64,000 nt of DNA, taken from Tyzzerella sp. An114. Lineage in GTDB: Bacteria > Bacillota > Clostridia > Lachnospirales > Anaerotignaceae. The notes under the pieces were generated by a model. That model searched no databases and had not been told where the DNA came from. It worked only from the letters and a program-made list of their open reading frames with translations. Shown piece after piece: positions 1 through 64,000 of the stretch (positions within the stretch are counted from its first letter, which is position 1; every line of letters begins with the position of its first letter). The stretch lies in NCBI RefSeq assembly GCF_002161055.1, contig NZ_NFLT01000006.1, positions 1 to 64,000 on the forward strand, read 5' to 3'. The position numbers were made by a program, and so were the translations under genes.

Positions 1-2
1 AA

Positions 3-857
3 ATGTTTAAAATAGTAACTAAAAGAAAACTTAATGACGCAGTTACACTTATGGAGATTGAGGCTCCTTTTATTGCAAAAAAAGCAAAAGCAGGACAGTT
101 TATAATCTTCCGTATTGATGACAAAGGTGAAAGAGTTCCTCTCACAATAGCTGATTATGACAGAGAAAAAGGAACAGTAACAATTATATTCCAGAAAGTG
201 GGGCTTTCAACAAAAATGCTTGCAGAAATGAACGAAGGAGATTATATTTCTGACTTCGTAGGTCCTCTCGGTGTTCCTACTGATTATGAAGACTTTAAAA
301 AAGTTGCTGTAATCGGTGGTGGTGTTGGTAATGCTATCGCTTACCCACAGGCAAAAGCTCTCCATGAAATGGGAGTTGAAGTTGATGTTATCGCTGGTTT
401 CAGAAACAAAGACATCGTTATACTTGAAGACGAAATGAGAGCTGCTAGCACAAACTATTACATAACAACAGATGACGGTTCTTATGGTGAAAAAGGATTT
501 GTTACAGACAAACTTAAATCACTTATTGAAGCAGGTAACAATTATGATGCTGTAATAGCAATAGGACCTATTCCTATGATGAAATTTGTAAGTCTCACAA
601 CAAAACCTTACGGAATAAAAACAATCGTAAGCCTTAACCCTATTATGGTTGACGGTACAGGAATGTGCGGTGGCTGTCGTGTAACAGTAGGAGGAGAAAT
701 TAAATTTGCTTGTGTTGATGGACCTGACTTTGACGGACATCTTGTAGATTTTGACGAGCTTATGAACCGTAACTCAATATATAGAGAACGTGAAGCAGAA
801 ACAACAGAGACACATATGTGCCGTATGGAGAAATTAGGAAAAGAGCTTATTAAATAA
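3..857 (+). CDS. nfnA: NfnA-type ferredoxin-NADP+ reductase subunit alpha
   Basis: This is the small FAD/[2Fe-2S] subunit of the NADH-dependent reduced ferredoxin:NADP+ oxidoreductase, also annotated as sulfide or dihydroorotate dehydrogenase-like. The 284 residues match the usual family length. An N-terminal flavin barrel contains ERVPLTIA (43-50), a nucleotide-binding loop GGGVGN lies at 105-110, and a C-terminal iron-sulfur site is formed by Cys222, Cys225 and Cys237 with Asp217 nearby. The ATG two bases inside the window gives the standard start MFKIV, so the gene is complete although its upstream region is cut off. It precedes nfnB by 19 bases and the two surely form one operon for electron bifurcation between NADH, NADPH and ferredoxin in the cytoplasm. 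Confidence 0.93.
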   Translation: MFKIVTKRKLNDAVTLMEIEAPFIAKKAKAGQFIIFRIDDKGERVPLTIADYDREKGTVTIIFQKVGLSTKMLAEMNEGDYISDFVGPLGVPTDYEDFKKVAVIGGGVGNAIAYPQAKALHEMGVEVDVIAGFRNKDIVILEDEMRAASTNYYITTDDGSYGEKGFVTDKLKSLIEAGNNYDAVIAIGPIPMMKFVSLTTKPYGIKTIVSLNPIMVDGTGMCGGCRVTVGGEIKFACVDGPDFDGHLVDFDELMNRNSIYREREAETTETHMCRMEKLGKELIK

Positions 858-876
858 TAATCGGGAGGATTAAAAA

Positions 877-2265
877 ATGGCTAACATGAGTTTAGAGAAA
901 GTAAAAATGCCTGAACAGGCTCCAGATATAAGAAACAAAAACTTTAAAGAAGTTGCAACAGGATATACAGCAGAAATGGCTATTGAAGAAGCTGGAAGAT
1001 GTCTTAACTGTAAACACAAACCATGTGTTAACGGATGTCCTGTTAATGTAAGAATACCTGAATTTATAGCAGAAGTTGCAAAGGGAGACTTCTTAGCTGC
1101 ATACAAAGTAATAACAACAACAAACGCTCTTCCTGCTGTTTGTGGTCGTGTATGTCCACAGGAAAGCCAGTGTGAGTCTAAATGTGTAAGAGGAATTAAA
1201 GGCGAACCTGTTGCTATCGGTCGTCTTGAAAGATTTGTTGCTGACTGGTACATGGAAAATGGTAAAGATGAAATTGAAAAACCTGTATCAAACGGCAAAA
1301 AAGTTGCCATTGTAGGTTCTGGCCCTTCTGGTCTTGCTTGTGCTGGAGACCTTGCAAAACTTGGATATGATGTTTCAATATTTGAAGCATTCCACACAGC
1401 TGGTGGTGTTCTTGTTTATGGTATTCCTGAATTCAGACTTCCAAAAACAATCGTTCAGAAAGAAATCGACAAACTTTCAGCTATGGGTGTTAAAGTAATG
1501 ACAAACATGGTTATTGGTAAAGTTCTCTCTATTGATGAACTTATTGATGATATGGGATTTGAAGCTGTATTTATAGGTTCTGGTGCTGGACTTCCTTCAT
1601 TCATGGGAATTGAAGGTGAAGCTCTTGTTGGCGTTTACTCTGCTAACGAATATCTTACAAGAATTAACCTTATGAAAGCATACATAGAAAACTATGACAC
1701 ACCTATCAAACACAGTAAAGCTGTTGCAGTAGTTGGTGGTGGTAACGTTGCTATGGACGCTGCAAGATGTGCAAAACGTCTTGGAGCTGATGTATACATT
1801 GTTTACAGACGTTCAGAAGAAGAAATGCCAGCTCGTCTTGAAGAAATACATCACGCAAAAGAAGAAGGAATACAGTTTAAACTTCTCACAAACCCTGTAA
1901 AAATACTTAATGACGGAACTGGAAAAGTTGCCGGAATTGAATGTCTCGAAATGGAACTTGGAGAGCCTGACGCATCTGGAAGAAGAAGACCTGTTGCAAA
2001 AGAAGGTTCAAACTTTGTTATTGATGTTGACACAGTAGTAATGAGTATCGGAACATCTCCAAACCCACTTATAAGAAGTACAACAAAAGGTCTTGAAACA
2101 AACAGAAAAGGCTGTCTTGTTGTAAACGAAGAAACAATGCAGACAACTCGTGAAGGTATCTATGCCGGCGGTGACGCTGTAACAGGTGCTGCAACAGTTA
2201 TACTTGCTATGGGTGCAGGAAAGAAAGCTGCTGAGTCAATTGACAATTATTTAAAAAATAAATAA
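877..2265 (+). CDS. nfnB: NfnB / glutamate synthase small-chain-like subunit
   Basis: This is the large subunit partner of NfnA, a homologue of the NADPH-dependent glutamate synthase small chain (GltA family), 462 residues. Two cysteine sets near the N-terminus (Cys42, 45, 50, 54 and Cys89, 93, 99, 103) are those of the two [4Fe-4S] clusters. A first dinucleotide fold starts near residue 143 (VAIVGSGPSG) and a second near 282 (VVGGGNVAMDAAR). No glutamate synthase large subunit lies nearby and the adjacent gene is nfnA, which favours the bifurcating transhydrogenase role over glutamate synthesis. A ribosome-binding site (GGGAGG) precedes the ATG, and a strong intrinsic terminator follows the stop. 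Confidence 0.92.
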   Translation: MANMSLEKVKMPEQAPDIRNKNFKEVATGYTAEMAIEEAGRCLNCKHKPCVNGCPVNVRIPEFIAEVAKGDFLAAYKVITTTNALPAVCGRVCPQESQCESKCVRGIKGEPVAIGRLERFVADWYMENGKDEIEKPVSNGKKVAIVGSGPSGLACAGDLAKLGYDVSIFEAFHTAGGVLVYGIPEFRLPKTIVQKEIDKLSAMGVKVMTNMVIGKVLSIDELIDDMGFEAVFIGSGAGLPSFMGIEGEALVGVYSANEYLTRINLMKAYIENYDTPIKHSKAVAVVGGGNVAMDAARCAKRLGADVYIVYRRSEEEMPARLEEIHHAKEEGIQFKLLTNPVKILNDGTGKVAGIECLEMELGEPDASGRRRPVAKEGSNFVIDVDTVVMSIGTSPNPLIRSTTKGLETNRKGCLVVNEETMQTTREGIYAGGDAVTGAATVILAMGAGKKAAESIDNYLKNK

Positions 2266-2273
2266 TTATTATT

Positions 2274-2310
2274 AAAAAGAGGATTTTAAAAAATCCTCTT
2301 TTTTTTATTT
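2274..2310 (+). terminator. Intrinsic terminator after nfnAB
   Basis: A GAGGATTTT / AAAATCCTC hairpin (stems 2279-2287 and 2290-2298) is followed by a run of T residues. It ends the nfnA-nfnB transcript. Confidence 0.9.
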
Positions 2311-2375
2311 TAAAAAATAAAAATGGACAAAAATAAGTATTAATATATAATATACAGAGAAAGGAAGTGTTTTTT

Positions 2376-2957
2376 ATGACAGACAAACTAAAAGGTTTTG
2401 AACACCTTAAAAAGAATATATATGACTATATTTATGAAGGCATGGTTAAACTTGGTTATGACAAAGGAAAATCTGTAACTATATTTTATGAAAAAGGTCT
2501 TCTTGCATGGCTTTTAAATACAGACAAAGAAAATATTCCCTCTTTGATAAATGATTTCAAAGAATACTCAAAAGAATATTTGGGAGAAATAATATTTGAA
2601 AAATCACAGGATAGATATAAAATAACTGTTTCCTATGAGGGAGTTTTAAAAATAGCTGAAAGCTACAAAGACCACACATTTTTAAAAAAATTAGTAAAAA
2701 CTCTCCAAAACAGCGAATGTACTATTGATGACATAGAAAATGTTTTTAAAGAAATATCACCGGAATATATAAAAGAGGAAGTTGACAATTCAGAATTTCA
2801 ATATGTTTTCCACTTTAAAGATAAATCTATTGATGAATTTAGATACTGTTTCTCCTTTGACAGTCTTGGAAAATACTATCACAGACTTTTAGACTATGAT
2901 TATGAAGCTGTAATACATGATACTTGTATTCTCCATGACCACCATAACAGGGGGTAA
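2376..2957 (+). CDS. DUF3877-like protein of unknown function
   Basis: A 193-residue soluble protein without signal peptide or membrane segment. The N-terminal stretch around LEHLKKNIYDYIYEGMVKLGY-like sequence resembles the clostridial DUF3877 family as I remember it; this assignment is from memory and moderate. An in-frame GTG exists nine bases upstream, but it lies inside the ribosome-binding site AAAGGAAG, so the ATG at 2376 is the better start. A promoter-like TGGACA and TATAAT pair spaced by 16 bases precedes it. It ends six bases before the asparaginase gene and is probably cotranscribed with it. No function can be given. Confidence 0.6.
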   Translation: MTDKLKGFEHLKKNIYDYIYEGMVKLGYDKGKSVTIFYEKGLLAWLLNTDKENIPSLINDFKEYSKEYLGEIIFEKSQDRYKITVSYEGVLKIAESYKDHTFLKKLVKTLQNSECTIDDIENVFKEISPEYIKEEVDNSEFQYVFHFKDKSIDEFRYCFSFDSLGKYYHRLLDYDYEAVIHDTCILHDHHNRG

Positions 2958-2963
2958 GTATTT

Positions 2964-3920
2964 ATGAAAAATATACTTTTAATAACAACAGGAGGAACAA
3001 TAGCATCAAAAGAGACATCAGAAGGTCTCTCTCCTTCTCTATCAACTGAAACTTTTTTTAAAAACATAAAATCAGAAAAAAATTTTGTTTTTCCACCTGA
3101 TTGTATTCCTCTTTTTAATGTTGACAGCACAAATATAACTATTGAAAACTGGCAAAAAATAGCTGAAACCGTTTTTTATAATATAGAAAAATATGACGGC
3201 TTTGTAATAACTCACGGCACTGACACAATGGCTTACACATCAGGTGCTTTAAGTCTTATGTTAGAAAATATAAATAAACCTGTAATAATAACAGGCTCAC
3301 AACTTCCTCTTGAAGTTGAAAACAGTGACGCACCTAAAAATCTTTCTGATGCCTTTACAGTGGCTACATCAAACATAAAAGGTGTATTTATAGTGTTTAA
3401 TGGTAAAATAATATGCGGTGACTGTGCTAAGAAACTTTATACTGAAAATTTTGACGCCTTTCACAGCATAAACAAAGAGTATGCAGGAAAAATAGAAAAG
3501 GGGAAAGCTATTATTAATGAAAAGTACACTGTTTCATCAGATAAACCTATTTCATTAAATATAAAAATGGAGAAAAACATATTTGTACACAGAATAACAC
3601 CCTTTGATAATATATCAAACATTGATAATATTATTAATTCAGGAATAAAAGGAATTGTACTTGAAGGCTATGGAATGGGTGGTATACCAAATATAGAAAA
3701 TTTAAACTATATTCCTATTATAGAAAAAGCCATTAAAAATAATATACCTGTTGTAATATCAACTCAATGTATATATGACGGTGTAAACTTGTCAACCTAC
3801 GAAGTAGGTGTAAAAGCTATGAAAACGGGAGTTTTGTCATCAAAAAACTATACAACAGAATACGCCACTTTAAGACTTATGTATTTCTTAGGAAATAACA
3901 AAGATTTAAAAGAGTATTAA
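2964..3920 (+). CDS. ansA: L-asparaginase (type I, AnsA-like)
   Basis: This enzyme hydrolyses L-asparagine to aspartate and ammonia. The 318-residue protein has no signal peptide, so it should be cytoplasmic. The first catalytic motif TGGTIA (residues 9-14, nucleophile Thr12) and the second motif HGTDT (84-88) are both intact. Length and motif spacing fit the bacterial asparaginase family. It lies directly downstream of the DUF3877-like gene and ends in an intrinsic terminator shared with the convergent Dabb gene. The substrate preference could also include glutamine, but that cannot be read from the sequence. Confidence 0.92.
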   Translation: MKNILLITTGGTIASKETSEGLSPSLSTETFFKNIKSEKNFVFPPDCIPLFNVDSTNITIENWQKIAETVFYNIEKYDGFVITHGTDTMAYTSGALSLMLENINKPVIITGSQLPLEVENSDAPKNLSDAFTVATSNIKGVFIVFNGKIICGDCAKKLYTENFDAFHSINKEYAGKIEKGKAIINEKYTVSSDKPISLNIKMEKNIFVHRITPFDNISNIDNIINSGIKGIVLEGYGMGGIPNIENLNYIPIIEKAIKNNIPVVISTQCIYDGVNLSTYEVGVKAMKTGVLSSKNYTTEYATLRLMYFLGNNKDLKEY

Positions 3921-3950
3921 AAAAGCCCTAAAAAGGGCTTTTTTATTTTT
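3921..3950. terminator. Bidirectional terminator between ansA and the Dabb gene
   Basis: An AAGCCCT / AGGGCTT hairpin flanked by A and T runs on both sides serves the convergent genes on either side. Confidence 0.88.
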
Positions 3951-3952
3951 TA

Positions 3953-4255
3953 TTAATCCTCAAAATCAACAGATGCTCTATCTTCACGAAGTTTTTTACA
4001 TAAAGCTGAATATTTTTTATGTTCAGGGTGATTAAGATAACTTTCCATTTCCTCTTTATTATTAAATCTTGTAAAAAGTATTGTATCAAAGTTACCATCT
4101 TTAGGCTCAATATTTTTCTTTATATAGGCATCTTTTATCTGAGGAATATGTTTTTTAAGTTCCTCATAACCATTTATGAGAAGATCTATATTCTCATCCT
4201 TTGTTCTACCCTCTGCAAAATCTTTAAGTTTCCACATTACAATATGATTTATCAT
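3953..4255 (-). CDS. Dabb family (stress-responsive alpha/beta barrel) protein
   Basis: A 100-residue protein with the typical Dabb opening MINHIVMWKLKD and the LNHPEHK region near residue 72. Members form dimeric ferredoxin-like barrels; most bacterial ones have no assigned role, and some bind or process small aromatic molecules. Its ATG overlaps the stop of the upstream DUF4127 gene by one base, so the two are translationally coupled. Function is unknown. Confidence 0.85.
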   Translation of the reverse strand: MINHIVMWKLKDFAEGRTKDENIDLLINGYEELKKHIPQIKDAYIKKNIEPKDGNFDTILFTRFNNKEEMESYLNHPEHKKYSALCKKLREDRASVDFED

Positions 4256-6060
4256 TATTTTTCCTCCTCTATATTAAAATCTATATAACACTCAAAGTTT
4301 CTTTTCCATGGGAAATTATAATCTTTTAATGTTATATTTTTTATTTTAACAGAAAATTCATCTTTTGAAACAGTATCATTTATCATATATCTTAAAATAT
4401 CTTCATCATTAAATATTTTTTTAAGTCTTTCACTTTTAACCATATCATTTTCAGTTATAACATATTGTTCTGCTATAATCTCTCTTTTTCCTGTTGTTGT
4501 ATATACTCCGTCCTCAAAAATATGTCTCAAAAGAAGATTTGTGTTTAAAAGTATATTTTCTTTTGAAGGTTCTGAAAGGCTGTAAACTTCACCTTGAGCA
4601 ATTCCAAGACCAATAGCATTAGCATTTGTATTCCAACCACTGTAACAGCTTAAATTAAGTATATATCCATCTTTAACAAGTGTATCAAAAACAGTATTAA
4701 CTATTTCTGTCTGTGAATAGTCAAAAAGCTCAATAAGTCCAACATTTTCATTTTTATCAATAAGACTTTCAATTTCTTTTACTGTTTTATCTGGTGAATT
4801 TTGAGTTTTATAATCGTATATGAAAATATGAAGGGTATCCCCCTTTTCATTTGCCTTTCTCATTACAAAGTTAGTATAAATTTTTGATATTTCAATGGCA
4901 TTTTTAACATCATAATCATCAACAGAGCTTACATTATCAGCACCATAAAGTTTTATATCTGTATATTTATTTTCTCTTTTAACCACATCAGAAGCATATA
5001 TGAGCTGTGGTATCTCGTCCATACCACAAAGTATATTTACATTGTCACTTGTACCTGTTGCCGCCTTTAATGCCTCATTTTTTCCATACTGTTTTTCTAT
5101 ATTTGCATATATACTGTCATTGTCTGATTTCATATAATGTCTTGAAAAACTGTATTTTACAGGACTACCATTTACAGTGTCAATCCAATCTTTATTATCG
5201 CTATTATTATTCATATAATATATAAAGTCTGGAAGCTGTAAATCATCATTTCCTATTATTATTTCAGTTAAAAGTCCCGCTCTTTGCCATCTCATAATAC
5301 TTTTAAATATTTCTGCTGTCTCACTAAAAATCTTTTTATAATTATTCATATACTGTTTGTATTCATCCTTTGAATAAATTTCATCACAGTATTTTAAAAA
5401 TTCTCTCTCCCAATCAGAAATATTTTCAACACCCTTTTCAAAGGATTTATTATAAACATATCCCCATTCAAGCAAAAACTCAGAAGGTGAAACAACATCA
5501 TAGTTTATTTTTATATAATCCAAAACTTCACTTTTATCATCATAATTATAAAAATGACCTATACCGTAAAGACTTTTACCGTCATCACTCCATATAGCCC
5601 CACCTCTTGAGTCTGGAAGGTTTCTAGGCATAGCTATATTTATATAATAAGAAGGCTTTTTATATGTATTTATAAGACTGTAAAGTTCATCAATGCCCTT
5701 TTCAATATCGTTATACTGGCTACTGTTTCTACTACCTACAAGTCCACCTGTAAAATATGTAGATGAATTTATTATAACTGTGGTATCTTTATTATTATTT
5801 TTAGCAACAAAACTTTTTATATCTTTTCTTATTTCATTACTGTTTGCAAAATGGTCATTTTTTCCACCACTAAATATATCAAGATTTTTACTTTGAGGAT
5901 AAATGAGTGTATCTCCATTTATTTCAACAAGATTTTTTAAATACTCATTACTAACAGGTCTACTGTCAATAGGTGCTGTTATAACTGTACCTGCAAAAGC
6001 TGTTGTTCCAATTATGCCCGAAAATATAGCTGAAATTAAAATATTTTTTAAAAATTTCAT
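4255..6060 (-). CDS. Secreted DUF4127 family protein
   Basis: A 601-residue protein with an N-terminal signal peptide (positively charged start, hydrophobic core through about residue 22, cleavage likely after TAFA). Directly after it comes the family hallmark PIDSRPVS, corresponding to the PLDxRPxN motif of DUF4127. The whole length is consistent with the family, which is exported and has no firmly established activity. It is transcribed with the small Dabb gene downstream. No lipobox is seen, so it should be released or held non-covalently at the cell surface. Confidence 0.82.
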   Translation of the reverse strand: MKFLKNILISAIFSGIIGTTAFAGTVITAPIDSRPVSNEYLKNLVEINGDTLIYPQSKNLDIFSGGKNDHFANSNEIRKDIKSFVAKNNNKDTTVIINSSTYFTGGLVGSRNSSQYNDIEKGIDELYSLINTYKKPSYYINIAMPRNLPDSRGGAIWSDDGKSLYGIGHFYNYDDKSEVLDYIKINYDVVSPSEFLLEWGYVYNKSFEKGVENISDWEREFLKYCDEIYSKDEYKQYMNNYKKIFSETAEIFKSIMRWQRAGLLTEIIIGNDDLQLPDFIYYMNNNSDNKDWIDTVNGSPVKYSFSRHYMKSDNDSIYANIEKQYGKNEALKAATGTSDNVNILCGMDEIPQLIYASDVVKRENKYTDIKLYGADNVSSVDDYDVKNAIEISKIYTNFVMRKANEKGDTLHIFIYDYKTQNSPDKTVKEIESLIDKNENVGLIELFDYSQTEIVNTVFDTLVKDGYILNLSCYSGWNTNANAIGLGIAQGEVYSLSEPSKENILLNTNLLLRHIFEDGVYTTTGKREIIAEQYVITENDMVKSERLKKIFNDEDILRYMINDTVSKDEFSVKIKNITLKDYNFPWKRNFECYIDFNIEEEK

Positions 6061-6081
6061 AAATAATCATCTCCAAAATAT

Positions 6082-6106
6082 AAAGGTGCTAAAAATAAGC
6101 ACCTTT
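6082..6106 (-). terminator. Hairpin between the Card1-like gene and the DUF4127 gene
   Basis: AAAGGTGCT (6082-6090) pairs with AGCACCTTT (6098-6106). The following T tract on the minus strand is short, so termination may be partial and readthrough into the DUF4127 gene is possible. Confidence 0.55.
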
Positions 6107-6114
6107 AAAAATTT

Positions 6115-7308
6115 TTATACTTTTGTCCATTTTAGACTTACAAGGTCTTGTCCTCTTATTGTATCTACAAGTATTTGAGGAAATTCTCTGCTTTTTATAT
6201 CTCTCATATCAAGAAGGTCTATACCAAGCTCTTTCGCCCTCTTGTATGTACCTGTATTTTTTTGTTTATCCTTTCCAAAGGCAACAATTATATTTTTTGA
6301 GAACCAACCGCCAAGGCGTTTTCTCGCTATTACAAGCTCATTTAAGGCGGCTGTGTCAGCTTCTCTAAGTTTACAACTTATAAACACAGGCATAGAGTTG
6401 TCCATTATTATTACATCAATTTCATTTCCTGCAATATTTATACCGTCATAGGCGTTCCAATCTATAACAGAGCCTAGTCTCACATCATCAAATACCCCTG
6501 ACATTTTAGCACTTATATATACATAAAGTTCAAGCCATACGCCAAAACCTATCATATACTGTTTATATCTCTTTTTGACAAACTTAAATCTTATATTTTC
6601 CTTTGTCATATTAAGGTCTTCTATAAAACCAAGTTTCAAAAATTTATTTAACATATCTTTGTTAGGACTTACTTTTTTACCATTTTTAAATGAAAGTGAA
6701 ATCCTACTTTTAAGATTAAGCTCATCAGGCATCATATTTGAAACGGCTATCTGAAAAAATGAACAGGTCGTTTTCCATTCATTTATATTATCAAATATAT
6801 ACCTACACATTTCAATTATTTTTCTGAACTCATTTTCATTAGGTTCATCATGGGAATTACCTAAAAAACAAGCTCCCTTTGCATCTATAAAGTCAGATAA
6901 TGTAAGTCTTGCTGTTTTAAAAACATCTTTTTTATCATGGATATTTATTATTTTACCTTGAATAATATCAGTATACACAAGTTTAGCTTCTCTACGACTT
7001 CCAGCCATATATCCGGCTATCATCATAAGCTCACTTCCACCTGTAAACTCTATTATACAATTTTCATTTCTATCTATGACCTCAAGAGTTTTATAATATA
7101 TATCATCTATACTTGAGACATTTACAGGAACTCTCTCAAGTATTATATCCGGTATATGATTACTCAGACATTTTTTTAAACTCAGAAAATAACTCATATC
7201 TTTTAAACCATTGTCATATATAAACACAACTTTGTCTGGTTTTAGAGATATTGGTGCAAGAATGTTTTTAAGTGTATCTTTGTCAAAAAATTCTATAAGG
7301 GTAACCAT
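6115..7308 (-). CDS. Card1-like CARF / PD-(D/E)XK nuclease family protein (DUF1887)
   Basis: The 397-residue protein has the layout of DUF1887/Card1: an N-terminal Rossmann-like CARF domain (about 1-140, with TGGSE at 89-93), a middle winged-helix-like part, and a C-terminal restriction-type nuclease. Nuclease landmarks are GVWLE with Glu260, NEID with Glu296 and Asp298, and SCK with Lys313. Card1/Can2 enzymes are activated by cyclic oligoadenylates made by type III CRISPR Cas10, but no CRISPR array or cas gene lies in this window, and neighbours are sporulation and cell-surface genes. It may therefore serve another signal or act with a distant type III locus. The ATG follows a GGTGAT ribosome-binding site. 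No catalytic residue appears lost. Confidence 0.8.
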   Translation of the reverse strand: MVTLIEFFDKDTLKNILAPISLKPDKVVFIYDNGLKDMSYFLSLKKCLSNHIPDIILERVPVNVSSIDDIYYKTLEVIDRNENCIIEFTGGSELMMIAGYMAGSRREAKLVYTDIIQGKIINIHDKKDVFKTARLTLSDFIDAKGACFLGNSHDEPNENEFRKIIEMCRYIFDNINEWKTTCSFFQIAVSNMMPDELNLKSRISLSFKNGKKVSPNKDMLNKFLKLGFIEDLNMTKENIRFKFVKKRYKQYMIGFGVWLELYVYISAKMSGVFDDVRLGSVIDWNAYDGINIAGNEIDVIIMDNSMPVFISCKLREADTAALNELVIARKRLGGWFSKNIIVAFGKDKQKNTGTYKRAKELGIDLLDMRDIKSREFPQILVDTIRGQDLVSLKWTKV

Positions 7309-7369
7309 ATTATCACCACCGTAAAAATATTTATTTAATTAGTTTAATTTGTTTAAGTAGTTTAATTAT

Positions 7370-7762
7370 TTAGTCTACTATTGTCTTTTCTTCAAAATCA
7401 ACATCTTCTTTTGGTGTATTATCTTTATTTTTACCAAAAGCTCCTGCAAAATTCAATTTTGATACAGCTCCTGGAACCATATCTATAAGTCTATTTATTG
7501 CATCTTGATTTTTAACACTTACAAGTCTAACATTATCTTTTGTTATGACAAGTATTGCACTTGGAACTATTTTAGCTCCCATTCCTCCTGCTCCTTCTTT
7601 TTCACTTTTACCTCCCGCAGCAACTCCCACAGAAACTTCTATAATAGGTAAAAGTGTAACATCTCCCATTGTTATAGGTTCTCCCACAACAGTTTTAGAG
7701 GATATAAATTCCTCCATTTTTGCAAATATAGTTTCTATTGATTCATTATATCCATTAGCCAT
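7370..7762 (-). CDS. ytfJ: YtfJ/GerW family sporulation protein
   Basis: A 130-residue protein matching the GerW (YtfJ) family throughout: a helical start, the IxMGDVTLLPIIEVSVGVAAGG core, a glycine-rich segment and the AILVITKDNVRLV strand. In Bacillus, GerW is expressed in the forespore and affects germination. It lies immediately downstream of the DUF2953 gene, one base apart, an arrangement common in Clostridia. The start follows a GGGAATGTGA-type site. Confidence 0.9.
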   Translation of the reverse strand: MANGYNESIETIFAKMEEFISSKTVVGEPITMGDVTLLPIIEVSVGVAAGGKSEKEGAGGMGAKIVPSAILVITKDNVRLVSVKNQDAINRLIDMVPGAVSKLNFAGAFGKNKDNTPKEDVDFEEKTIVD

Positions 7763-7763
7763 T

Positions 7764-8714
7764 TTATATCACATTCCCTTTCAAAATATTTTTAATAAGA
7801 TTAAATACAGGTTTTGTAAATACAAATCTTAAAATATCAAAAATAAGTTTTCCTATTATAATTCTTCCTTTAGCCTTAAAAATCCCTTGAATTTTAAAAC
7901 CTTCAAAGTAAGGTGTTATATTTACTGATTTTCCATAATAAGATTTACCTGCACCATAAGCCCCCATAACATAGCCTGTCATGGCAGGGTCTCCCAAGCC
8001 TATTTCCATATCAACAAATATATTTTTAGGAAGAACACCCTTAAAAAGTCTTTTTATAAGTTTTATAGAGGCTTTCAATATCTCTTTTTTGTCAGGTATA
8101 TCCATAATCTTTTCAAATATACTTTTCTCTTTCGGTTTATTAACTTTTTTAGATTTTTTAGGCTTTGTTTTTTCAATTTCTTTTTCTGTATTTACTGGTT
8201 TTTTATTCTCTTTCTCTGTATTTTCAATTTTATTTTCAATATCAGAAACTTTAACTCTCTTAACAGTATTAGTATTTTTATCTTCACTAATCTTTTCTGG
8301 TTTTTCAATTTTTTCTGGTTTTATATTTTCATTTTGTTTTTCACTGTCAGTCTTTTTATATTCCTGTTTTACAGTTTCTTTTTTTACTTCAGTTTTTTTC
8401 TCCATAGTCTCAACAGTTTTTGAAACTTTTTCATTTTCTTTTATTTCATCATCACTGTTAAATTTTTTATGAAAAATCCTAAAACTATATTTAAAATCAA
8501 AATCATCTGTAATTGAAACTATAAAACGAACTGCCCCAAAAAGCCATTTAACTTCCGCATTTCCTTTAATATTATCATATCTTTCAAGCTCAATATAATA
8601 TTTTATTGGAGTTAAAAGTATTATAAGAACAATAAGTAAAATAAGAGCAATAATAACACCTATAATTATTCCAATTATTTTCAAAAGACCAAGCAGAATT
8701 AAAAGTATATTCAT
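7764..8714 (-). CDS. DUF2953 membrane-anchored protein with Lys/Glu-rich linker
   Basis: A 316-residue protein. A long hydrophobic segment spans residues 3-36, then a short conserved stretch (TPIKYYIELERYD...), then a highly charged Lys/Glu/Thr/Val low-complexity linker between about 95 and 200. The C-terminal half (ILKASIKLIKRL onward) is the conserved DUF2953 part. It overlaps the upstream TIGR01906 gene by four bases and precedes ytfJ by one. A sporulation role is inferred only from that operon. The long reading frame on the opposite strand is a shadow of the biased linker. Confidence 0.85.
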   Translation of the reverse strand: MNILLILLGLLKIIGIIIGVIIALILLIVLIILLTPIKYYIELERYDNIKGNAEVKWLFGAVRFIVSITDDFDFKYSFRIFHKKFNSDDEIKENEKVSKTVETMEKKTEVKKETVKQEYKKTDSEKQNENIKPEKIEKPEKISEDKNTNTVKRVKVSDIENKIENTEKENKKPVNTEKEIEKTKPKKSKKVNKPKEKSIFEKIMDIPDKKEILKASIKLIKRLFKGVLPKNIFVDMEIGLGDPAMTGYVMGAYGAGKSYYGKSVNITPYFEGFKIQGIFKAKGRIIIGKLIFDILRFVFTKPVFNLIKNILKGNVI

Positions 8715-9412
8715 ACAATTCTCCTTCTACTGTCCATAAAAAGTATTATTACAGATATTGCAATTCCAATAACTGCCATTATTCCAAATAAAATCAATAT
8801 TCTCAAAGCTGTATCAATAAAGAAAGGCTCCGGAACTATATTTATAAGAAGGTCGACTTTTGGGTCAAGAAGCCAAAGGTCATTATTAAAAAATATATTA
8901 TGAAATATTACAAAATATTTTGTAAAATTTGTCGATACAATAAGCGAAACAACAGCAGAAATGACAGCTATAAAAGCTGATGTAAATAAAAACCCCTTTG
9001 CCATTACTTTTTTATATTCCTTACATATAAATACGAGTATAAGCCCTGAAATAACTGCAATAAATATACATATAAAACGTATATTTTTACCGCCAACAAA
9101 AAGATTTTTAACATCTTCCATATGCAATTTCTCTCTTGTGCTGAAAAATTCTCTCTCAACGCCATTTACTGTTGTATTTACAACAAGGTCATCTCTTTTG
9201 CCATCAAGATAGTCCATCATTTCATGGGTAACATACATAATATCATCCATAGTCATTGACACTTCATCAAGTACATTATATTTTGTATATTCATTTTTAA
9301 AATATCCGTCAATATCTCCATAGACTGCAATCTGAACAGAAGATATAAGCATTATAAAAATTATTGAAATAGACATCACAAAAGAAAGTAAATATTTTAT
9401 AAATGTTTTCAA
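8711..9412 (-). CDS. TIGR01906 family integral membrane protein
   Basis: About 233 residues with four membrane segments: one at the N-terminus, then after an extracytoplasmic region with EFFSTREKLHMEDVKNLF (typical of TIGR01906/DUF1461) three more. Biochemical role is unknown. The longest frame begins with a GTG that sits inside the ribosome-binding site AAGGTGAG; the TTG at 9412 is spaced properly and is chosen here. With this start the gene no longer overlaps its upstream neighbour. It is the first member of the TIGR01906-DUF2953-ytfJ set after a small hypothetical. Confidence 0.8.
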   Translation of the reverse strand: MKTFIKYLLSFVMSISIIFIMLISSVQIAVYGDIDGYFKNEYTKYNVLDEVSMTMDDIMYVTHEMMDYLDGKRDDLVVNTTVNGVEREFFSTREKLHMEDVKNLFVGGKNIRFICIFIAVISGLILVFICKEYKKVMAKGFLFTSAFIAVISAVVSLIVSTNFTKYFVIFHNIFFNNDLWLLDPKVDLLINIVPEPFFIDTALRILILFGIMAVIGIAISVIILFMDSRRRIV

Positions 9413-9413
9413 A

Positions 9414-9731
9414 TTATAACTCACCTTCTTTTAACAGTCTTTTTATATCACAAACATTAAAACCTTTATTTACAGAGTCCCTGACCATATATGTAAGAAG
9501 GCTTAAAGCTTCTTTTTTCCCCTGAGCAATTCCTGCAATTATATAATTTTTTTTGATATTTTTATCTGTAAAAAGCTCTCTGCTACTTAAAATATCAAAA
9601 GTATTATTTGAATTTTCATTAATACATATACAAAATATATTAAATATAGGAATACCTCTTTTTAGAGAATAATAGACAGTTTCCAAATCGTCAACGCCTT
9701 CCCCCACATATATATTTTCAATAAAATTCAT
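9414..9731 (-). CDS. Hypothetical protein, 105 residues
   Basis: I do not recognise this family. The protein is small, mixed alpha/beta in appearance, soluble, with the sequence VGEGVDD near the N-terminus and a helical end (NVCDIKRLLKEGEL). A good ribosome-binding site (GGAGGG) precedes the ATG. It ends one base before the TTG start of the TIGR01906 gene, so it is cotranscribed with it. No function can be inferred. Confidence 0.7.
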   Translation of the reverse strand: MNFIENIYVGEGVDDLETVYYSLKRGIPIFNIFCICINENSNNTFDILSSRELFTDKNIKKNYIIAGIAQGKKEALSLLTYMVRDSVNKGFNVCDIKRLLKEGEL

Positions 9732-9815
9732 AAAATTACCCTCCGTAAAAATAAATATACATTTTGATTATATCATAAAACAAATACAATTAATATAAAG
9801 GTAAATATTTTGTAA

Positions 9816-9840
9816 TAAAAAGGACGGAAAAAATCCGTCC
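9816..9840 (-). terminator. Terminator after the small TTG-start gene
   Basis: GGACGGA (9822-9828) pairs with TCCGTCC (9834-9840), followed on the minus strand by five T residues. It ends the TSUP transcript. Confidence 0.88.
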
Positions 9841-9849
9841 CTAATTATA

Positions 9850-10020
9850 TTATATCATAGCCTCCTCAAGGAGATTTATTTTATCATAGGGATAAAGTTC
9901 CAAAAGCTCCCTATATTGTTCACCGTCTAGGTTTGGAGTTTCAAGATATATTTTAATTTTTTCATCAATATCAGAATTTATAAATTTTTCTTTCAATTTT
10001 TCAAAATCATTTTTATCCAA
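9850..10020 (-). CDS. Small acidic hypothetical protein, 56 residues, TTG start
   Basis: A short reading frame begins at TTG (10020) eight or nine bases after a GAGGAG ribosome-binding site that lies within the end of the upstream TSUP gene, and it runs to TAA just before a terminator. The product starts MDKNDFEKLKEKF and contains a Glu/Leu/Tyr-rich second half (EQYRELLELYPYDK), so it looks like a compact helical protein. Placement between a transporter gene and a terminator with proper translation signals makes it likely to be real. No family is recognised. Confidence 0.62.
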   Translation of the reverse strand: MDKNDFEKLKEKFINSDIDEKIKIYLETPNLDGEQYRELLELYPYDKINLLEEAMI

Positions 10021-10023
10021 AAC

Positions 10024-10380
10024 CTATCTCTCCTCTTTTTTAAATATTTCAATTACTCCCATAATGGTTATAAACACCCCAAAAATTTTTCTTAAAATAT
10101 ACTCGTCTATTGATGAAGCGATAAAAGAACCTATCAAAGCTCCACCTATACCATATAAAACAAGGGGTTTTATTATTGATTTTTCAATATTTCCTTTTCT
10201 ATTATGCATAAAAAGAGCTGAAAGAGCTGTTGGTATAAAATATAAAAGATTTATAAATTGACCTTGTTGCTGTGACATTTTACAGAAAAATACAACAGCC
10301 GGAATAAGCAAAGCTCCACCACCTATTCCCATACCACTTATTATTCCTGAAAAAAATCCTATAATGATACATTTTATCAT
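10024..10380 (-). CDS. Half-length TSUP (TauE/SafE) permease, second of a pair
   Basis: A 118-residue membrane protein with about four hydrophobic segments and the family signature GMGIGGGALLIP near residue 20. Full TauE/SafE proteins are about 250 residues with two such repeats, so this is one repeat. The preceding gene encodes the other, and their ATG and TGA overlap by four bases, suggesting coupled synthesis of a heterodimeric transporter. Family members export or import sulfite, sulfoacetate, taurine or other organic anions; the substrate is not readable here. Confidence 0.82.
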   Translation of the reverse strand: MIKCIIIGFFSGIISGMGIGGGALLIPAVVFFCKMSQQQGQFINLLYFIPTALSALFMHNRKGNIEKSIIKPLVLYGIGGALIGSFIASSIDEYILRKIFGVFITIMGVIEIFKKEER

Positions 10381-10727
10381 AATATCATTCTAACTCCTGC
10401 AAATATCATAAACCCTCCAAATATAACATGAAGAAATTTAGCTGATATACAGGGCATAATCTTTGCACCTGTAAATCCTCCCAAAATGCCTCCAATAGAT
10501 ATAAAAATTGTTTCCCATAAAGGAATTTGGGTATTAAATATATATACAAAGGCTGATATTACAGATAAAGGCAATATAAGTGCTATGGCTGTTCCATGGG
10601 ATTTATGAGCATCTATATTCAAAAATTTTTCCATAAAAGGTACAGCTATTGTTCCTCCACCACTGCCAAAAAGTCCATTGGCAAGTCCTGTTGCAAGTCC
10701 TATTAAAATCATTTTTATATTTTTCAC
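10377..10727 (-). CDS. Half-length TSUP (TauE/SafE) permease, first of a pair
   Basis: A 116-residue membrane protein carrying the other TSUP repeat, with GLFGSGGGTIAVPFM at about residues 19-33 and about four membrane segments. It is intact, with its own start, and overlaps the second half gene by four bases. I see no frameshift that would make the two a single broken gene: the stop and start overlap is a clean coupling junction. It is the first gene of this transcript, followed by the second half and a 56-residue protein. Confidence 0.82.
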   Translation of the reverse strand: MKNIKMILIGLATGLANGLFGSGGGTIAVPFMEKFLNIDAHKSHGTAIALILPLSVISAFVYIFNTQIPLWETIFISIGGILGGFTGAKIMPCISAKFLHVIFGGFMIFAGVRMIL

Positions 10728-10793
10728 ACTAAAAACTCCCTTTTCTCTTTTTAGTATTATTCGCTTTTAGATATAAAAAATATACTTTAAACA

Positions 10794-10828
10794 AACAAAA
10801 AAATCCTTCGGGTTTTACCCGAAGGATT
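10794..10828 (-). terminator. Terminator after ilvA
   Basis: AATCCTTCGGGT (10802-10813) pairs with ACCCGAAGGATT (10817-10828), with a T run on the minus strand. Confidence 0.9.
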
Positions 10829-10843
10829 ACAAACTATATTAAA

Positions 10844-12043
10844 TTAATGTTTTTTTGTCTCATATCCATTTTCACGTAAAAGCTCAAAAAGTTCATCTGC
10901 GTGATTATGGTCTCTTGTTTCTACAACAAGATCAACAAGACATCTTCCAATATTAAGGTCTATACCAACACGGTCATGGTTTATTGATATAACGTTTGCG
11001 CCTGCTTTTGCAACAACTCTAAGAAGGCTGTTAAGCTGACCTGGTTTATCTGGAATATCTGCTGTAAATGATGTAACACGTCCTGTTTTGTGAAGTGCTT
11101 TATCAATTATTCTTGAAAGTATGTTAACATCAACGTTACCACCTGATACTATACACACAACATTCTTTCCGCCAATCTGAGCTTTGTCAAACATTGCTGC
11201 TGCAACAGAAACAGCTCCAGCTCCCTCAGCAACGAGTTTATGATTTTCTATAAGTGAAAGTATAGCTGTTGCTATTTCAGACTCTGTAACAGTTACTATA
11301 CCATCAACATATTTGCTACATATTTCAAAAGTTTTATCTCCTGGCTCTTTTACAGCTATACCATCAGCCATTGTCATAACTGTGTCAAGTTTTTCTATTT
11401 TTCCATCCCTCAATGAATTATACATTGAAGGTGCTCCTGCTGCCTGAACACCATATACTTTACATTCAGGTTTAAGCTGTTTTATTGTATAAGCAATACC
11501 GGAAATAATTCCGCCACCACCAACAGGAACAAAAACAACATCTGCTTCTGGAAGTTTATCAAGAACTTCAAGAGCTATTGTTCCCTGACCAGCCATTACA
11601 TAATCATCATTGAATGGGTGTATAAATGTATATCCATGTTCTTTTTGAAGTTTCATTGCTGTTGCATAAGCATCATCATAAACTCCCGGACAAAGAACAA
11701 CATCTGCTCCATAGCTTCTTGTAGCTTCAACTTTTGAAAGTGGAGCTCCCTCTGGTATACATATAGTAGCTTTTATACCTCTTTTCTGAGCTGCAAGTGC
11801 AACACCCTGAGCATGATTTCCGGCAGAACAAGCAATAACACCTTTTGCAGCTTCCTCATCTGTAAGTTTTGCGATTTTATAATATCCACCTCTTAATTTG
11901 AAAGAGCCTGTAACCTGCATATTTTCGCATTTAATATAAACATTAGCCTTTGGATTTGTTTTAGGTGATGCAAGTAAAGGAGTTGTTCTTGCAACATCTT
12001 TTAATACTTCAGCCGCTTCTTTTACCATATCAAGTGTAATCAT
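10844..12043 (-). CDS. ilvA: Threonine ammonia-lyase (threonine dehydratase) with ACT domain
   Basis: This PLP enzyme converts L-threonine to 2-oxobutyrate and ammonia, the first step toward isoleucine or threonine catabolism. It has 399 residues. The PLP lysine lies in TGSFKLRGG, the phosphate loop is the glycine run in VFVPVGGGGIISG, and the C-terminal 75 residues (VTSFTADIPDKPGQLNSLL onward) are an ACT regulatory domain as in the short TdcB/IlvA form. A longer frame adds five residues, but GGAGAG lies seven bases before the ATG at 12043, so I use that start. The gene is transcribed alone and ends in a strong terminator. Confidence 0.92.
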   Translation of the reverse strand: MITLDMVKEAAEVLKDVARTTPLLASPKTNPKANVYIKCENMQVTGSFKLRGGYYKIAKLTDEEAAKGVIACSAGNHAQGVALAAQKRGIKATICIPEGAPLSKVEATRSYGADVVLCPGVYDDAYATAMKLQKEHGYTFIHPFNDDYVMAGQGTIALEVLDKLPEADVVFVPVGGGGIISGIAYTIKQLKPECKVYGVQAAGAPSMYNSLRDGKIEKLDTVMTMADGIAVKEPGDKTFEICSKYVDGIVTVTESEIATAILSLIENHKLVAEGAGAVSVAAAMFDKAQIGGKNVVCIVSGGNVDVNILSRIIDKALHKTGRVTSFTADIPDKPGQLNSLLRVVAKAGANVISINHDRVGIDLNIGRCLVDLVVETRDHNHADELFELLRENGYETKKH

Positions 12044-12287
12044 AATGCAACTCTCCATTCTTTATAAATTATACATATGTCTTTACTGCAACTACATTTG
12101 TATTATAATTGTCCTTGTCTCGAATACAATTAAATTATATGTCACTACGGAATATATGTCAATATAATATTAAACCAATTTTTGAACATTATTTTGTACA
12201 ATACAATCACCAAAACACATTTATATTATTTTTGTCTTTCATTGAAAAACATTAAAATACCTATTATAGACTTATATAAATTCTGCA

Positions 12288-12315
12288 CAAAAAAAGCAGT
12301 CCATAAAGGACTGCC
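12288..12315 (-). terminator. Terminator after dnaB
   Basis: GCAGTCC (12296-12302) pairs with GGACTGC (12308-12314), with a long T run on the minus strand. It closes the pheA/gdpP-rplI-dnaB direction of transcription. Confidence 0.88.
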
Positions 12316-12326
12316 AAAAATATTTT

Positions 12327-13676
12327 TTAGTATTTTTTAAGTATATTACTAAATTTAGTATATTGACCAAGCCAAGCAAGTTCAACTGTTCCCGTAGGGC
12401 CGTTTCTCTGTTTAGCTATTATAAGTTCAGCCTGATTTTTCTTTTCAGTATCAGGGAAATAATATTCATCTCTATAAAGGAAAGCAACAACGTCAGCGTC
12501 CTGTTCTATGGCTCCAGACTCTCTAAGGTCTGATAACATAGGTCTATGGTCTGCACGCTGTTCACAGGCACGGGAAAGCTGTGAAAGAGCTATAACAGGA
12601 GCTTCCATCTCCCTTGCAACAGCTTTCAATGCTCTTGATATATCTGAAATTTCCTGTTGTCTTGAGTCATTTCTGCCATTTCCACTCATAAGCTGAAGAT
12701 AGTCTATTATTATAAGACCAAGACCTTTTTCAAGTTTAAGTCTTCTACATTTAGCCCTTAAATCCATAGGAGAAATTCCGGGAGTATCATCTATATATAT
12801 AGGTGCATCTGAAAGAGGTCCCATAGCTGATATAAGTGTTTCCCAATCCTCGTCTGTAAGGTCTCCTGTACGGAGTTTTTGGGCGTCCATCATAGCCTCT
12901 GAACATAACATACGGTTTGTAAGCTGTTCCCTTGACATTTCAAGAGAAAATATAGCCGTAGGAATATTATGTCTTATAGCTGCATTTTGAGCTATATTTA
13001 ATACAAAGGCTGTTTTTCCCATAGAAGGTCTTGCAGCTATAAGAATAAGGTCTGATTTCTGTAAACCCGCTGTTTTTGCGTCAAAATCAACAAATCCAGT
13101 AGGCACTCCTGTAAGTTTTCCTTGATTTACATAGACTTCTTCAATTTTCTCAAAAGATGATACAGCAACCTCTCTTATATGATGAAATTCATCTGTGTGC
13201 CTGTTTTGCATTATATCAAAAATGCCTTTTTCAGCCTTTTCCATAATGTTTTCAACAGGTTCTGAAGCACTATAACTCAAAGCTGATATTTCAGAACTCA
13301 TTTTTATAAGACGGCGTAAAAGTGATTTTTCCTCAACAATTTTTGCATAATTTCTTATATTTACAGAGCTTCCTACTGCTGAGGCAATATTTGCCAAAGC
13401 CTGAATACCGCCTACTTGTTCAAAAAGATTTTTTTCTTCAAGTTTATTTTTTACAGTTATAACATCAATAGGTATTCCACTGTGATAAAGTTCCTCTGAG
13501 GCTTCAAATATTATTCTGTAATCAATATTATAAAAATCGTCTCCCCTAAGATTTTCCATAGCAACAGAGGCTGCATCTTTGTCCATAAAAATGGAACTTA
13601 AAACAGCCTGTTCTGCCTCAGTATCATGGGGAGGTACATTCTGAAACTGGGGACTGCTTTTTACTGGTTCGTCCAT
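12327..13676 (-). CDS. dnaB: Replicative DNA helicase DnaB
   Basis: The hexameric replicative helicase (DnaC in Bacillus naming), 449 residues. The N-terminal primase-interaction domain opens with PPHDTEAEQAVLSSI, and the RecA-like domain has the Walker A motif ARPSMGKTAF and the IIIDYLQLM Walker B region, then QLSRACEQR. All motifs are intact and there is no intein. It follows rplI by 34 bases; the gdpP-rplI-dnaB order is a classic Firmicutes cluster. Confidence 0.97.
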   Translation of the reverse strand: MDEPVKSSPQFQNVPPHDTEAEQAVLSSIFMDKDAASVAMENLRGDDFYNIDYRIIFEASEELYHSGIPIDVITVKNKLEEKNLFEQVGGIQALANIASAVGSSVNIRNYAKIVEEKSLLRRLIKMSSEISALSYSASEPVENIMEKAEKGIFDIMQNRHTDEFHHIREVAVSSFEKIEEVYVNQGKLTGVPTGFVDFDAKTAGLQKSDLILIAARPSMGKTAFVLNIAQNAAIRHNIPTAIFSLEMSREQLTNRMLCSEAMMDAQKLRTGDLTDEDWETLISAMGPLSDAPIYIDDTPGISPMDLRAKCRRLKLEKGLGLIIIDYLQLMSGNGRNDSRQQEISDISRALKAVAREMEAPVIALSQLSRACEQRADHRPMLSDLRESGAIEQDADVVAFLYRDEYYFPDTEKKNQAELIIAKQRNGPTGTVELAWLGQYTKFSNILKKY

Positions 13677-13710
13677 TAAAAGTGCCTCCTTAATATAACT
13701 TTCATTTATA

Positions 13711-14157
13711 TTAAGCCTCTACAATTTTAACAGTCATTTCTGCTGTAACTTTTGGATGGATTTTAACTTTTATATTTCTTGTTCCAACCATTTTAATAGA
13801 CTCACCAAGAACCATTTTTTTCTTATCAATTTTTATTCCATGCTGTTTTTCAAGAGCTTCTCCTATTTCTTTTGTTGTTACAGAACCAAAAATTTTTCCA
13901 TTATCTCCTGTTTTAACAGAAACTTTTACTTCAAGCTCATTTATTTTTTCAGCAAGGGCTAAAGCTTCCTCATATTCTTCTTTCTTTCTCTTTTCATCAG
14001 CTTTCTTTTTAAGCTCAAGGTCATTTATATTTGTTTTTGTAGCTTCAACAGCAAGTTTTTTAGGTAAAAGGAAGTTGTTTCCGTATCCTTCACTTACATT
14101 TACAAGTTCACCTTTTTTTCCTACGCTTTTAACATCCTGTAATAATATAACTTTCAT
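13711..14157 (-). CDS. rplI: 50S ribosomal protein L9
   Basis: This 148-residue protein binds 23S rRNA and helps maintain reading frame. The N-terminal domain MKVILLQDVKSVGKKGELVNVSEGY is highly characteristic, followed by the long connecting helix and the C-terminal domain. It sits between gdpP (two bases upstream) and dnaB. Confidence 0.98.
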   Translation of the reverse strand: MKVILLQDVKSVGKKGELVNVSEGYGNNFLLPKKLAVEATKTNINDLELKKKADEKRKKEEYEEALALAEKINELEVKVSVKTGDNGKIFGSVTTKEIGEALEKQHGIKIDKKKMVLGESIKMVGTRNIKVKIHPKVTAEMTVKIVEA

Positions 14158-14159
14158 GT

Positions 14160-16154
14160 TTATATTTCCTCCTGTAAGTATTCATCTATTTTTTCTTTTA
14201 AAAGTAATCGGGCACTTTCTATATTAGTGTCCCTAAGTTGGGCACCGGCAACTCCAAGATGACCGCCACCCCCAAGTTTTTCCATTATAACTTGAACATT
14301 TATATCTCCAAAACTTCTTGCACTTAAATGAACAATATCACCTTGTTCACACAAAACAACAGAGGCTTTTATTCCTGTTATATTTAAAAGGTCATCTGCT
14401 GCCTGTGCTGCTGTAAGCATTGAATTTTCAACATTAGATGGACATACTGAAATGGCTATGCTGTCATGATATATTTCTGCATCTTTCACTGCCACAGCCT
14501 TTGCCTTATAAGCATCAAGGTCATTTTGAAAAAGAAGTCTAACTCTGACACTGTCAGCCCCATTTCTTCTCAAAAATGCTGCTGCTTCAAATGTTATTGC
14601 ACCTGTTTTGACAGCAAAATTTTTAGTATCAACAGTAATTCCAGAAAGAAGTGCATCAGCTTCAAGATTTTTAAGCTTTACACCTATATACTGTATCATT
14701 TCTGTAACAAGCTCTGCTGTTGATGATGCATAAGGCTCATGATATATTAAAACAGCATTTTCTATAAAATCAGTACTTTTTCTATGGTGGTCAAAAACTA
14801 CAACTTTTTTTGCTTTTTCAAGAACTTGTACATTTTCAACCATACTTTGTCTGTGGGTATCCATTATAACAACAAGAGTCTTATCTGTAATTTTTTCTAA
14901 AGCTTCTGCCCCACTGACAAACATTTCATCATAATTATTTTTTTCCTGTATTCTCTGATAAAGTCTTTTTATTCCAACAGAAACATTATCAATGACTATT
15001 TGACAATCTTTTCCCACATCTCTTGCTATGGCATATATACCTATTGATGAACCTAAACTGTCAAGGTCTCCATTTTTATGTCCCATAACATATATATTTG
15101 ATGAATCTGCCATAAGTTCTTTCAATGCATCAGCTTTAACTCTAGCTCGTATTCTGGCATTATGGGATATTTCACCACTTTTTCCACCATAAAAGAGATA
15201 TTTTTCTCCCTCTTTTATGAGAACTTGGTCTCCCCCTCTACCTAAAGCCAAATCTATTGCTGTCCTAGCATTTTTCATGGCATCATCTAAACTATCGTCA
15301 CTTATTCCTATTCCTATACTTAATGTTACAGGTATATGCTCTCCAGACCTTAATTCTTTTATTTCATTTAATATTTCAAATTTCTTTTCTTTAAGTTCTT
15401 CAAGACTTTTTCTTGAAAGCATAAAAACAAATCTATCTTTCTCAAATTTTTTAATTATGCCTCCTGTTTTTGCTGCAAAATCATTGAGACGTTTTTCTAT
15501 TAATGCTGTCAATATAGGAACTCTTGATTCATCAATAGACTCTATAACTTCCTCATAATTATCAATATATATGAGACCTGCAACAGTCCTTATATCTTCA
15601 ATTATTCTTAAAAGCTTTCTGTTTTCAGTAACTTCAACAAGTGTTACAGCATAAACATCTTTTGAACCAGATGCTTTTGAATTATCGGAAACTCTACATT
15701 TTTCTGTATATACTTCAAAATATCTGTCATTAAAAGTAACTGTCTGCTTGTTTATATAAAGTTTATAGTCCGAAAAAAAGTCTGTAATCGGAACATCTCC
15801 AATTTCTCTATCTCTAAAAATATCCCTAAAACCTTGATTATAAACAAGAATTTTTTTTCCATTATTTATAATTGCATAAGGCAGGGGCATATTTTCTGGT
15901 ATAGTTATCCCTGAAAGCAGTACTTTATTTGAAATAAGCCTATATTTTTCCTCTTTTGATTTTGTGAGGGCATTTTTTATTGTTTTAACAGAAAAAAATA
16001 CGGCTGTGGAAGCAACTGCAACTACACATCCGAGAACTGGAGAAATAACAAGCAGGCAAATTAAAAGAATACCTGCTGTAAGAATGAAAGCTGAATAATC
16101 ATTTTCAATCTCAGCAGCTTTTTTATTCTCTTGTTTTTCTTTTTTATTTACCAT
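14160..16154 (-). CDS. gdpP: Cyclic-di-AMP phosphodiesterase GdpP (DHH/DHHA1)
   Basis: GdpP hydrolyses c-di-AMP and so controls potassium, cell wall and osmotic responses. The 664-residue protein has two membrane segments (about 22-62), a PAS-like domain, a degenerate GGDEF domain, and the DHH phosphoesterase part beginning GHKNGDLDSLGSS, with DTHRQ, FDHHRK and the DHHA1 motif GGGGHLGVAGAQL near the end. The metal-binding motifs look intact. It is cotranscribed with rplI and dnaB. Confidence 0.94.
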   Translation of the reverse strand: MVNKKEKQENKKAAEIENDYSAFILTAGILLICLLVISPVLGCVVAVASTAVFFSVKTIKNALTKSKEEKYRLISNKVLLSGITIPENMPLPYAIINNGKKILVYNQGFRDIFRDREIGDVPITDFFSDYKLYINKQTVTFNDRYFEVYTEKCRVSDNSKASGSKDVYAVTLVEVTENRKLLRIIEDIRTVAGLIYIDNYEEVIESIDESRVPILTALIEKRLNDFAAKTGGIIKKFEKDRFVFMLSRKSLEELKEKKFEILNEIKELRSGEHIPVTLSIGIGISDDSLDDAMKNARTAIDLALGRGGDQVLIKEGEKYLFYGGKSGEISHNARIRARVKADALKELMADSSNIYVMGHKNGDLDSLGSSIGIYAIARDVGKDCQIVIDNVSVGIKRLYQRIQEKNNYDEMFVSGAEALEKITDKTLVVIMDTHRQSMVENVQVLEKAKKVVVFDHHRKSTDFIENAVLIYHEPYASSTAELVTEMIQYIGVKLKNLEADALLSGITVDTKNFAVKTGAITFEAAAFLRRNGADSVRVRLLFQNDLDAYKAKAVAVKDAEIYHDSIAISVCPSNVENSMLTAAQAADDLLNITGIKASVVLCEQGDIVHLSARSFGDINVQVIMEKLGGGGHLGVAGAQLRDTNIESARLLLKEKIDEYLQEEI

Positions 16155-16187
16155 AAATATTTCCTCCGAAAAATCTAATATCCCATA

Positions 16188-17012
16188 TTAAATACAGGTA
16201 TTATAAGACCCAAGAAGTCTAAAAAATGATGTCTTTCTTTCAACCATTTTTAAAGCATCTCTAATATCATCTTTGTTTTCTGCTTCAAGGTCTATAAAAA
16301 AACAGTATGTACCCAATTTATGTTTCATTGGTCTTGACTCTATTTTTGTCATATTTATATCCCATATTGCAAAAATATCAAGAACTTTATAAAGTTCTCC
16401 TGGTCTATGGCTTGTTGTAAAAACAATACTTGTCTTTTCACCTTCAAGGGACTTTGGTGGTTTTTTTGTAACAACAACAAAACGTGTAGCATTGTTATTA
16501 TCATCTTGTATATTTTCATGAAGAATTTTCAATCCATATACATCAGCAGAACGTTTTGGTGATATACTGGCAATAAAATTTCCACTTGTAGATACAATTC
16601 TTGCCGCCTCAGCTGTGGAACTTACAGCTTCACAGAGAGTATCTTTAAAATTTTCTCTCAAAAATTTATCACATTGAGCTATTCCTTGAGGGTGGGATAT
16701 TATCCTTTCAAGTTTTTCTCCGTTGTAATCCTTTCTTACAAGAAAATTTTGACTTATTTTAATAACTGTCTCACTTTTTATATAAAGTTTGCTGTCATCA
16801 AATATAAGACCGTCTATTGTTGTAGTAACAACACCTTCTATTGAATTTTCAAAAGGCACAACACCTTCATCAACAAAGCCTTTCTCAACAGCATCAAGAA
16901 CAGCCCTTATTGTGGGGAATTTTACCAGTTCTACATTGTCTAATTTTAATGTATAATTTAAAGCGGCCTGTTCGGAAAAAGTTCCATCTGGGCCAAGATA
17001 ACCTATCTTCAT
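16188..17012 (-). CDS. pheA: Prephenate dehydratase with ACT domain
   Basis: Makes phenylpyruvate from prephenate in phenylalanine synthesis. The 274-residue monofunctional form has the catalytic domain from MKIGYLGPDGTFSEQAA through TRFVVVTKK, with VSSTAEAAR, and a C-terminal ACT domain containing GELYKVLDIF and the ESRP phenylalanine-binding motif. No chorismate mutase domain is fused. It is the first gene of the run toward gdpP. I looked for a T-box leader upstream and saw none. Confidence 0.93.
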   Translation of the reverse strand: MKIGYLGPDGTFSEQAALNYTLKLDNVELVKFPTIRAVLDAVEKGFVDEGVVPFENSIEGVVTTTIDGLIFDDSKLYIKSETVIKISQNFLVRKDYNGEKLERIISHPQGIAQCDKFLRENFKDTLCEAVSSTAEAARIVSTSGNFIASISPKRSADVYGLKILHENIQDDNNNATRFVVVTKKPPKSLEGEKTSIVFTTSHRPGELYKVLDIFAIWDINMTKIESRPMKHKLGTYCFFIDLEAENKDDIRDALKMVERKTSFFRLLGSYNTCI

Positions 17013-17406
17013 AAAAACACCTTAACCTTTTAGGAGATTATTTTTTATCAATTTTATATTTTACCATATAAGCTTACTTCTTTACAAGTATTAAGACTAA
17101 TTACATAGTTTATCCAACAGGTCTTTAAAGGACTTAAAGGAACATTTTTTACAAACATTACAATTTTTTAATACCATAACTATATACAATAAACACTGTT
17201 ATAACCTTTTGTAACATTAGTAAACTGTATTTCAAAAATTCATACTATTATATCATCACACAATAATATACAAAATATAAATTTTGCACAAAAAATTTTA
17301 TCCTGATTTTTTGACGATATATTTTTTCAGAAAATATATTTAATTATGGCATAAATTATGCTATATTATATATATAAAATTTACAACTTAGGAGGTTGAT
17401 ATATTT
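17013..17406. other. 394-base divergent intergenic region
   Basis: No gene is seen here. The region separates pheA (minus) from the partner-switching operon (plus) and must hold both promoters. Near its right end is a 13-base inverted repeat GCATAAATTATGC (17349-17361) directly before a TATATT hexamer (17362-17367), and the region ends in a good GGAGG ribosome-binding site for the STAS gene. No riboswitch or T-box was recognised. Confidence 0.6.
17349..17361. promoter_or_regulatory. Inverted repeat upstream of the partner-switching operon
   Basis: GCATAA-A-TTATGC is a perfect six-base inverted repeat with a one-base centre, touching a TATATT hexamer that could be a -10 box. It could be an operator for the operon. 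No regulator can be named. Confidence 0.4.
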
Positions 17407-17721
17407 ATGGATTTTCAGTTAAAACCGGAATATAATTCAGAAAAAAACTGTTGGGAAATATCTGTGAAGGGTGAAATAGACATATATAATTCTTCAAATA
17501 TAAAGGACTATCTCTCAAACATCATTCAAGAACGCCCATGTGATGTTTACATTGATTGTACAGAACTTGAGTATATTGACAGTACAGGTCTTGGTGCTCT
17601 TGTTGCAATTGTAAAAAAAGTAAAACATTACGGTGGTAATATGTATATTCTGAACACAAAACCTAATGTTGAAAAAGTGTTCAAAATCACAAATCTTGAT
17701 AAAGTTTTTGTAATGAAATGA
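17407..17721 (+). CDS. STAS-domain anti-sigma factor antagonist (RsbV/SpoIIAA type)
   Basis: A 104-residue STAS protein. The phosphorylatable serine lies in the conserved motif DSTGLGALV (Ser59). In partner switching, a kinase phosphorylates this serine and a PP2C phosphatase removes the phosphate; only the unphosphorylated form sequesters the kinase. Both partner types lie directly downstream. No sigma factor gene is adjacent, so the output target is either elsewhere or not a sigma factor. Strong GGAGG ribosome-binding site. Confidence 0.9.
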   Translation: MDFQLKPEYNSEKNCWEISVKGEIDIYNSSNIKDYLSNIIQERPCDVYIDCTELEYIDSTGLGALVAIVKKVKHYGGNMYILNTKPNVEKVFKITNLDKVFVMK

Positions 17722-17732
17722 GGTGAAAAATA

Positions 17733-18131
17733 ATGCAAGAAAAACATCTGTCAAATGCACCTGAAGTAATAGAATTAACTTTACCTGTTAATTCTGCATA
17801 CGTTTCATCTGCACGACTTACAGCCTCATCAATATCAAACAGAATGGGTTTTGACATTGACGATATAGAAGATATAAAAGCTGCCGTATCTGAAGCATGT
17901 ATATTTACAATATCACAGTGTTTGAAAGCTGGAGAAATAAACTTCCATCTTGAATTTTTTATATCTAAAGAAGGTATACTTATAAATCTTACTTCAAATA
18001 CAAATGATAATGTTGTTAATACTGTTGATGAAGACGAACTTGGTATGAAAATGATACAGACTCTTATGGATGAAGTTGAAATCAAAACAGAAAACGGAAA
18101 ATTCAAAATCTCCATGAAAAAAAATAAATAA
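17733..18131 (+). CDS. RsbW-like anti-sigma kinase / ATP-binding protein, first copy
   Basis: A 132-residue GHKL-fold ATPase. Features of the family are the helix DIEDIKAAVSEACIF (the N-box, near residue 48, with Glu in position) and a late glycine-containing region ELGMKMIQTLMDEVE. It would phosphorylate the STAS protein and bind its output partner. It follows the STAS gene by 11 bases. The N-box retains Glu but has Ala-Cys-Ile in place of the usual Asn-containing ending, so ATP handling may be altered. Confidence 0.82.
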   Translation: MQEKHLSNAPEVIELTLPVNSAYVSSARLTASSISNRMGFDIDDIEDIKAAVSEACIFTISQCLKAGEINFHLEFFISKEGILINLTSNTNDNVVNTVDEDELGMKMIQTLMDEVEIKTENGKFKISMKKNK

Positions 18132-18185
18132 TAATATTTATTTTTCTGTTGTTTTAATATCAACTTTTGTCAGGCAGGTGAAAAT

Positions 18186-18608
18186 ATGGCTATAAAAAGT
18201 ATGGAAAAGAGTTTCAAAAGCTCACTCCCTAATGTAAAAATAGCTGTTGATGAAGCTTTGACTTTTGTAGACAGCAATATTAATAATTTATCTAGGGAAG
18301 ATTTTTTCGATTTGAAACTTGTGCTAAACGAACTTATTATAAATGCTGTTATTCATGGCAATAATCAAGATATAACAAAAAAAGTCAGTATATACATAGA
18401 AATACAGCCTGAAAATATAATAAAAACTGTAATCTCTGACGAAGGAAAAGGTTATAACTATGAAGAATTAATATTAAAGGATAATGAAGAATTTTCTCTT
18501 GATGAAAATGGTAGAGGAATTTCTCTTGTTGCCGCTCTTATAGACACCCTCACCTTCAATGATATGGGAAATGTAGTTAAATTTACAAAAAAGGTGAGGA
18601 TTAAATGA
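18186..18608 (+). CDS. RsbW-like anti-sigma kinase / ATP-binding protein, second copy
   Basis: A second GHKL ATPase, 140 residues. Its N-box LKLVLNELIINAVIHGN (around 46-62) is canonical with the Glu and Asn expected for ATP and magnesium binding, and the G-rich motif ENGRGISLVAALIDTL lies near 113. Two kinases of different quality beside one STAS protein suggest either that one is a regulator or that they serve distinct partners. It overlaps the phosphatase gene by four bases. Confidence 0.86.
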   Translation: MAIKSMEKSFKSSLPNVKIAVDEALTFVDSNINNLSREDFFDLKLVLNELIINAVIHGNNQDITKKVSIYIEIQPENIIKTVISDEGKGYNYEELILKDNEEFSLDENGRGISLVAALIDTLTFNDMGNVVKFTKKVRIK

Positions 18609-19774
18609 AAAAAATTCTTATTGTAGACAACATTGAGCAAAATTTAAAACTTATGAGTGCCTACTTTGTTGACAGTGGTTATGAAGTGATTACTGCCAGT
18701 ACTGGAAGTTCTGCTTTAAAAAAAGCAAGACTCCTGAGTCCCCATATAATAATACTTGAGCTTAATATGCCTGATATAAGCGGTTACGATATATGCAAGA
18801 CTTTAAAAAACGACCCTAAAACAAAAGACATAATAATACTTGCTGTAACAACAATAGACAGTCGTGAAACAAGAAACCGTGCTTTTTATATGGGTGCAGA
18901 TGAATATATGGTAAAACCCTTTGACAGAAGCACTCTAATGACAAAAGTAAAAGGTCTTTTTAGACTTATAGATTTAAATGAAGAACTTGAAAGTCAATAT
19001 CGTGCTGTTAAAGAAAAAAATCTTCAGTTGGAACTTCAGCTTAAAATGGCTAGACAGGTTCAACAAGCTCTTGTTACAGAATATAATGGTTCAATTAATA
19101 ATATAAACTTTCACAGTAGATATATGCCAGCTCTAGATATAGGGGGAGACTATTACGAAGTTTATAAAATAAATGACTCTATTGTATGTGTATTTATGGC
19201 GGATGTTTCCGGTCATGGAATATCAGCTGCTCTTTTGACATCAATGATAAAGATTATGTTTAAAAAATATATAAGCGAAAAAATGCCTACAAATCTTCTT
19301 CTTGAAAATATGAATAATGAATTTTGTAGCATATTTAGTGATAGTGATGTAAGTGTTTATACTTGTGCTTTTATTGCTTATATAGATACTAAAAACAGAA
19401 TTATTACTTGTAGTAATGCTGGTCATGCTTTACCAATATTTATAACAAATGAAAAAGAAAATAATACTCTTACAATGGAAGAAATAGATATAAGCGGTAC
19501 ACCTTTGGGAATGATAGATAATATGACATATTCTCAAAAAATATTTCCTTACAATTTTAAAGATATGCTTTTATTCTATACAGACGGTCTTTCAGACTCT
19601 TTTTACAAAGATGCACCTGATGAATTTCTTATGGATATGCAGCAAATAATAACATCAATGAAAGATGAGTCTTCAGAAGAAATTCTTTCCACAATATTAA
19701 AACATATGTATAATTTTGATGAAGATGCAAAATATACAAATGATGATGTAAGCATGATTTTATGTAAAATGTAA
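18605..19774 (+). CDS. Receiver-domain PP2C (SpoIIE/RsbU-type) phosphatase with Glu in place of phosphoacceptor Asp
   Basis: A 389-residue fusion. Residues 1-120 form a response-regulator receiver, 120-155 a helical linker, and the rest a SpoIIE-type PP2C phosphatase with intact metal motifs DIGGDYYEV, MADVSGHG, YTDGLSDSF and NDDVSM. In the receiver the motif reads LELNMP, placing Glu52 where the phosphoacceptor Asp normally is; the acidic pair near the N-terminus reads DN and the conserved lysine is present (MVKPFD). A Glu there often mimics phosphorylation, so the phosphatase may be permanently active or respond to something other than phosphorylation. It likely dephosphorylates the STAS protein encoded at the start of the operon. 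Confidence 0.88.
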   Translation: MKKILIVDNIEQNLKLMSAYFVDSGYEVITASTGSSALKKARLLSPHIIILELNMPDISGYDICKTLKNDPKTKDIIILAVTTIDSRETRNRAFYMGADEYMVKPFDRSTLMTKVKGLFRLIDLNEELESQYRAVKEKNLQLELQLKMARQVQQALVTEYNGSINNINFHSRYMPALDIGGDYYEVYKINDSIVCVFMADVSGHGISAALLTSMIKIMFKKYISEKMPTNLLLENMNNEFCSIFSDSDVSVYTCAFIAYIDTKNRIITCSNAGHALPIFITNEKENNTLTMEEIDISGTPLGMIDNMTYSQKIFPYNFKDMLLFYTDGLSDSFYKDAPDEFLMDMQQIITSMKDESSEEILSTILKHMYNFDEDAKYTNDDVSMILCKM

Positions 19775-19808
19775 AAAGTCAGACATCAATTTGATGTCTG
19801 ACTTTTAT
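19773..19808. terminator. Bidirectional terminator after the phosphatase gene
   Basis: AAAGTCAGACATCAA and TTGATGTCTGACTTT form a long hairpin with T tracts outward on both strands, serving both convergent genes. Confidence 0.92.
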
Positions 19809-19810
19809 TT

Positions 19811-21460
19811 TTAACTATTTTTTATGTTATTCTCTCCAACAACGGTTATATATATAATTACACCTGTGCTTTCAAGCTCTGTTGATGATGCTGCAACAAA
19901 AAGTTTAACATTTTCTATTCCATTATGTTTATAGAGTAACTGGCTTACAAGTTCACCTTTTCCACCAGTGGAAGATATTCTTTTTATATTCTTCTCTATA
20001 AAGTCACCATCAACAAAAAATTCAAATATTCCTTTTCCTTCAACTTCTGCACCTTCAGCCGCAATAATATTTTTAGACAGCTTATTTGCATTTAATATTA
20101 TACCGTTTCTGTCTGTAAGTACAAGAGCTCTTGTACTGTTTTCCATAAGTTTTTCATTGTATGATTTTACAGTTATAAGATTTTGTTTTAAAAGTTCCAT
20201 ATCTGTAATATCTTTTGATATGCTTGTAAAACCTTGAAGTTCTCCAGAATTATCATAAACAGGTGTTATTGTTGTATCTGCAAAATATCTTGTACCGTCT
20301 TTTTTAAACTGCCAACCTCTTGAAGAATAACTTCCTTCAGCCTTTGCAGTCTCATAATAACGCCAAATTCTGTCTGCCTCCTCATCACTCATACTATAAA
20401 GTGATGATATATGTTTTCCTATAACCTCAAAAGCTTTATAACCATTTGTATTTTCTGCACCTTTATTCCATATTGTTATATATCCGTCTTTATCAACAGA
20501 TATAATAGAATATTCCTCAATACAATTTATTATAGTATTAAGAAATTCTGTTCTGTCACTTACCTTCTTTTCAAGCTCATCATTCATATTCTGTATAAGC
20601 TGATTTTGGAACTGAAGTTCATTTGCCATTCTTTGAGTTCTCTCATAGGCTATACAGTTATTTAAAGCATATCCCAGATAATTTCTAAGTATCTTTACAA
20701 GCTCAATCTGTTCTTCATTGTAATCATACATTGAACCAAAAGAAAGTATGGCTTTAATTGAACCTTCATGAATTACAGGTACAGTCATAATATTTCTTGG
20801 AGCTATTTTGCCCATAAATGTACGGTTCTCAAAAACTGTATCTTCCGGTATATCTGTATATACTTTTACCTTTTTTGAAACAGCAGCATTTCCAAGAAAA
20901 CCTTCACCCATTTCAATGTCAAATTCTTTATAAATATTTTTTGAAAGACCTATTGATTTTTTAAGCTCTAATTTTTCAGTATTTGCATTATATATATAGA
21001 ATACTCCCCAGTTACTGTTTGTTTCTTCTATAAGTCTTGACAATACCACATCAACAAGACTTTCAATTTCTATATTTACAGCCAATGTATTAACAAGGTC
21101 CAAAACAGCCTGAAGTATTCTATTTTTTCTCTTAAGTTTCTTTCTAAGCTCCTCAACAGACTTATAAAGAGCATCAATAAAAGGTTCTTTCTCCTTTTTG
21201 TCATACTTTATACTTCCATATGCAGTAGCATTTTTTATGTTTTGTGTGATATTTTTTATTTTTTGCTCATATTTAACTCTGTATCTTATTCTTTCTACAA
21301 CAAGAACTGCCAGAAGAAGAAGCAATATAATAAAAGCATATAAAGCACCTCTTTTTTCTGGATAAAGTTCATATATATAGAAAAAAGCAAATCCGAAGAA
21401 TATACCAAAAACAATCAGTATAAACTTCATTATTACATCTCTTATATCACCTTTCAGCAT
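19811..21460 (-). CDS. Membrane-anchored GAF-PAS-PAS sensor without output domain
   Basis: A 549-residue protein. Two hydrophobic segments (about 11-28 and 38-56) are followed by a helical stretch, a GAF domain (about 125-275, with GEGFLGNAAVSKKVKVYTDI), a coiled coil (about 275-305), and two PAS domains starting near 307 and 430; the first shows GYKAFEVIGKHISSLYS and ends GELQGFTSISKDITDMELLKQN. No histidine kinase, GGDEF, EAL or methyl-accepting region follows: the protein ends soon after the second PAS. It may pass its signal by protein contact, for instance to the neighbouring regulatory proteins. Either of two ATGs could start it; the first has a GGCGG site. Confidence 0.8.
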   Translation of the reverse strand: MLKGDIRDVIMKFILIVFGIFFGFAFFYIYELYPEKRGALYAFIILLLLLAVLVVERIRYRVKYEQKIKNITQNIKNATAYGSIKYDKKEKEPFIDALYKSVEELRKKLKRKNRILQAVLDLVNTLAVNIEIESLVDVVLSRLIEETNSNWGVFYIYNANTEKLELKKSIGLSKNIYKEFDIEMGEGFLGNAAVSKKVKVYTDIPEDTVFENRTFMGKIAPRNIMTVPVIHEGSIKAILSFGSMYDYNEEQIELVKILRNYLGYALNNCIAYERTQRMANELQFQNQLIQNMNDELEKKVSDRTEFLNTIINCIEEYSIISVDKDGYITIWNKGAENTNGYKAFEVIGKHISSLYSMSDEEADRIWRYYETAKAEGSYSSRGWQFKKDGTRYFADTTITPVYDNSGELQGFTSISKDITDMELLKQNLITVKSYNEKLMENSTRALVLTDRNGIILNANKLSKNIIAAEGAEVEGKGIFEFFVDGDFIEKNIKRISSTGGKGELVSQLLYKHNGIENVKLFVAASSTELESTGVIIYITVVGENNIKNS

Positions 21461-21486
21461 AATAATACCGCCTTTTTTTATAAGAT

Positions 21487-22356
21487 TTACAGAGCCTTCA
21501 ATACAATTTCAGATACCTGTTCACTGTTATCCACAGAAATAAATTTTATACCTTTTTTTCTACAAAACTCTCCAAGCTGGTTTTGAAAATTTAAAAATTC
21601 TTTTTTATAATTTTCAATTATAGAAGGGTTTACAAATATATCTATATCTTCATTAGTTCCTTCACTGTCAACAAGTCTTATGTTTCCATAAATATCAGGT
21701 TCTTTGTCAAATTTTGAAAGCGTCTGTATACAGGATACATCCTGTTTTTTGTATAGCAGAAATCCAAGACCCTCTGCATACCCGTCATCAGAGAAAAAGT
21801 CCGAAATGATGTACGAAACACCTTTTCCTTTTATATCTGAAAAGGCTTCTTTCATTGATTTTACAACTGCTGTTGTACCTTCATTTTCAATATTATCAAG
21901 AAAGTCAACAGCCTCATAAAATCTTGATGCGGAAGAAAGACCAAGTTTCTTTTTTAATATACCATTACCGAAGGCAAATATATTTACTTTATCTGTATTT
22001 TTAAGGGCGATAAATGCTATTGCAAGAGCAATTTGTCTACTGAAAATAGATTTTTGAAATTCATCACTCATTGAATTGCTTATATCAACAAAAATGTTTA
22101 TATCTGCTTGTTTTTCCTCTGCAAATATCCTCATAAACAATCTATCAAAACGAGCATAGCTATTCCAGTCAAGTCTTCTTATATCATCTCCCGGTATGTA
22201 CTCTCTAAAATCTGAAAATTCCAAAGAGCTTCCCTTTGCTCTTGATTTTCTCATACCACTTAAAGCTGTACTGCTCATTTTACTTGCAATAAACATACTT
22301 ATGCCCTCAAGAGATGATAAAAAATCCTTTGTAATACTTTTTTTAAGCTCTCCCAT
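21487..22356 (-). CDS. DUF58 domain protein (von Willebrand A-like)
   Basis: A 289-residue protein with the family hallmark GSSLEFSDFREYIPGDDIRRLDWNSYAR near residue 43 and a downstream VWA-like fold with metal-site pattern DISNSMS. DUF58 proteins act with MoxR AAA+ ATPases as chaperone-like pairs for cell-surface or complex assembly. The MoxR gene lies directly upstream, ending two bases before this start. The usual third partner, a transglutaminase-like protein, is missing. Confidence 0.88.
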   Translation of the reverse strand: MGELKKSITKDFLSSLEGISMFIASKMSSTALSGMRKSRAKGSSLEFSDFREYIPGDDIRRLDWNSYARFDRLFMRIFAEEKQADINIFVDISNSMSDEFQKSIFSRQIALAIAFIALKNTDKVNIFAFGNGILKKKLGLSSASRFYEAVDFLDNIENEGTTAVVKSMKEAFSDIKGKGVSYIISDFFSDDGYAEGLGFLLYKKQDVSCIQTLSKFDKEPDIYGNIRLVDSEGTNEDIDIFVNPSIIENYKKEFLNFQNQLGEFCRKKGIKFISVDNSEQVSEIVLKAL

Positions 22357-22357
22357 A

Positions 22358-23332
22358 TTACATACCCTCTTGTGCTATATTATCAATAATATCATCAGCA
22401 CTTACACCATCAGCAATAGCCTCAAAATTAAGATACAATCTATGTCTTAAAGCTGGCTTTATAACACTGTTTACATCTTCATAGGACACATTGTATCTGC
22501 CATTAATAAGAGCTTGTATTCTAGAAGCTGTAACTATTGCCTGAGCACCTCTAGGACTTGAACCATAACGAACATATTTTTTAACAATATCTGGTGCATT
22601 TTCAACTTCTGGGTGGCATTTCATAACAAAATCTATTATATAATCATAAACAGAAGATGCCACAGGAACCTCCATTGCTATTTTTCTCATCTCAATTATT
22701 TTTTCTTTGCCAGCAGAAATATTTATATCCTCTTTATTTGAACCTGTTGTGAGAGTAACTATTTTTAAAAGCTCATCTCTTGAAGGATATTCAACATTAA
22801 GTTTAAACATAAATCTATCCATCTGAGCTTCAGGAAGTGGATATGTACCTTCCTGTTCAACAGGGTTTTGAGTTGCAAGAACAAAAAACGGTTCTGGCAA
22901 AATAAATGTTTTTGTTCCAACTGTAACAGTTTTTTCCTGCATAGCCTCAAGAAGGGCACTTTGAGTTTTTGGAGTTGCCCTGTTTATCTCATCGGCAAGA
23001 ACTATATTTGAAAATATAGGGCCTTCTTTAAATTCAAAAGAACTGTTGCCTTCTTTATCTTTCGTTACAATATTTGTTCCTGTAACGTCAGCAGGCATAA
23101 GGTCTGGAGTAAACTGTATTCTTGAAAACTCAAGTCCAAGAGTTTTTCCAAGAGCTTTTACAAGCTGAGTTTTTCCAAGACCAGGGAGACCTTCTAAAAG
23201 AACATTACCTCCCCCAACTATGGCTATAAGTACATTTCTTATTATATCTTTCTGACCTATTATAATCTTACTTGTTTCTTTTTCTATATTTAAAAAATCT
23301 TCCGCAAAATTTTTTACTGTTTCGTCATTCAT
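22358..23332 (-). CDS. MoxR family AAA+ ATPase
   Basis: A 324-residue AAA+ protein with Walker A EGLPGLGKTQL, Walker B LADEINRATPKTQSALLEAMQE, and sensor 1 LATQNPVEQEGTYPLPEAQ, all typical of MoxR. It probably remodels or loads metal cofactors into a partner via the DUF58 protein encoded next. GGAGGGAG precedes the ATG. It starts this operon, which is divergent from the AI-2E transporter gene. Confidence 0.92.
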   Translation of the reverse strand: MNDETVKNFAEDFLNIEKETSKIIIGQKDIIRNVLIAIVGGGNVLLEGLPGLGKTQLVKALGKTLGLEFSRIQFTPDLMPADVTGTNIVTKDKEGNSSFEFKEGPIFSNIVLADEINRATPKTQSALLEAMQEKTVTVGTKTFILPEPFFVLATQNPVEQEGTYPLPEAQMDRFMFKLNVEYPSRDELLKIVTLTTGSNKEDINISAGKEKIIEMRKIAMEVPVASSVYDYIIDFVMKCHPEVENAPDIVKKYVRYGSSPRGAQAIVTASRIQALINGRYNVSYEDVNSVIKPALRHRLYLNFEAIADGVSADDIIDNIAQEGM

Positions 23333-23580
23333 TAAAAAAACTCCCTCCGTATAAAAATCTTCTATTTTATTGATTTGATTATATTGTTAAAAAATTCAAA
23401 CTTCAATGTTATATGATGTTATGTAAAACAATCTTAAGAAGATTTTAATAATTAAAGAGTACACTACTATATTAACATAATTCTGTATAAAATAACATCA
23501 ATATTTTAGTACAAAAATATAGAATTATTTTATTTTTCATAGTATTATGTTTAAGTAAAAAACAAAATTTGATTTAAGGG

Positions 23581-24798
23581 GTGATATTTATACTTAAAAA
23601 ATTTTCTTTCGACAAAAAATATTTGAAAATCTCAATCTATGTTTTTATAGTGATAAGTCTTCTTATTATATTAGCAAAAACAGTAGATAATCTTTCAGGC
23701 GTTCTTGTTTCAATAGTTGCATTTTTAAAGAACGCACAAAAAATCATTTCTCCGTTTATATATGGTTTTTGTATAGCATATCTTGTAAATCCTCTCGTTG
23801 GATTTATAGAAAAAAAACTTGAAAAAATCATAGAAAGCAAGCGTATATTGAGAAATACATCAATTTTTATAACATATGTTATTGTATTAGGTTGTATTTT
23901 CCTTATAATGAATTACTTTATACCGGAAATAATGCTTAATGTATCAAACTTTATAAATACACTACCTCAAAATGTGTCATCACTGGAAAAGAATGTTTAT
24001 ACATTCTTTGACCAAATAAGTTTTATAGACTCTAAAGATGTTATGGAAGTTTTAAATAAAATATTTGAACCTATTGCAAAATCAATGGAAAACATTCCTT
24101 TGATGGTTTCAAAATATTTTAATGGTACACTTACATTCCTTGTAAGCGGTACATTCAACATAGCTTCAAGATTTATAAACATAATTCTTGGTATAGTTAT
24201 AAGTTTTTATTTGCTTGCAGGAAAAGAAAATTTTATAGCATACTTAAAGAAAATAATATATGCTTTCTTTAAAGAGACAAAAGTAACATCACTTATATAC
24301 AATATTAGAAGAGTTGATGATATTTTTAAAAATTTCATAGTTGGAAAAACAATAGACTCAACAATAATAGGTATACTTTGTTTTATAGGTCTAAATATAC
24401 TCAATACACCTTTTATTATACTTATAAGTGTTATTGTAGGTATAACAAACATGATACCTTATTTTGGACCTTTTATAGGCGGTATACCAGCAGTATTTAT
24501 TGTGCTTTTAACAATGCCTTCAAAAGCTTTATGGGTTGCCATATTTATACTTATACTTCAACAGTTTGATGGTATAATACTTGGACCAAAAATACTTGGT
24601 CAAACTGTTGGCATAAATCCTATATGGATTATACTTTCAATAACAATAGGTGGTGCTATTTTAGGACCTTTAGGAATGTTCCTTGGAGTTCCTGTTTTTG
24701 CATCAATCAAACTTTTCTTCTGTGAACACGTAGATAAAAAATATGACGAGAAATATGGAGATAAAGATGTTAATGCATTATCTCCACCTAAAATTTGA
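23581..24798 (+). CDS. AI-2E family transporter
   Basis: A 405-residue integral membrane protein with about eight helices, the family spacing, and motifs such as YGFCIAYLVNPLV, NMIPYFGPFIGG and LGPKILGQTVGINPI. Family members move diverse substrates, including sodium in exchange for protons and in some cases AI-2; substrate is unknown here. The start is unclear: the GTG at 23581 sits inside the ribosome-binding site AAGGGGTGAT, and at the ideal distance (23590) the codon is ATA. No ATG exists nearby. The C-terminus ends in a charged tail. Confidence 0.87.
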   Translation: MIFILKKFSFDKKYLKISIYVFIVISLLIILAKTVDNLSGVLVSIVAFLKNAQKIISPFIYGFCIAYLVNPLVGFIEKKLEKIIESKRILRNTSIFITYVIVLGCIFLIMNYFIPEIMLNVSNFINTLPQNVSSLEKNVYTFFDQISFIDSKDVMEVLNKIFEPIAKSMENIPLMVSKYFNGTLTFLVSGTFNIASRFINIILGIVISFYLLAGKENFIAYLKKIIYAFFKETKVTSLIYNIRRVDDIFKNFIVGKTIDSTIIGILCFIGLNILNTPFIILISVIVGITNMIPYFGPFIGGIPAVFIVLLTMPSKALWVAIFILILQQFDGIILGPKILGQTVGINPIWIILSITIGGAILGPLGMFLGVPVFASIKLFFCEHVDKKYDEKYGDKDVNALSPPKI

Positions 24799-24819
24799 CA
24801 TAATTTATGGAGGTGTTCG

Positions 24820-25773
24820 ATGAGTAGTATACAAAAAACAAATTTATTTGTATTATTTTTATTTGTATTACAATTTATTTTAGGGCTTTTTTGGTCTTCT
24901 TTGATGACAATGGTTAATATGCCTATTGTAATTAATATGATACTCAGTCAGATATGTATGTTTGGAATACCAACTATACTATACTTTATAATTACAAAAT
25001 CTAATGTTAAAGACACTTTAAGTATTAAACCAATAAGTCCACTAAATATACTTATAATAGTAGCAATATCAATATTTATACAGCCTATAATGACTGTTTT
25101 AAGTGCATTAACAACAATATTTTTTCCTAATAATGTTACAACAATGCTTACAGAGACAGCAAAAATACCTGTATGGCTTACTATTATTGCTACCGCTTTA
25201 ACACCGGCAATATTTGAAGAAATAATTTTTAGAGGAATTGTATTTTCTGGATATAGAACAACAAGTCTTTTAAAGGCATCTATTATGACAGGACTTCTTT
25301 TTGGTCTTATACACTGTGATGCACAACAATTTTTATATGCTTTCGTTATGGGAATATTTTTCTGTTTTCTTGTTTATAGAACAGGTTCAATATTCGCTTC
25401 AATGATATCTCATTTTACTATAAATGGCTCACAGGTTCTACTTTCAACTATTTTGATGTCATCTATGTCACCAGAGGAATTATTAAAAAGTACAACAAAC
25501 ACTAATATATCAGATATAATAGCATCTCTTATAAGTAGTATATTTTTAGCTTGTATAACAGCTCCTATATTGATACTTCTTATATGGGCATTTATAAAAA
25601 TAAATAAAAAACCTGAAATTCCTGAAGGTAAAATATATTATAATCTTCCAAAACAAAAACAGGATTTTATCGCCGGAAAACCTTTGGCAGGAATACTTCT
25701 TATATATTTTTTACAGGTAATAATAATTCCTTTTGCATATATTATTGTATATGTATTTCAAAATATAACTTAA
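24820..25773 (+). CDS. CPBP family intramembrane glutamic endopeptidase
   Basis: A 317-residue membrane protein with about eight segments. The CAAX-protease/bacteriocin-processing motifs are present: EEIIFRG (motif 1, around residue 131), and GLIHCDAQQF (motif 2, with His). Such proteins cleave or protect against peptides in the membrane. It follows the AI-2E gene by 21 bases and is likely cotranscribed, then meets a terminator shared with nrdR. Confidence 0.88.
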   Translation: MSSIQKTNLFVLFLFVLQFILGLFWSSLMTMVNMPIVINMILSQICMFGIPTILYFIITKSNVKDTLSIKPISPLNILIIVAISIFIQPIMTVLSALTTIFFPNNVTTMLTETAKIPVWLTIIATALTPAIFEEIIFRGIVFSGYRTTSLLKASIMTGLLFGLIHCDAQQFLYAFVMGIFFCFLVYRTGSIFASMISHFTINGSQVLLSTILMSSMSPEELLKSTTNTNISDIIASLISSIFLACITAPILILLIWAFIKINKKPEIPEGKIYYNLPKQKQDFIAGKPLAGILLIYFLQVIIIPFAYIIVYVFQNIT

Positions 25774-25774
25774 A

Positions 25775-25806
25775 CAAAAAAAAGGTATGCATAAGCATAC
25801 CTTTTT
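25775..25806. terminator. Bidirectional terminator between the CPBP gene and nrdR
   Basis: AAAGGTATGC (25781-25790) pairs with GCATACCTTT (25795-25804), with T tracts on both sides. Confidence 0.88.
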
Positions 25807-26269
25807 ATATTCTATTTTTTTCTTTAAGAAGTTTCTCAAGTTCGTCCATAAATGTGTTTATATCCTTAAACTGTCTATAAACAGAGGCAAATCTTACATA
25901 TGCAACTTCATCAACTTCTTTAAGTCTATCCATAACCATATTACCAAGCTCTTTACTATCAACCTCTTTTTCAAGACGGTTCATAACAGTGTTTTCTATA
26001 TCATCTGCAATAGCTTCTATCTGGTTCATTGTAACAGGTCTTTTATTACAGGATTTCATCATTCCGTTAATAAGTTTATTTTTATCAAAAATTTCCCTTG
26101 TATTATCACTTTTTATGACAGTTATAGGAATAGTATCTACTCTCTCATAAGTAGTAAATCTTTTACCACATTTTTCACAAACTCGTCTTCTTCTTATGGC
26201 AGAGTTTTCTTCCTGTGACCTTGAGTCAACTACTTTTGTATCTGGATTATTACAAAAAGGACACTTCAT
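25805..26269 (-). CDS. nrdR: Transcriptional repressor NrdR
   Basis: NrdR senses the dATP/ATP balance through an ATP-cone and represses ribonucleotide reductase genes. The 154-residue protein has the N-terminal zinc ribbon MKCPFCNN...RRRRVCEKCGKRF and the ATP-cone beginning IPITVIKSDNTREIFDKNKL. The start at 26269 gives the standard MKCPFC; the longer frame uses a GTG within the ribosome-binding site. Its likely target, nrdD, starts 550 bases away on the other strand behind two NrdR boxes. Confidence 0.95.
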   Translation of the reverse strand: MKCPFCNNPDTKVVDSRSQEENSAIRRRRVCEKCGKRFTTYERVDTIPITVIKSDNTREIFDKNKLINGMMKSCNKRPVTMNQIEAIADDIENTVMNRLEKEVDSKELGNMVMDRLKEVDEVAYVRFASVYRQFKDINTFMDELEKLLKEKNRI

Positions 26270-26362
26270 AGACACCCTCCTTACAGTAAATTGTTTAATT
26301 ACGTATTAAGTATACTTTATACATTTTGTAAAATCAAGTAAAACAATCAAATATATAGTATT

Positions 26363-26623
26363 TTAAGGCACATTTCTTAGCATATCTTCTGTTTTTCCAT
26401 CAACAAGTATTATATCGTCACCTATTTTAACAATACAAGACCAAGGTATACAATATTCTTCTTCACTGCAAAATATTCCCCAAAATTTTCCTTCAATAGG
26501 TATTATTATGGAAAGTATTCTTGCTGTTTTCGTATCAATTTCCAAATCCCTTATATAACCATATCTCGTTCCATCACAAATATTTATCACTTCTTTATTT
26601 TTTAGTTCAGAAAAACGCTCCAT
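26363..26623 (-). CDS. ymxH: YlmC/YmxH family sporulation protein (PRC-barrel)
   Basis: An 86-residue PRC-barrel-like protein: MERFSELKNKEVINICDGTRYGYIRDLEID, then a strand-rich region ending WSCIVKIGDDIILV. The YlmC/YmxH family is common in spore formers and often lies near nrdR. The ATG at 26623 is preceded by a perfect GGAGG; a longer frame begins in that site and is discarded. Role in sporulation is by family only. Confidence 0.88.
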   Translation of the reverse strand: MERFSELKNKEVINICDGTRYGYIRDLEIDTKTARILSIIIPIEGKFWGIFCSEEEYCIPWSCIVKIGDDIILVDGKTEDMLRNVP

Positions 26624-26724
26624 TTTTACCTCCAAAAAAATTTTTTCGCTCTATAAATACTATGCTTATGCCCTTTAACGAATACTGCTCAAAAACTGAA
26701 TATTGACTTTAAAAATCTGTTTTA

Positions 26725-26740
26725 GTACAATATATTCAAT
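26725..26740. promoter_or_regulatory. Putative NrdR box 1
   Basis: The 16-base segment has the core CAATATATTC, one base off the CWATATATWG core of NrdR boxes. Its centre lies 31 bases from that of box 2, close to the three-helical-turn spacing known for tandem NrdR boxes. Confidence 0.65.
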
Positions 26741-26755
26741 CTTCCCAAAAATTTA

Positions 26756-26771
26756 AAACTATATATTGTGT
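26756..26771. promoter_or_regulatory. Putative NrdR box 2
   Basis: The core CTATATATTG is a full match to the NrdR box core. It lies about 50 bases before the nrdD start, and nrdR is the nearby gene on the other strand. Confidence 0.78.
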
Positions 26772-26818
26772 TTTTGTTTTTGGGAAACACTAGAAATTTT
26801 ATCGGGGGGTTAGGAAAC

Positions 26819-29146
26819 ATGGTTAACTGTATAAAAAAGAGAGACGGTAGACTTGCTCAGTTTGATATAAACAAAATAGCTGATGCAATATCAAAAGCTT
26901 TTGAAGCGTCAACAGGAAAAAAGGAATATTCACTTTGTCTTGACCTTGCAAAACAGACAGTAAAAGAATTTGATACATCAGAAACAGTTGAACCTAATGT
27001 TGAACAGATACAAGATGCTGTTGAAAAAGTCCTTATCAAAAACGGATTTGTCTCAACTGCAAAATCATATATACTTTATAGAGCTGAAAGAACTCGTATA
27101 AGAAACATGAACGGAAGACTTATGAAGACTTTCGAGGACATCACTTATAAAGATGCAACAGACAGCGATATAAAGAGAGAAAATGCTAATATTGACGGTA
27201 ACACAGCTATGGGAGCTATGTTAAAATATGGTTCTGAAGGGGCAAAACATTTCAATGAAATGTATGTTTTAAAACCTGAATTTTCAGAGGCTCACAGAAA
27301 CGGTGATATTCATATTCACGACTTAGATTTCTATACTTTAACAACAACTTGCTGTCAAATTGATATTTTAAAACTTTTTAAAGACGGTTTTTCCACAGGT
27401 CATGGAGTTTTAAGAGAGCCTAACGATATTGCAAGTTATTCATCTTTAGCTTGTATAGCCATACAGTCAAATCAAAATGACCAGCATGGTGGTCAATCAA
27501 TAGTAAACTTTGATTATGGTCTTGCTCCTGGTGTAAAAAAGACATATAAAAAGAGATATTGCCAAGACCTTTCATCTGCAATAGAACTTATATGCGGCGA
27601 AGTTACTGGACCTGAAATTAAAAAAATACACAAAACACTTATTGATAAAGGACTTTGGCCAACTCTTGACTACAATGAAGAATATCTTAAAGCAGAAAAA
27701 GAAATGCTTTTGGACATAGGAATAGATGAAAGTATTATTGAAAAATGCCAGAAATTCGCCCGCACAAAGGCTGAGGAAGAAACAGACAAAGCAACATATC
27801 AGGCTATGGAATCATTAATACACAACCTTAATACAATGCATTCTAGAGCCGGTGCTCAGACACCTTTCTCATCAATAAACTATGGTATGGATACATCAAC
27901 AGAGGGAAGAATGGTTGTTAAAAACGTTCTTCTTGTTACTGAAGTAGGTTTAGGAAACGGTGAAACACCTATATTCCCTATACAGATATTCAGAGTAAAA
28001 GACGGTATAAACTTTAATCCAGGGGAACCTAACTATGACCTTTTTAGATTAGCTTGTAGAGTAAGTGCAAAACGTCTTTTCCCTAACTTCTCTTTTCAGG
28101 ACGCTCCTTTCAATCTTCAGTATTATAAAGGCACTCCTGAAACAGAAATAGCTTATATGGGCTGTCGTACAAGAGTTATAGGAAATGTATACGACCCTGA
28201 AAGAGAAATATCAAATGGCAGAGGAAATTTAAGTTTTACAACAATAAATCTTCCAAGAATAGCAATTCTTGCAGAAAAAAATATTGAATGGTTCTATGAA
28301 GAACTTGACAGAAAAATAGACCTTGTTTTTGAACAGCTTCTTGAAAGATTTGAAATTCAAGCTAAGAAAAAAGTTAATAACTATCCTTTCCTTATGGGTG
28401 AAGGTGTATGGATTGACAGTGAAAAATTAAACTATAATGATGAAGTAAGAGAAATACTCAAACATGGTACTCTTTCAGTAGGATTTATAGGTCTTGCAGA
28501 GTGTCTTAAAGCTCTTATTGGTGTTCATCATGGTGAAAGTGAGACTGCTCAGGCTTTAGGTCTTGAAATAGTTGGTCATATGAGAAGAAGAATGGACGAA
28601 ATGTCAGAGAAAACTCACTTAAACTTCTCACTTCTGGCAACTCCTGCTGAAGGTCTTTCCGGAAGGTTTGTAAAAATAGATAAAAAGAAATTTGGCATTA
28701 TAGAAGGTATAACAGATAAAGAGTATTATACAAACTCTTTCCATATACCTGTATATTTCCCTATAAGTGCATTCAAAAAAATACAGCTTGAAGCTCCTTA
28801 CCATGCACTTACTAATGCCGGTCATATATCTTATGTAGAACTTGATGGAGACCCTGCTAAAAATGTTGATGCCTTTGAGAAAGTTGTAAGATATATGAAA
28901 ACTCAAGGAATTGGATATGGTTCAATAAACCACCCTGTTGACAGAGACCCTGTTTGTGGATATAGCGGAATAATTGGTGATACTTGTCCAAAATGTGGCA
29001 GAACAGAAGATGAAGGACCTAAATTCCAGAGAATAAGACGTATAACAGGTTATCTTGTAGGTACTCTTGACAGATTTAACGATGCAAAACGTGCCGAAGT
29101 TAGAGACAGAGTTAAACACTCAATATCAATGAAAGATATAAAATAA
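26819..29146 (+). CDS. nrdD: Anaerobic ribonucleoside-triphosphate reductase (class III)
   Basis: Reduces ribonucleoside triphosphates to deoxy forms under anaerobic conditions using a glycyl radical. The 775-residue protein has an N-terminal ATP-cone (VNCIKKRDGRLAQFD), the catalytic barrel, and near the C-terminus the zinc-binding cysteine cluster (CGYSGIIGDTCPKCG) and the glycyl radical motif RITGYL. I use the ATG at 26819 after GGGGGG..AGGAAAC; the longer frame runs through the regulatory region. The activase gene nrdG follows after a hairpin. It is probably repressed by NrdR through the two boxes upstream. Confidence 0.96.
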   Translation: MVNCIKKRDGRLAQFDINKIADAISKAFEASTGKKEYSLCLDLAKQTVKEFDTSETVEPNVEQIQDAVEKVLIKNGFVSTAKSYILYRAERTRIRNMNGRLMKTFEDITYKDATDSDIKRENANIDGNTAMGAMLKYGSEGAKHFNEMYVLKPEFSEAHRNGDIHIHDLDFYTLTTTCCQIDILKLFKDGFSTGHGVLREPNDIASYSSLACIAIQSNQNDQHGGQSIVNFDYGLAPGVKKTYKKRYCQDLSSAIELICGEVTGPEIKKIHKTLIDKGLWPTLDYNEEYLKAEKEMLLDIGIDESIIEKCQKFARTKAEEETDKATYQAMESLIHNLNTMHSRAGAQTPFSSINYGMDTSTEGRMVVKNVLLVTEVGLGNGETPIFPIQIFRVKDGINFNPGEPNYDLFRLACRVSAKRLFPNFSFQDAPFNLQYYKGTPETEIAYMGCRTRVIGNVYDPEREISNGRGNLSFTTINLPRIAILAEKNIEWFYEELDRKIDLVFEQLLERFEIQAKKKVNNYPFLMGEGVWIDSEKLNYNDEVREILKHGTLSVGFIGLAECLKALIGVHHGESETAQALGLEIVGHMRRRMDEMSEKTHLNFSLLATPAEGLSGRFVKIDKKKFGIIEGITDKEYYTNSFHIPVYFPISAFKKIQLEAPYHALTNAGHISYVELDGDPAKNVDAFEKVVRYMKTQGIGYGSINHPVDRDPVCGYSGIIGDTCPKCGRTEDEGPKFQRIRRITGYLVGTLDRFNDAKRAEVRDRVKHSISMKDIK

Positions 29147-29157
29147 AATAAAACAAA

Positions 29158-29193
29158 ATAAAAAGGTCTGCTGTTTTTAAGCAGACCTTTTAT
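29158..29193 (+). terminator. Terminator-like hairpin between nrdD and nrdG
   Basis: AAAGGTCTGCT (29162-29172) pairs with AGCAGACCTTT (29180-29190). It may partly stop transcription and lower the amount of nrdG message, since NrdG is needed in smaller amounts. Confidence 0.8.
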
Positions 29194-29229
29194 AAATTAT
29201 ATTATAAAATTTTTAAAAAGGGGTATATT

Positions 29230-29736
29230 ATGGATATAAGAATTTCAGATGTAGCAAATGACTCCATAGTTGACGGTCAAGGACTTAGACTTACTGTATT
29301 TACTCAAGGCTGCCCTCATCACTGCAAAGGCTGTCATAATCCACAAACTCATGATTTTAAAGGCGGAAAAATAGTTGATACTAATGATATTATAAAATTG
29401 GCAGAAGAAAATCCTATACTTGACGGAATAACATTATCAGGTGGAGAACCTTTCATGCAGGCTGAAAGCTGTAACGATATAGCTTTAAAAGCAAAAAAAA
29501 TAGGTCTTAATATATGGACATACACAGGATTTACATTTGAGGAAATATTAAACTCAAATGATAAAAACAAAATTGAACTTTTGAAAAATACTGATGTTCT
29601 TGTTGATGGAAAATTTATTGAAGAAGAACGTTCCCTTGAACTTAATTTCTGTGGAAGCAGAAATCAAAGGGTAATAGATATTAAAAAGACTATTGAAAAC
29701 AATAATAATATTGTATTAAAATCATTTGACTTTTAA
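29230..29736 (+). CDS. nrdG: Anaerobic ribonucleotide reductase-activating protein
   Basis: This radical-SAM enzyme installs the glycyl radical on NrdD. The 168-residue protein has the CxxxCxxC cluster motif in GCPHHCKGCHNP (around residues 29-40) and the GGEP motif (LSGGEPFMQ) for SAM binding, all intact. GGGGTATATTATG supplies its start. It is the expected partner immediately downstream of nrdD. Confidence 0.95.
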   Translation: MDIRISDVANDSIVDGQGLRLTVFTQGCPHHCKGCHNPQTHDFKGGKIVDTNDIIKLAEENPILDGITLSGGEPFMQAESCNDIALKAKKIGLNIWTYTGFTFEEILNSNDKNKIELLKNTDVLVDGKFIEEERSLELNFCGSRNQRVIDIKKTIENNNNIVLKSFDF

Positions 29737-29765
29737 AACACGGTTTAATCCGTGTTTCATTTTCA
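29735..29765 (+). terminator. Terminator after nrdG
   Basis: AAACACGG (29736-29743) pairs with CCGTGTTT (29750-29757), followed by a T-rich stretch. Confidence 0.82.
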
Positions 29766-29842
29766 AAAAAGCCCCATAAATCATTAATTTTATAGATTTT
29801 TTAAAAATTTTAAAATTTTTTATATTTTTTTCAAAAAAAGTG

Positions 29843-29871
29843 TTGACAAAAATCAAAATAATTAATATAAT
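29843..29871 (+). promoter_or_regulatory. Strong vegetative promoter for the tRNA-Lys genes
   Basis: TTGACA (29843-29848) and TATAAT (29866-29871) are both consensus and are 17 bases apart. The first tRNA starts 37 bases after the -10 box. Confidence 0.93.
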
Positions 29872-29907
29872 AGTTTCGTTGCTGTGAGTTAACAGTAAAT
29901 TTAATGA

Positions 29908-29980
29908 GGGTCATTAGCTCAGTTGGTAGAGCACTGGACTTTTAATCCAGGTGTCCCGGGTTCGAGCCCCGGATGACTCA
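29908..29980 (+). tRNA. tRNA-Lys (anticodon TTT), copy 1
   Basis: A 73-base cloverleaf: acceptor GGGTCAT/ATGACTC with one G-T pair, D arm GCTC/GAGC, anticodon stem CTGGA/TCCAG with loop CTTTTAA, T arm CCGGG/CCCGG with loop TTCGAGC. The loop gives anticodon TTT for lysine. CCA is not encoded. Confidence 0.97.
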
Positions 29981-29995
29981 CTTTTAACTTAATAA

Positions 29996-30068
29996 GGGTC
30001 ATTAGCTCAGTTGGTAGAGCACTGGACTTTTAATCCAGGTGTCCCGGGTTCGAGCCCCGGATGGCTCA
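29996..30068 (+). tRNA. tRNA-Lys (anticodon TTT), copy 2
   Basis: Identical to copy 1 except one base in the 3' acceptor strand (A to G at 30064), which replaces a Watson-Crick pair with a T-G pair. It lies 15 bases after copy 1 in the same transcript. Confidence 0.96.
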
Positions 30069-30074
30069 CTTTTT

Positions 30075-30106
30075 AAAACAGTCTATTAAAGACTGTTTTT
30101 TTGTTT
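30075..30106 (+). terminator. Terminator of the tRNA transcript
   Basis: AAAACAGTCT (30075-30084) pairs with AGACTGTTTT (30090-30099), followed by T residues. Confidence 0.9.
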
Positions 30107-30137
30107 ATAGAATAAAAAAAGAACAGTTCTCTTTAAA

Positions 30138-30677
30138 TTAGAACTGCTCTCTACAAACTGTACATATTCCACATTTTTCACTTGTTTCAAATTCCAAATA
30201 TCTTTTTAACTGCATCAATAGACATTCTTTATTATATAGAAGCCACATAACTTCCCCTAACTTCTCCATTCTATCTCTACAATCTTTAAACTCAAAATTT
30301 TCATAATTATAATGGTGTATTTTAACAACATCCCTATTACTATAAAGTATAAAGTACTTTCCATTAGGTTTTACAATGTCTACATGTTCAATCAAAATTT
30401 TCATATTTTCAGGTATATTATAATCAACTACAAAATCAAATTTTTTATCATTGATATTTTTTTCCAAACCACAAAATATAACTTCACTTTCAAAATTATT
30501 ATATGAAACAATAATATTTTCTTTATTAGCTTTTTCTGCTATAATACGGGCACTCTCACTGTCTCTAAAAAACACAACACCCTTTGATTTTTTGTTTTTA
30601 ATTATAAAATCAAAAAGCTCATCTATTTTATATTTTGTTTTTGAAACACTTATTTCAACAAATGTATTATAATCCAT
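30138..30677 (-). CDS. RecQ C-terminus-like orphan (remnant helicase C plus zinc-binding region)
   Basis: A 179-residue protein. Parts align by eye with the second helicase domain of RecQ: GVVFFRDSESARIIAEKA resembles the GIVYCxSRKExExxA element, and FDFVVDYNIPENMKILIEHV...NGKYFILYSNRDV resembles the FVIHYxIPxSxExYYQExGRAGRDG...LLYSxxD region, but the arginine-finger GRAGRDG is lost. The end MQLKRYLEFETSEKCGICTVC matches the RecQ zinc-binding module with four cysteines. The first helicase domain with Walker A is absent and no start or stop damage is seen. It may be a DNA- or RecQ-binding accessory protein, or a decayed helicase under no selection. The assignment is by motif memory. Confidence 0.6.
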   Translation of the reverse strand: MDYNTFVEISVSKTKYKIDELFDFIIKNKKSKGVVFFRDSESARIIAEKANKENIIVSYNNFESEVIFCGLEKNINDKKFDFVVDYNIPENMKILIEHVDIVKPNGKYFILYSNRDVVKIHHYNYENFEFKDCRDRMEKLGEVMWLLYNKECLLMQLKRYLEFETSEKCGICTVCREQF

Positions 30678-30696
30678 AAATTTTCTCCAAAAAAAA

Positions 30697-30722
30697 TAAA
30701 AGCTGACATATTATCAGCTTTT
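30697..30722 (-). terminator. Terminator after cadA
   Basis: AAAAGCTGA (30698-30706) pairs with TCAGCTTTT (30714-30722), with a T run following on the minus strand. Confidence 0.82.
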
Positions 30723-30786
30723 ATTATATATTTCAAAATTTATTTTTTCAATATTTCAGCACAAACAGCCATATTTTTGTCACAGA

Positions 30787-33153
30787 CTACTTTAATTTTT
30801 TTCTCATAGAGTTTAAAACAGCAATTACAGCAACACCAACATCAGCAAATACAGCAGCCCACATTCCAGCAATACCTAATGCACCAAGAACAAGAACTAT
30901 AAGTTTTACACCTATTGCAAAAACTATATTCATATTAACAATTTTTATTGTGTTCTTAGCAATCTGTATTCCCTCATAAAGTTTTGATACACAATCATTC
31001 ATAATTACAACATCAGATGCTTCAATGGCAGAGTCTGAACCTATTCCACCCATAGCAACACCTATATCAGCTCTTGCAAGAACAGGGGCATCATTTACAC
31101 CATCACCAATAAAGGCTGTCTTACCCTTTGATTTTGACAATATTTCTTCAAGTTTAGATACTTTGTCCTGTGGAAGAAGTTCTGCATAGTAATTATCTAT
31201 ATTAAGCTCTTTTGAAACATCTCTTGCATTTTTATCTGTATCACCTGTAAGCATTACAATATTTTTAACACCTACATTTTTTAATTTCTTTATAGCTTCA
31301 TAACTGTCAGGCTTTATTATATCAGAAACGTTTAAACTTCCCATAAATTTTCCATTTAATGATATATATACAACACTTCCTGCATAATTATTTCTTACAA
31401 ATGGAACATTATATTTTTTCATAAGTTTTTCATTTCCGGCAAGTATTTCTCCCTTTTCACATACCGCCTTTATACCCATACCGCTTATTTCTTCATACTC
31501 TGTACATTCAAAAATATCAATATTATTATTTTTGCAATATTCAGAAATAGAAATAGCTATTGGGTGATTTGACATTTTTTCAACTGTATATGCCAATGAT
31601 AAAATATTTTTACTATCAATATTTTCATAAGGCTCAATATGACTTACTTTAAATACACCTTCTGTTATTGTTCCTGTTTTATCAAATACAACAGTCTCTA
31701 TCTCAGAAAGACTTGTCATATAGCTACTTCCTTTAACTAATATACCATTTTTAGACGCCTCACCTATTCCAGAAAAGAAACCAAGAGGAACAGACAATAC
31801 AAGGGCACATGGGCAAGATATTACAAGGAATGTAAGAGCTCTCATTACCCAAATTGATAAATCCTTTTCAGGAGTTATTATAGAAGGTATAAAAGCAAGG
31901 GCAATTGCTCCAAAAACAACAGCTGGTGTATAAACTCTCGCAAATTTTGTTATAAACTGCTCTGTTTTTGATTTTTTAGCTGAAGCATTTTCAACAAGCT
32001 CAAGTATTTTAACAACTGTTGACTCTCCAAAAGTCTTTGTTGCTTTTATTTTTAAAACTCCGTTTAAATTTATTGTACCGCTTAAAACTTCGTCATTTAC
32101 ACCTACACCTCTGGGCACAGACTCTCCTGTTATAGCTGATGTATCAAGTCTGCTTTCACCATATATTACAACACCATCAAGAGCTATTCTCTCTCCCGGT
32201 TTTACAACAACAATATCACCTATTGAAACATTTTCAGGAGATGTACTTAATACTTTACCATCAATTTCAACATTTACTTTGTCTGGTCTTAAATCCATAA
32301 GACTTCTTATAGATTTTCTTGATTTTTCAACAGCCATATGCTGGAATGTCTCTCCAACTTGATAGAAGAACATTACAAATACAGCCTCAGGTAATTCTCC
32401 AAGTATTATTGCTCCTATTGTTGATACTGACATTAAAAAGTTCTCATCAAAGACATTTCCTTTAAATATATTTTTTAAAGCTGTTATTATTACATCATAT
32501 CCAAATATTATATAAGATAGTATATAAAACAAAACTCCAAAATTATTATCTCTACTAATAAAAGAAGCTAAAATAAATAATATTCCACCTGATATAAATC
32601 TGTATTTTATAGGAAACTCAAAAGGTTTTTTTTCAGTATGTTCATGTTCTCCACAACTACAACTTCCATCATGACAATGAGTATGTTCATGACTGTTATT
32701 TTCTTTTATTGAAACTTCCACATCAGGCTCAAGTTTATTTACAATATTTTTTATTTTATTGTAAACATCTATTTTACTTCCTCCATCATCAATAGTTATG
32801 CTCATTTCTTTATTCATAAAATTAAGTTGTGCTGATTTTACAAAATCAATCTGCGATGAAGCAGTCTCTATTTTTGAGGCACAATTTGCACAATTTAATC
32901 CCTTTAATGTTATTATAAAGGGTTTTGATGTATTTATTTCATAGACCTTAACATCTGGTTCATATTTATTTACTATTGTCTTTACAGTTTTTAATGTATT
33001 GTCATGATTATCATTTGTTTTTACTTCCATTTCTTGATTTAATATATTCAAAAAAACGTTTTCATCACCAAAAATACTTTTTGTATCTTTTTCGATTTTA
33101 GCCCCACAATTTGCACAGGTTAGACCTTCCACCTTAATCTTTATACTATTCAT
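30787..33153 (-). CDS. cadA: CadA/ZntA-type heavy-metal P1B-ATPase
   Basis: A 788-residue metal-exporting P-type ATPase. Two heavy-metal-associated domains carry TCANCGAK (residues 13-20) and NCANCAS (near 89). A His/Cys-rich linker with HEHTHCHDGSCSCGEHEHTE follows at about 155-175. The membrane CPC motif (SCPCALVLSVPLGFFSGIG) is of the zinc/cadmium/lead group, and DKTGTITEG, TGES and GDGVNDAP are intact. It follows an ArsR/SmtB regulator gene and has its own operator-like sequence upstream, so it is probably induced by zinc, cadmium or lead. Confidence 0.93.
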   Translation of the reverse strand: MNSIKIKVEGLTCANCGAKIEKDTKSIFGDENVFLNILNQEMEVKTNDNHDNTLKTVKTIVNKYEPDVKVYEINTSKPFIITLKGLNCANCASKIETASSQIDFVKSAQLNFMNKEMSITIDDGGSKIDVYNKIKNIVNKLEPDVEVSIKENNSHEHTHCHDGSCSCGEHEHTEKKPFEFPIKYRFISGGILFILASFISRDNNFGVLFYILSYIIFGYDVIITALKNIFKGNVFDENFLMSVSTIGAIILGELPEAVFVMFFYQVGETFQHMAVEKSRKSIRSLMDLRPDKVNVEIDGKVLSTSPENVSIGDIVVVKPGERIALDGVVIYGESRLDTSAITGESVPRGVGVNDEVLSGTINLNGVLKIKATKTFGESTVVKILELVENASAKKSKTEQFITKFARVYTPAVVFGAIALAFIPSIITPEKDLSIWVMRALTFLVISCPCALVLSVPLGFFSGIGEASKNGILVKGSSYMTSLSEIETVVFDKTGTITEGVFKVSHIEPYENIDSKNILSLAYTVEKMSNHPIAISISEYCKNNNIDIFECTEYEEISGMGIKAVCEKGEILAGNEKLMKKYNVPFVRNNYAGSVVYISLNGKFMGSLNVSDIIKPDSYEAIKKLKNVGVKNIVMLTGDTDKNARDVSKELNIDNYYAELLPQDKVSKLEEILSKSKGKTAFIGDGVNDAPVLARADIGVAMGGIGSDSAIEASDVVIMNDCVSKLYEGIQIAKNTIKIVNMNIVFAIGVKLIVLVLGALGIAGMWAAVFADVGVAVIAVLNSMRKKLK

Positions 33154-33181
33154 TTTTACACCTCTTTTTTATATTTTTATT

Positions 33182-33195
33182 TGAACATTCATTCA
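33182..33195. promoter_or_regulatory. SmtB/CzrA-type operator upstream of cadA
   Basis: TGAACATTCATTCA has the TGAA(C)-N5-TTCA architecture of ArsR/SmtB operators and lies about 30 bases before the cadA start. A second copy lies upstream of the regulator gene. Confidence 0.7.
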
Positions 33196-33238
33196 TATAT
33201 ATCTTATTTTTTTAGGGCAGTTTTACTGCCCATAAAAT

Positions 33239-33628
33239 CTATTTTATATAACCTTTTTTATGTCCTATATGGCTTATTCCAGCTTGAAGAACATCTTTTA
33301 CATGATAATCATCAAGAGAATATATAACAGCTTTTCCCTCTTTTCTAAACTTTACAAGGTCGCTTTGTCTCAATACTCTAAGTTGATGAGATACAGCAGA
33401 TTGGGTCATAGAAAGTTTTTCAGCTATGTCTCCAACACACATATCTTTTTCAAGAAGAAGATGTAAAAGTTTAAGTCTTGTAGAGTCACCAAAAACTTTG
33501 AAAAAGTCAGCAATATCATATATAAATTCTTCATCTTTTTCAATAATATTTTCATCGCTAACATTTTCGATTATGCTGTTCATTTCTTCAATTTCTTTGC
33601 TTTTTTTATTTTTTTTACCCTTCGCCAT
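33239..33628 (-). CDS. ArsR/SmtB family metal-responsive repressor
   Basis: A 129-residue winged-helix repressor. The recognition helix lies in MTQSAVSHQLRVL. The C-terminal helix reads DYHVKDVLQAGISHIGH, giving the Asp-x-His ... His-x-x-His pattern of the alpha5 zinc site of CzrA and SmtB; it lacks the CxC alpha3N pattern near the start of the recognition element in the classical CadC, although a Cys is in CVGDIAE. A zinc-type effector is therefore more likely than arsenic. It lies upstream of cadA in the same direction. Confidence 0.9.
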   Translation of the reverse strand: MAKGKKNKKSKEIEEMNSIIENVSDENIIEKDEEFIYDIADFFKVFGDSTRLKLLHLLLEKDMCVGDIAEKLSMTQSAVSHQLRVLRQSDLVKFRKEGKAVIYSLDDYHVKDVLQAGISHIGHKKGYIK

Positions 33629-33648
33629 ATCATTCTCCTTACTTTATA

Positions 33649-33662
33649 TGAACAACTATTCA
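33649..33662. promoter_or_regulatory. SmtB/CzrA-type operator upstream of the regulator gene
   Basis: TGAACAACTATTCA repeats the TGAAC-N5-TTCA architecture found before cadA. It lies about 20 bases before the regulator start, so the repressor should control itself. Confidence 0.72.
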
Positions 33663-33688
33663 ACTATTATGTGATAATAGTAATATAT

Positions 33689-34561
33689 TTATATGTCTTT
33701 GTCAATAGTATTAAGCCATATTTTTAAGTCTTTAAATTTTTTTGCAGTCTCCATATATCCTTCTTTGTAAAGTTCAAATATTTTTCTTCTGTCTTTTTCA
33801 ACTCTACCTACATTTATAGGTTCTTCAGGGCGTATTATAAAAACTTTTCCTTCTTTTTCTAACTGTTCGGCAAATTCAACTTCATCATTATAGTTTTTAT
33901 ATCTATTTTCAATGGCATTTGAAAGACCTTTAAAATTTTTATATTTTAATCCTGAAAGTTTATTTGTCACCTTAGAAGGTTTTTTCCTATATCCTTTATT
34001 TCTTGTAAGAACTACAATATTATATTCATAACCGTCATCTATTGCTCTTTTTAAAGGAATTGATGAAGATATTCCACCATCCATATAAGCTTTACCGTCT
34101 ATAATAACCTCATTTGACAAAAATGGAAGGCTACTTGAGGCTCTTACTGCATCAAACAATTTTTCTTGTGAACACTGACTTTTATAAAAATACTCTGGCT
34201 CTCCTGTAACACAGTTTGTCACTCCCACAGCCAGCTCTTGTTTTGAATTTTCAAAAGTTTCATAATCAAAAGGCAATAATTTTTCTGAAAGCTCTCCGAA
34301 AATAAAGTCAAATCCAAAAATATCTCCTGTTTTCACAAGATTTCTAAAACTTAAATATCTTTTATCTCTCACAAATTTAAGAGCAATATCTTTATCTCTG
34401 CCCTTCTGTTTAGCAATATATGTTAAACCATGGCAAGCTCCGGCAGAAACTCCGGCAACATAAGGGAAATACATATTTTTCTTTATAAAGAAATCCAAAA
34501 CACCAGCTGTATATATTCCCCTCATTCCGCCTCCTTCAAGTATAATTCCAACCTTTTTCAT
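33689..34561 (-). CDS. Patatin-like phospholipase (YjjU-like)
   Basis: A 290-residue cytoplasmic protein with the oxyanion loop EGGGMRGIYTAGVLD (residues 9-23), the nucleophile motif GVSAG (40-44, Ser42), and the catalytic Asp in DGGISSSIP. This Ser-Asp dyad defines patatin-like hydrolases. Residues and length fit the bacterial YjjU subgroup. The lipid substrate is unknown. Confidence 0.9.
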   Translation of the reverse strand: MKKVGIILEGGGMRGIYTAGVLDFFIKKNMYFPYVAGVSAGACHGLTYIAKQKGRDKDIALKFVRDKRYLSFRNLVKTGDIFGFDFIFGELSEKLLPFDYETFENSKQELAVGVTNCVTGEPEYFYKSQCSQEKLFDAVRASSSLPFLSNEVIIDGKAYMDGGISSSIPLKRAIDDGYEYNIVVLTRNKGYRKKPSKVTNKLSGLKYKNFKGLSNAIENRYKNYNDEVEFAEQLEKEGKVFIIRPEEPINVGRVEKDRRKIFELYKEGYMETAKKFKDLKIWLNTIDKDI

Positions 34562-34635
34562 TAAACATCACTTTCTTTCATAATTAGTATTATTATAACA
34601 ATATACGAATAAATTTTATTTAATATTTCATGTTA

Positions 34636-34668
34636 TCAAAAAAGCACCGTAAAATCGGTGCTTTTAAA
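34636..34668 (-). terminator. Terminator after the LysR gene
   Basis: AAAGCACCG (34641-34649) pairs with CGGTGCTTT (34656-34664), with a T run on the minus strand. Confidence 0.85.
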
Positions 34669-34670
34669 AA

Positions 34671-35588
34671 TTATTTTTTAATTTTTATGTCCATAATGTC
34701 ACAAAATCCCTTTGCAGAGTTTGAGAGTCCTACACCTTTAAGTTTTACAAGTCCTATACTTCTAGGTGGAACAGGTGGATTTAAAGGTATCTCAAATATA
34801 TTTTCGTTATCAATTTCTTTTGTAAATTCTTTTATTGTAAATGTCAAACCAAGATTTATTTTTACAAAATCAAGAAGTATATCACTGCTTCCAAGCTCTA
34901 TTATAGGATTAAGCTTTATACCATTTTCCAATGTAAATTTATCAATATATCTTCTTGTATTACTTAAATCCTCAAGAAGTAAAAGAGGATATTTTTCAAT
35001 ATCATCAAGATTTACACCTTTTTCAGAAAGCTCTTTAAATTTTGAACCTCCAACAAGACAATCATGTATTTCAAGACACTCAATAACATCAAAATCATTT
35101 GAGTTTTCTATTGGCAGATTTACAAAACATACATCTACATTTCCACTTTTTAATAATTTAAGTGATTCATAGGTTGTTTTGTTTGTAACCTTTATATTTA
35201 TGTTAGGATAAAGGCTATTAAATTTTTCAAGATAAAGCATAAGATAGTTTGCTATTACAGTGTCACTAGCTCCTATTCTTATTTCTCCCGCCTCAAGATT
35301 GACCATCTCAAAATATTTCTTCTCTGCTGTCTTTATAAGACTTAAAGCCTGCTCAAGATATTCATAGAGCATACTTCCTTCCGGTGTTGTTCTTACACCC
35401 TTTGTTGTTCTTACAAGTAAAGGACTTCCCATTCTGTCCTCAAGCTGTCTCACAGACATACTTACAGCTGGCTGTGAAATATAAAGTTCTTTGGCTGCTG
35501 CTGACATATTTCCCGTTCTGACAACAGCACAATAAATTTTGTATAAATCTAGCGATATATCCAGATTTAAGTGTTCTCCTTTTTGCAA
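34671..35588 (-). CDS. LysR family transcriptional regulator
   Basis: A 305-residue LysR-type regulator: N-terminal winged helix with MSAAAKELYISQPAVSMSVRQLEDRMGSPLLVRTTKGV, then a periplasmic-binding-like effector domain. The start is TTG with GGGGGA six bases upstream. The regulated gene is not evident: neighbours in the same direction are the patatin gene downstream and an alpha/beta hydrolase upstream; none is divergent. Effector unknown. Confidence 0.9.
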   Translation of the reverse strand: MQKGEHLNLDISLDLYKIYCAVVRTGNMSAAAKELYISQPAVSMSVRQLEDRMGSPLLVRTTKGVRTTPEGSMLYEYLEQALSLIKTAEKKYFEMVNLEAGEIRIGASDTVIANYLMLYLEKFNSLYPNINIKVTNKTTYESLKLLKSGNVDVCFVNLPIENSNDFDVIECLEIHDCLVGGSKFKELSEKGVNLDDIEKYPLLLLEDLSNTRRYIDKFTLENGIKLNPIIELGSSDILLDFVKINLGLTFTIKEFTKEIDNENIFEIPLNPPVPPRSIGLVKLKGVGLSNSAKGFCDIMDIKIKK

Positions 35589-35776
35589 ATTAATTCCCCC
35601 AAATATAAATAAAATTTATAAAATATAGTAAAAATATTAAAAATACTTATTACTTTTTTTATTATAATAATAATTCTTGGGAAAATCAACACATTTTATT
35701 TAAAAAAGCCTATAAAATCAAGGTTTAACACAATTAAAATAAAAATTTTATATGTTTTTCACAAAAACACAATTGT

Positions 35777-36712
35777 TCATATCATTTTTTTGCATATCCA
35801 TTTTTCTATATCACTATACACTTTAAACTTATTTTTTTCATTTAATACTTCATGTCTCATACCTTTATATATAACAATATCAGTGTCAACACACTCTTTT
35901 TTAAGTTTTCTGTAAACCTCTCTTACTCCTTTTCCAAAGTTTCCAACAGGGTCTTCACTGCCTGATACAAGTAACACAGGTATTCTCTTGTCAAAGCCTT
36001 TATACCATTCTTTAGATGAGACTTCTTTTAAAACACTAAAAAGGTCATTATATCCTGCATAGGTGAATATAAAACCACATTTTTCATCTTCAATAAATTC
36101 ATTAACTACATTATCATCAGAGCATATCCAATCAAAATCTGTATTTTTATTTTCATATCTTGAGTTATAAGCACCAAAAGCTAATTTATTTACAAAATTT
36201 CCTCTTTCTTTTCCTTTTCCTCTATCCATTTTAATTGAGCATATTTTTATGCCTGTAGCTATCAAAGGATTACTTCCACTTGTTCCTATAAATACAGCTG
36301 ATTTTATATACTCTGGATATCTATAAACAAAACTTCTTCCGAGAAAAGAACCCATACTATGACCTATTACAGTTATAGGCAATTTAGGAAACATATTTTT
36401 TACCATAACATTAACATGGTGTATATCCTTAATAAGTTTTACATAATTATACTTACCTTCTCCAAAATATCCCAAATCATCAATATTTTTTGCACTTCTT
36501 CCATGTCCTATATGGTCATTGCCACAAACAACATATCCTTTTGATGCTAAAAAACAAGCAAAATTTTCATATCTCAAAATATGTTCTGCCATTCCATGAA
36601 TAAGTTGTACTATACCTTTGTATTCTTTCTTGTTTTCATCAATCCATATACAGCCATATATATTTGAAATTCCATCTGATGAATTAAAATTAAACTCTTT
36701 TCTTGTTATCAT
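35777..36712 (-). CDS. Alpha/beta hydrolase (monoacylglycerol-lipase-like)
   Basis: A 311-residue serine hydrolase with the family start containing IVQLIHGMAEH, the nucleophile elbow GHSMGS, an acidic residue in VSGSEDPVG and the catalytic His in YKGMRHEVLNE. This layout matches the lysophospholipase/monoacylglycerol lipase group. I choose the ATG at 36712 because an AGGAG lies directly against the upstream ATG. Substrate unknown. Confidence 0.88.
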   Translation of the reverse strand: MITRKEFNFNSSDGISNIYGCIWIDENKKEYKGIVQLIHGMAEHILRYENFACFLASKGYVVCGNDHIGHGRSAKNIDDLGYFGEGKYNYVKLIKDIHHVNVMVKNMFPKLPITVIGHSMGSFLGRSFVYRYPEYIKSAVFIGTSGSNPLIATGIKICSIKMDRGKGKERGNFVNKLAFGAYNSRYENKNTDFDWICSDDNVVNEFIEDEKCGFIFTYAGYNDLFSVLKEVSSKEWYKGFDKRIPVLLVSGSEDPVGNFGKGVREVYRKLKKECVDTDIVIYKGMRHEVLNEKNKFKVYSDIEKWICKKMI

Positions 36713-36833
36713 AAAAATCATCTCCTAAAATTTATATGATATATTTTTGTCTTTAATAATATAAAATATTTTAAATTAAATTACTATATTTTTTTATAAC
36801 AATAATATACAAACAGTTTAAAAATATATTAAA

Positions 36834-36868
36834 AAACAAAAAACTGTGATAATATATCACAGTTTTTA
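36834..36868 (-). terminator. Terminator after the stalk-domain protein gene
   Basis: ACTGTGATA (36843-36851) pairs with TATCACAGT (36855-36863), with A/T tracts outside. Confidence 0.75.
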
Positions 36869-36872
36869 TAAA

Positions 36873-37691
36873 TTATTTTGTTACTTCAAACCATACTCCA
36901 CCTGTACCATCATAATTTTCTCCATAAACAACTTTAGGATGTGTATCTGATTTATCAACAAGAAAAGCTATATATCCCTCTGTTGTTCCACCTTTATAAA
37001 CAGATGCATTAAATCTTGGCTCAGGTTCAACAACAGTTTCTCTTTTATATTCTGAATTTGAACCACTAAATGGAGTAAAATCATATTCATCAAAGTTTAC
37101 AGCTTTATCATCTTCAACATCTATAACTTCAGCTTTAACATCTATAAGTATATATTCTTTTCCATCTGGTGCTTCATCATTAAACATATTTGCTCTTTTT
37201 ATCATATTCCAAGCAGATGTTCCTCTATATGCAGATGTTATTTTTAATTTTACAGTATAATCAGTTCCATAATCACTTTCATATTTATAAATTTGTTCTG
37301 TTCCAACAGGAGCAGGATTTGTTCTTGAATATTCCTTTGAATTAGTTATAACATTTTCTGTTTCTTCTTTTTTAGTATCTTCTTCATAATCATTTTTTGG
37401 TACTTCTGTCATTTTGCTATTAAGTAAAACTGTATTTGTTTTTCCATCCCAACTTACATCTTTTCCAACAGCTTCGCCAACAGCTCTTACTGGAAGATAC
37501 GTTGTTCCATCATATATAAACGGCTCTTTATCTGTTGATAATTGTTTACCATCTACAAGAATTTTAATATTATTATATGTAACAGGAATATTCATCTGAC
37601 TTACTTTTGCAAAAGCAACAGGTACTACATTAAATATCATTGTTGCTATAATTCCTCCTGATATCATATATTTAAGTTTTTGAAATTTCAT
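36873..37691 (-). CDS. Secreted stalk-domain (copper amine oxidase N-terminal) protein with DUF4352-like end
   Basis: A 272-residue exported protein. The signal peptide ends near VAFAKVS, then a stalk domain follows with PVTYNNIKILVDGKQL...PVRAVGEAVGKDVSWDGKTNTV. A charged Lys/Glu linker leads to a beta-rich C-terminal domain (KITSAYRGTSAWNMI... to GGVWFEVTK) that looks like DUF4352. The stalk domain is common on clostridial surface proteins. The start is at 37691 following a GGGGGGATTATC site. Function unknown. Confidence 0.82.
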   Translation of the reverse strand: MKFQKLKYMISGGIIATMIFNVVPVAFAKVSQMNIPVTYNNIKILVDGKQLSTDKEPFIYDGTTYLPVRAVGEAVGKDVSWDGKTNTVLLNSKMTEVPKNDYEEDTKKEETENVITNSKEYSRTNPAPVGTEQIYKYESDYGTDYTVKLKITSAYRGTSAWNMIKRANMFNDEAPDGKEYILIDVKAEVIDVEDDKAVNFDEYDFTPFSGSNSEYKRETVVEPEPRFNASVYKGGTTEGYIAFLVDKSDTHPKVVYGENYDGTGGVWFEVTK

Positions 37692-37792
37692 GATAATCCC
37701 CCCTAAAATAAATATATTGTAATTATACATCTAATTAATTTATAAAACAATAACCATTTTTTCCAAAAAATAATAAAAATAGCTTAATTTGC

Positions 37793-37832
37793 AATAAAAA
37801 AACAACCTAATTATCAAAATAATTAGGTTGTT
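37793..37832 (-). terminator. Terminator of tmRNA
   Basis: AACAACCTAATTAT (37801-37814) pairs with ATAATTAGGTTGTT (37819-37832), with a long T run on the minus strand. Confidence 0.92.
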
Positions 37833-37840
37833 TAAAAAAA

Positions 37841-38190
37841 TGGAGATGAGGAGAATCGAACTCCTGTCCGAAGGCCTCTCCACAAAAACTTCTCCCATCA
37901 CAGTTGCTCTTTTGACATTCCCTCAGATAACCGCCGAACAACAGGCTTTTACCTTCAGTAGCTTCATGTTTCTTTTTCCTCCGCAAAGCTTAGGAGAAAA
38001 AGTGCCTCACAAGGTCGACGCTGGTAACTTCAACTGTGAGCAATCGAAGGCCAACGGGCAGCAGCTTAGGCTGCCATTAAAGAATAATCTTTGTCGTTTC
38101 TTTTTAAAAATTTTAGGCATTTTGACGCAGTTACCAAGTGCGGATGGCTATTCTCGTTTACAAAACCCCCGTCGAAACCATTGCATCCCC
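37841..38190 (-). ncRNA. ssrA: Transfer-messenger RNA
   Basis: The RNA, about 350 bases, rescues stalled ribosomes together with SmpB. The 5' end GGGGATGCAATGG and the 3' end CATCTCC A form the tRNA-Ala-like acceptor, the T arm contains TTCGA, and the tag-reading frame ends ATG GCA GCC TAA. The tag is best read as about 11 residues: RNDKDYSLMAA, aligned by eye with the E. coli ANDENYALAA; the aligned resume codon is AGA rather than the usual GCN or GGN. CCA is not encoded. smpB lies immediately upstream. Confidence 0.94.
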
Positions 38191-38225
38191 AAAATGCAGT
38201 ATAATTCTTTTTATATATAAAATCA

Positions 38226-38699
38226 TTATACTGTGAGATTACGAATTTTAAATTCTTTTTCAGCTTCACGACGCTGGTCGTTTTTAGCTATGGTCTGACG
38301 TTTGTCATAAAGTTTCTTACCTTTTGCAATACCAATATCAACCTTTACAAGACTTCTATCAAAGTATACTTTTAAAGGAACAACAGTATATCCTGCAATA
38401 GTTATCTTACCAAGTATTTTATTTATCTCACTTTTATGAAGTAAAAGTTTTCTTGTACGCAGAGGGTCTTTATTAAATATGTTTCCCTGCTCATAAGGGC
38501 TGATATGCATATTATAAATAAAAGCCTCTCTATTTTCAATTTTAATAAAACTTTCTTTGAGACTACATTTTCCCATTCTCAAAGATTTAACCTCTGTACC
38601 AGCAAGTGAAATTCCTGCTTGATAAGTATCTTCTATAAAATAATCATGATAAGCTTTTTTATTTTGGGCAATAAGTCTGCTTCCTTTTTCTTTAGCCAT
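38226..38699 (-). CDS. smpB: SsrA-binding protein SmpB
   Basis: Binds tmRNA and occupies the decoding centre on stalled ribosomes. The 157-residue protein has the typical [41 protein letters not shown] opening and the basic C-terminal tail [22 protein letters not shown]. The start at 38699 follows AAGGAGGTGG; the GTG of the longer frame lies in that site. It is the gene just upstream of ssrA. Confidence 0.97.
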
Positions 38700-38791
38700 G
38701 CATACCACCTCCTTAAATTCACTCAGTGTTTTTTATTATAGCATAATCCTAAAAAAAATCAATATACTTATTATTACAATATAATTACATA

Positions 38792-38816
38792 TTTCGGGCG
38801 ATAAAATCGCCCGAAA
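38792..38816 (-). terminator. Hairpin after panE
   Basis: TTTCGGGCGAT (38792-38802) pairs with ATCGCCCGAAA (38806-38816). The T tract is short, so this may be a weak terminator. Confidence 0.6.
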
Positions 38817-38822
38817 CAAATT

Positions 38823-39737
38823 TTAAAGATACATTTTTTCAATAGATTTTATAAGACAATATAAAGTTTCATTTACAGGTACACTAACTCCTGCTTTTTT
38901 AGCAATTTTTATAAGGTCTCCTGCAAAATATTCAATCTCTGTCTTTCTCTTATTTTCAACATCCTGTAATGTTGATGTTTTAAGTTCAGGCTCAAGAGAT
39001 TTAAGCCTTCTATCATAATCATATACATCTTCAACAGGAAGATAAATACCTAAAGCCTTTGCAACTTCAACAACTTCCATCATAGCTTTAAAAAGCACAT
39101 CATGAAGTTCCTCTATTTCAAGGAATTTTCCATATCCATTTCCAACAATAGCTGAAACCTGATTTGAACCTATATTTATAATCCATTTTCTCCACTGAGC
39201 ACTTATCATGTCAACAGGTATTTCATTAGGTATATCAGCTTTATCAAAAACCTCTTTAACAGCTAAAACACTTTTTGAAGGGTTACTATTTTTAGGATTT
39301 CCAAATTTTATAATACCTTTATCACTGCTATAAACTCCATCTTCTGTTCTCTCCGCTGTAATATATACAAGCCCAAGAAGAACATCATTTTCAGGAAAAG
39401 CCTTTTTAAGTCTATCCCCTGCTGTTACACCGTTTAAAAGTGTAAGTATAACAGTATTATCATCTATAATATTTCTTATCTCGTCAAAGCTATCTTCAAG
39501 TTGATAATTTTTAAGAGCAACAATAAGAAAATCAAGTCTTGTTTCTGGATTTTTTGTAGAAAGGACTTTTGGAAAAATAACATCACCATTTACTTTTATA
39601 CCATTATTTTTAAATCTTTCTCCTCTTGCACCTTCAGCAACAGCATAAAAGTTATCACCAAAAGTTCTTAAAAGCTCTTTAGCATAGACACCACCTATGG
39701 CACCCATGCCCATTATACCAATTTTTTCTAAACTCAT
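38823..39737 (-). CDS. panE: 2-dehydropantoate 2-reductase (ketopantoate reductase)
   Basis: NADPH-dependent step of pantothenate synthesis. The 304-residue protein has the N-terminal GMGAIGGVYAKEL dinucleotide loop and the C-terminal ApbA helical domain with KLNxNxxxN-like region (RKWIINIGSNQVSAIVG). It lies between rnr and smpB, splitting a commonly adjacent pair. The family includes other ketoacid reductases, so the substrate is likely but not proven. Confidence 0.86.
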   Translation of the reverse strand: MSLEKIGIMGMGAIGGVYAKELLRTFGDNFYAVAEGARGERFKNNGIKVNGDVIFPKVLSTKNPETRLDFLIVALKNYQLEDSFDEIRNIIDDNTVILTLLNGVTAGDRLKKAFPENDVLLGLVYITAERTEDGVYSSDKGIIKFGNPKNSNPSKSVLAVKEVFDKADIPNEIPVDMISAQWRKWIINIGSNQVSAIVGNGYGKFLEIEELHDVLFKAMMEVVEVAKALGIYLPVEDVYDYDRRLKSLEPELKTSTLQDVENKRKTEIEYFAGDLIKIAKKAGVSVPVNETLYCLIKSIEKMYL

Positions 39738-39758
39738 AACAATATACCTCCCGATTAA

Positions 39759-41927
39759 TTACATTATGTCAATAACTTCAGGCTCGTCAACAAAAATAAA
39801 GTCAATATTTCTAAGTTCTCTGTCAACTTTGAAAACCTGAACAAAAACTTTCTGTCCGAGAGAGTATGTTTTTTGAGTTCTCTCTCCCACAAGTCTCATA
39901 TTTCTATCATCAAAAATATAAAAATCATCATCAATATAGTTTACAGAAACCATACCTTCAACAGTATTAGGAAGTTCAACATATATTCCCCAGCTTGTAA
40001 CACCAGATATAACTCCCTCATAGATTTGACCGATTTTATCCTCCATAAACTGAACCATTTTAAGTTTGTCTGTTTCTCTTTCAGCTTCTTCAGCAACACG
40101 CTCTCTAACAGAACACTGTTTTGCTATTTCAGGCATTTTCTTATTAAGGCTCTTTTCACGTTTAGAAGAAAGTCCATTATTTCTTATACACTCTTTTATT
40201 ATTCTGTGTATTTCAAGGTCTGGATAACGTCTTATAGGTGACGTAAAGTGACAATAATATTTTGCTGCCAAACCAAAATGTCCCATATTTTCAGCCATAT
40301 ATCTAGCTTGTTTCATACTACGAAGTACAACTCTACTTATAATATGCTCCTCAGGTTTTCCCTCAACATCAGATATAATCTGCTGAATTGATTTAGGGTG
40401 AAGCTCATCTTTTCCAGTTCCTTTAAGTCTATAACCAAAATTTCTTAAAAACTCCTCAAGTTTCTGTATCTTTTCATCATCAGGAGTTTCATGGTTTCTG
40501 AATATAAAAGGTACTTGCTGCCAGAAGAAATATTCTGCAACAGTCTCATTACAAACAAGCATAAATTCTTCTATAAGATTTGTAGCACTGTTTCTCTCAT
40601 AAGGCTTAATATCAATAGGAGTCCCCTCATCATCAAGTATTATTTTAGCCTCTGGAAAATCAAAGTTTACAGAACCTCTCTTTTTACGTTTTGCAGACAG
40701 TATTTTTCTCAAGTTTTCCATATCATCAAAAAACTCAACAAAATCTGAATACTCCTGTCTTGTAGCCTCATCTTTTTCCTCTATAATCTTATTAACAGCA
40801 GTGTATGTCATTCTTCTGTCTGAATGTATAACAGACTCAACTATTCTATGGTCAACAACATTACCTTTTCTGTCAATCTCCATAATACAACTTAATGTAA
40901 GTCTGTCCTCATCAGGATTTAAAGAACATATTCCATTTGAAAGTTTATGAGGTATCATAGGTATAACTCTGTCAACTAAATATACACTTGTACCTCTCTT
41001 ATAAGCTTCTTTATCAAGTGGACTGTTTTCTTTTACATAATGAGAGACATCAGCAATATGAACGCCAAGTTTATAATTACCATTTTCAAGAACTTCTATT
41101 GAAACAGCATCATCAAGGTCTTTGGCGTCCTCACCGTCTATTGTGACAGTTTTTATATTTCTTAAATCTTCTCTGCCACAAATTTCATCTGATGAGATTT
41201 CACTCTCTATATTTTCTATATAATCATAAACTTCCTTAGGAAAATCAGTAGGTAAATCAAACTGTCTTATTATAGAAAGTATATCAACACCTGGATCATT
41301 TATATGTCCAAGTATTTCTACAATTTTACCCTCAGGATTTCTTCTGCCTTCTGGGAATTTTATAATCTCAACAACTACTTTATGGCCTGTAACAGCACCC
41401 TTTGTATTATCTTTTGATACAAAAATATCATTGGCAAATTTTTTGTCATCAGGAACAACAAAGCCAAAGCCTTTTCCTCTCTCAAAAGTTCCTACAATCT
41501 GTGTCATGCCACGTTCAATAACTCTTAAAACTTCACCCTCAGCACGTTTTCCATGGTCTGCACGCTTTGTAATACGGCACATAACTTTATCTTTGTGCAT
41601 AGCACCATTAACACTGTCAGCAGGTATAAATATGTCGTTAGGCTCTCCCTCAACAGTGACAAATCCAAAACCTCTAGCATGACTTGTAAATGTACCTGTA
41701 TAGTAATTTAATGATTTAGGGCTCATTATTTTACCTTTTTTAGTTTCAACAGCCCTTCCCTCATTTATAAGCTCTTTTAATATATTCAAAAATAATTCCA
41801 TTTCATTGGAAGGCACACTGAGCATTATAGCAATCTCAGTTGGTTTCATAGGTATATAATTTTCACTGGCAATATAATTTGCAATTTTCTCTTTTCTTTC
41901 TTCAAATAAATCAAAATTTTCTTCCAT
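39759..41927 (-). CDS. rnr: Ribonuclease R
   Basis: A 3'-5' exoribonuclease of the RNB family that degrades structured RNA and works in trans-translation quality control. The 722-residue protein has an N-terminal helix-turn-helix, two cold-shock domains (GFGFVTVEGEPNDIFIP and GFGFVVPDDKKFANDIFV), the catalytic RNB domain with DGEDAKDLDDAVS, and a C-terminal S1 domain. The start is at 41927 after a GAGGTGA site. It belongs to the conserved secG-rnr-smpB-ssrA neighbourhood. Confidence 0.95.
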   Translation of the reverse strand: MEENFDLFEERKEKIANYIASENYIPMKPTEIAIMLSVPSNEMELFLNILKELINEGRAVETKKGKIMSPKSLNYYTGTFTSHARGFGFVTVEGEPNDIFIPADSVNGAMHKDKVMCRITKRADHGKRAEGEVLRVIERGMTQIVGTFERGKGFGFVVPDDKKFANDIFVSKDNTKGAVTGHKVVVEIIKFPEGRRNPEGKIVEILGHINDPGVDILSIIRQFDLPTDFPKEVYDYIENIESEISSDEICGREDLRNIKTVTIDGEDAKDLDDAVSIEVLENGNYKLGVHIADVSHYVKENSPLDKEAYKRGTSVYLVDRVIPMIPHKLSNGICSLNPDEDRLTLSCIMEIDRKGNVVDHRIVESVIHSDRRMTYTAVNKIIEEKDEATRQEYSDFVEFFDDMENLRKILSAKRKKRGSVNFDFPEAKIILDDEGTPIDIKPYERNSATNLIEEFMLVCNETVAEYFFWQQVPFIFRNHETPDDEKIQKLEEFLRNFGYRLKGTGKDELHPKSIQQIISDVEGKPEEHIISRVVLRSMKQARYMAENMGHFGLAAKYYCHFTSPIRRYPDLEIHRIIKECIRNNGLSSKREKSLNKKMPEIAKQCSVRERVAEEAERETDKLKMVQFMEDKIGQIYEGVISGVTSWGIYVELPNTVEGMVSVNYIDDDFYIFDDRNMRLVGERTQKTYSLGQKVFVQVFKVDRELRNIDFIFVDEPEVIDIM

Positions 41928-42032
41928 AATTATTTCACCTCTTTCGCTAAAATCAACTGTCAAAATATCATAATATTATTATACAACAAAAACAATTTAA
42001 TAACCATAAATTAAAAGTTTACTTAAATATAA

Positions 42033-42062
42033 TAAAAAAGCCCCAACTTTAAAAGTTGAGGC
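42033..42062 (-). terminator. Terminator after secG
   Basis: GCCCCAACTT pairs with AAGTTGAGGC with one mismatch, followed by T residues on the minus strand. Confidence 0.75.
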
Positions 42063-42069
42063 ATAAAAT

Positions 42070-42312
42070 TTAAGCAAAAAAATTAATAAGCAAACATATT
42101 ATTAAGAATAAAGCTCCACCGATTTTTGTATATCTCTCAAGAGCTCCTTCCATAGAGCTTGCTTTATTTTTACTCCAGTATGAACCACTGTTAGCAGAAT
42201 TGCCCACAGCACCAAGACCAGCAGAACGGTCAGACTGTAAAAGTATTATTGATGTTAAAATAACACTTAATATACCTAATATAACAGATAAAACAATACC
42301 TATTGTACTCAT
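42070..42312 (-). CDS. secG: Preprotein translocase subunit SecG
   Basis: An 80-residue protein with two membrane segments separated by the conserved polar loop containing LQSDRSAGLGAVGN, standard for SecG. It stimulates SecYEG-SecA translocation. The ATG at 42312 follows a GGGGAGGTG site; the longer frame is discarded. It precedes rnr. Confidence 0.95.
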   Translation of the reverse strand: MSTIGIVLSVILGILSVILTSIILLQSDRSAGLGAVGNSANSGSYWSKNKASSMEGALERYTKIGGALFLIICLLINFFA

Positions 42313-42482
42313 ATTTGCACCTCCCCGAAAATATTTAAAATGCTTATAAGCATTAAAATCCAATGTAATTACTTTACCATAAAACCGTTATTTTATCAAT
42401 AAGAACTTTAAAATACAGAATATATATGATACAATTTATAAAAAAATCAATACTTTTCAAAATATTTTTAAGAGGTGATAAA

Positions 42483-42998
42483 ATGTCTCCACAAGTAGGA
42501 ATAATAATGGGCAGTGATTCAGACCTTCCTGTTATGAGTGAAGCCGGAAAAATTTTAGACAAACTTGGTGTTTCATATGAATTAACTGTAATATCAGCTC
42601 ACAGAACACCAGACAGAATGTATGAATACGCAAAAAAAGCCCATGAAAGAGGAATAAAAGTAATAATTGCAGGAGCAGGGGGAGCAGCTCATCTTCCAGG
42701 AATGACAGCAGCTTTGACAACAGTACCTGTTATAGGTGTACCTGTAAAAACAAAAGCTTTAAGTGGTGTGGACTCACTCTATTCAATAGTTCAGATGCCA
42801 CCGGGAATACCAGTTGCAACAGTGGCAATAAATGGAGCACAGAATGCAGGAATACTTGCAGCTCAGATGATAGGCTCTTTTGATGAAACTATTCACGAAA
42901 ATGTTGCAAAATATAAAAAAGACCTTGAAGAAATGGTTGAGAAAAAAGCTGAAAAACTTGAAAATGTAGGTTTTGAAAAATATCTTGAAGAAATGTAA
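42483..42998 (+). CDS. purE: N5-carboxyaminoimidazole ribonucleotide mutase
   Basis: Purine synthesis enzyme that moves the carboxyl group of N5-CAIR to give CAIR. The 171-residue protein has [12 protein letters not shown] near the start, SAHRTPDR and [12 protein letters not shown], all typical of class I PurE. The ATG at 42483 follows AGAGGTGAT. No other purine gene is adjacent; purK is not seen. The stop is followed by a terminator that also closes the phage-like module on the opposite strand. Confidence 0.96.
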
Positions 42999-43027
42999 AA
43001 AAAAGAGGTTAACACCTCTTTTTTTAT
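42999..43027. terminator. Bidirectional terminator between purE and the phage-like module
   Basis: AAGAGGT (43003-43009) pairs with ACCTCTT (43014-43020), with A and T tracts outside on both strands. Confidence 0.85.
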
Positions 43028-43567
43028 TTATAATGATATAACACTTTCTCTCATTTCTCCTAAAGTAATTCCGCTATCTTTAATTTGACCATATGTAAAT
43101 TTTTTAAAATCTCTATATCTATTATAATCAATACCTATCTCAATAATCATATTAGCAGGTATCTTTTTTCTAAGAGCATTTTTTATATAAGTCTCATGTT
43201 CTTTAACAGACAAACTTAAAAGAACATACAATTTATATTCATCAAAGCTAATTTCAATAGTATAATTATACTTTTCCAAATAACTCGAAAGCCACTTATC
43301 AAGAGTATAATAATTAAAAGGAAGAACACCAGACCATTCAGAAAGTACAACTTTTCTTCTATCTTCAAGGGTACCATAAGGCTTATCTATACCAAGAAAT
43401 TTCTCACGTCTTTTTATACCTTCATCATCAGCAGTTTCAATCCAAAGATTATTCTCATATTTTTTAAAGGCATTATAAAGCTCTCCAAAAATTTTTTCTT
43501 CTACATTAAAAAGTTTTTTAAATTCATCTATATCAGCCATAAAAGAGGGAAGATGTTCAATAAGCAT
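43028..43567 (-). CDS. XkdU-like baseplate wedge / DUF2313 (YmfQ) protein
   Basis: A 179-residue protein (MLIEHLPSFMADIDEFKKLF...) resembling the DUF2313 family, which in PBSX and Mu-like tails lies directly after the baseplate J protein. It contains WSGVLPFNYYTLDKWLSSYLEKYN, a typical region. The ATG at 43567 is preceded by GAGGCGG. It is the last gene before the terminator; a tail fibre would be expected next and is missing. Confidence 0.8.
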   Translation of the reverse strand: MLIEHLPSFMADIDEFKKLFNVEEKIFGELYNAFKKYENNLWIETADDEGIKRREKFLGIDKPYGTLEDRRKVVLSEWSGVLPFNYYTLDKWLSSYLEKYNYTIEISFDEYKLYVLLSLSVKEHETYIKNALRKKIPANMIIEIGIDYNRYRDFKKFTYGQIKDSGITLGEMRESVISL

Positions 43568-43568
43568 A

Positions 43569-44639
43569 TTAAACCGCCTCCTCAAAAGTACCAAGAACAG
43601 GAACTTTATTATCAGAAACAATAATATTTTGTTTATTTCCATTTAAAGCAGTATCAGAAACATCAACAACACTGGCAATCTGAAGAATTCTAGCCTCAAT
43701 ATAACTTATTCTTACAACAAGCTCCTCATTTTCCTCCCAAGTACTTCTCAAACTTAAAAAATATTCTTCAAGAGACAACAGGGCTTCTTCCTCAATGTCC
43801 TGAAATGAAAAATCATCTTTATATATAATTTTCATAGATATATTAATATTTTCTGCAACAGCACCTTCAACAGTAACCCTATGACCAATAGGAGCAATTC
43901 CATTTCCCATACCATTCTGTTCAGGGTCAAGTTCATTTTGAACAGTTTCAACCTCAGCAGGTTTAGGAACACTGTGTTCTCTATCAGTAAAAACAATTCT
44001 CACAGTTCCACCACCATAATATACAGGATAAACCTTAACTCCACCAACAACACCAATAGACTTTACTTTATTTTTATAATCTGATATATTTCCTCCAAAA
44101 GACTCACTATTAAAACTCTCCATATATCTTTTTCTAAGGGAATTATCGTCCTCCTCGTCTTCACCGTCAGAATATATTTCTTTTATTTGAGCTTTAGCAA
44201 GTCCTTCTATAAAACCAACAGGAATAATCTCACCAGAATAAAAATTACCAATATTACCGCTTTTTTCACACTCCAACAAAAAAACACCCTGTGAAACTCT
44301 TGAAATTACAGTATAATAAATATCATTATAAGAAAATCTATCACCCTTAGACACATCAAAATAATTATTGTCACTGTCAAAAAATTCACCTACAAGAACA
44401 GCTTTAACGGCAGGTTTTCTTATAACACCTCTTTCAGCAACTCTCCTTGTCAAATCCTCACCAGTAGCAGTATCTCCATAACTTCTGTCTTGAAGCATTA
44501 AAATATCAGCATACATTTTTGCAGTTTCAGCAGAGTTAGGGGCTAAAGCATCAAAAATAATACTTCCCTGTCTTTTATCAATATTTCTTTCAATCATATT
44601 AAGTTTTTTTTCCATAAGTTCTTCATAAGTTTCATACAT
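43569..44639 (-). CDS. Baseplate J-like protein (XkdT)
   Basis: A 356-residue member of the Baseplate_J family, which forms the wedge of contractile tails. The start region MYETYEELMEKKLNMIERNIDKRQGSIIFDALAPNSAETAKMY and the central GDxFxYNxxxY and VKVYPVYYGGGTVRIVF segments are characteristic. The start ATG at 44639 overlaps the stop of the DUF2634 gene and has AGGTG nine bases upstream. Intact length. Confidence 0.9.
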   Translation of the reverse strand: MYETYEELMEKKLNMIERNIDKRQGSIIFDALAPNSAETAKMYADILMLQDRSYGDTATGEDLTRRVAERGVIRKPAVKAVLVGEFFDSDNNYFDVSKGDRFSYNDIYYTVISRVSQGVFLLECEKSGNIGNFYSGEIIPVGFIEGLAKAQIKEIYSDGEDEEDDNSLRKRYMESFNSESFGGNISDYKNKVKSIGVVGGVKVYPVYYGGGTVRIVFTDREHSVPKPAEVETVQNELDPEQNGMGNGIAPIGHRVTVEGAVAENINISMKIIYKDDFSFQDIEEEALLSLEEYFLSLRSTWEENEELVVRISYIEARILQIASVVDVSDTALNGNKQNIIVSDNKVPVLGTFEEAV

Positions 44640-45043
44640 CAAATACTCACCTCTTTACTCTCACGAATATTTCCAAATATACTCTCAACAGTAAAAGAAA
44701 CCTCTATACTATTTTTATTTTCCACAAACTGAAAATCAGAAATATTTTTTATTCTCTCATCAATAGATAAAGCATCTTTTATGCGGTTCTCTATCTCTGT
44801 AACAGCCAATTTTCTATCCATGCCTATAATATCAGAAAACTCAACACCATAATTCCAATCATAAATATCATATTTATATCTTTCAGTATTAATGATTTTA
44901 AAAATAGTATCTTTCAAAGCTTCAATACCATCTTTCTCTCCAACAATTCTATTTTTCAAAAAATCAACAGAATAGGTTTTAGAAGACATTTCACTTTCAG
45001 AATAATTATTATTAAAAATAATATTACTGTTTTCAGGCAACAA
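44639..45043 (-). CDS. DUF2634 (XkdS-like) baseplate protein
   Basis: A 134-residue gp25-like baseplate protein, with KTYSVDFLKNRIVGEKDGIEALKDTIFKII and the DWNYGVEFSDIIG segment typical of DUF2634. AGGAGG is followed seven bases later by TTG at 45043, giving MLPENSN; a second TTG follows directly. No ATG start is available. Confidence 0.86.
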   Translation of the reverse strand: MLPENSNIIFNNNYSESEMSSKTYSVDFLKNRIVGEKDGIEALKDTIFKIINTERYKYDIYDWNYGVEFSDIIGMDRKLAVTEIENRIKDALSIDERIKNISDFQFVENKNSIEVSFTVESIFGNIRESKEVSI

Positions 45044-45054
45044 AAAAACACCTC

Positions 45055-45363
45055 CTAAACACAGCGTCCCAAAATAACAAACTTCTGTCCACCAAAACAT
45101 TTTAAAAGTATGACAGAATCACCTATTTTAATTTCATTATCAGTATTACCAACACATTCTCCATGAGTTTCAACATTAACTTTAACATTTTGATTTACAA
45201 TATTATTAGTTTTATAAATAAATTCTTCAGTAAGTTTCAAACCATTATCAATTCCAATAATAATAGGTGAAACAGATATAACATCACCAAAAACAACAGT
45301 ATCAGGAACTATATTTTTTGCAGTATCATAAGCAATATTTTTTATAACATCAATGACAGCCAT
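45055..45363 (-). CDS. DUF2577 (XkdR-like) baseplate protein
   Basis: A 102-residue protein with an OB-like, strand-rich core, consistent with DUF2577/XkdR by length and position between the hub and DUF2634 genes. It includes VNVETHGECVGNTDNEIKIGDSVILLKCFGGQKFVIL. The ATG at 45363 follows TTGGAGGTG. Confidence 0.83.
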   Translation of the reverse strand: MAVIDVIKNIAYDTAKNIVPDTVVFGDVISVSPIIIGIDNGLKLTEEFIYKTNNIVNQNVKVNVETHGECVGNTDNEIKIGDSVILLKCFGGQKFVILGRCV

Positions 45364-45378
45364 AGTCACCTCCAAAAA

Positions 45379-46002
45379 TCAAAAACCTTTTCCAGAACAA
45401 TTATATTCCCTCAAAAGTCTTTCCTCCAAAGCATCAAAAATATAATCACAGTCTATATTTTCACATACATTTTTATTTTCATATATATTTTCAACATTTT
45501 CATAATTGTTATATGTATTTTCATTTTTATACTGTTCATAAATATTATTATCATAAACACGGTTATATCTTTTATAAATATTCTTAAAATCAAATATTTT
45601 TAAATCATCATTATATATATAGCTATTAAAAAAACTATCAAAATGCTCCATATAATAAAAATCATTAAAAACAAAATCATTTTTTGATTTCAAATACTCA
45701 TAATAAAAATTTTCAGAATAATTTTTAACAATATTATAAAAATCATCAAAATATTTATTATCTTTAAAATAAATATTTTCATATATATTTTTATTAAACT
45801 CTGAAACATTAAAAAAATTATTTAAAAAACTTTCTGTATTTTGATAAACATAACCATTATTATTTTCATCAAATTTTTTATAAATTTGACTATTTTTTTT
45901 AATATCATCAGAATATAAAGAAAACAATTCTATATCATAATCAAAGTCAAACCAATTATAAAATTTTTCAAATATATCAAAAAAGTATTCAATATAATCC
46001 AA
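45379..46002 (-). CDS. Phe/Tyr/Asn/Asp-rich 207-residue protein in the tape-measure position
   Basis: An unusual protein built almost wholly of Phe, Tyr, Asn, Asp, Glu, Lys and Ile, with very few Gly, Ala or Pro. It lies immediately after the tail assembly chaperone and its frameshift extension, where the tape measure gene normally is, and before the DUF2577 gene. The last 24 residues (IDCDYIFDALEERLLREYN...) recall the conserved C-terminal tail I associate with tape measures of related phages. The start TTG (46002) follows AAAGGTGATA. It could be a drastically shortened tape measure, or an unrelated aggregation-prone protein. The low-complexity body gives no fold clue. Confidence 0.6.
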   Translation of the reverse strand: MDYIEYFFDIFEKFYNWFDFDYDIELFSLYSDDIKKNSQIYKKFDENNNGYVYQNTESFLNNFFNVSEFNKNIYENIYFKDNKYFDDFYNIVKNYSENFYYEYLKSKNDFVFNDFYYMEHFDSFFNSYIYNDDLKIFDFKNIYKRYNRVYDNNIYEQYKNENTYNNYENVENIYENKNVCENIDCDYIFDALEERLLREYNCSGKGF

Positions 46003-46007
46003 AAATA

Positions 46008-46154
46008 TCACCTTTCCCCTTCAATCTCTCTCAAAACGTCACAGGAAGCAAATATAAAAGCCCTCTCATTTCTTCCCATATCAAAAAGATTTTTAGGAGT
46101 TATTCCAAAATCTCGGAGAGCAAGGAAAGCATAAGCACTTTCCCCACCCTCCAT
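46008..46154 (-). CDS. Tail assembly chaperone -1 frame extension (48-residue frame)
   Basis: The reading frame MEGGESAYAFLALRDFGITPKNLF... resembles the second-frame segment of phage tail assembly chaperones, with the pattern ITPxxLFDMxRNERAFIFASxDV. A canonical A AAA AAC heptamer at the end of the upstream chaperone frame allows a -1 shift that reads straight into it (through CTG ATT). It is therefore probably translated as the C-terminal part of a chaperone fusion; separate initiation at the ATG is possible. Confidence 0.78.
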   Translation of the reverse strand: MEGGESAYAFLALRDFGITPKNLFDMGRNERAFIFASCDVLREIEGER

Positions 46155-46156
46155 AA

Positions 46157-46561
46157 TCAGTTTTTTGCTTCTTCTTTAATATCTTCAAATTTTTTATCAA
46201 AACCGTTAATCTCTCTAACAGCCTTAACAAGATTTGAGTATTCCCCCGCATAAAGCATTGTTTTTAAAAGAGCCTCACCACCAAAAACTCCATAACTTTC
46301 CTGCAACTGAACACTATTAAGGTCAGGATTTTTAACACATCTTACACACAACTTACATATATATTTTTCAACATTATCTTTGACAACACCGTCAAAAAAT
46401 CCCACAGAGCGTTTTATATCCTCATTTTCTCTTTCAGTAACAGGTGCTATATACCATTTTTGAACATTACCCTTTTCATCTTTAAATCTATCACTGACAA
46501 AAACATATTCACCTTTATTTTTTAAAGCATTATCCATCAAAAAATATTTTAAATCTCCCAA
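46157..46561 (-). CDS. XkdN-like tail assembly chaperone
   Basis: A 134-residue protein with the XkdN-type opening MGDLKYFLMDNALKNKGEYVFVSDRFKDEKG and LCVRCVKNPDLNSVQLQESYGVFGGEALLKTMLYAGEYSNL. It keeps tape-measure and tube subunits soluble during tail assembly. The TTG start (46561) follows AGAGGTG. The frame ends GCA AAA AAC TGA, containing a slippery heptamer. Confidence 0.85.
   Translation of the reverse strand: MGDLKYFLMDNALKNKGEYVFVSDRFKDEKGNVQKWYIAPVTERENEDIKRSVGFFDGVVKDNVEKYICKLCVRCVKNPDLNSVQLQESYGVFGGEALLKTMLYAGEYSNLVKAVREINGFDKKFEDIKEEAKN
46160..46166 (-). promoter_or_regulatory. Slippery heptamer A AAA AAC for -1 ribosomal frameshift
   Basis: On the minus strand the chaperone frame reads GCA AAA AAC TGA; the phased heptamer A AAA AAC permits simultaneous slippage by one base and then reads CTG ATT ATG GAG in the next gene. 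This is the standard arrangement of tail chaperone genes such as lambda G/T. Confidence 0.85.
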
Positions 46562-46579
46562 AAAATCACCTCTAAAAAA

Positions 46580-47545
46580 TCAAACTCTTATATCAAGTTT
46601 TATAATATGTTTACCATTACTAAAAACATGAACAGATTTTTCAACAATCTTAAAATCACTTATACCTATCTCAGAAAAATCTTTCATATCAACAAAAACA
46701 GAATTTCCTGCTCTTACAGTAAAATCGTCTGTAAAAGCCTCAACAAAAAGTTTCTTTTTAACATCACCATTTATATTAAAGACACCATCACATAAAGCTT
46801 TCATCTGAGCAGTATTCATATCTTTATCAACTTTTTCATAATATTGAAGTCTGCCCCATTTTTTAATATTTTCAATATTTTCAGCCATATAAGAGAGATG
46901 AGCATTTTCCAATCTTTCTTTTTTAAAGAGTCTAACAGTATTATATGTATCCTTTGAAATATCCGTCTCATAAGAAAAATTAATTATATTAATTTCATCA
47001 GAAAAAACCGTATTACAAATCATATCACTTAAAGGTTTAAGGAAAAGTTTTCCGCAATCATCATAAAAACAATACTCAACACCATTAATCCGTCTTGTTC
47101 TATCAAGAGCATTTTGAATAATATCAATAAGTGTTTTACCTTCCTCAACGCGAGGCTCAATAACAACACCTGTATCACACAAACTACCAATCTCAAGACC
47201 ATAGTCACCACAAACAGTATTTATAACTTGTGTAGCAGTTTTTCCCGAATATATATAAGTATCTTTATTTTTAGACAGATAAAAAATCTGATTATATGCA
47301 GTAACATTTATAATTTGATTTTTATCTCTTTTCTTATTAGCAATAAAACCACAAAATCGCATAACATCATCAACATACAATATAACTTTATTCCCCTCAA
47401 TAAAATTAACAATACCGTCACGAATAACACTAAAGACAAGTATACCTGCAGTCCCTTTTATATATTCCGTCAAAGTGACATCTTTATATAAAATATCAGT
47501 AACATCAAAAACAGTACCATTATTATCAATAATAACCCTAATAAT
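46580..47545 (-). CDS. XkdQ-like tail hub / gpD-family protein
   Basis: A protein of about 321 residues resembling XkdQ: ITSVINDGTVFDVTDILYKDV-type start, then KGTAGILVFSVIRDGIVNFIEGNKVILYV, CGFIANKKRDKNQIINVTAYNQIFYLSKNKDTYIY. It forms the hub of the baseplate. The longest frame begins with GTG (47554) inside the GGGAGGTGA ribosome-binding site; the codon at the right distance is ATT at 47545, giving MIRVIIDNN. I use that start with caution. It overlaps no neighbour. Confidence 0.82.
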   Translation of the reverse strand: MIRVIIDNNGTVFDVTDILYKDVTLTEYIKGTAGILVFSVIRDGIVNFIEGNKVILYVDDVMRFCGFIANKKRDKNQIINVTAYNQIFYLSKNKDTYIYSGKTATQVINTVCGDYGLEIGSLCDTGVVIEPRVEEGKTLIDIIQNALDRTRRINGVEYCFYDDCGKLFLKPLSDMICNTVFSDEINIINFSYETDISKDTYNTVRLFKKERLENAHLSYMAENIENIKKWGRLQYYEKVDKDMNTAQMKALCDGVFNINGDVKKKLFVEAFTDDFTVRAGNSVFVDMKDFSEIGISDFKIVEKSVHVFSNGKHIIKLDIRV

Positions 47546-47550
47546 ATAAA

Positions 47551-48201
47551 TCACCTCCCAAGTTTTAAAACTTGACCAGGATAAATTTTATCAGGATTTG
47601 AAATACCATTAATATTAGCAATTTCAAAAAATTTACTACCGTCATTAAGCTGTGTTTTCGCAATTTTCCAAAGACTGTCTCCCTCTTTCACAACATAAGT
47701 ATCAGAAATATTTTTGCTTTCCCTCTCAACAGTATTTTTAGACACATTACCACTATCATCAATTTTAAGTTTAACAGATTTACAAGGAACAAACTCTCTC
47801 AAAGTCATAGTAACTTTAAAATCTCCCTCATCACCGGCATTTTCCAAGACAGTATAATCCTCAATAGTAGCCAAAATATTAGTATCAAAGCTTCTTTTAC
47901 CGTCAGGAAGAAGTCTTATAACAATAAAAGTAATAGGCTGTCCACTATTTTTAAAACTTCTCAATTTATTAAGATAATGTAAAGGCTCATAAGTTCCATA
48001 TCCACCTTGCCAAAAACCATTTCTCGAAAGTATAAATTCAAAATCCATCTCCCTAAGAGAGGCGGTTTTTATAACACCCACCTCTCCAAGTTTAATGACT
48101 TCCGCCTTTTCGTTTCTGCTTCCAATTTTTATTTTAAAGTATGAAGGGCTTGCAGGAAGCATAAAACTATCATTTCCACATTTAAAATAAAATCTATACA
48201 T
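47551..48201 (-). CDS. XkdP-like LysM protein
   Basis: A 216-residue tail protein. Residues 1-150 are the XkdP-type N-terminal region (MYRFYFKCGNDSFMLPASPSYFKIKIGSRNEKAEVIKLGEVGVIK), and the C-terminal 55 residues form a LysM domain (TYVVKEGDSLWKIAKTQLNDGSKFFEIANINGISNPDKIYPGQVLKL), which binds peptidoglycan or tail parts. The ATG at 48201 follows AAAGGTGGGG. In PBSX it follows the tape-measure gene; here it precedes the chaperone. Confidence 0.87.
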   Translation of the reverse strand: MYRFYFKCGNDSFMLPASPSYFKIKIGSRNEKAEVIKLGEVGVIKTASLREMDFEFILSRNGFWQGGYGTYEPLHYLNKLRSFKNSGQPITFIVIRLLPDGKRSFDTNILATIEDYTVLENAGDEGDFKVTMTLREFVPCKSVKLKIDDSGNVSKNTVERESKNISDTYVVKEGDSLWKIAKTQLNDGSKFFEIANINGISNPDKIYPGQVLKLGR

Positions 48202-48234
48202 AAGCCCCACCTTTCAATTAAAGTTCACAAAAAT

Positions 48235-48690
48235 TTAAAGCTCATCAAATTTATCAAGAAGGTCAACATCATTAAAAGTAAACTCCATATCTTCTTCAAG
48301 AGCCTCTTTCTCAACATCAAGTTTTGTAAAAATGATACTGTCAAGGTTTACACCTTTAAGGAGAACAGTCTGTGAGCCGGTACTGCTAGTAGGGTCTTCA
48401 TTAGTCACCATAATTTCAAAATATGTATCAATACCCTTTTTAATATAATCAAGCATCATACTTCTAAAAATACTGCTTACATAATAAACAGTCATTTTTC
48501 CGGTACCCTTCCATCCTCCCGCTTTATGCTGTTTACCTGTAACACCAAGTATAGGAATTTCTGTTTTTTTCTTTTCAACAGTAGCAGTAATATTTTTAAC
48601 CTGCATAAGTTCAGTTCTCTTATTATCTATAACAGCAAAGCAAGTACCTTGAGTTCCGTTTATAGTATCTTTTGCCCTAAGTATAGCCAT
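48235..48690 (-). CDS. Tail tube protein (XkdM, DUF2001)
   Basis: A 151-residue tail tube subunit with the XkdM layout: AILRAKDTINGTQGTCFAVIDNKRTELMQVKNITATVEKKKTEIPILG. The ATG at 48690 follows GGGGGGTGA. It lies after the sheath gene, the usual order in contractile tails. Confidence 0.9.
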   Translation of the reverse strand: MAILRAKDTINGTQGTCFAVIDNKRTELMQVKNITATVEKKKTEIPILGVTGKQHKAGGWKGTGKMTVYYVSSIFRSMMLDYIKKGIDTYFEIMVTNEDPTSSTGSQTVLLKGVNLDSIIFTKLDVEKEALEEDMEFTFNDVDLLDKFDEL

Positions 48691-48708
48691 AAATAAATCA
48701 CCCCCCAA

Positions 48709-50019
48709 TTATACTATTTCAACTTTCATATAAAGTTTTTCCATAGCATCAACAGGCATAACAGATAAATAAACATCAACATCAGTTTTTTCACTTCCCT
48801 GACTAACAGTAATATCATCAGAAGTAAAGTCCTCAATAGCACCTAAAGTCATAAGCTGTTCATGGTAACTTATAAGTTCAGATTTAAAAAGATTTCTTCC
48901 CTGTTTGTTATTACTCTGTTTACCTAAATAGTATTCGCTAAATATTCTAGCCACATCATTTCCAATAGAATCAAGAACTCTCATAATTCTATTTGATGAA
49001 AAATCACTGTTTTTATCTGACGAAAAACTTGTAAATGTATTTATATCTCTTAAAACTCTAACATTTTCACCGTCATTATAAAAAACAAGTTGACCTTCCT
49101 CAATAGCCTTTTCATAATCACTTTTTGAATATCTAGCAACAACAGAAAGTTCACCGTCATAAATAGCATTAGTAAGACTTTCATTAACTTCAGCCCCAGC
49201 CTCTTTTCCAGAAACCCAATAAACAAGACCTGTTTTCTGTTCTGATGTTTCATTTTTAACAGAAATAACACCCTCACAGTCAGCAGCAGAATAATCATGT
49301 AAAACAGTGACAAACTTTACGCCCTCATCGTCTCTCATTCTTTTTGTAAAGGATACAAAAAGTTTTTTAGTAGTTTCATCATCACCATCATATACAAGAG
49401 TATTAAAATCATAACACTCAATAAGACCTAAAAATTCAGAATAACTTTCTCCATTAACCTCTGTATTAGTTCCACCTTCAAGATTAATACCAGCTGTAAC
49501 TTCAAAAACTCCACTTCCCGAAAAATCTACAAAATCATTTGAAACAAGCTCAGAAATATCAGAAACAGTCTGAATATCTTTATAACTTCCATCAATAACA
49601 GTGACAACATCATAAAAACTATCATCATCAATATTTTTTCTGACAATAATACTTATATCATTACCTCTAACACCACTATATTTAGCGGTAACAGTAAGTC
49701 CTCCAGCAGTAGCAGTAGCTTTTTCACCTTTTCCATTAATTTTATAAAGAACAAGAGTTTTAGCTCCACAAAAAAGTTCTCTTATAGGTGCAAGTTTTTC
49801 ATGAGTATAACTATAACCGAATATTTTTTCAGCCTTAGTCATAAAGTCACCGGACTCAACAGTAAAAACATCATCGCTACCCCAATCAAGACTCAAAGGA
49901 ACAGCAACAACACCTCTTTCACCAATTCCGCCCATAGCTCTAGGCTTAGAAACAAAATTTATATAAGCTCCGGGCAAAATTTTATTTTGGGCAACAAAAG
50001 CACCTCCACCCAACGCCAT
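48709..50019 (-). CDS. Contractile tail sheath protein (XkdK)
   Basis: A 436-residue sheath subunit. The N-terminal MALGGGAFVAQNKILPGAYINFVSKPRAMGGIGERGVVAVPLSLDWG is the signature of phage and PBSX sheath proteins, and the C-terminal region with LRDINTFTSF and the RIFSEYYLGKQSNNKQGR segment is present. Intact, so the particle should have a contractile tail. The ATG at 50019 follows AAGGAGG. Confidence 0.92.
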   Translation of the reverse strand: MALGGGAFVAQNKILPGAYINFVSKPRAMGGIGERGVVAVPLSLDWGSDDVFTVESGDFMTKAEKIFGYSYTHEKLAPIRELFCGAKTLVLYKINGKGEKATATAGGLTVTAKYSGVRGNDISIIVRKNIDDDSFYDVVTVIDGSYKDIQTVSDISELVSNDFVDFSGSGVFEVTAGINLEGGTNTEVNGESYSEFLGLIECYDFNTLVYDGDDETTKKLFVSFTKRMRDDEGVKFVTVLHDYSAADCEGVISVKNETSEQKTGLVYWVSGKEAGAEVNESLTNAIYDGELSVVARYSKSDYEKAIEEGQLVFYNDGENVRVLRDINTFTSFSSDKNSDFSSNRIMRVLDSIGNDVARIFSEYYLGKQSNNKQGRNLFKSELISYHEQLMTLGAIEDFTSDDITVSQGSEKTDVDVYLSVMPVDAMEKLYMKVEIV

Positions 50020-50033
50020 AAAAACAACCTCCT

Positions 50034-50192
50034 TCAAACTTTATTTTTAAGATAATCATTTATAATACATTCCGCCTCTTTTTTTGTATAAAGTTTATTA
50101 TCCAAAAGACAGGCAGAAATAACATCTTTTGAAAAATTAAAACTTTTACTTTTCAAAAATTCATCTTTACTGAATTTACAATCACAATTCAA
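50034..50192 (-). CDS. Small 52-residue phage protein, TTG start
   Basis: A short frame between the tail terminator and sheath genes with a perfect AAGGAGG nine bases before its TTG start. The product MNCDCKFSKDEFLKSKSFNFSKDVIS... has N-terminal cysteines and a helical end (LYTKKEAECIINDYLKNKV). This position is often held by a small protein in PBSX-type modules. Function unknown. Confidence 0.72.
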   Translation of the reverse strand: MNCDCKFSKDEFLKSKSFNFSKDVISACLLDNKLYTKKEAECIINDYLKNKV

Positions 50193-50595
50193 TTTTTATA
50201 ACCTCCTTAGATGAAACAGTCTCCATAAGAGGAAAGTCCTCTGTCTCCTGACAACATAGAGTATAGGATACAGTATACCTTCTTTTATTGTCCAGAATAT
50301 CCATAGCAATTTTATCAGCCAAAACCTTTCTATCTAAAACAGAAATCTCACTTATTCCCGAACCAACAATACTATCAAACTCAAACAAATCACTTTTTTC
50401 TCTATCATTAAAAAACAAAATTTCAACATTAACAGAAAGCCTAAAGCGATTTCCAAGCATAGGAATTTTTTCAGAGCTTAAAACTTTAACCATAAAAAAA
50501 GGAATATCATCATCAATGACAACTTCATTACTATAAACATCAAAATCAAAAAGTTCTTTAAGTCTTGATATAACACCACGTCTTACATTTTCAAT
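50182..50595 (-). CDS. Phage tail terminator family protein (DUF6838-like), apparent ATT start
   Basis: Joins the tail tube to the neck. A continuous 137-codon frame begins upstream of the first ATG: IENVRRGVISRLKELFDFDVYSNEVVIDDDIPFFMVKV... GNRFRLSVNVEILFF. The N-terminal part fits the DUF6838 family better than a start at the later ATG (50493) would. The upstream gene ends GTGGTTCTCTGA; the GGAGGTGG in its end is at the right distance for ATT at 50595 (or CTG at 50598). No ATG, GTG or TTG lies in this frame upstream. The exact start needs testing. Confidence 0.75.
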   Translation of the reverse strand: MENVRRGVISRLKELFDFDVYSNEVVIDDDIPFFMVKVLSSEKIPMLGNRFRLSVNVEILFFNDREKSDLFEFDSIVGSGISEISVLDRKVLADKIAMDILDNKRRYTVSYTLCCQETEDFPLMETVSSKEVIKIEL

Positions 50596-50963
50596 CAGAG
50601 AACCACCTCCCTTCTTAAAGCCTTAATCTCTTTATGAGTTATATACGAAACACAATCACCACAAGCATAAAACATAATATTTTTACTATTTTCAAAATTT
50701 AAAACTTCAATATAACAGCCTTTATAAACATCAAAATCAACAGGAAAAACAATTGAAACTTCATACTCTTTTTTATAAACATTATTATTGTTAGATAGAC
50801 TTTCACCCTCATAATTAACACGACAATTAACATCAGAAGCAATTTTTATTTTAGAAAAAACACTTTCACCATAGTCATTAACATTTTTTTCAAGTTTATA
50901 TATATTGCAAGTATTATTAAGTAGCATTTTGGCATATTCACCGAAAACTTGAGAAAAAGCCAC
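50595..50963 (-). CDS. Head closure / minor capsid protein
   Basis: A 122-residue protein after the connector gene, in the position of the head-closure stopper of SPP1-type necks. It contains NTCNIYKLEKNVNDYGESVFSKIKIASDVNCRVNYEGE, typical for this neck family. GTG start at 50963 after AGGTGG. Its last codons carry the ribosome-binding site of the next gene. Confidence 0.75.
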   Translation of the reverse strand: MAFSQVFGEYAKMLLNNTCNIYKLEKNVNDYGESVFSKIKIASDVNCRVNYEGESLSNNNNVYKKEYEVSIVFPVDFDVYKGCYIEVLNFENSKNIMFYACGDCVSYITHKEIKALRREVVL

Positions 50964-50964
50964 A

Positions 50965-51321
50965 CTACCACCTCAACTTTCTAAAGGGGGAAAGCTCACA
51001 AATATATTTTTCAACAGAGTTTAAAAGTTCATCTTTACCAAAACCCTTTTCAAAAAACTCCAAACTTACAAGACCTTCCTTAATACTTTTAATGTCACCT
51101 TTTTCAGTGACAGAACATAAAATACTTTTAAAAAAATCAAAAGCAATATTTTTATGAACTCCAAAAAGTTTCTCGTCAAGAGTTTCAATATTACAGAATG
51201 ATTTTATATACTCCTCACTTCTTCTAAAGGCAAAATCAGCAATATTATTTTTATACTCATCATCACCAATATTTAAAATTTTCAAAAAATCCAAAAATCT
51301 CTCATCAAAACTTTCAGCCAT
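50965..51321 (-). CDS. Head-tail connector (gp6-like) protein
   Basis: A 118-residue helical protein in the position of gp6-like adaptor proteins, following the major capsid gene. It contains LDFLKILNIGDDEYKNNIADFAFRRSEEYIKSF and ends in a positively charged tail (SPFRKLRW). AGGTGG precedes the ATG. Intact. Confidence 0.78.
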   Translation of the reverse strand: MAESFDERFLDFLKILNIGDDEYKNNIADFAFRRSEEYIKSFCNIETLDEKLFGVHKNIAFDFFKSILCSVTEKGDIKSIKEGLVSLEFFEKGFGKDELLNSVEKYICELSPFRKLRW

Positions 51322-51341
51322 AAAACCACCTATTTAAACTA

Positions 51342-52259
51342 TTATTCTTTTGTAGAAACCCATAAGCCCTCAGTAGCGTTATCCATAACCCATATATCAT
51401 GATATTTTCTATAATCAATTTTCCAAGCATTAGCTTTCTGATTAGTCATAGGGTCAAAAATTCTTGTAACATCAGTTTTTGAAACAGCCACAGGAACATC
51501 TTTCACAGCAATAATCCAGTTAATATCCTTAGCCCCTTCAGTAGCATTAAATCCGCCATTCTCCTTGCCACCAGAAACACCGTCAAGGAATTCATATTCA
51601 GTTTTAAATCTTAAAGAAGGAACACGTATAATAGGACAACCGTCAATACTTCTAACTTTAATAACAGCATTACCCTGTTTGAACTCACCACTTTCAATAA
51701 TATTGCTTCCACCCTTAGCCATATCAAGCATATTAGCAGTAAAAGCAGACATAGTTACAATAATTTCTCTGCCATCTCCAACAACGTCTCTTATAGCAGT
51801 AATATCACTAAGAAGTTTTTCAAAAATAGTATCTTTAGCCGGTGTATATGTACCTACACGGCTTTTTTCAGTAGCAATAGCAAAAAGTCTGCTATATCTA
51901 TAAGCATCTATCTCAGGAATAACCTTAGTTCTCTGAAACTCGCCCATAATATTTCCGGCAACAAGAGCAAAATTAGTTTCATCAACATCAGCAGCATCAA
52001 TCTGAAAAGTTCTTCCTCTATCCTGAGAAAGTTTTCTAGTTTCATAGGATAAAGTAACAGAACCCTGAGCAAAACCTGTATCTCTGTCATAATCTCCCAT
52101 ACCACTTAAAACAATTTTAGGTATTTTAACCTCATCACCCCCCTGATACTTAACTTGTCCAGCATTAGCCTCCATCCAACCAGTTGTAGAGCCCTCAACA
52201 AGCTGTGCATCAAGAGCATCAGTAAAAATCTTTGCATATTCAATAGTATTAATCGCCAT
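51342..52259 (-). CDS. Major capsid protein
   Basis: A 305-residue capsid subunit starting MAINTIEYAKIFTDALDAQLVEGSTTGWMEAN, with SYETRKLSQDRGRTFQIDAADVDETNFALVAGNIMGEFQRT. The pattern is the usual capsid fold of PBSX and related siphophages. GGAGG precedes the ATG. Intact and full length. Confidence 0.92.
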   Translation of the reverse strand: MAINTIEYAKIFTDALDAQLVEGSTTGWMEANAGQVKYQGGDEVKIPKIVLSGMGDYDRDTGFAQGSVTLSYETRKLSQDRGRTFQIDAADVDETNFALVAGNIMGEFQRTKVIPEIDAYRYSRLFAIATEKSRVGTYTPAKDTIFEKLLSDITAIRDVVGDGREIIVTMSAFTANMLDMAKGGSNIIESGEFKQGNAVIKVRSIDGCPIIRVPSLRFKTEYEFLDGVSGGKENGGFNATEGAKDINWIIAVKDVPVAVSKTDVTRIFDPMTNQKANAWKIDYRKYHDIWVMDNATEGLWVSTKE

Positions 52260-52273
52260 AAAAAACTACCTCC

Positions 52274-52732
52274 TTACACTCTAAAAAGTCCCTTTTTAAA
52301 ATTTTTCTCAACACTGCTTTCACTTTTACCACTTTTCTTAAAACCATTACCATATCTCTTACTTTTTTCTTTTTCAAAAAGATAAGGATACTCCTCCATA
52401 AGTTTTTCAATATCAATTCCGCTAACATTACCCTCATCATCAACATGAACATTATCCATATCAACAAGAGCAGATAAAGCCTTAACATTACGACAATTTT
52501 TACTTCTCATAACGCCTTCAACAGCAATTTTTTTAATTTTTTCAACAAGTTTTTCATTTTCCAATTTTATCTGTTCTTTTTCATTTTTTATATTTTCATA
52601 ATCAGTATCAAATCCACCTTTTTCAAGCTCCTCAATAAACACACCAAGTATCTCAACAGCCTTATCCTCATCAATACCGATTTCAGTAATACCATCAATT
52701 ATTTTTGTCATTCGTTCCTCTGTCATATCCAA
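52274..52732 (-). CDS. Scaffold protein (phage minor structural GP20 type)
   Basis: A 152-residue acidic, coiled-coil protein (about residues 15-75) with the charged helix EEDKAVEILGVFIEELEKGGFDTDYENIKNEKEQIKLENEKLVEKIKKIA, as in scaffold proteins just upstream of the capsid gene. GGAG lies eight bases before TTG at 52732; it overlaps the end of the portal gene. The longer frame running further upstream is an artefact. Confidence 0.78.
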   Translation of the reverse strand: MDMTEERMTKIIDGITEIGIDEDKAVEILGVFIEELEKGGFDTDYENIKNEKEQIKLENEKLVEKIKKIAVEGVMRSKNCRNVKALSALVDMDNVHVDDEGNVSGIDIEKLMEEYPYLFEKEKSKRYGNGFKKSGKSESSVEKNFKKGLFRV

Positions 52733-54176
52733 AACCATTTCTCCTTTCCTCATCAATATTAAAAATCTCACTATTAACATCATCAACAAAAGGGTGTTTT
52801 CCCAAAAGTGTCTTTTCACTGACAATACCCTTTGACATAGCAAGTATTTCCATAGTTTCTTTGTCATCAGTTATAGAATTAAGATTTATATTTATATCCA
52901 CAATATTCATATCAAAAAACTCACCGTCAAAATAATCATTAGCCACAAACCAAAGGAAATCTTTCAAAGCCTTTTTAAGTCGTGGTATAACACCATTAAC
53001 CTTAAGATTAAACATAGAATATTGAAATTTTAAAGAAACACCACTAGGAGCACTTCCAAGTTTTTCAGTATCAGTATCAACACCCATACCAAACTGAAAA
53101 ATATCTCTTTTAATAAGTTTAAGCCAATCAATTCTACCCTGAACGGGAATATCAACCTGTTTAGCCTCAACTTTGCCGCTACTATCACTAATATGAACAG
53201 CTTTATTAATCTGTAACTTTTTAGCGATAGCAGAAGCAGTTTCACCTTCATAACCTTCAATAACCCAATAAAGTTCAACAAGGTCAATAAGATTATTAGT
53301 TCCTTCACTTAAAACCAAATCATAAGCATCAGACAAACTTTTTATAAGTTCCAAGTCAGTAGTACTTCTGCTATTATTTCTCATAACAACAAAAGGCACT
53401 CTCCCCCAACTTTCACCATATTTCTTATTATTTTCAAATCTATACCAATGGGGAACATTAAGACTTTCACCTTGCTCAGGTATAAAAACACCACTATTGT
53501 CTTCAATATAATAAGAAACATTTTCACCGGTCCACCATTCAGCTTTTCTCACAAGTCTCTCATAGCCTTTATCAAAGACACGAATATAATAATATCTTAT
53601 GACCTCTTTTATATCATTCTCATTATCATTATCAAAAACAGCTATAATCTCCTCTGCAGGAACAATACAGTATTTAAGCTCACCTTCACTATCATAATAA
53701 ATATGTATATATTCCAAACCTTTATTAGAAGCACCAACAACAAGGTCATAAACCGTTTGATTAAAGTAATCATCAGTAAACATAGAAAGTTTTTTTTCAA
53801 ACTCAGCACTTTTAAGACCTTCCCTAACAGTAATAGTAGGTTCACGACCGGCAATATAAGAAGCTTTTTGGTCAACAAGTATTCTATGAAAAGGATTTAC
53901 ACATTTGTTATTACTTCTATTAGGATTTTTAAAATTAACAATACCCTCATTTTCAAAGCCTTCATCATTAATACGAGTTTCAGAAAAAGGGTGCTCATTA
54001 AAATTATGATTTAAAATATCCTGTTCACATCTATAATATTTTTCACCCTCATACATTTTATGTTTATAAACACTGTTCTCATCATCATTTATAATCTCTC
54101 TCAATATTTCCCCGTCATTAAGCCTTCCCTCAGCAAAAAGTTTAGCCTTTATAAGGTCCATATCAGAAACAAACAA
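52695..54176 (-). CDS. Phage portal protein (SPP1 gp6-like)
   Basis: A 493-residue portal subunit, the dodecameric DNA gate. Family features include HRILVDQKASYIAGREPTITVREG, AWWTGENVSYYIEDNSGVFIPEQGESLNVPHWYRF and VDTDTEKLGSAPSGVSLKFQYSMFNLK. AAGGAG is one base from a GTG at 54185 and ten from the TTG at 54176; I use the TTG. No stop or frameshift. Confidence 0.9.
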   Translation of the reverse strand: MFVSDMDLIKAKLFAEGRLNDGEILREIINDDENSVYKHKMYEGEKYYRCEQDILNHNFNEHPFSETRINDEGFENEGIVNFKNPNRSNNKCVNPFHRILVDQKASYIAGREPTITVREGLKSAEFEKKLSMFTDDYFNQTVYDLVVGASNKGLEYIHIYYDSEGELKYCIVPAEEIIAVFDNDNENDIKEVIRYYYIRVFDKGYERLVRKAEWWTGENVSYYIEDNSGVFIPEQGESLNVPHWYRFENNKKYGESWGRVPFVVMRNNSRSTTDLELIKSLSDAYDLVLSEGTNNLIDLVELYWVIEGYEGETASAIAKKLQINKAVHISDSSGKVEAKQVDIPVQGRIDWLKLIKRDIFQFGMGVDTDTEKLGSAPSGVSLKFQYSMFNLKVNGVIPRLKKALKDFLWFVANDYFDGEFFDMNIVDININLNSITDDKETMEILAMSKGIVSEKTLLGKHPFVDDVNSEIFNIDEERRNGFGYDRGTNDKNN

Positions 54177-54213
54177 AAAACTCACACTCCTTAAAAAATA
54201 TTAGCTACTAAAA

Positions 54214-55467
54214 TCATCTAACAGTAACTTTTCTCATTTCACCCTCAAGAGAATACCTAACAGCATCTATTGAGTGGTTATCACGGTCGGGATATTTAGC
54301 TTTAAAACCACCAAAGCCGTCGTTTTCAAACTCATACCTCATAAACTCCTTTGAAGTAAAAGGACATCTTACAGGGTCAATAATAATTTCCTCAAGGGAT
54401 TGAAGCCATTTAATACCAAATTCAACAGAGTCATGACCTTTTTTAGCAGGCTCCGCCCTAACACCAAACTGACGTATTTCATCAATAGATTTTGGTTCAG
54501 CACTATCACAGACAACAACACCCTTATATATATTTTCATCATTTATCAAAGAAGCTGCTTGTATATTAGTCAAACCACTTTTATGAATTTCAAAAAAAAT
54601 ATATAATCTTTTTCTCATTCTGTCATAATGATTTACAGTATAATGTAAAGGGTCACAAGCATAACCCCAGTCAAGACCTCTATGAATTCTGTCAAACAAA
54701 TTAAGTTCATTGTCAGTAATCTCTCTCAATGTGACATTATTAAAAATTTCTCCCCCAGTTCCAGTAACCTCACCCAAGTATTCGTGCTCATAAATATCAG
54801 GTCTAGTTCTTTTAACGTGTTCAGCCTCAGCAAAAAACTGTTTACCAAGCCATTCTTTAGGCACATCCAAATATGTACTGTGATGAACCAGTTTATCATC
54901 TCTCACATCTAAAACCTCACTATTAACCCAACATCTTTGACTTTTAGGCGGATTATAGGAATAAAAAACAACAAACTTTTCACCACCACGCATAAGAGAT
55001 TGATTTATACTTCTAATTTCATCAATACCAGTAAATTCATCAACTTCCTCATACCATATAAATCTAGGATATCCCTTTAAAAACTTAGTAGATTTTATTT
55101 TCTTAGGATTATCCCCACCTCTAAATATAATTTTTTGACCTGTATTTTTGATAATAAGTTCAGGGACAGAAACTTTAACCTCCCATTTTTCAGATACTCC
55201 CAAAATATCAATAGCCCATCTAAGTTGCTCAAACACGCTATCACGAATATTGACACCAATTTTTCTAAGGGCAACAGCATTTGCATTTTTATCGGTCATC
55301 ATACCAAGAATTATCTCAACAGATATAAAAGAAGATTTAGTACTACCTCTACCACCTTTAAGCCAATAGTGAGTATGTTTAAAATTCATAATATCTCTAT
55401 GAACATCATAAAAACCTTTGCCTATAACATCAGAAAGTCTGGTTTCTCTAACTCCAAACAAAACCAC
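54214..55467 (-). CDS. terL: Terminase large subunit
   Basis: A 417-residue packaging motor. It carries the Walker A motif LKGGRGSTKSS near residue 37, Walker B PRFIWYEEVDEF, and nuclease Asp motifs LDWGYACDP and GVVVCDSAEPKS, plus DNHSIDAVRY. These fit the PBSX/Terminase_3 family that cuts and packages by headful. The start is unclear: GTG (55467) is near AGGTGG, with no better codon. Confidence 0.9.
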   Translation of the reverse strand: MVLFGVRETRLSDVIGKGFYDVHRDIMNFKHTHYWLKGGRGSTKSSFISVEIILGMMTDKNANAVALRKIGVNIRDSVFEQLRWAIDILGVSEKWEVKVSVPELIIKNTGQKIIFRGGDNPKKIKSTKFLKGYPRFIWYEEVDEFTGIDEIRSINQSLMRGGEKFVVFYSYNPPKSQRCWVNSEVLDVRDDKLVHHSTYLDVPKEWLGKQFFAEAEHVKRTRPDIYEHEYLGEVTGTGGEIFNNVTLREITDNELNLFDRIHRGLDWGYACDPLHYTVNHYDRMRKRLYIFFEIHKSGLTNIQAASLINDENIYKGVVVCDSAEPKSIDEIRQFGVRAEPAKKGHDSVEFGIKWLQSLEEIIIDPVRCPFTSKEFMRYEFENDGFGGFKAKYPDRDNHSIDAVRYSLEGEMRKVTVR

Positions 55468-55468
55468 C

Positions 55469-55855
55469 TCACTTTATGTCATCAATAATAACCACATTAA
55501 CGCCCTCATCGGAATTATCCTCAAAGAGCTGTTTCCGTTTGCTCAAAAGTTCAGCCGCTCTCATTCTCTCACGTATAGAGCCTTCAATATTTTCATTACT
55601 TCCTCTCATAACACCTGTAAGAAATTTGAGTATCTCATCACTTTCAGCTACATCTCTCCCGACCTCAGACTTTTCAGAGGATTTTTCCTCAGTTTTAAAT
55701 TTTTCAATAAACATTTTTACATCTTCATCTTTCAAAAGTCTTTTTCCATAACTTTCTTTATATCCAACAGCCTGTGAAGCTTTTTTCAAGTCTCCTCCAG
55801 TCTCTGTATAAACCTTGCTGAAAACACGTTTTTTCTCAGAAAAATCTCTCCTCAA
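55469..55855 (-). CDS. terS: Terminase small subunit
   Basis: A 128-residue helix-turn-helix protein, with SQAVGYKESYGKRLLKDEDVKMFI, matching the Terminase_2 small subunit of PBSX type (XtmA). The longest frame begins TTG with no ribosome-binding site; TTG at 55855 follows AAGGGGGGA and gives LRRDFSEKKRVFSKVYTETGGDLKKASQ. A coupling to the next gene is likely. Confidence 0.85.
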   Translation of the reverse strand: MRRDFSEKKRVFSKVYTETGGDLKKASQAVGYKESYGKRLLKDEDVKMFIEKFKTEEKSSEKSEVGRDVAESDEILKFLTGVMRGSNENIEGSIRERMRAAELLSKRKQLFEDNSDEGVNVVIIDDIK

Positions 55856-55917
55856 AATAATTCCCCCCTTTCTGTATCTTATAATAAATAATAAAAAGTC
55901 CAAAAAAGTCCCAACTT

Positions 55918-56400
55918 TCAAAAAATTTCATTTTCATGATTTTTTATTATCTCAATAAGGTTATCAATAGCCGCATCTTTTATCCTAAAAACTTGAGAAC
56001 GACTAACATTCATTTTCATAGCAACAAAATTAAAATCATATCCTTTACGATATTTCAAATATAAAAATTCCTGTTCAATAGGAATAAGTTCTTTTATGTA
56101 CTCGTCCATAATTCTTTTTTCTTTTATAATATTTTCAATATCCAAATAAAGTCTTTCAATTTCCTTTTCAAACTCATTTTTAATTTTTTCAAAATTCCGA
56201 ACAGTAGTATGTTCTATATCCATAAAATTTTGCGAATATATTTTCACTGTGTTCTCACAAGTCCGTTTAATCCTATTAATTTCTTCCTGTCTCATATCAC
56301 ACATATTCAAAGCACCACCCCATTTCAAAAGTCTCTTTTTAACAATACCTTTTTCACTTTTCAAAGAATTTTCAATATAATATTTATAGTTCTTTTCCAC
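55918..56400 (-). CDS. ArpU/sigma-region-4-like phage regulator
   Basis: A 160-residue protein with a coiled-coil middle and a C-terminal sigma-70 region-4-like helix-turn-helix: QEFLYLKYRKGYDFNFVAMKMNVSRSQVFRIKDAAIDNLIEII. Such proteins (ArpU/DUF1492 group) activate late phage transcription. GTG start at 56400 follows AGGGGGGAT. It is the first gene of the structural operon and could be its activator, consistent with its position next to the promoter. Confidence 0.8.
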   Translation of the reverse strand: MEKNYKYYIENSLKSEKGIVKKRLLKWGGALNMCDMRQEEINRIKRTCENTVKIYSQNFMDIEHTTVRNFEKIKNEFEKEIERLYLDIENIIKEKRIMDEYIKELIPIEQEFLYLKYRKGYDFNFVAMKMNVSRSQVFRIKDAAIDNLIEIIKNHENEIF

Positions 56401-56441
56401 AAAATCCCCCCTAAAAATATACAAACATTTGTTCGTATTTT

Positions 56442-56470
56442 ATAATACACCCATAAAATAAAAGTGTCAA
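56442..56470 (-). promoter_or_regulatory. Promoter of the phage-like structural operon
   Basis: On the minus strand TTGACA (56465-56470) and TATTAT (56442-56447) are 17 bases apart. Transcription would start near 56434 and run into the late-regulator and terminase genes. The imperfect palindrome ACAAACATTTGTTCGT beside the -10 could be the repressor operator. Confidence 0.85.
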
Positions 56471-56543
56471 TTATTTTCATTTCAAAAAACAGTTTGTTGA
56501 TTTTTTTAACTTACAAAATTAAAATATTAATGAGGTGAAATAA

Positions 56544-57173
56544 ATGTTTGATAAATATCTTTTCAAAAAGCAACTTGAAACACTTATGGAAGGAATGAAC
56601 ACTGTTGAATTTTCAGAAAAAACAGGATTTAACCGAACATATTTATCAAAATATATAAATTTAAAACTAGACCGTCCCCCATCACCAGAATTATTAAAAT
56701 CAATATCAGGAGAAAAAATATCATACATGGAACTTATGATTTCATGCGGATATATAGATAAAATAAACATACTAACAGAAGATATAATAAAAATTCCTGT
56801 AATAAACGATATTAAAGAAGTATTTAGAATAAATTCAGCTGAAAACATAGAAAAATATGAATATATAAGTAAAGCTGAAATAAATCCAGACTATGAATAT
56901 TTTTATTTAAAAGTAAAAGAAAACAATATGATAAATGCAAGAATACATGAAGGAGACTTAGTATTTGTCAGAAAACAATATGATGTAGATAATGGAGATA
57001 TAGCAGTTGTAATGACTGATGATAAAATATCAATAAAAAGGGTTATAAAAAAAGATGATATAATAGTTTTACAGTCTGAAAATCCAGACTATATGCCTTC
57101 AATATTTACAAAAAAAGACAATAATACTATAAAAATAATAGGCAAAGTAATTCATGTAAAATTTATTATTTAA
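56544..57173 (+). CDS. S24-like phage repressor with lost cleavage site and nucleophile
   Basis: A 209-residue repressor with an N-terminal helix-turn-helix (EFSEKTGFNRTYLSKYIN) and a C-terminal S24 peptidase fold. The nucleophile motif is normally G-D-S-M; here it reads ENNM (126-129), so Ser is Asn128. The catalytic Lys165 (IKRV) is retained. The linker, where Ala-Gly is cleaved in LexA-type repressors (KAGIP), reads KEVFRI. It should therefore not self-cleave after DNA damage. It is divergent from the structural operon and GAGGTGA precedes the ATG. Confidence 0.85.
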   Translation: MFDKYLFKKQLETLMEGMNTVEFSEKTGFNRTYLSKYINLKLDRPPSPELLKSISGEKISYMELMISCGYIDKINILTEDIIKIPVINDIKEVFRINSAENIEKYEYISKAEINPDYEYFYLKVKENNMINARIHEGDLVFVRKQYDVDNGDIAVVMTDDKISIKRVIKKDDIIVLQSENPDYMPSIFTKKDNNTIKIIGKVIHVKFII

Positions 57174-57241
57174 TACTTTTAAAAAATACTCACTATGGTA
57201 TAATCAAAACAAATTTATAATTTTTTGCGGAGGTATAAACA

Positions 57242-58957
57242 ATGATTTCATTAAGGGGAACATCAGCATCAGCAGGTTGTGCACTTGCATCTGCTATGAA
57301 AATAGACATTGTAGAAGAATTTTCCGAAAATCTTATGATAACATTTGATGAAAAGGTAGAAGAAGAAGAAAAGCTAAAAGCCGCCATAGATGAGTTAGAT
57401 AAAAAACTAGATAAAAAAATTAATTTCTTAAACTCAAATGGTCGTTCAGATGAAGCAAAATATCTTATTGTACAAAAATATATATTAAATAATAAAATAT
57501 TAGAAGAATGGGCCTATGAATTTATAGAGTATGAATATTCAGCAGTATCCGCCATAGCAAGGGCAACAAAAAAACAAGTTGAGTTTATAAAAACATTAGA
57601 CAACGGAAATACAGAAAAAAGAATACCCGATATTATAGAAGTTGGAAAAAGATTAATGTATCTTCTTTCAGGATTAAATTATCCTGATATTTCACATATA
57701 GAGGAAGATGTAATACTTGTAGCAGAAGATATTCCAACAACAATGATGAGGTCAGTAGACCATAACCATGTAAAAGGTATAGTATTAAGTAAAGGAAGTA
57801 CAAAAAGCCACACAACACTTATTTCAGTTGATATGGAAATACCTGCAATAATAGGTTGTGATGGTATTAACAAAATGATTAAAAATGGTGACCAAATATT
57901 TGTTGATGGAACAAAAGGAACAGTAGATATAGGTTTAACAGAAGCTGATATTTTTGAATGTCTAAAAAAAATATCAATATATGAAAAAGAAAAAGCAGAT
58001 ATAAAAGAATTTGCCAATATGCCGACAATAACAAGAGACGGAAAAACAATTCATCTTTTTGGAAATGTAATAGATATAAACACATCAGCAAGATATAGAA
58101 CTGTTGGAGCAGAAGGAATAGGACTTTTCAGAACTGATTTTTTATATACAGAATACGAAGAACTTCCAACAGAAGATTTTCAATTTGATATATATAAACT
58201 CATAGCTGAAAGAAATAAAAAAACATCTGTTGTAATAAGGACAATGGATACTGGAGATGACAAAAGTCATACAAACTTAAATTTAACACATGAAAGAAAT
58301 CCATTTTTAGGATACAGAGCCATAAGAATAGCTTTAGGAAATCCAAGTATACTTTTAACTCAAACGAAAGCCATACTCAGGGCATCAGCTTATGGTAACA
58401 TAAAAATACTTTACCCTTTAATATCAAATATAACAGATATAAAAGGAGCATTAAAAATATTAGAAAAAGCAAAAGATGAGCTTAGAGCAGAACAAATTCC
58501 TTTTGATGAAAATATAAAAGTTGGTATAGTAATAGAAGTTCCATCAGCAGCAATAATGATAGACTCACTTTTAAAGTATGTTGATTTCATAGCAATAAGT
58601 GTAAATTCATTAACACAATATATATTAGCTGTTGATAGATTAAATCCAATAGTAGCCCACAGATTTAATAGCTTAGAGCCGGCACTTCTAAAGACAATAA
58701 AATACATAAATGATGCAGCAAAAAAAGCAAATAAATTCTGTTATATTTATGGTGAAATTGCAGCAAATCAAAAGAATGTATATATTTTCATAGGTCTTGG
58801 AATAACTTCATTTAGTGTAAATCCTACACATGTACTTCCTATAAGAAAATTTATAAATTCAATAGATTTTGAAAGTGCAAAGGAAGACGCAGAGAAAGCA
58901 TTGAAATGTGAAAGTTTAAAAGAAGTATATGAACTTCTAAAAAGTAAATCTATATAA
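57242..58957 (+). CDS. PTS enzyme I-like protein with altered PEP site
   Basis: A 571-residue protein with full enzyme I layout: N-terminal HPr-binding and phosphohistidine domain with SHT (His190 in KSHTT), then the PEP-binding barrel with Arg297 (LFRTDF), Arg333 (IRTMD), Glu432 (IEVPSA) and Arg466. However Asp455 of the NDLTQY motif is Ser (VNSLTQY), the conserved Cys502 is Tyr503 (YIYGEIAAN), and GEMAGD is GEIAAN. Cys502 is the proton donor in the E. coli enzyme. PEP-dependent phosphotransfer is probably lost or much reduced. It is a paralogue of unknown role; no HPr or sugar PTS gene is near. Confidence 0.82.
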   Translation: MISLRGTSASAGCALASAMKIDIVEEFSENLMITFDEKVEEEEKLKAAIDELDKKLDKKINFLNSNGRSDEAKYLIVQKYILNNKILEEWAYEFIEYEYSAVSAIARATKKQVEFIKTLDNGNTEKRIPDIIEVGKRLMYLLSGLNYPDISHIEEDVILVAEDIPTTMMRSVDHNHVKGIVLSKGSTKSHTTLISVDMEIPAIIGCDGINKMIKNGDQIFVDGTKGTVDIGLTEADIFECLKKISIYEKEKADIKEFANMPTITRDGKTIHLFGNVIDINTSARYRTVGAEGIGLFRTDFLYTEYEELPTEDFQFDIYKLIAERNKKTSVVIRTMDTGDDKSHTNLNLTHERNPFLGYRAIRIALGNPSILLTQTKAILRASAYGNIKILYPLISNITDIKGALKILEKAKDELRAEQIPFDENIKVGIVIEVPSAAIMIDSLLKYVDFIAISVNSLTQYILAVDRLNPIVAHRFNSLEPALLKTIKYINDAAKKANKFCYIYGEIAANQKNVYIFIGLGITSFSVNPTHVLPIRKFINSIDFESAKEDAEKALKCESLKEVYELLKSKSI

Positions 58958-58967
58958 TAAAATTCTA

Positions 58968-58996
58968 TTGACAAAAATATATATGGCTTTTATAAT
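58968..58996 (+). promoter_or_regulatory. Promoter of the TrpX-like gene
   Basis: TTGACA (58968-58973) and TATAAT (58991-58996) are 17 bases apart, giving a start near 59003 and a leader of about 90 bases. No riboswitch is recognised in it. Confidence 0.88.
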
Positions 58997-59093
58997 CAAA
59001 AATAAATATCGACACTTTCCAGAGGGAAAATGTGATATACATTTAGAATAGATTAGAAAATTTAAGACTAGACGAGAAGAGGAGAGAATTTTT

Positions 59094-60086
59094 ATGAAAA
59101 AAAGAATTATGAAATTATTATCTTTAGGTATGGTAGGAGTATTTTTTGCTGGTTGTTCAGCCAGTGCCGCTTCTGATGTTTCAAAAGAAAAAGATGATAC
59201 ATTAAAAGTTGGTATAGTTCAGTATGTAGAACATCAATCTCTTGATGATATATACAGAGGAATAGTTGATGAACTCACAGCTGAAGGCTATGAAGACGGA
59301 ATAAACATTGAAATAGACTACCAGAATGGTCAAGGAGACCAGTCAAACCTTAAAACAATAAGCAGTAAATTTGTCAATGAAAATTCTGATGTTATAGTTG
59401 CAATAGCAACTCCAGCGGCTCAAGCAGTAGCCTCAGAGACAACAGAAATTCCTATAATAGGAGCAGCAATAACAGACATGGTAAGTGCTGGACTTGTTGA
59501 AGATATCAAACAGCCGGGAGGAAATGTTACAGGTGTAAGTGACATGGCTCCTGTTGAAGAACAAATTGATATACTTATGCAGTTTGTGCCAAATGCAAAA
59601 AAAATAGGCATAGCCTACTGCACAAATGAAGTAAATTCAGAAGTTCAAGTAAAAACAGCTTGTGACTATTTAGAGTCAAAAGGAATAGAAACTGTAATAA
59701 CAACAGTAACAAACTCAAATGATGTTCTTCAGGCAATTTCAACTCTTGCTGAAAAAGTTGACGGACTTTATATACCTGTTGATAACACAATGGCGTCTGC
59801 AATGCCAACAATATCAACAATATGTGAAGAAAATAAACTTCCAATAGTGACAGGAGCAGCCGCAATGGTTGAGCAAGGAGCTCTTGCAACATCAGCTTTT
59901 GACTACTATGACACAGGAAAACAAGTTGGAAAAATGGCTGCAAGAATTCTTGAGGGAGAAAATCCAAAAGATATGCCAGTAGAACTTTCAAAGGACAATA
60001 AAATATATATAAACAAAACATTCGCTGACATTATAGGCATTGAAATTCCAAAAAATCTTATGGAAGAAGCCTATGAAATATACTAA
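59094..60086 (+). CDS. TrpX-like ABC transporter substrate-binding lipoprotein
   Basis: A 330-residue lipoprotein: a signal peptide ends in the lipobox FAGC with Cys21. The mature part is a type 1 periplasmic-binding fold, with KVGIVQYVEHQSLDDIYRGI and the ATPAAQAVASETTEIPIIGAAITDMVSAGLV segment typical of TrpX (PF04392). TrpX-type systems import tryptophan in other Firmicutes. No permease or ATPase gene lies within reach; the next genes are unrelated, so the partners must be encoded elsewhere. Confidence 0.87.
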   Translation: MKKRIMKLLSLGMVGVFFAGCSASAASDVSKEKDDTLKVGIVQYVEHQSLDDIYRGIVDELTAEGYEDGINIEIDYQNGQGDQSNLKTISSKFVNENSDVIVAIATPAAQAVASETTEIPIIGAAITDMVSAGLVEDIKQPGGNVTGVSDMAPVEEQIDILMQFVPNAKKIGIAYCTNEVNSEVQVKTACDYLESKGIETVITTVTNSNDVLQAISTLAEKVDGLYIPVDNTMASAMPTISTICEENKLPIVTGAAAMVEQGALATSAFDYYDTGKQVGKMAARILEGENPKDMPVELSKDNKIYINKTFADIIGIEIPKNLMEEAYEIY

Positions 60087-60114
60087 TATATAAACTATAA
60101 AACGAAAATATTTT

Positions 60115-60144
60115 TAGGGTGCAGAAAAACTGCACCTTTTTTAA
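60115..60144 (+). terminator. Terminator after the TrpX-like gene
   Basis: GGTGCAG (60118-60124) pairs with CTGCACC (60130-60136), followed by T residues. Confidence 0.88.
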
Positions 60145-60244
60145 TCATACTATTTGACATATATATACAGTGATGATAATATGTTTAAGATATTAATGTT
60201 ACTATTACTAATATTAATAATATTAATACCATGGAGGTAAATAA

Positions 60245-60748
60245 ATGGCAGAAACTCTGGTAAATTTTTTTGTTGAAAATCTTGGGGGAGTAGTTTCAAG
60301 GGAGTTGATAGTGTTCATAGTATCACTTATGCCAATACTTGAACTCAGAGGAGGAATAATTGCCGGATATGCTTTAGGCATGGAATTTGTTCCAACATTT
60401 ATAATAGCATTTTTAGGAAATATGCTACCAATCCCCTTCATACTGTATTTCATACAGTTCATATTTAAAGTATTAAAGAAAACACCAATGAGAAAATTTG
60501 TAATATGGTGTGAAAACAAAGCAGAAAGCAAAAGTGACAGCATAAGAAAGTATGCATACTGGGGAATATTCCTTTTTGTAGGAGTACCTCTCCCAGGAAC
60601 AGGAGCATGGACGGGAGCATTAATAGCTAGTATGTTAAAAATGGACCCTAAAAAGACACTTCCTGTAATAGCTCTTGGAGTTATATCAGCAGGAATAATA
60701 GTTTCAATACTTTCATTTGGTCTTTTAAGTGCCATAGGAATAGGATAA
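60245..60748 (+). CDS. Small multidrug export family protein (COG2426)
   Basis: A 167-residue membrane protein with about five segments: LREILELRGGIIAGYALGMEF near residue 35, FVGVPLPGTGAWTGAL near 115. These are characteristic of the Sm_multidrug_ex family. The activity has not been tested in this organism. It precedes ksgA by 15 bases, so the two are likely cotranscribed. GGAGG precedes the ATG. Confidence 0.86.
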   Translation: MAETLVNFFVENLGGVVSRELIVFIVSLMPILELRGGIIAGYALGMEFVPTFIIAFLGNMLPIPFILYFIQFIFKVLKKTPMRKFVIWCENKAESKSDSIRKYAYWGIFLFVGVPLPGTGAWTGALIASMLKMDPKKTLPVIALGVISAGIIVSILSFGLLSAIGIG

Positions 60749-60763
60749 TCTAGGAGGAATAAA

Positions 60764-61657
60764 ATGTCAGAAATGTCACAAAGGACAGAGAGAATTTCAA
60801 CACCAAAAAGAACGAAAGAGATTATAGAAAAGTATGGATTTTACTTTAAAAAGAATTTTGGTCAAAACTTTCTCATAGACTCAAATGTACTTGACAATAT
60901 AGTATACTCAGCCGGTGTAACAAAAGATGATTTTGTATTTGAGGTAGGTCCGGGAATAGGCAGTCTCACACAGGTTCTTGCAGAAAACGCTCGTGGTGTT
61001 GTATCTGTGGAAATAGACAACAATCTTATACCTATTCTCAAAGATACATTAAGTGCTTATGACAACATAGAAATAATAAATAATGACATATTAAAGGTTG
61101 ACCTTAACAAACTTATAGAAGAAAAAAATCAAGGAAAACCAGTAAAAGTTGTAGCAAACTTACCCTACTACATCACAACACCAATAATAATGGAGCTTCT
61201 TGAAAAGAAGTTAAATGTACAGAGTATAACTGTAATGGTTCAAAAAGAAGTAGCCGAGAGAATGCAAGCAGGACCAAAAAACAAAGAATACGGAGCATTA
61301 TCAGTGGCAGTTCAATATTATTGTGATGCTTCAATAGACATAATAGTACAACCAAGTTGTTTTATGCCAAGACCAAAGGTTGCATCAGCAGTTATAACAC
61401 TTAAAATTCTTGACAAACCAAGAATAGATGTAAAGAATGAAGAACTTTTCTTCAAAGTTGTAAAATGTGCCTTTGGACAGAGAAGAAAAACACTTATGAA
61501 CAGTCTTTTTAATCAAGGCGGATTTAATATACCAAAAGAAGATTTGACAGAAATGATAAAATCCTGTGGACTTGATGAAAAAGTCAGAGGAGAAGCTTTA
61601 ACCCTTGAAGATTTTGGAAAAATATCTGACAGTATATATGATTACATTAATAAATAA
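60764..61657 (+). CDS. rsmA: 16S rRNA dimethyladenosine transferase KsgA/RsmA
   Basis: Dimethylates two adjacent adenines near the 3' end of 16S rRNA. The 297-residue protein has the KNFGQNFLIDSN start, the SAM loop EVGPGIGSLTQVL, the catalytic motif NLPYY and FMPRPKVASAVI. Good match over its full length. AGGAGG precedes the ATG. Confidence 0.96.
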   Translation: MSEMSQRTERISTPKRTKEIIEKYGFYFKKNFGQNFLIDSNVLDNIVYSAGVTKDDFVFEVGPGIGSLTQVLAENARGVVSVEIDNNLIPILKDTLSAYDNIEIINNDILKVDLNKLIEEKNQGKPVKVVANLPYYITTPIIMELLEKKLNVQSITVMVQKEVAERMQAGPKNKEYGALSVAVQYYCDASIDIIVQPSCFMPRPKVASAVITLKILDKPRIDVKNEELFFKVVKCAFGQRRKTLMNSLFNQGGFNIPKEDLTEMIKSCGLDEKVRGEALTLEDFGKISDSIYDYINK

Positions 61658-61665
61658 CTAACTAA

Positions 61666-61698
61666 AATAATGCCTTATAAAAGGCATTATTTTTTTTG
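61666..61698 (+). terminator. Terminator after rsmA
   Basis: AATAATGCCTT (61666-61676) pairs with AAGGCATTATT (61681-61691), followed by eight T residues. Confidence 0.9.
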
Positions 61699-61759
61699 CA
61701 TTTTTAATATATCACTCTCATATACATTTAATGTGTATCAATAAAAAGGAGTGGAAAAA

Positions 61760-62923
61760 ATGTACAACCGTAGATATGATAAAATATTAATACAGATGAA
61801 ACAGGACACTCATGGATTTTCAACAGGAGAAAGGTCAGTTTCAGGAAGCTGTACAATAGAAATTAAAAACAACATAGGTACACTTCGTTTTTACATAAAG
61901 GATTTAAGAAAACCAAAATCCATTGATTTTTATTTGTATGGAATATCAGTATCAAAAAATAGTTCCGAAGGTATATTTATATGTAATGTAACACCGGACA
62001 AAACGGGATTTTTTGAATATCAAGTTAATTTTGAACCAGACAATTTTATGAACACACAAAAAGAAATAGAAAAAATAAATGTATTTGCTGTAATATCAAA
62101 AAGAGAAACAGAAGAAGAACCACTTTTAGTTCCAGCTTGTGGATATACTGACTTAAAAATAAATTGGAAAAACAGATTTAAAATATTTGATAAAAATTCT
62201 ATCGAAAATATAAATGATGTAATGGAAATTGAGGATTATAAAGAATTAGAGAGTGTTTTTGAAGATAGTGATACTCAAGAAGAAATTGAAGATATATACA
62301 AAGAAAAAACAATTTCAGCAGCAGAAAACCCAAATCATAACAATACAATTCATTCAACAGAATGTGTTGCAATTGACAAAATTTATAATCCTGAAAAAAT
62401 AACATTAATGCCTGATATATCAGAAATATTAAAAATACCCTCAGCAGATATATTTTCAACAATAACAAAAAGATTTAAAGAAGAAATGGAGCTTTTAGAA
62501 AAAAACGGAGTATTTACAAAAGAAGATATAGAAAATATAATGTCTTCCGGCAAAAAATCAAATAAATTAAGTAAAGCAAATAAATCAAATAACAAAGAAT
62601 TAGATATAATATTTAAAGAAAATAAAAAAATAAATCTTCCCAATTCAGAAGTAGATTGGATAATATGTGACATAAAAGAAAGTATACTTTTACCACAAAA
62701 CAACATATCAGAAATGAAAAATCCTTTTATATTATATAGCTATAAAAAATATGGTCATATAATAATAGGTCGAAACAATGAAAACAATATTTATTACATA
62801 GGTATACCAGATTATTATAACAGTGATTACACTTTAACAGCTTCTCATTTAGGATTTAAAACATTTATACATAAAAATACAGATAACAAGGGATGGGGTT
62901 ATTGGATAAAAGAAATATATTAA
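61760..62923 (+). CDS. Clostridia-type hypothetical with C-terminal HIIIG...GYW motif
   Basis: A 387-residue protein without signal peptide. The first 130 residues are strand-rich (GSCTIEIKNNIGTLRFYIKDLRKPKSIDFYLYGI). A long Lys/Asn/Glu-rich middle follows, then a conserved-looking end: FILYSYKKYGHIIIGRNN...YYIGIPDYYN...LGFKTFI...GYWIKEIY. I associate this end with proteins of the Lachnospirales of unknown function; this is from memory. AAGGAG precedes the ATG at 61760. Confidence 0.6.
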   Translation: MYNRRYDKILIQMKQDTHGFSTGERSVSGSCTIEIKNNIGTLRFYIKDLRKPKSIDFYLYGISVSKNSSEGIFICNVTPDKTGFFEYQVNFEPDNFMNTQKEIEKINVFAVISKRETEEEPLLVPACGYTDLKINWKNRFKIFDKNSIENINDVMEIEDYKELESVFEDSDTQEEIEDIYKEKTISAAENPNHNNTIHSTECVAIDKIYNPEKITLMPDISEILKIPSADIFSTITKRFKEEMELLEKNGVFTKEDIENIMSSGKKSNKLSKANKSNNKELDIIFKENKKINLPNSEVDWIICDIKESILLPQNNISEMKNPFILYSYKKYGHIIIGRNNENNIYYIGIPDYYNSDYTLTASHLGFKTFIHKNTDNKGWGYWIKEIY

Positions 62924-62925
62924 AT

Positions 62926-62962
62926 AAAGGTGTTTTCCATATGGAAAACACCTTTAAAAATT
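62926..62962. terminator. Bidirectional terminator between the hypothetical and the pseudouridine synthase gene
   Basis: AAAGGTGTTTTCCAT (62926-62940) pairs perfectly with ATGGAAAACACCTTT (62941-62955), with A/T tracts outside. Confidence 0.9.
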
Positions 62963-62974
62963 TAACTATTAAAA

Positions 62975-63691
62975 TTATTCAATTTCAGCACCTATAAGTT
63001 TTACATCTTCATCAGATAATATTTTAAATTTACCTAACTGAATATTTTCATCAAGTTCAAGATCCCCTATTTTAACCCTTTTAAGATAAATAACATTTTT
63101 ACCAACAGCCTTAAACATTCTTTTAACCTGATGAAATTTACCTTCAGAAATAGTCAAAAGACTTTCAGATATATCACCATTTTTCAAAACACTTATTTTA
63201 GCCGGTTTACATTTATATCCATCGTCAATTACAACACCATTTTCAAAGGCATTAATATCATCATCACTAAACATTCCACCCTCAGCTTTAACAAAATAAG
63301 TTTTATCAACGTGTTTTTTAGGTGAAAGCATATTATGAGCAAATTTACCATTATTAGTTATAATAAGAAGCCCCTCTGTATCCTTATCAAGTCTACCTGC
63401 AACAAACAAATCTTTTTTTCTGTACTCATTCCCAATAAGTTCAAAAACTGTTTTTTCTTTTTTATCCTCATTAGCACTTACATATCCAGCAGGCTTATTC
63501 ATCATAATATAAATATATTTTTCATATTCCACTTTTTTACCACAACAGAAAACATCGTCATCAGTATCAATATACAAATCACCACTTTTTACAATTTGAC
63601 CATTGACAGTTATTTTCTTTTTCTTTATAAATTCTTTTATATCCTTACGACTTCCAAAGCCCATATTAGATATAAACTTATCAATACGCAT
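62975..63691 (-). CDS. RsuA/RluB/RluE/RluF family pseudouridine synthase
   Basis: A 238-residue RNA pseudouridine synthase: N-terminal S4 domain (MRIDKFISNMGFGSRKDIKEFIKKKKITVNG) and catalytic domain with GRLDKDTEGLLIITN, in which the Asp is the nucleophile. Which rRNA base it modifies cannot be told; RsuA (16S U516) or RluB-type are alternatives. The ATG at 63691 gives the standard MRIDKF and has GGAG six bases upstream; another ATG lies 12 bases before it. Confidence 0.9.
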   Translation of the reverse strand: MRIDKFISNMGFGSRKDIKEFIKKKKITVNGQIVKSGDLYIDTDDDVFCCGKKVEYEKYIYIMMNKPAGYVSANEDKKEKTVFELIGNEYRKKDLFVAGRLDKDTEGLLIITNNGKFAHNMLSPKKHVDKTYFVKAEGGMFSDDDINAFENGVVIDDGYKCKPAKISVLKNGDISESLLTISEGKFHQVKRMFKAVGKNVIYLKRVKIGDLELDENIQLGKFKILSDEDVKLIGAEIE

Positions 63692-63715
63692 TTTCTCTCC
63701 CATAAAATCCCCCTT

Positions 63716-63741
63716 TAAAAAAGGAAGTCAAAAGACTTCCT
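63716..63741 (-). terminator. Terminator after the Cys-rich protein gene
   Basis: GGAAGTC (63723-63729) pairs with GACTTCC (63734-63740), followed by T residues on the minus strand. Confidence 0.85.
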
Positions 63742-63748
63742 CAAAAAA

Positions 63749-64000
63749 TTAAAATACATTTTCATCATTTCTAGGGTTTTTAACTATAAAGTCCCCTACT
63801 TCAGTTCCATTCTCCTTAGCAATTTTCTTTGCATATTCTTTGCCTTCATCGTCCCAACAGCAAGGAGAAAGTTTGCCACAATCCTCTTTCAAACCGCAAC
63901 AATGAACTTCTTTAAAGCATATATTTTCATCATTACAACAAGGCTCCTCATTTTTACACTCATAGCCATTTTCACCACAACAAGGCTCTGTACGATTACA
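63749..64000 (-). CDS. Cysteine-pair repeat protein (partial, 5' end beyond the window)
   Basis: An open frame of 84 codons runs off the right edge; only the C-terminus is here. Twelve cysteines appear in the first 60 residues, mostly as CC pairs: EPCCGENGYEC, EEPCCNDEN, VHCCGLKEDC, SPCCWDDEG. The remaining tail is ordinary (KEYAKKIAKENGTEVGDF...). The repeats suggest metal binding or a redox protein. No family is recognised. It ends in TAA at 63749 before a terminator. Confidence 0.75.
   Translation of the reverse strand, partial: CNRTEPCCGENGYECKNEEPCCNDENICFKEVHCCGLKEDCGKLSPCCWDDEGKEYAKKIAKENGTEVGDFIVKNPRNDENVF

Follow-up and report, generated by a model that had tools for sequence, protein, structure and literature searches.

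Self-cleaving repressors of the S24 type, such as LexA, lambda CI and HdiR, are described as acting through a Ser-Lys dyad and being cut at an Ala-Gly or Cys-Gly scissile bond (PMC8565304). In coliphage 186, the CI repressor is accompanied by the LexA-controlled antirepressor Tum (PMC7708051, PMC3121763), and the Gifsy prophages are reported to have a non-cleavable repressor and an induction that requires cleavage of LexA (PMC3121763). According to the same account, LexA activates rstR transcription in CTXphi from a site overlapping the rstR promoter (PMC3121763). In GIL01, which has a Gram-positive host, host LexA is described as repressing a phage promoter, strengthened by gp7, a protein reported to have no DNA binding of its own (PMC4551915).

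The locus presented here lies in a window (the whole stretch of DNA analysed) of 64,000 nucleotides, and is composed of a 13–14 kb phage-like gene run on the minus strand, i.e. the module, and a divergent S24-type repressor gene (Table 1). The likeness to 186 lies in the C-terminal fold of the repressor, matched by our model (2fkd_A), and in SOS control through LexA instead of repressor cleavage, a role which LexA would also have here. In 186, however, it is the antirepressor that is expressed from a LexA-regulated promoter, whereas the LexA-like box of the window lies on the structural module's own promoter; in addition, cleavable orthologs exist here, so that the loss of cleavage appears lineage-specific and repeated. 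The Gifsy prophages differ in acting via a LexA-controlled antirepressor. With CTXphi RstR and LexA, the locus would share the joint presence of a phage repressor and host LexA on one control region, as judged here by sequence alone, but CTXphi is a filamentous phage, and LexA would here repress a structural module. The likeness to GIL01 is that of host LexA at a phage promoter in a Gram-positive host, with the box of the window read from its sequence; unlike gp7, the second factor here carries an HTH region itself, and there are presumed operators for it. Because of these precedents in 186, Gifsy, CTXphi and GIL01, the control mode is a variant of an already known kind, and the unusual part is the repeated disarming of one repressor in a vertically inherited module.

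The module itself resembles PBSX of Bacillus subtilis, a compact contractile phage-like element, and includes an XkdN-like gene. We take this likeness to extend to gene order and to an Xpf-like activator. PBSX differs in its repressor, which is Xre (PMC8270828), and the module here is often located at rnr and has no recognised tape-measure gene. FpGTA of Faecalibacterium, called the second Gram-positive example after PBSX (PMC12946183), is likewise a short phage-like cluster for packaging that is widespread in gut Clostridia; it is described as podovirus-like, whereas the module, known from its genes, has sheath and baseplate genes. No paper joining "Anaerotignum" and "gene transfer agent" was found in the literature search, the matches listed included no description of the module, and a narrow query for S24 repressors without the catalytic serine gave no match.

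Table 1. Features of the repressor gene, the control region and the module in the window.
Feature	Position	Strand	Basis or remark
Repressor: N-terminal HTH region (about 1-72), linker, S24-fold C-terminal domain	56544..57173	+	209 aa
Glu92-Val93 codons, at the place of the Ala-Gly cleavage pair	56817..56822	+	alignment of 16 orthologs
Asn128 codon AAT, at the S24 nucleophile Ser position	56925..56927	+	ortholog alignment, codon comparison
Lys165 codon, catalytic Lys retained	57036..57038	+	ortholog alignment
B2 operator-like motif GTTGATTTTTTTAAC, 9 of 10	56496..56510	+	near repressor gene start
B1 operator-like motif GTCAATTATTTTCAT, 9 of 10	56466..56480	+	overlaps module -35
Predicted sigma-70-type module promoter (TTGACA, 17, TATTAT)	56442..56470	-	consensus match
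LexA-box-like site CGAACAAATGTTTG	56422..56435 (core 56423-56434)	-	7 bases downstream of module -10
First module gene, regulator or sigma-like protein	55918..56400	-	PHROG 36
Terminase small subunit	55469..55921	-	Pfam/PHROG-type searches
Terminase large subunit (TerL)	54214..55467	-	PHROG
Portal protein	52695..54185	-	PHROG
Head scaffolding protein	52274..52867	-	PHROG; overlaps portal ORF, true start may lie later
Major head protein	51342..52259	-	PHROG
Two head-tail adaptors	50595..51321	-	PHROG
Two small proteins	50034..50493	-	PHROGs without known function
Contractile tail sheath	48709..50037	-	PHROG
Tail protein	48235..48708	-	PHROG 365
LysM protein, tail protein, XkdN-like protein	46157..48210	-	PHROG, Pfam
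210-aa Asn/Tyr-rich ORF	45379..46011	-	no PHROG match
PHROG 579 protein, two baseplate wedge proteins, tail protein ending the module	43028..45375	-	PHROG

Cleavage residues of the repressor and their loss

The C-terminal domain of the repressor has the S24 fold, as found both by the Pfam Peptidase_S24 match (E 5.1e-24, residues 85–203) and in an AlphaFold model based on a 14-row alignment (mean pLDDT 86.7, pTM 0.58), in which the cleavage-site stretch 91–100 had a mean pLDDT of 51. The N-terminus was weakly recognised as HTH_3 (17.4 bits against a cut-off of 23). By sequence search, the best solved relative was the Thermotoga LexA 3k2z, and LexA structures were also the top PDB matches of the model; lambda CI and coliphage 186 CI were matched as well, the 186 repressor (2fjr_A) at rank 34 and its C-terminal domain (2fkd_A) at rank 42.

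On the basis of the ortholog alignment, the S24 motif G-[DN]-S-M corresponds to E126-N127-N128-M129 of the window repressor, and the Ala-Gly pair to E92-V93, followed by F94. The Ser-Lys dyad is accordingly incomplete, with Asn128 at the Ser position and Lys165 kept, and the Ala-Gly (or Cys-Gly) scissile bond is absent, replaced by Glu92-Val93. A preliminary description of this DNA had read the motif as ENNM with Asn for Ser, the cleavage site as Glu-Val-Phe and the catalytic Lys as retained, and all three readings were borne out by the alignment with the related S24 repressors. Codon 128 is AGT in both congeners and AAT in the window, and no Ser was present in residues 119–135 around the nucleophile site. 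RecA-stimulated autocleavage should be impossible, because nucleophile and scissile pair are both missing, which supports the same expectation in the preliminary description, and losses in two other lineages fit with it. The S24 domain of the window lineage should thus be a dead protease, still able to fold and probably to dimerise, in a repressor that can probably still bind its operators but is unable to cut itself upon RecA activation.

An ortholog was identified at E up to 1e-30 in 16 of the 58 genomes of the family, which we take to be Anaerotignaceae (Candidatus Fimicola is placed in Lachnospiraceae by NCBI), and among 392 genomes drawn from the order, none beyond these 16 gave a match when E was allowed to reach 1e-28. 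Named carriers include Anaerotignum lactatifermentans, Candidatus Fimicola merdigallinarum, Clostridium sp. MD294 (ASF356) and Candidatus Coprocola pullicola. Of these, A. lactatifermentans DSM 14214, which is in culture, combines a cleavable repressor with a LexA-like box, and the ortholog of Ca. Fimicola merdigallinarum (G001) is intact. When genome contigs were searched for the repressor, the whole-protein query gave no match and the alignment query gave the 16 named loci.

Ala-Gly, Ser and Lys were all kept in 12 of the 16 orthologs, among them one cut by a contig end (G077) and one frameshifted behind the Lys (G061). Over the whole set, the site was lost in four, Ser in two and Lys in one. 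The site-less orthologs were those of the window (genome G000), of G003, in which Ser has also changed to Ala and Lys to Thr, and of the sister pair G033 and G012, with Ser and Lys kept. Most simply, these represent three separate events (window, G003, G033+G012), because each has intact relatives on the 17-row repressor tree, although the fork of G000 with its congener G001 is weak (support 80/57). Site loss as the normal state of the repressor family was ruled out by the 12 intact orthologs; as read from the alignment, loss of cleavage is lineage-specific and not the background state. The motif G[DEN]SM was present in all 12 non-orthologous S24 proteins of relatives that were read (20 such loci), and in the LexA of the window genome, where Ala-Gly, Ser and Lys are all kept.

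The outgroup of the tree, outside the 16 orthologs, was a 44% homolog from a MAG named Thermincola (L072:4476-5111), with Ser kept, Lys replaced by Arg and the cleavage pair reading Ser-Gly. The most degraded repressor was that of G003, a Candidatus Epulonipiscium MAG (L044), a locus without a LexA-like box and with three full copies of motif B. In G061 (L056), in addition to the repressor frameshift behind the catalytic Lys, TerL, tube, LysM, one baseplate-end gene and rnr were each in two pieces, and these splits may derive from assembly error.

Domain branch lengths, computed on a fixed topology for the window against its two congeners, were similar in the HTH region (window 0.084, congeners 0.066 and 0.082), about five times greater in the linker of the window (1.36 against 0.27 and 0.30), and about twice as great in its S24 core (0.285 against 0.153 and 0.128). 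The linker had the greatest branch length also in G003 (2.37) and in the stem of G033+G012 (0.70). Linker identity of the window to the two congeners was 39% and 36%, compared with 60% between the congeners. By codon counts, the excess holds in the linker (pN 0.40 vs 0.20) and is marginal in the S24 core (pN 0.157 and 0.147 vs 0.146), and relaxed constraint is therefore clear in the linker only. Self-cleavage was therefore abandoned in a protein of which the DNA-binding region was preserved. The relative rate of the repressor in the window lineage, 2.29, was the highest of 24 genes.

Gene content and inheritance of the module

The module ends next to purE and the RNB-domain gene rnr. Its first gene was set to start at the GTG at 56400 by a ribosome-site-like run, where the ORF list has a TTG at 56424. 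The PHROG 365 protein is, by its position, presumably the tail tube, and the xkd-type labels on module genes are likewise our own assignments. The LysM protein is labelled endolysin in PHROG; it sits among tail genes and has a Pfam LysM and a weak Dit-like tail match. The PHROG search covered 21 proteins including the repressor (the outermost tail protein without its first 25 residues, shorter ORFs left out), and among these no integrase or replication gene was recognised by PHROG labels, nor any tape-measure or holin gene. No long tape-measure gene was recognised at 45379-46011, the place of the fast-evolving 210-aa ORF. The number of XkdN-like matches is one in the window and in each congener, and two in many relatives outside the genus.

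None of the module frames listed for the window is interrupted. Relative rates in the window lineage were ordinary, at 1.01 for the capsid, 0.83 for TerL, 0.63 for the portal, 1.47 for the sheath and 1.78 for the XkdN-like gene, the last two ranking next below the repressor. For six structural genes, dN/dS was 0.10–0.27 in window pairs and 0.10–0.19 between the congeners. The window module is without sign of decay. Directly after the repressor, in the window and both congeners, follows a gene for a PEP-utilising phosphotransferase (enzyme I-like; 57242-58957 in the window), of which no counterpart was seen in the sequences taken from other genera, most of them reaching about 2 kb past the repressor.

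The tree of four module proteins and the rnr tree had 12 of 13 splits in common over 16 genomes, and the one discordant split had 5% support in the module tree (G012, G061, G077, G071, G032, G064, G065 and G069 are left out of both trees). This agreement marks the module as an old element passed on by vertical descent. This inheritance and the lack of a recognised integrase or replication gene among the 21 proteins are traits of gene transfer agents, and the module is possibly a gene transfer agent or a tailocin-like element. It has rnr as its neighbour in 10 of the 16 genomes with the repressor and in four of the eight examined without it (G009, G011, G067, G071). In the other repressor-bearing genomes, rnr was on another contig or not found; in G076, assembled as one contig, it lies about 110 kb from the module. 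In Clostridium sp. MD294 (ASF356), module and rnr are separated by about 110 kb. Over the family of Anaerotignum as a whole, the contractile module was seen at loci L042-L056, L112 and L144-L150, often beside rnr.

TerL alone was rejected as a marker of the module, as related TerLs were present in 41 of the 58 genomes of the family; the module was recognised instead by how closely capsid and sheath matched, by its first regulator gene and by its location at rnr. Wide stretches with a related TerL in G000 (contig C7), G072 and G010 proved not to be the module. The one on contig C7 of the window genome (L094, 8001-28000) is a second, related phage region, with identities to the module of 65% in TerL, 49% in the capsid and 45% in the sheath. 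The eight repressor-less modules are the number examined and thus a lower bound, since most other TerL carriers were taken as the gene only or left out; two of the eight, G064 and G069, are on short contigs without a capsid gene. In G032, G064, G065 and G069 the surroundings of the regulator gene are truncated or ambiguous, and the repressor is called absent from the genome search at E 1e-30, in genomes 77–99% complete. Read on midpoint-rooted trees, the repressor would most simply be ancestral, with losses on the G009 branch and on that of G011/G067.

LexA-like box and presumed operator in the control region

The promoter and LexA-box calls were made against the usual consensus sequences. The 14-bp pattern CGAACNNNNGTTYG, chosen after the lexA boxes and the window box had been seen together, occurs at four places in the 2.75-Mb genome, of which the lexA promoter holds two, a 403-aa ORF one and the module promoter one, against one forward and one reverse for the control pattern. 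The strict form GAACNNNNGTTC is hardly commoner than its control (14 genome places vs 11); among its matches are the third lexA box and, in front of recA, GAACACAAGTTC. The window box, with 7 of 8 one base off the strict palindrome, falls outside these matches, and its shuffle p was 0.036 in shuffles of that region alone. In the repressor-less modules treated below, the boxes GAACAAACGTTC and GAACAAACATTC are identical to core sequences of SOS boxes tabulated for phage SPbeta (PMC8270828).

Of the 17 repressor-bearing loci, 15 had a LexA-like box (at least 7 of 8) at the module promoter, located either in the spacer or directly behind the -10, and the box is common to the window and both congeners; the two loci without it were G003, with an uncleavable repressor, and G060, with a cleavable one. 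Boxes were also found in six of the eight examined repressor-less modules (G009, G011, G032, G067, G069, G071). These counts, together with the 14-bp form that the window box shares with two lexA-promoter boxes, do not support the expectation in the preliminary description that SOS induction of the module should fail, and point to a putative LexA site in the module promoter. A scan of 20 loci, limited to the 160 bases before the first module gene, gave a box of at least 7 of 8 in 13 (shuffle p 0.000 to 0.072). Of the remaining seven, G030, G033, G012, G061 and G062 carry the box further upstream; G003 and G060 had none there either. The sole box match of G064 lies far upstream; G065 had no regulator-gene match, and its 7 of 8 match about 460 bases before the terS match was not counted; G077, its gene cut by the contig end, is outside the motif counts. 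A palindrome search picked up the LexA-like box in just two loci, G001 and G002, and no site common to all loci.

A second motif (motif B), GTYRA-N5-TTCAC with at least 9 of 10, was found in all 17 repressor-bearing loci against one of seven repressor-less loci (Fisher p 5e-5, relatedness ignored). The lone repressor-less locus was G009, of which the congener G022 has the repressor. Motif B begins 10 bases before the -35 and overlaps it in seven loci including the window, with the same offset in G003, G030, G061 and G062, and lies elsewhere than over the module -35 in G025, G076, G033, G012, V73 and V74. Both copies in the window are imperfect. Motif B is presumed to be the operator of the repressor. 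The boxes in the other loci and motif B were found by reading the regions, and because motifs found in these regions were then counted in them, the shuffle and Fisher values are descriptive and not independent tests.

Candidate SOS control of the module

We find it fairly probable that host LexA is the SOS switch of the module and the repressor a second lock deaf to RecA. LexA would bind the box at the start of the module promoter, giving the SOS input, and the repressor would bind motif B as a RecA-insensitive lock on the module promoter and on its own promoter; release of LexA would then suffice, or combine with a second signal, to start transcription of the module. Binding of LexA at the box and of the repressor at motif B, and induction of the module, are what we infer from the sequences. 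The loci of the family form a series, with a cleavable repressor and the box, an uncleavable repressor and the box (window, G033, G012), the box without a repressor, a cleavable repressor without the box (G060), and neither self-cleavage nor the box (G003). In the simplest account, self-cleavage of the repressor would have become dispensable with LexA as the SOS switch. LexA does not replace autocleavage everywhere, because G003 combines an uncleavable repressor with the lack of a LexA-like box; this locus shows that a module can lose both SOS inputs.

With the repressor still on B1 over the -35, release of LexA alone might not open the promoter. The preliminary description had left the choice between a module locked off and one controlled by another signal, of which the latter now has a first candidate in host LexA, and the former keeps some probability as the presumed operators persist. 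A module locked off for good, a silent relic heading to decay under an uncleavable repressor, is in our judgement unlikely. Such a lock is consistent with the persistence of B1 and B2, with the conserved HTH region, and with the lack of a recognised tape-measure or holin gene among the 21 proteins, but the frames are open, the module genes evolve at rates resembling those of the congeners with a cleavable repressor (TerL dN/dS 0.10–0.13), and the LexA-like box is shared with these congeners. The intact module is not decisive here, because a recent loss leaves too little time for decay.

Removal of the uncleavable repressor by a small antirepressor protein, SOS-induced or otherwise induced in the manner of coliphage 186 or Gifsy, is a rather remote prospect. 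The fold matches of the repressor do include 2fjr_A and 2fkd_A of 186, itself described as induced through the LexA-controlled Tum (PMC7708051), and non-cleavable repressors are reported together with LexA-controlled antirepressors in Gifsy (PMC3121763), but for this module there is no known candidate. That LexA alone controls the module, with the repressor confined to autoregulation or another target, we hold to be very improbable; repressor-less modules of other genera do have the LexA-like box at the same place, yet the window keeps B1, though imperfect, over its module -35. Intact autocleavage, hidden by a sequencing error or served by an alternative nucleophile, is scarcely credible, for although the change of Ser to Asn takes a single base, an error in one codon is insufficient when the scissile pair is lost too and the linker as a whole has diverged, losses recur in other orthologs, and the surroundings of the site contain no Ser.

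Returning to LexA as the switch and the repressor as the lock, a wider reading is possible, and we hold it only tentatively: the family would have domesticated a contractile phage module, similar to a gene transfer agent or a tailocin, the control of which moved repeatedly from a self-cleaving repressor to host LexA, with cleavage disabled in three lineages and the repressor gene lost in others. The promoter of the window would then be an AND gate, needing both the fall of LexA and a second signal, other than DNA damage, that releases the repressor. The loci provide a natural series in one bacterial family, in which host capture of the control of a phage module is directly testable, and they warn that loss of repressor autocleavage should not be read as loss of SOS control.
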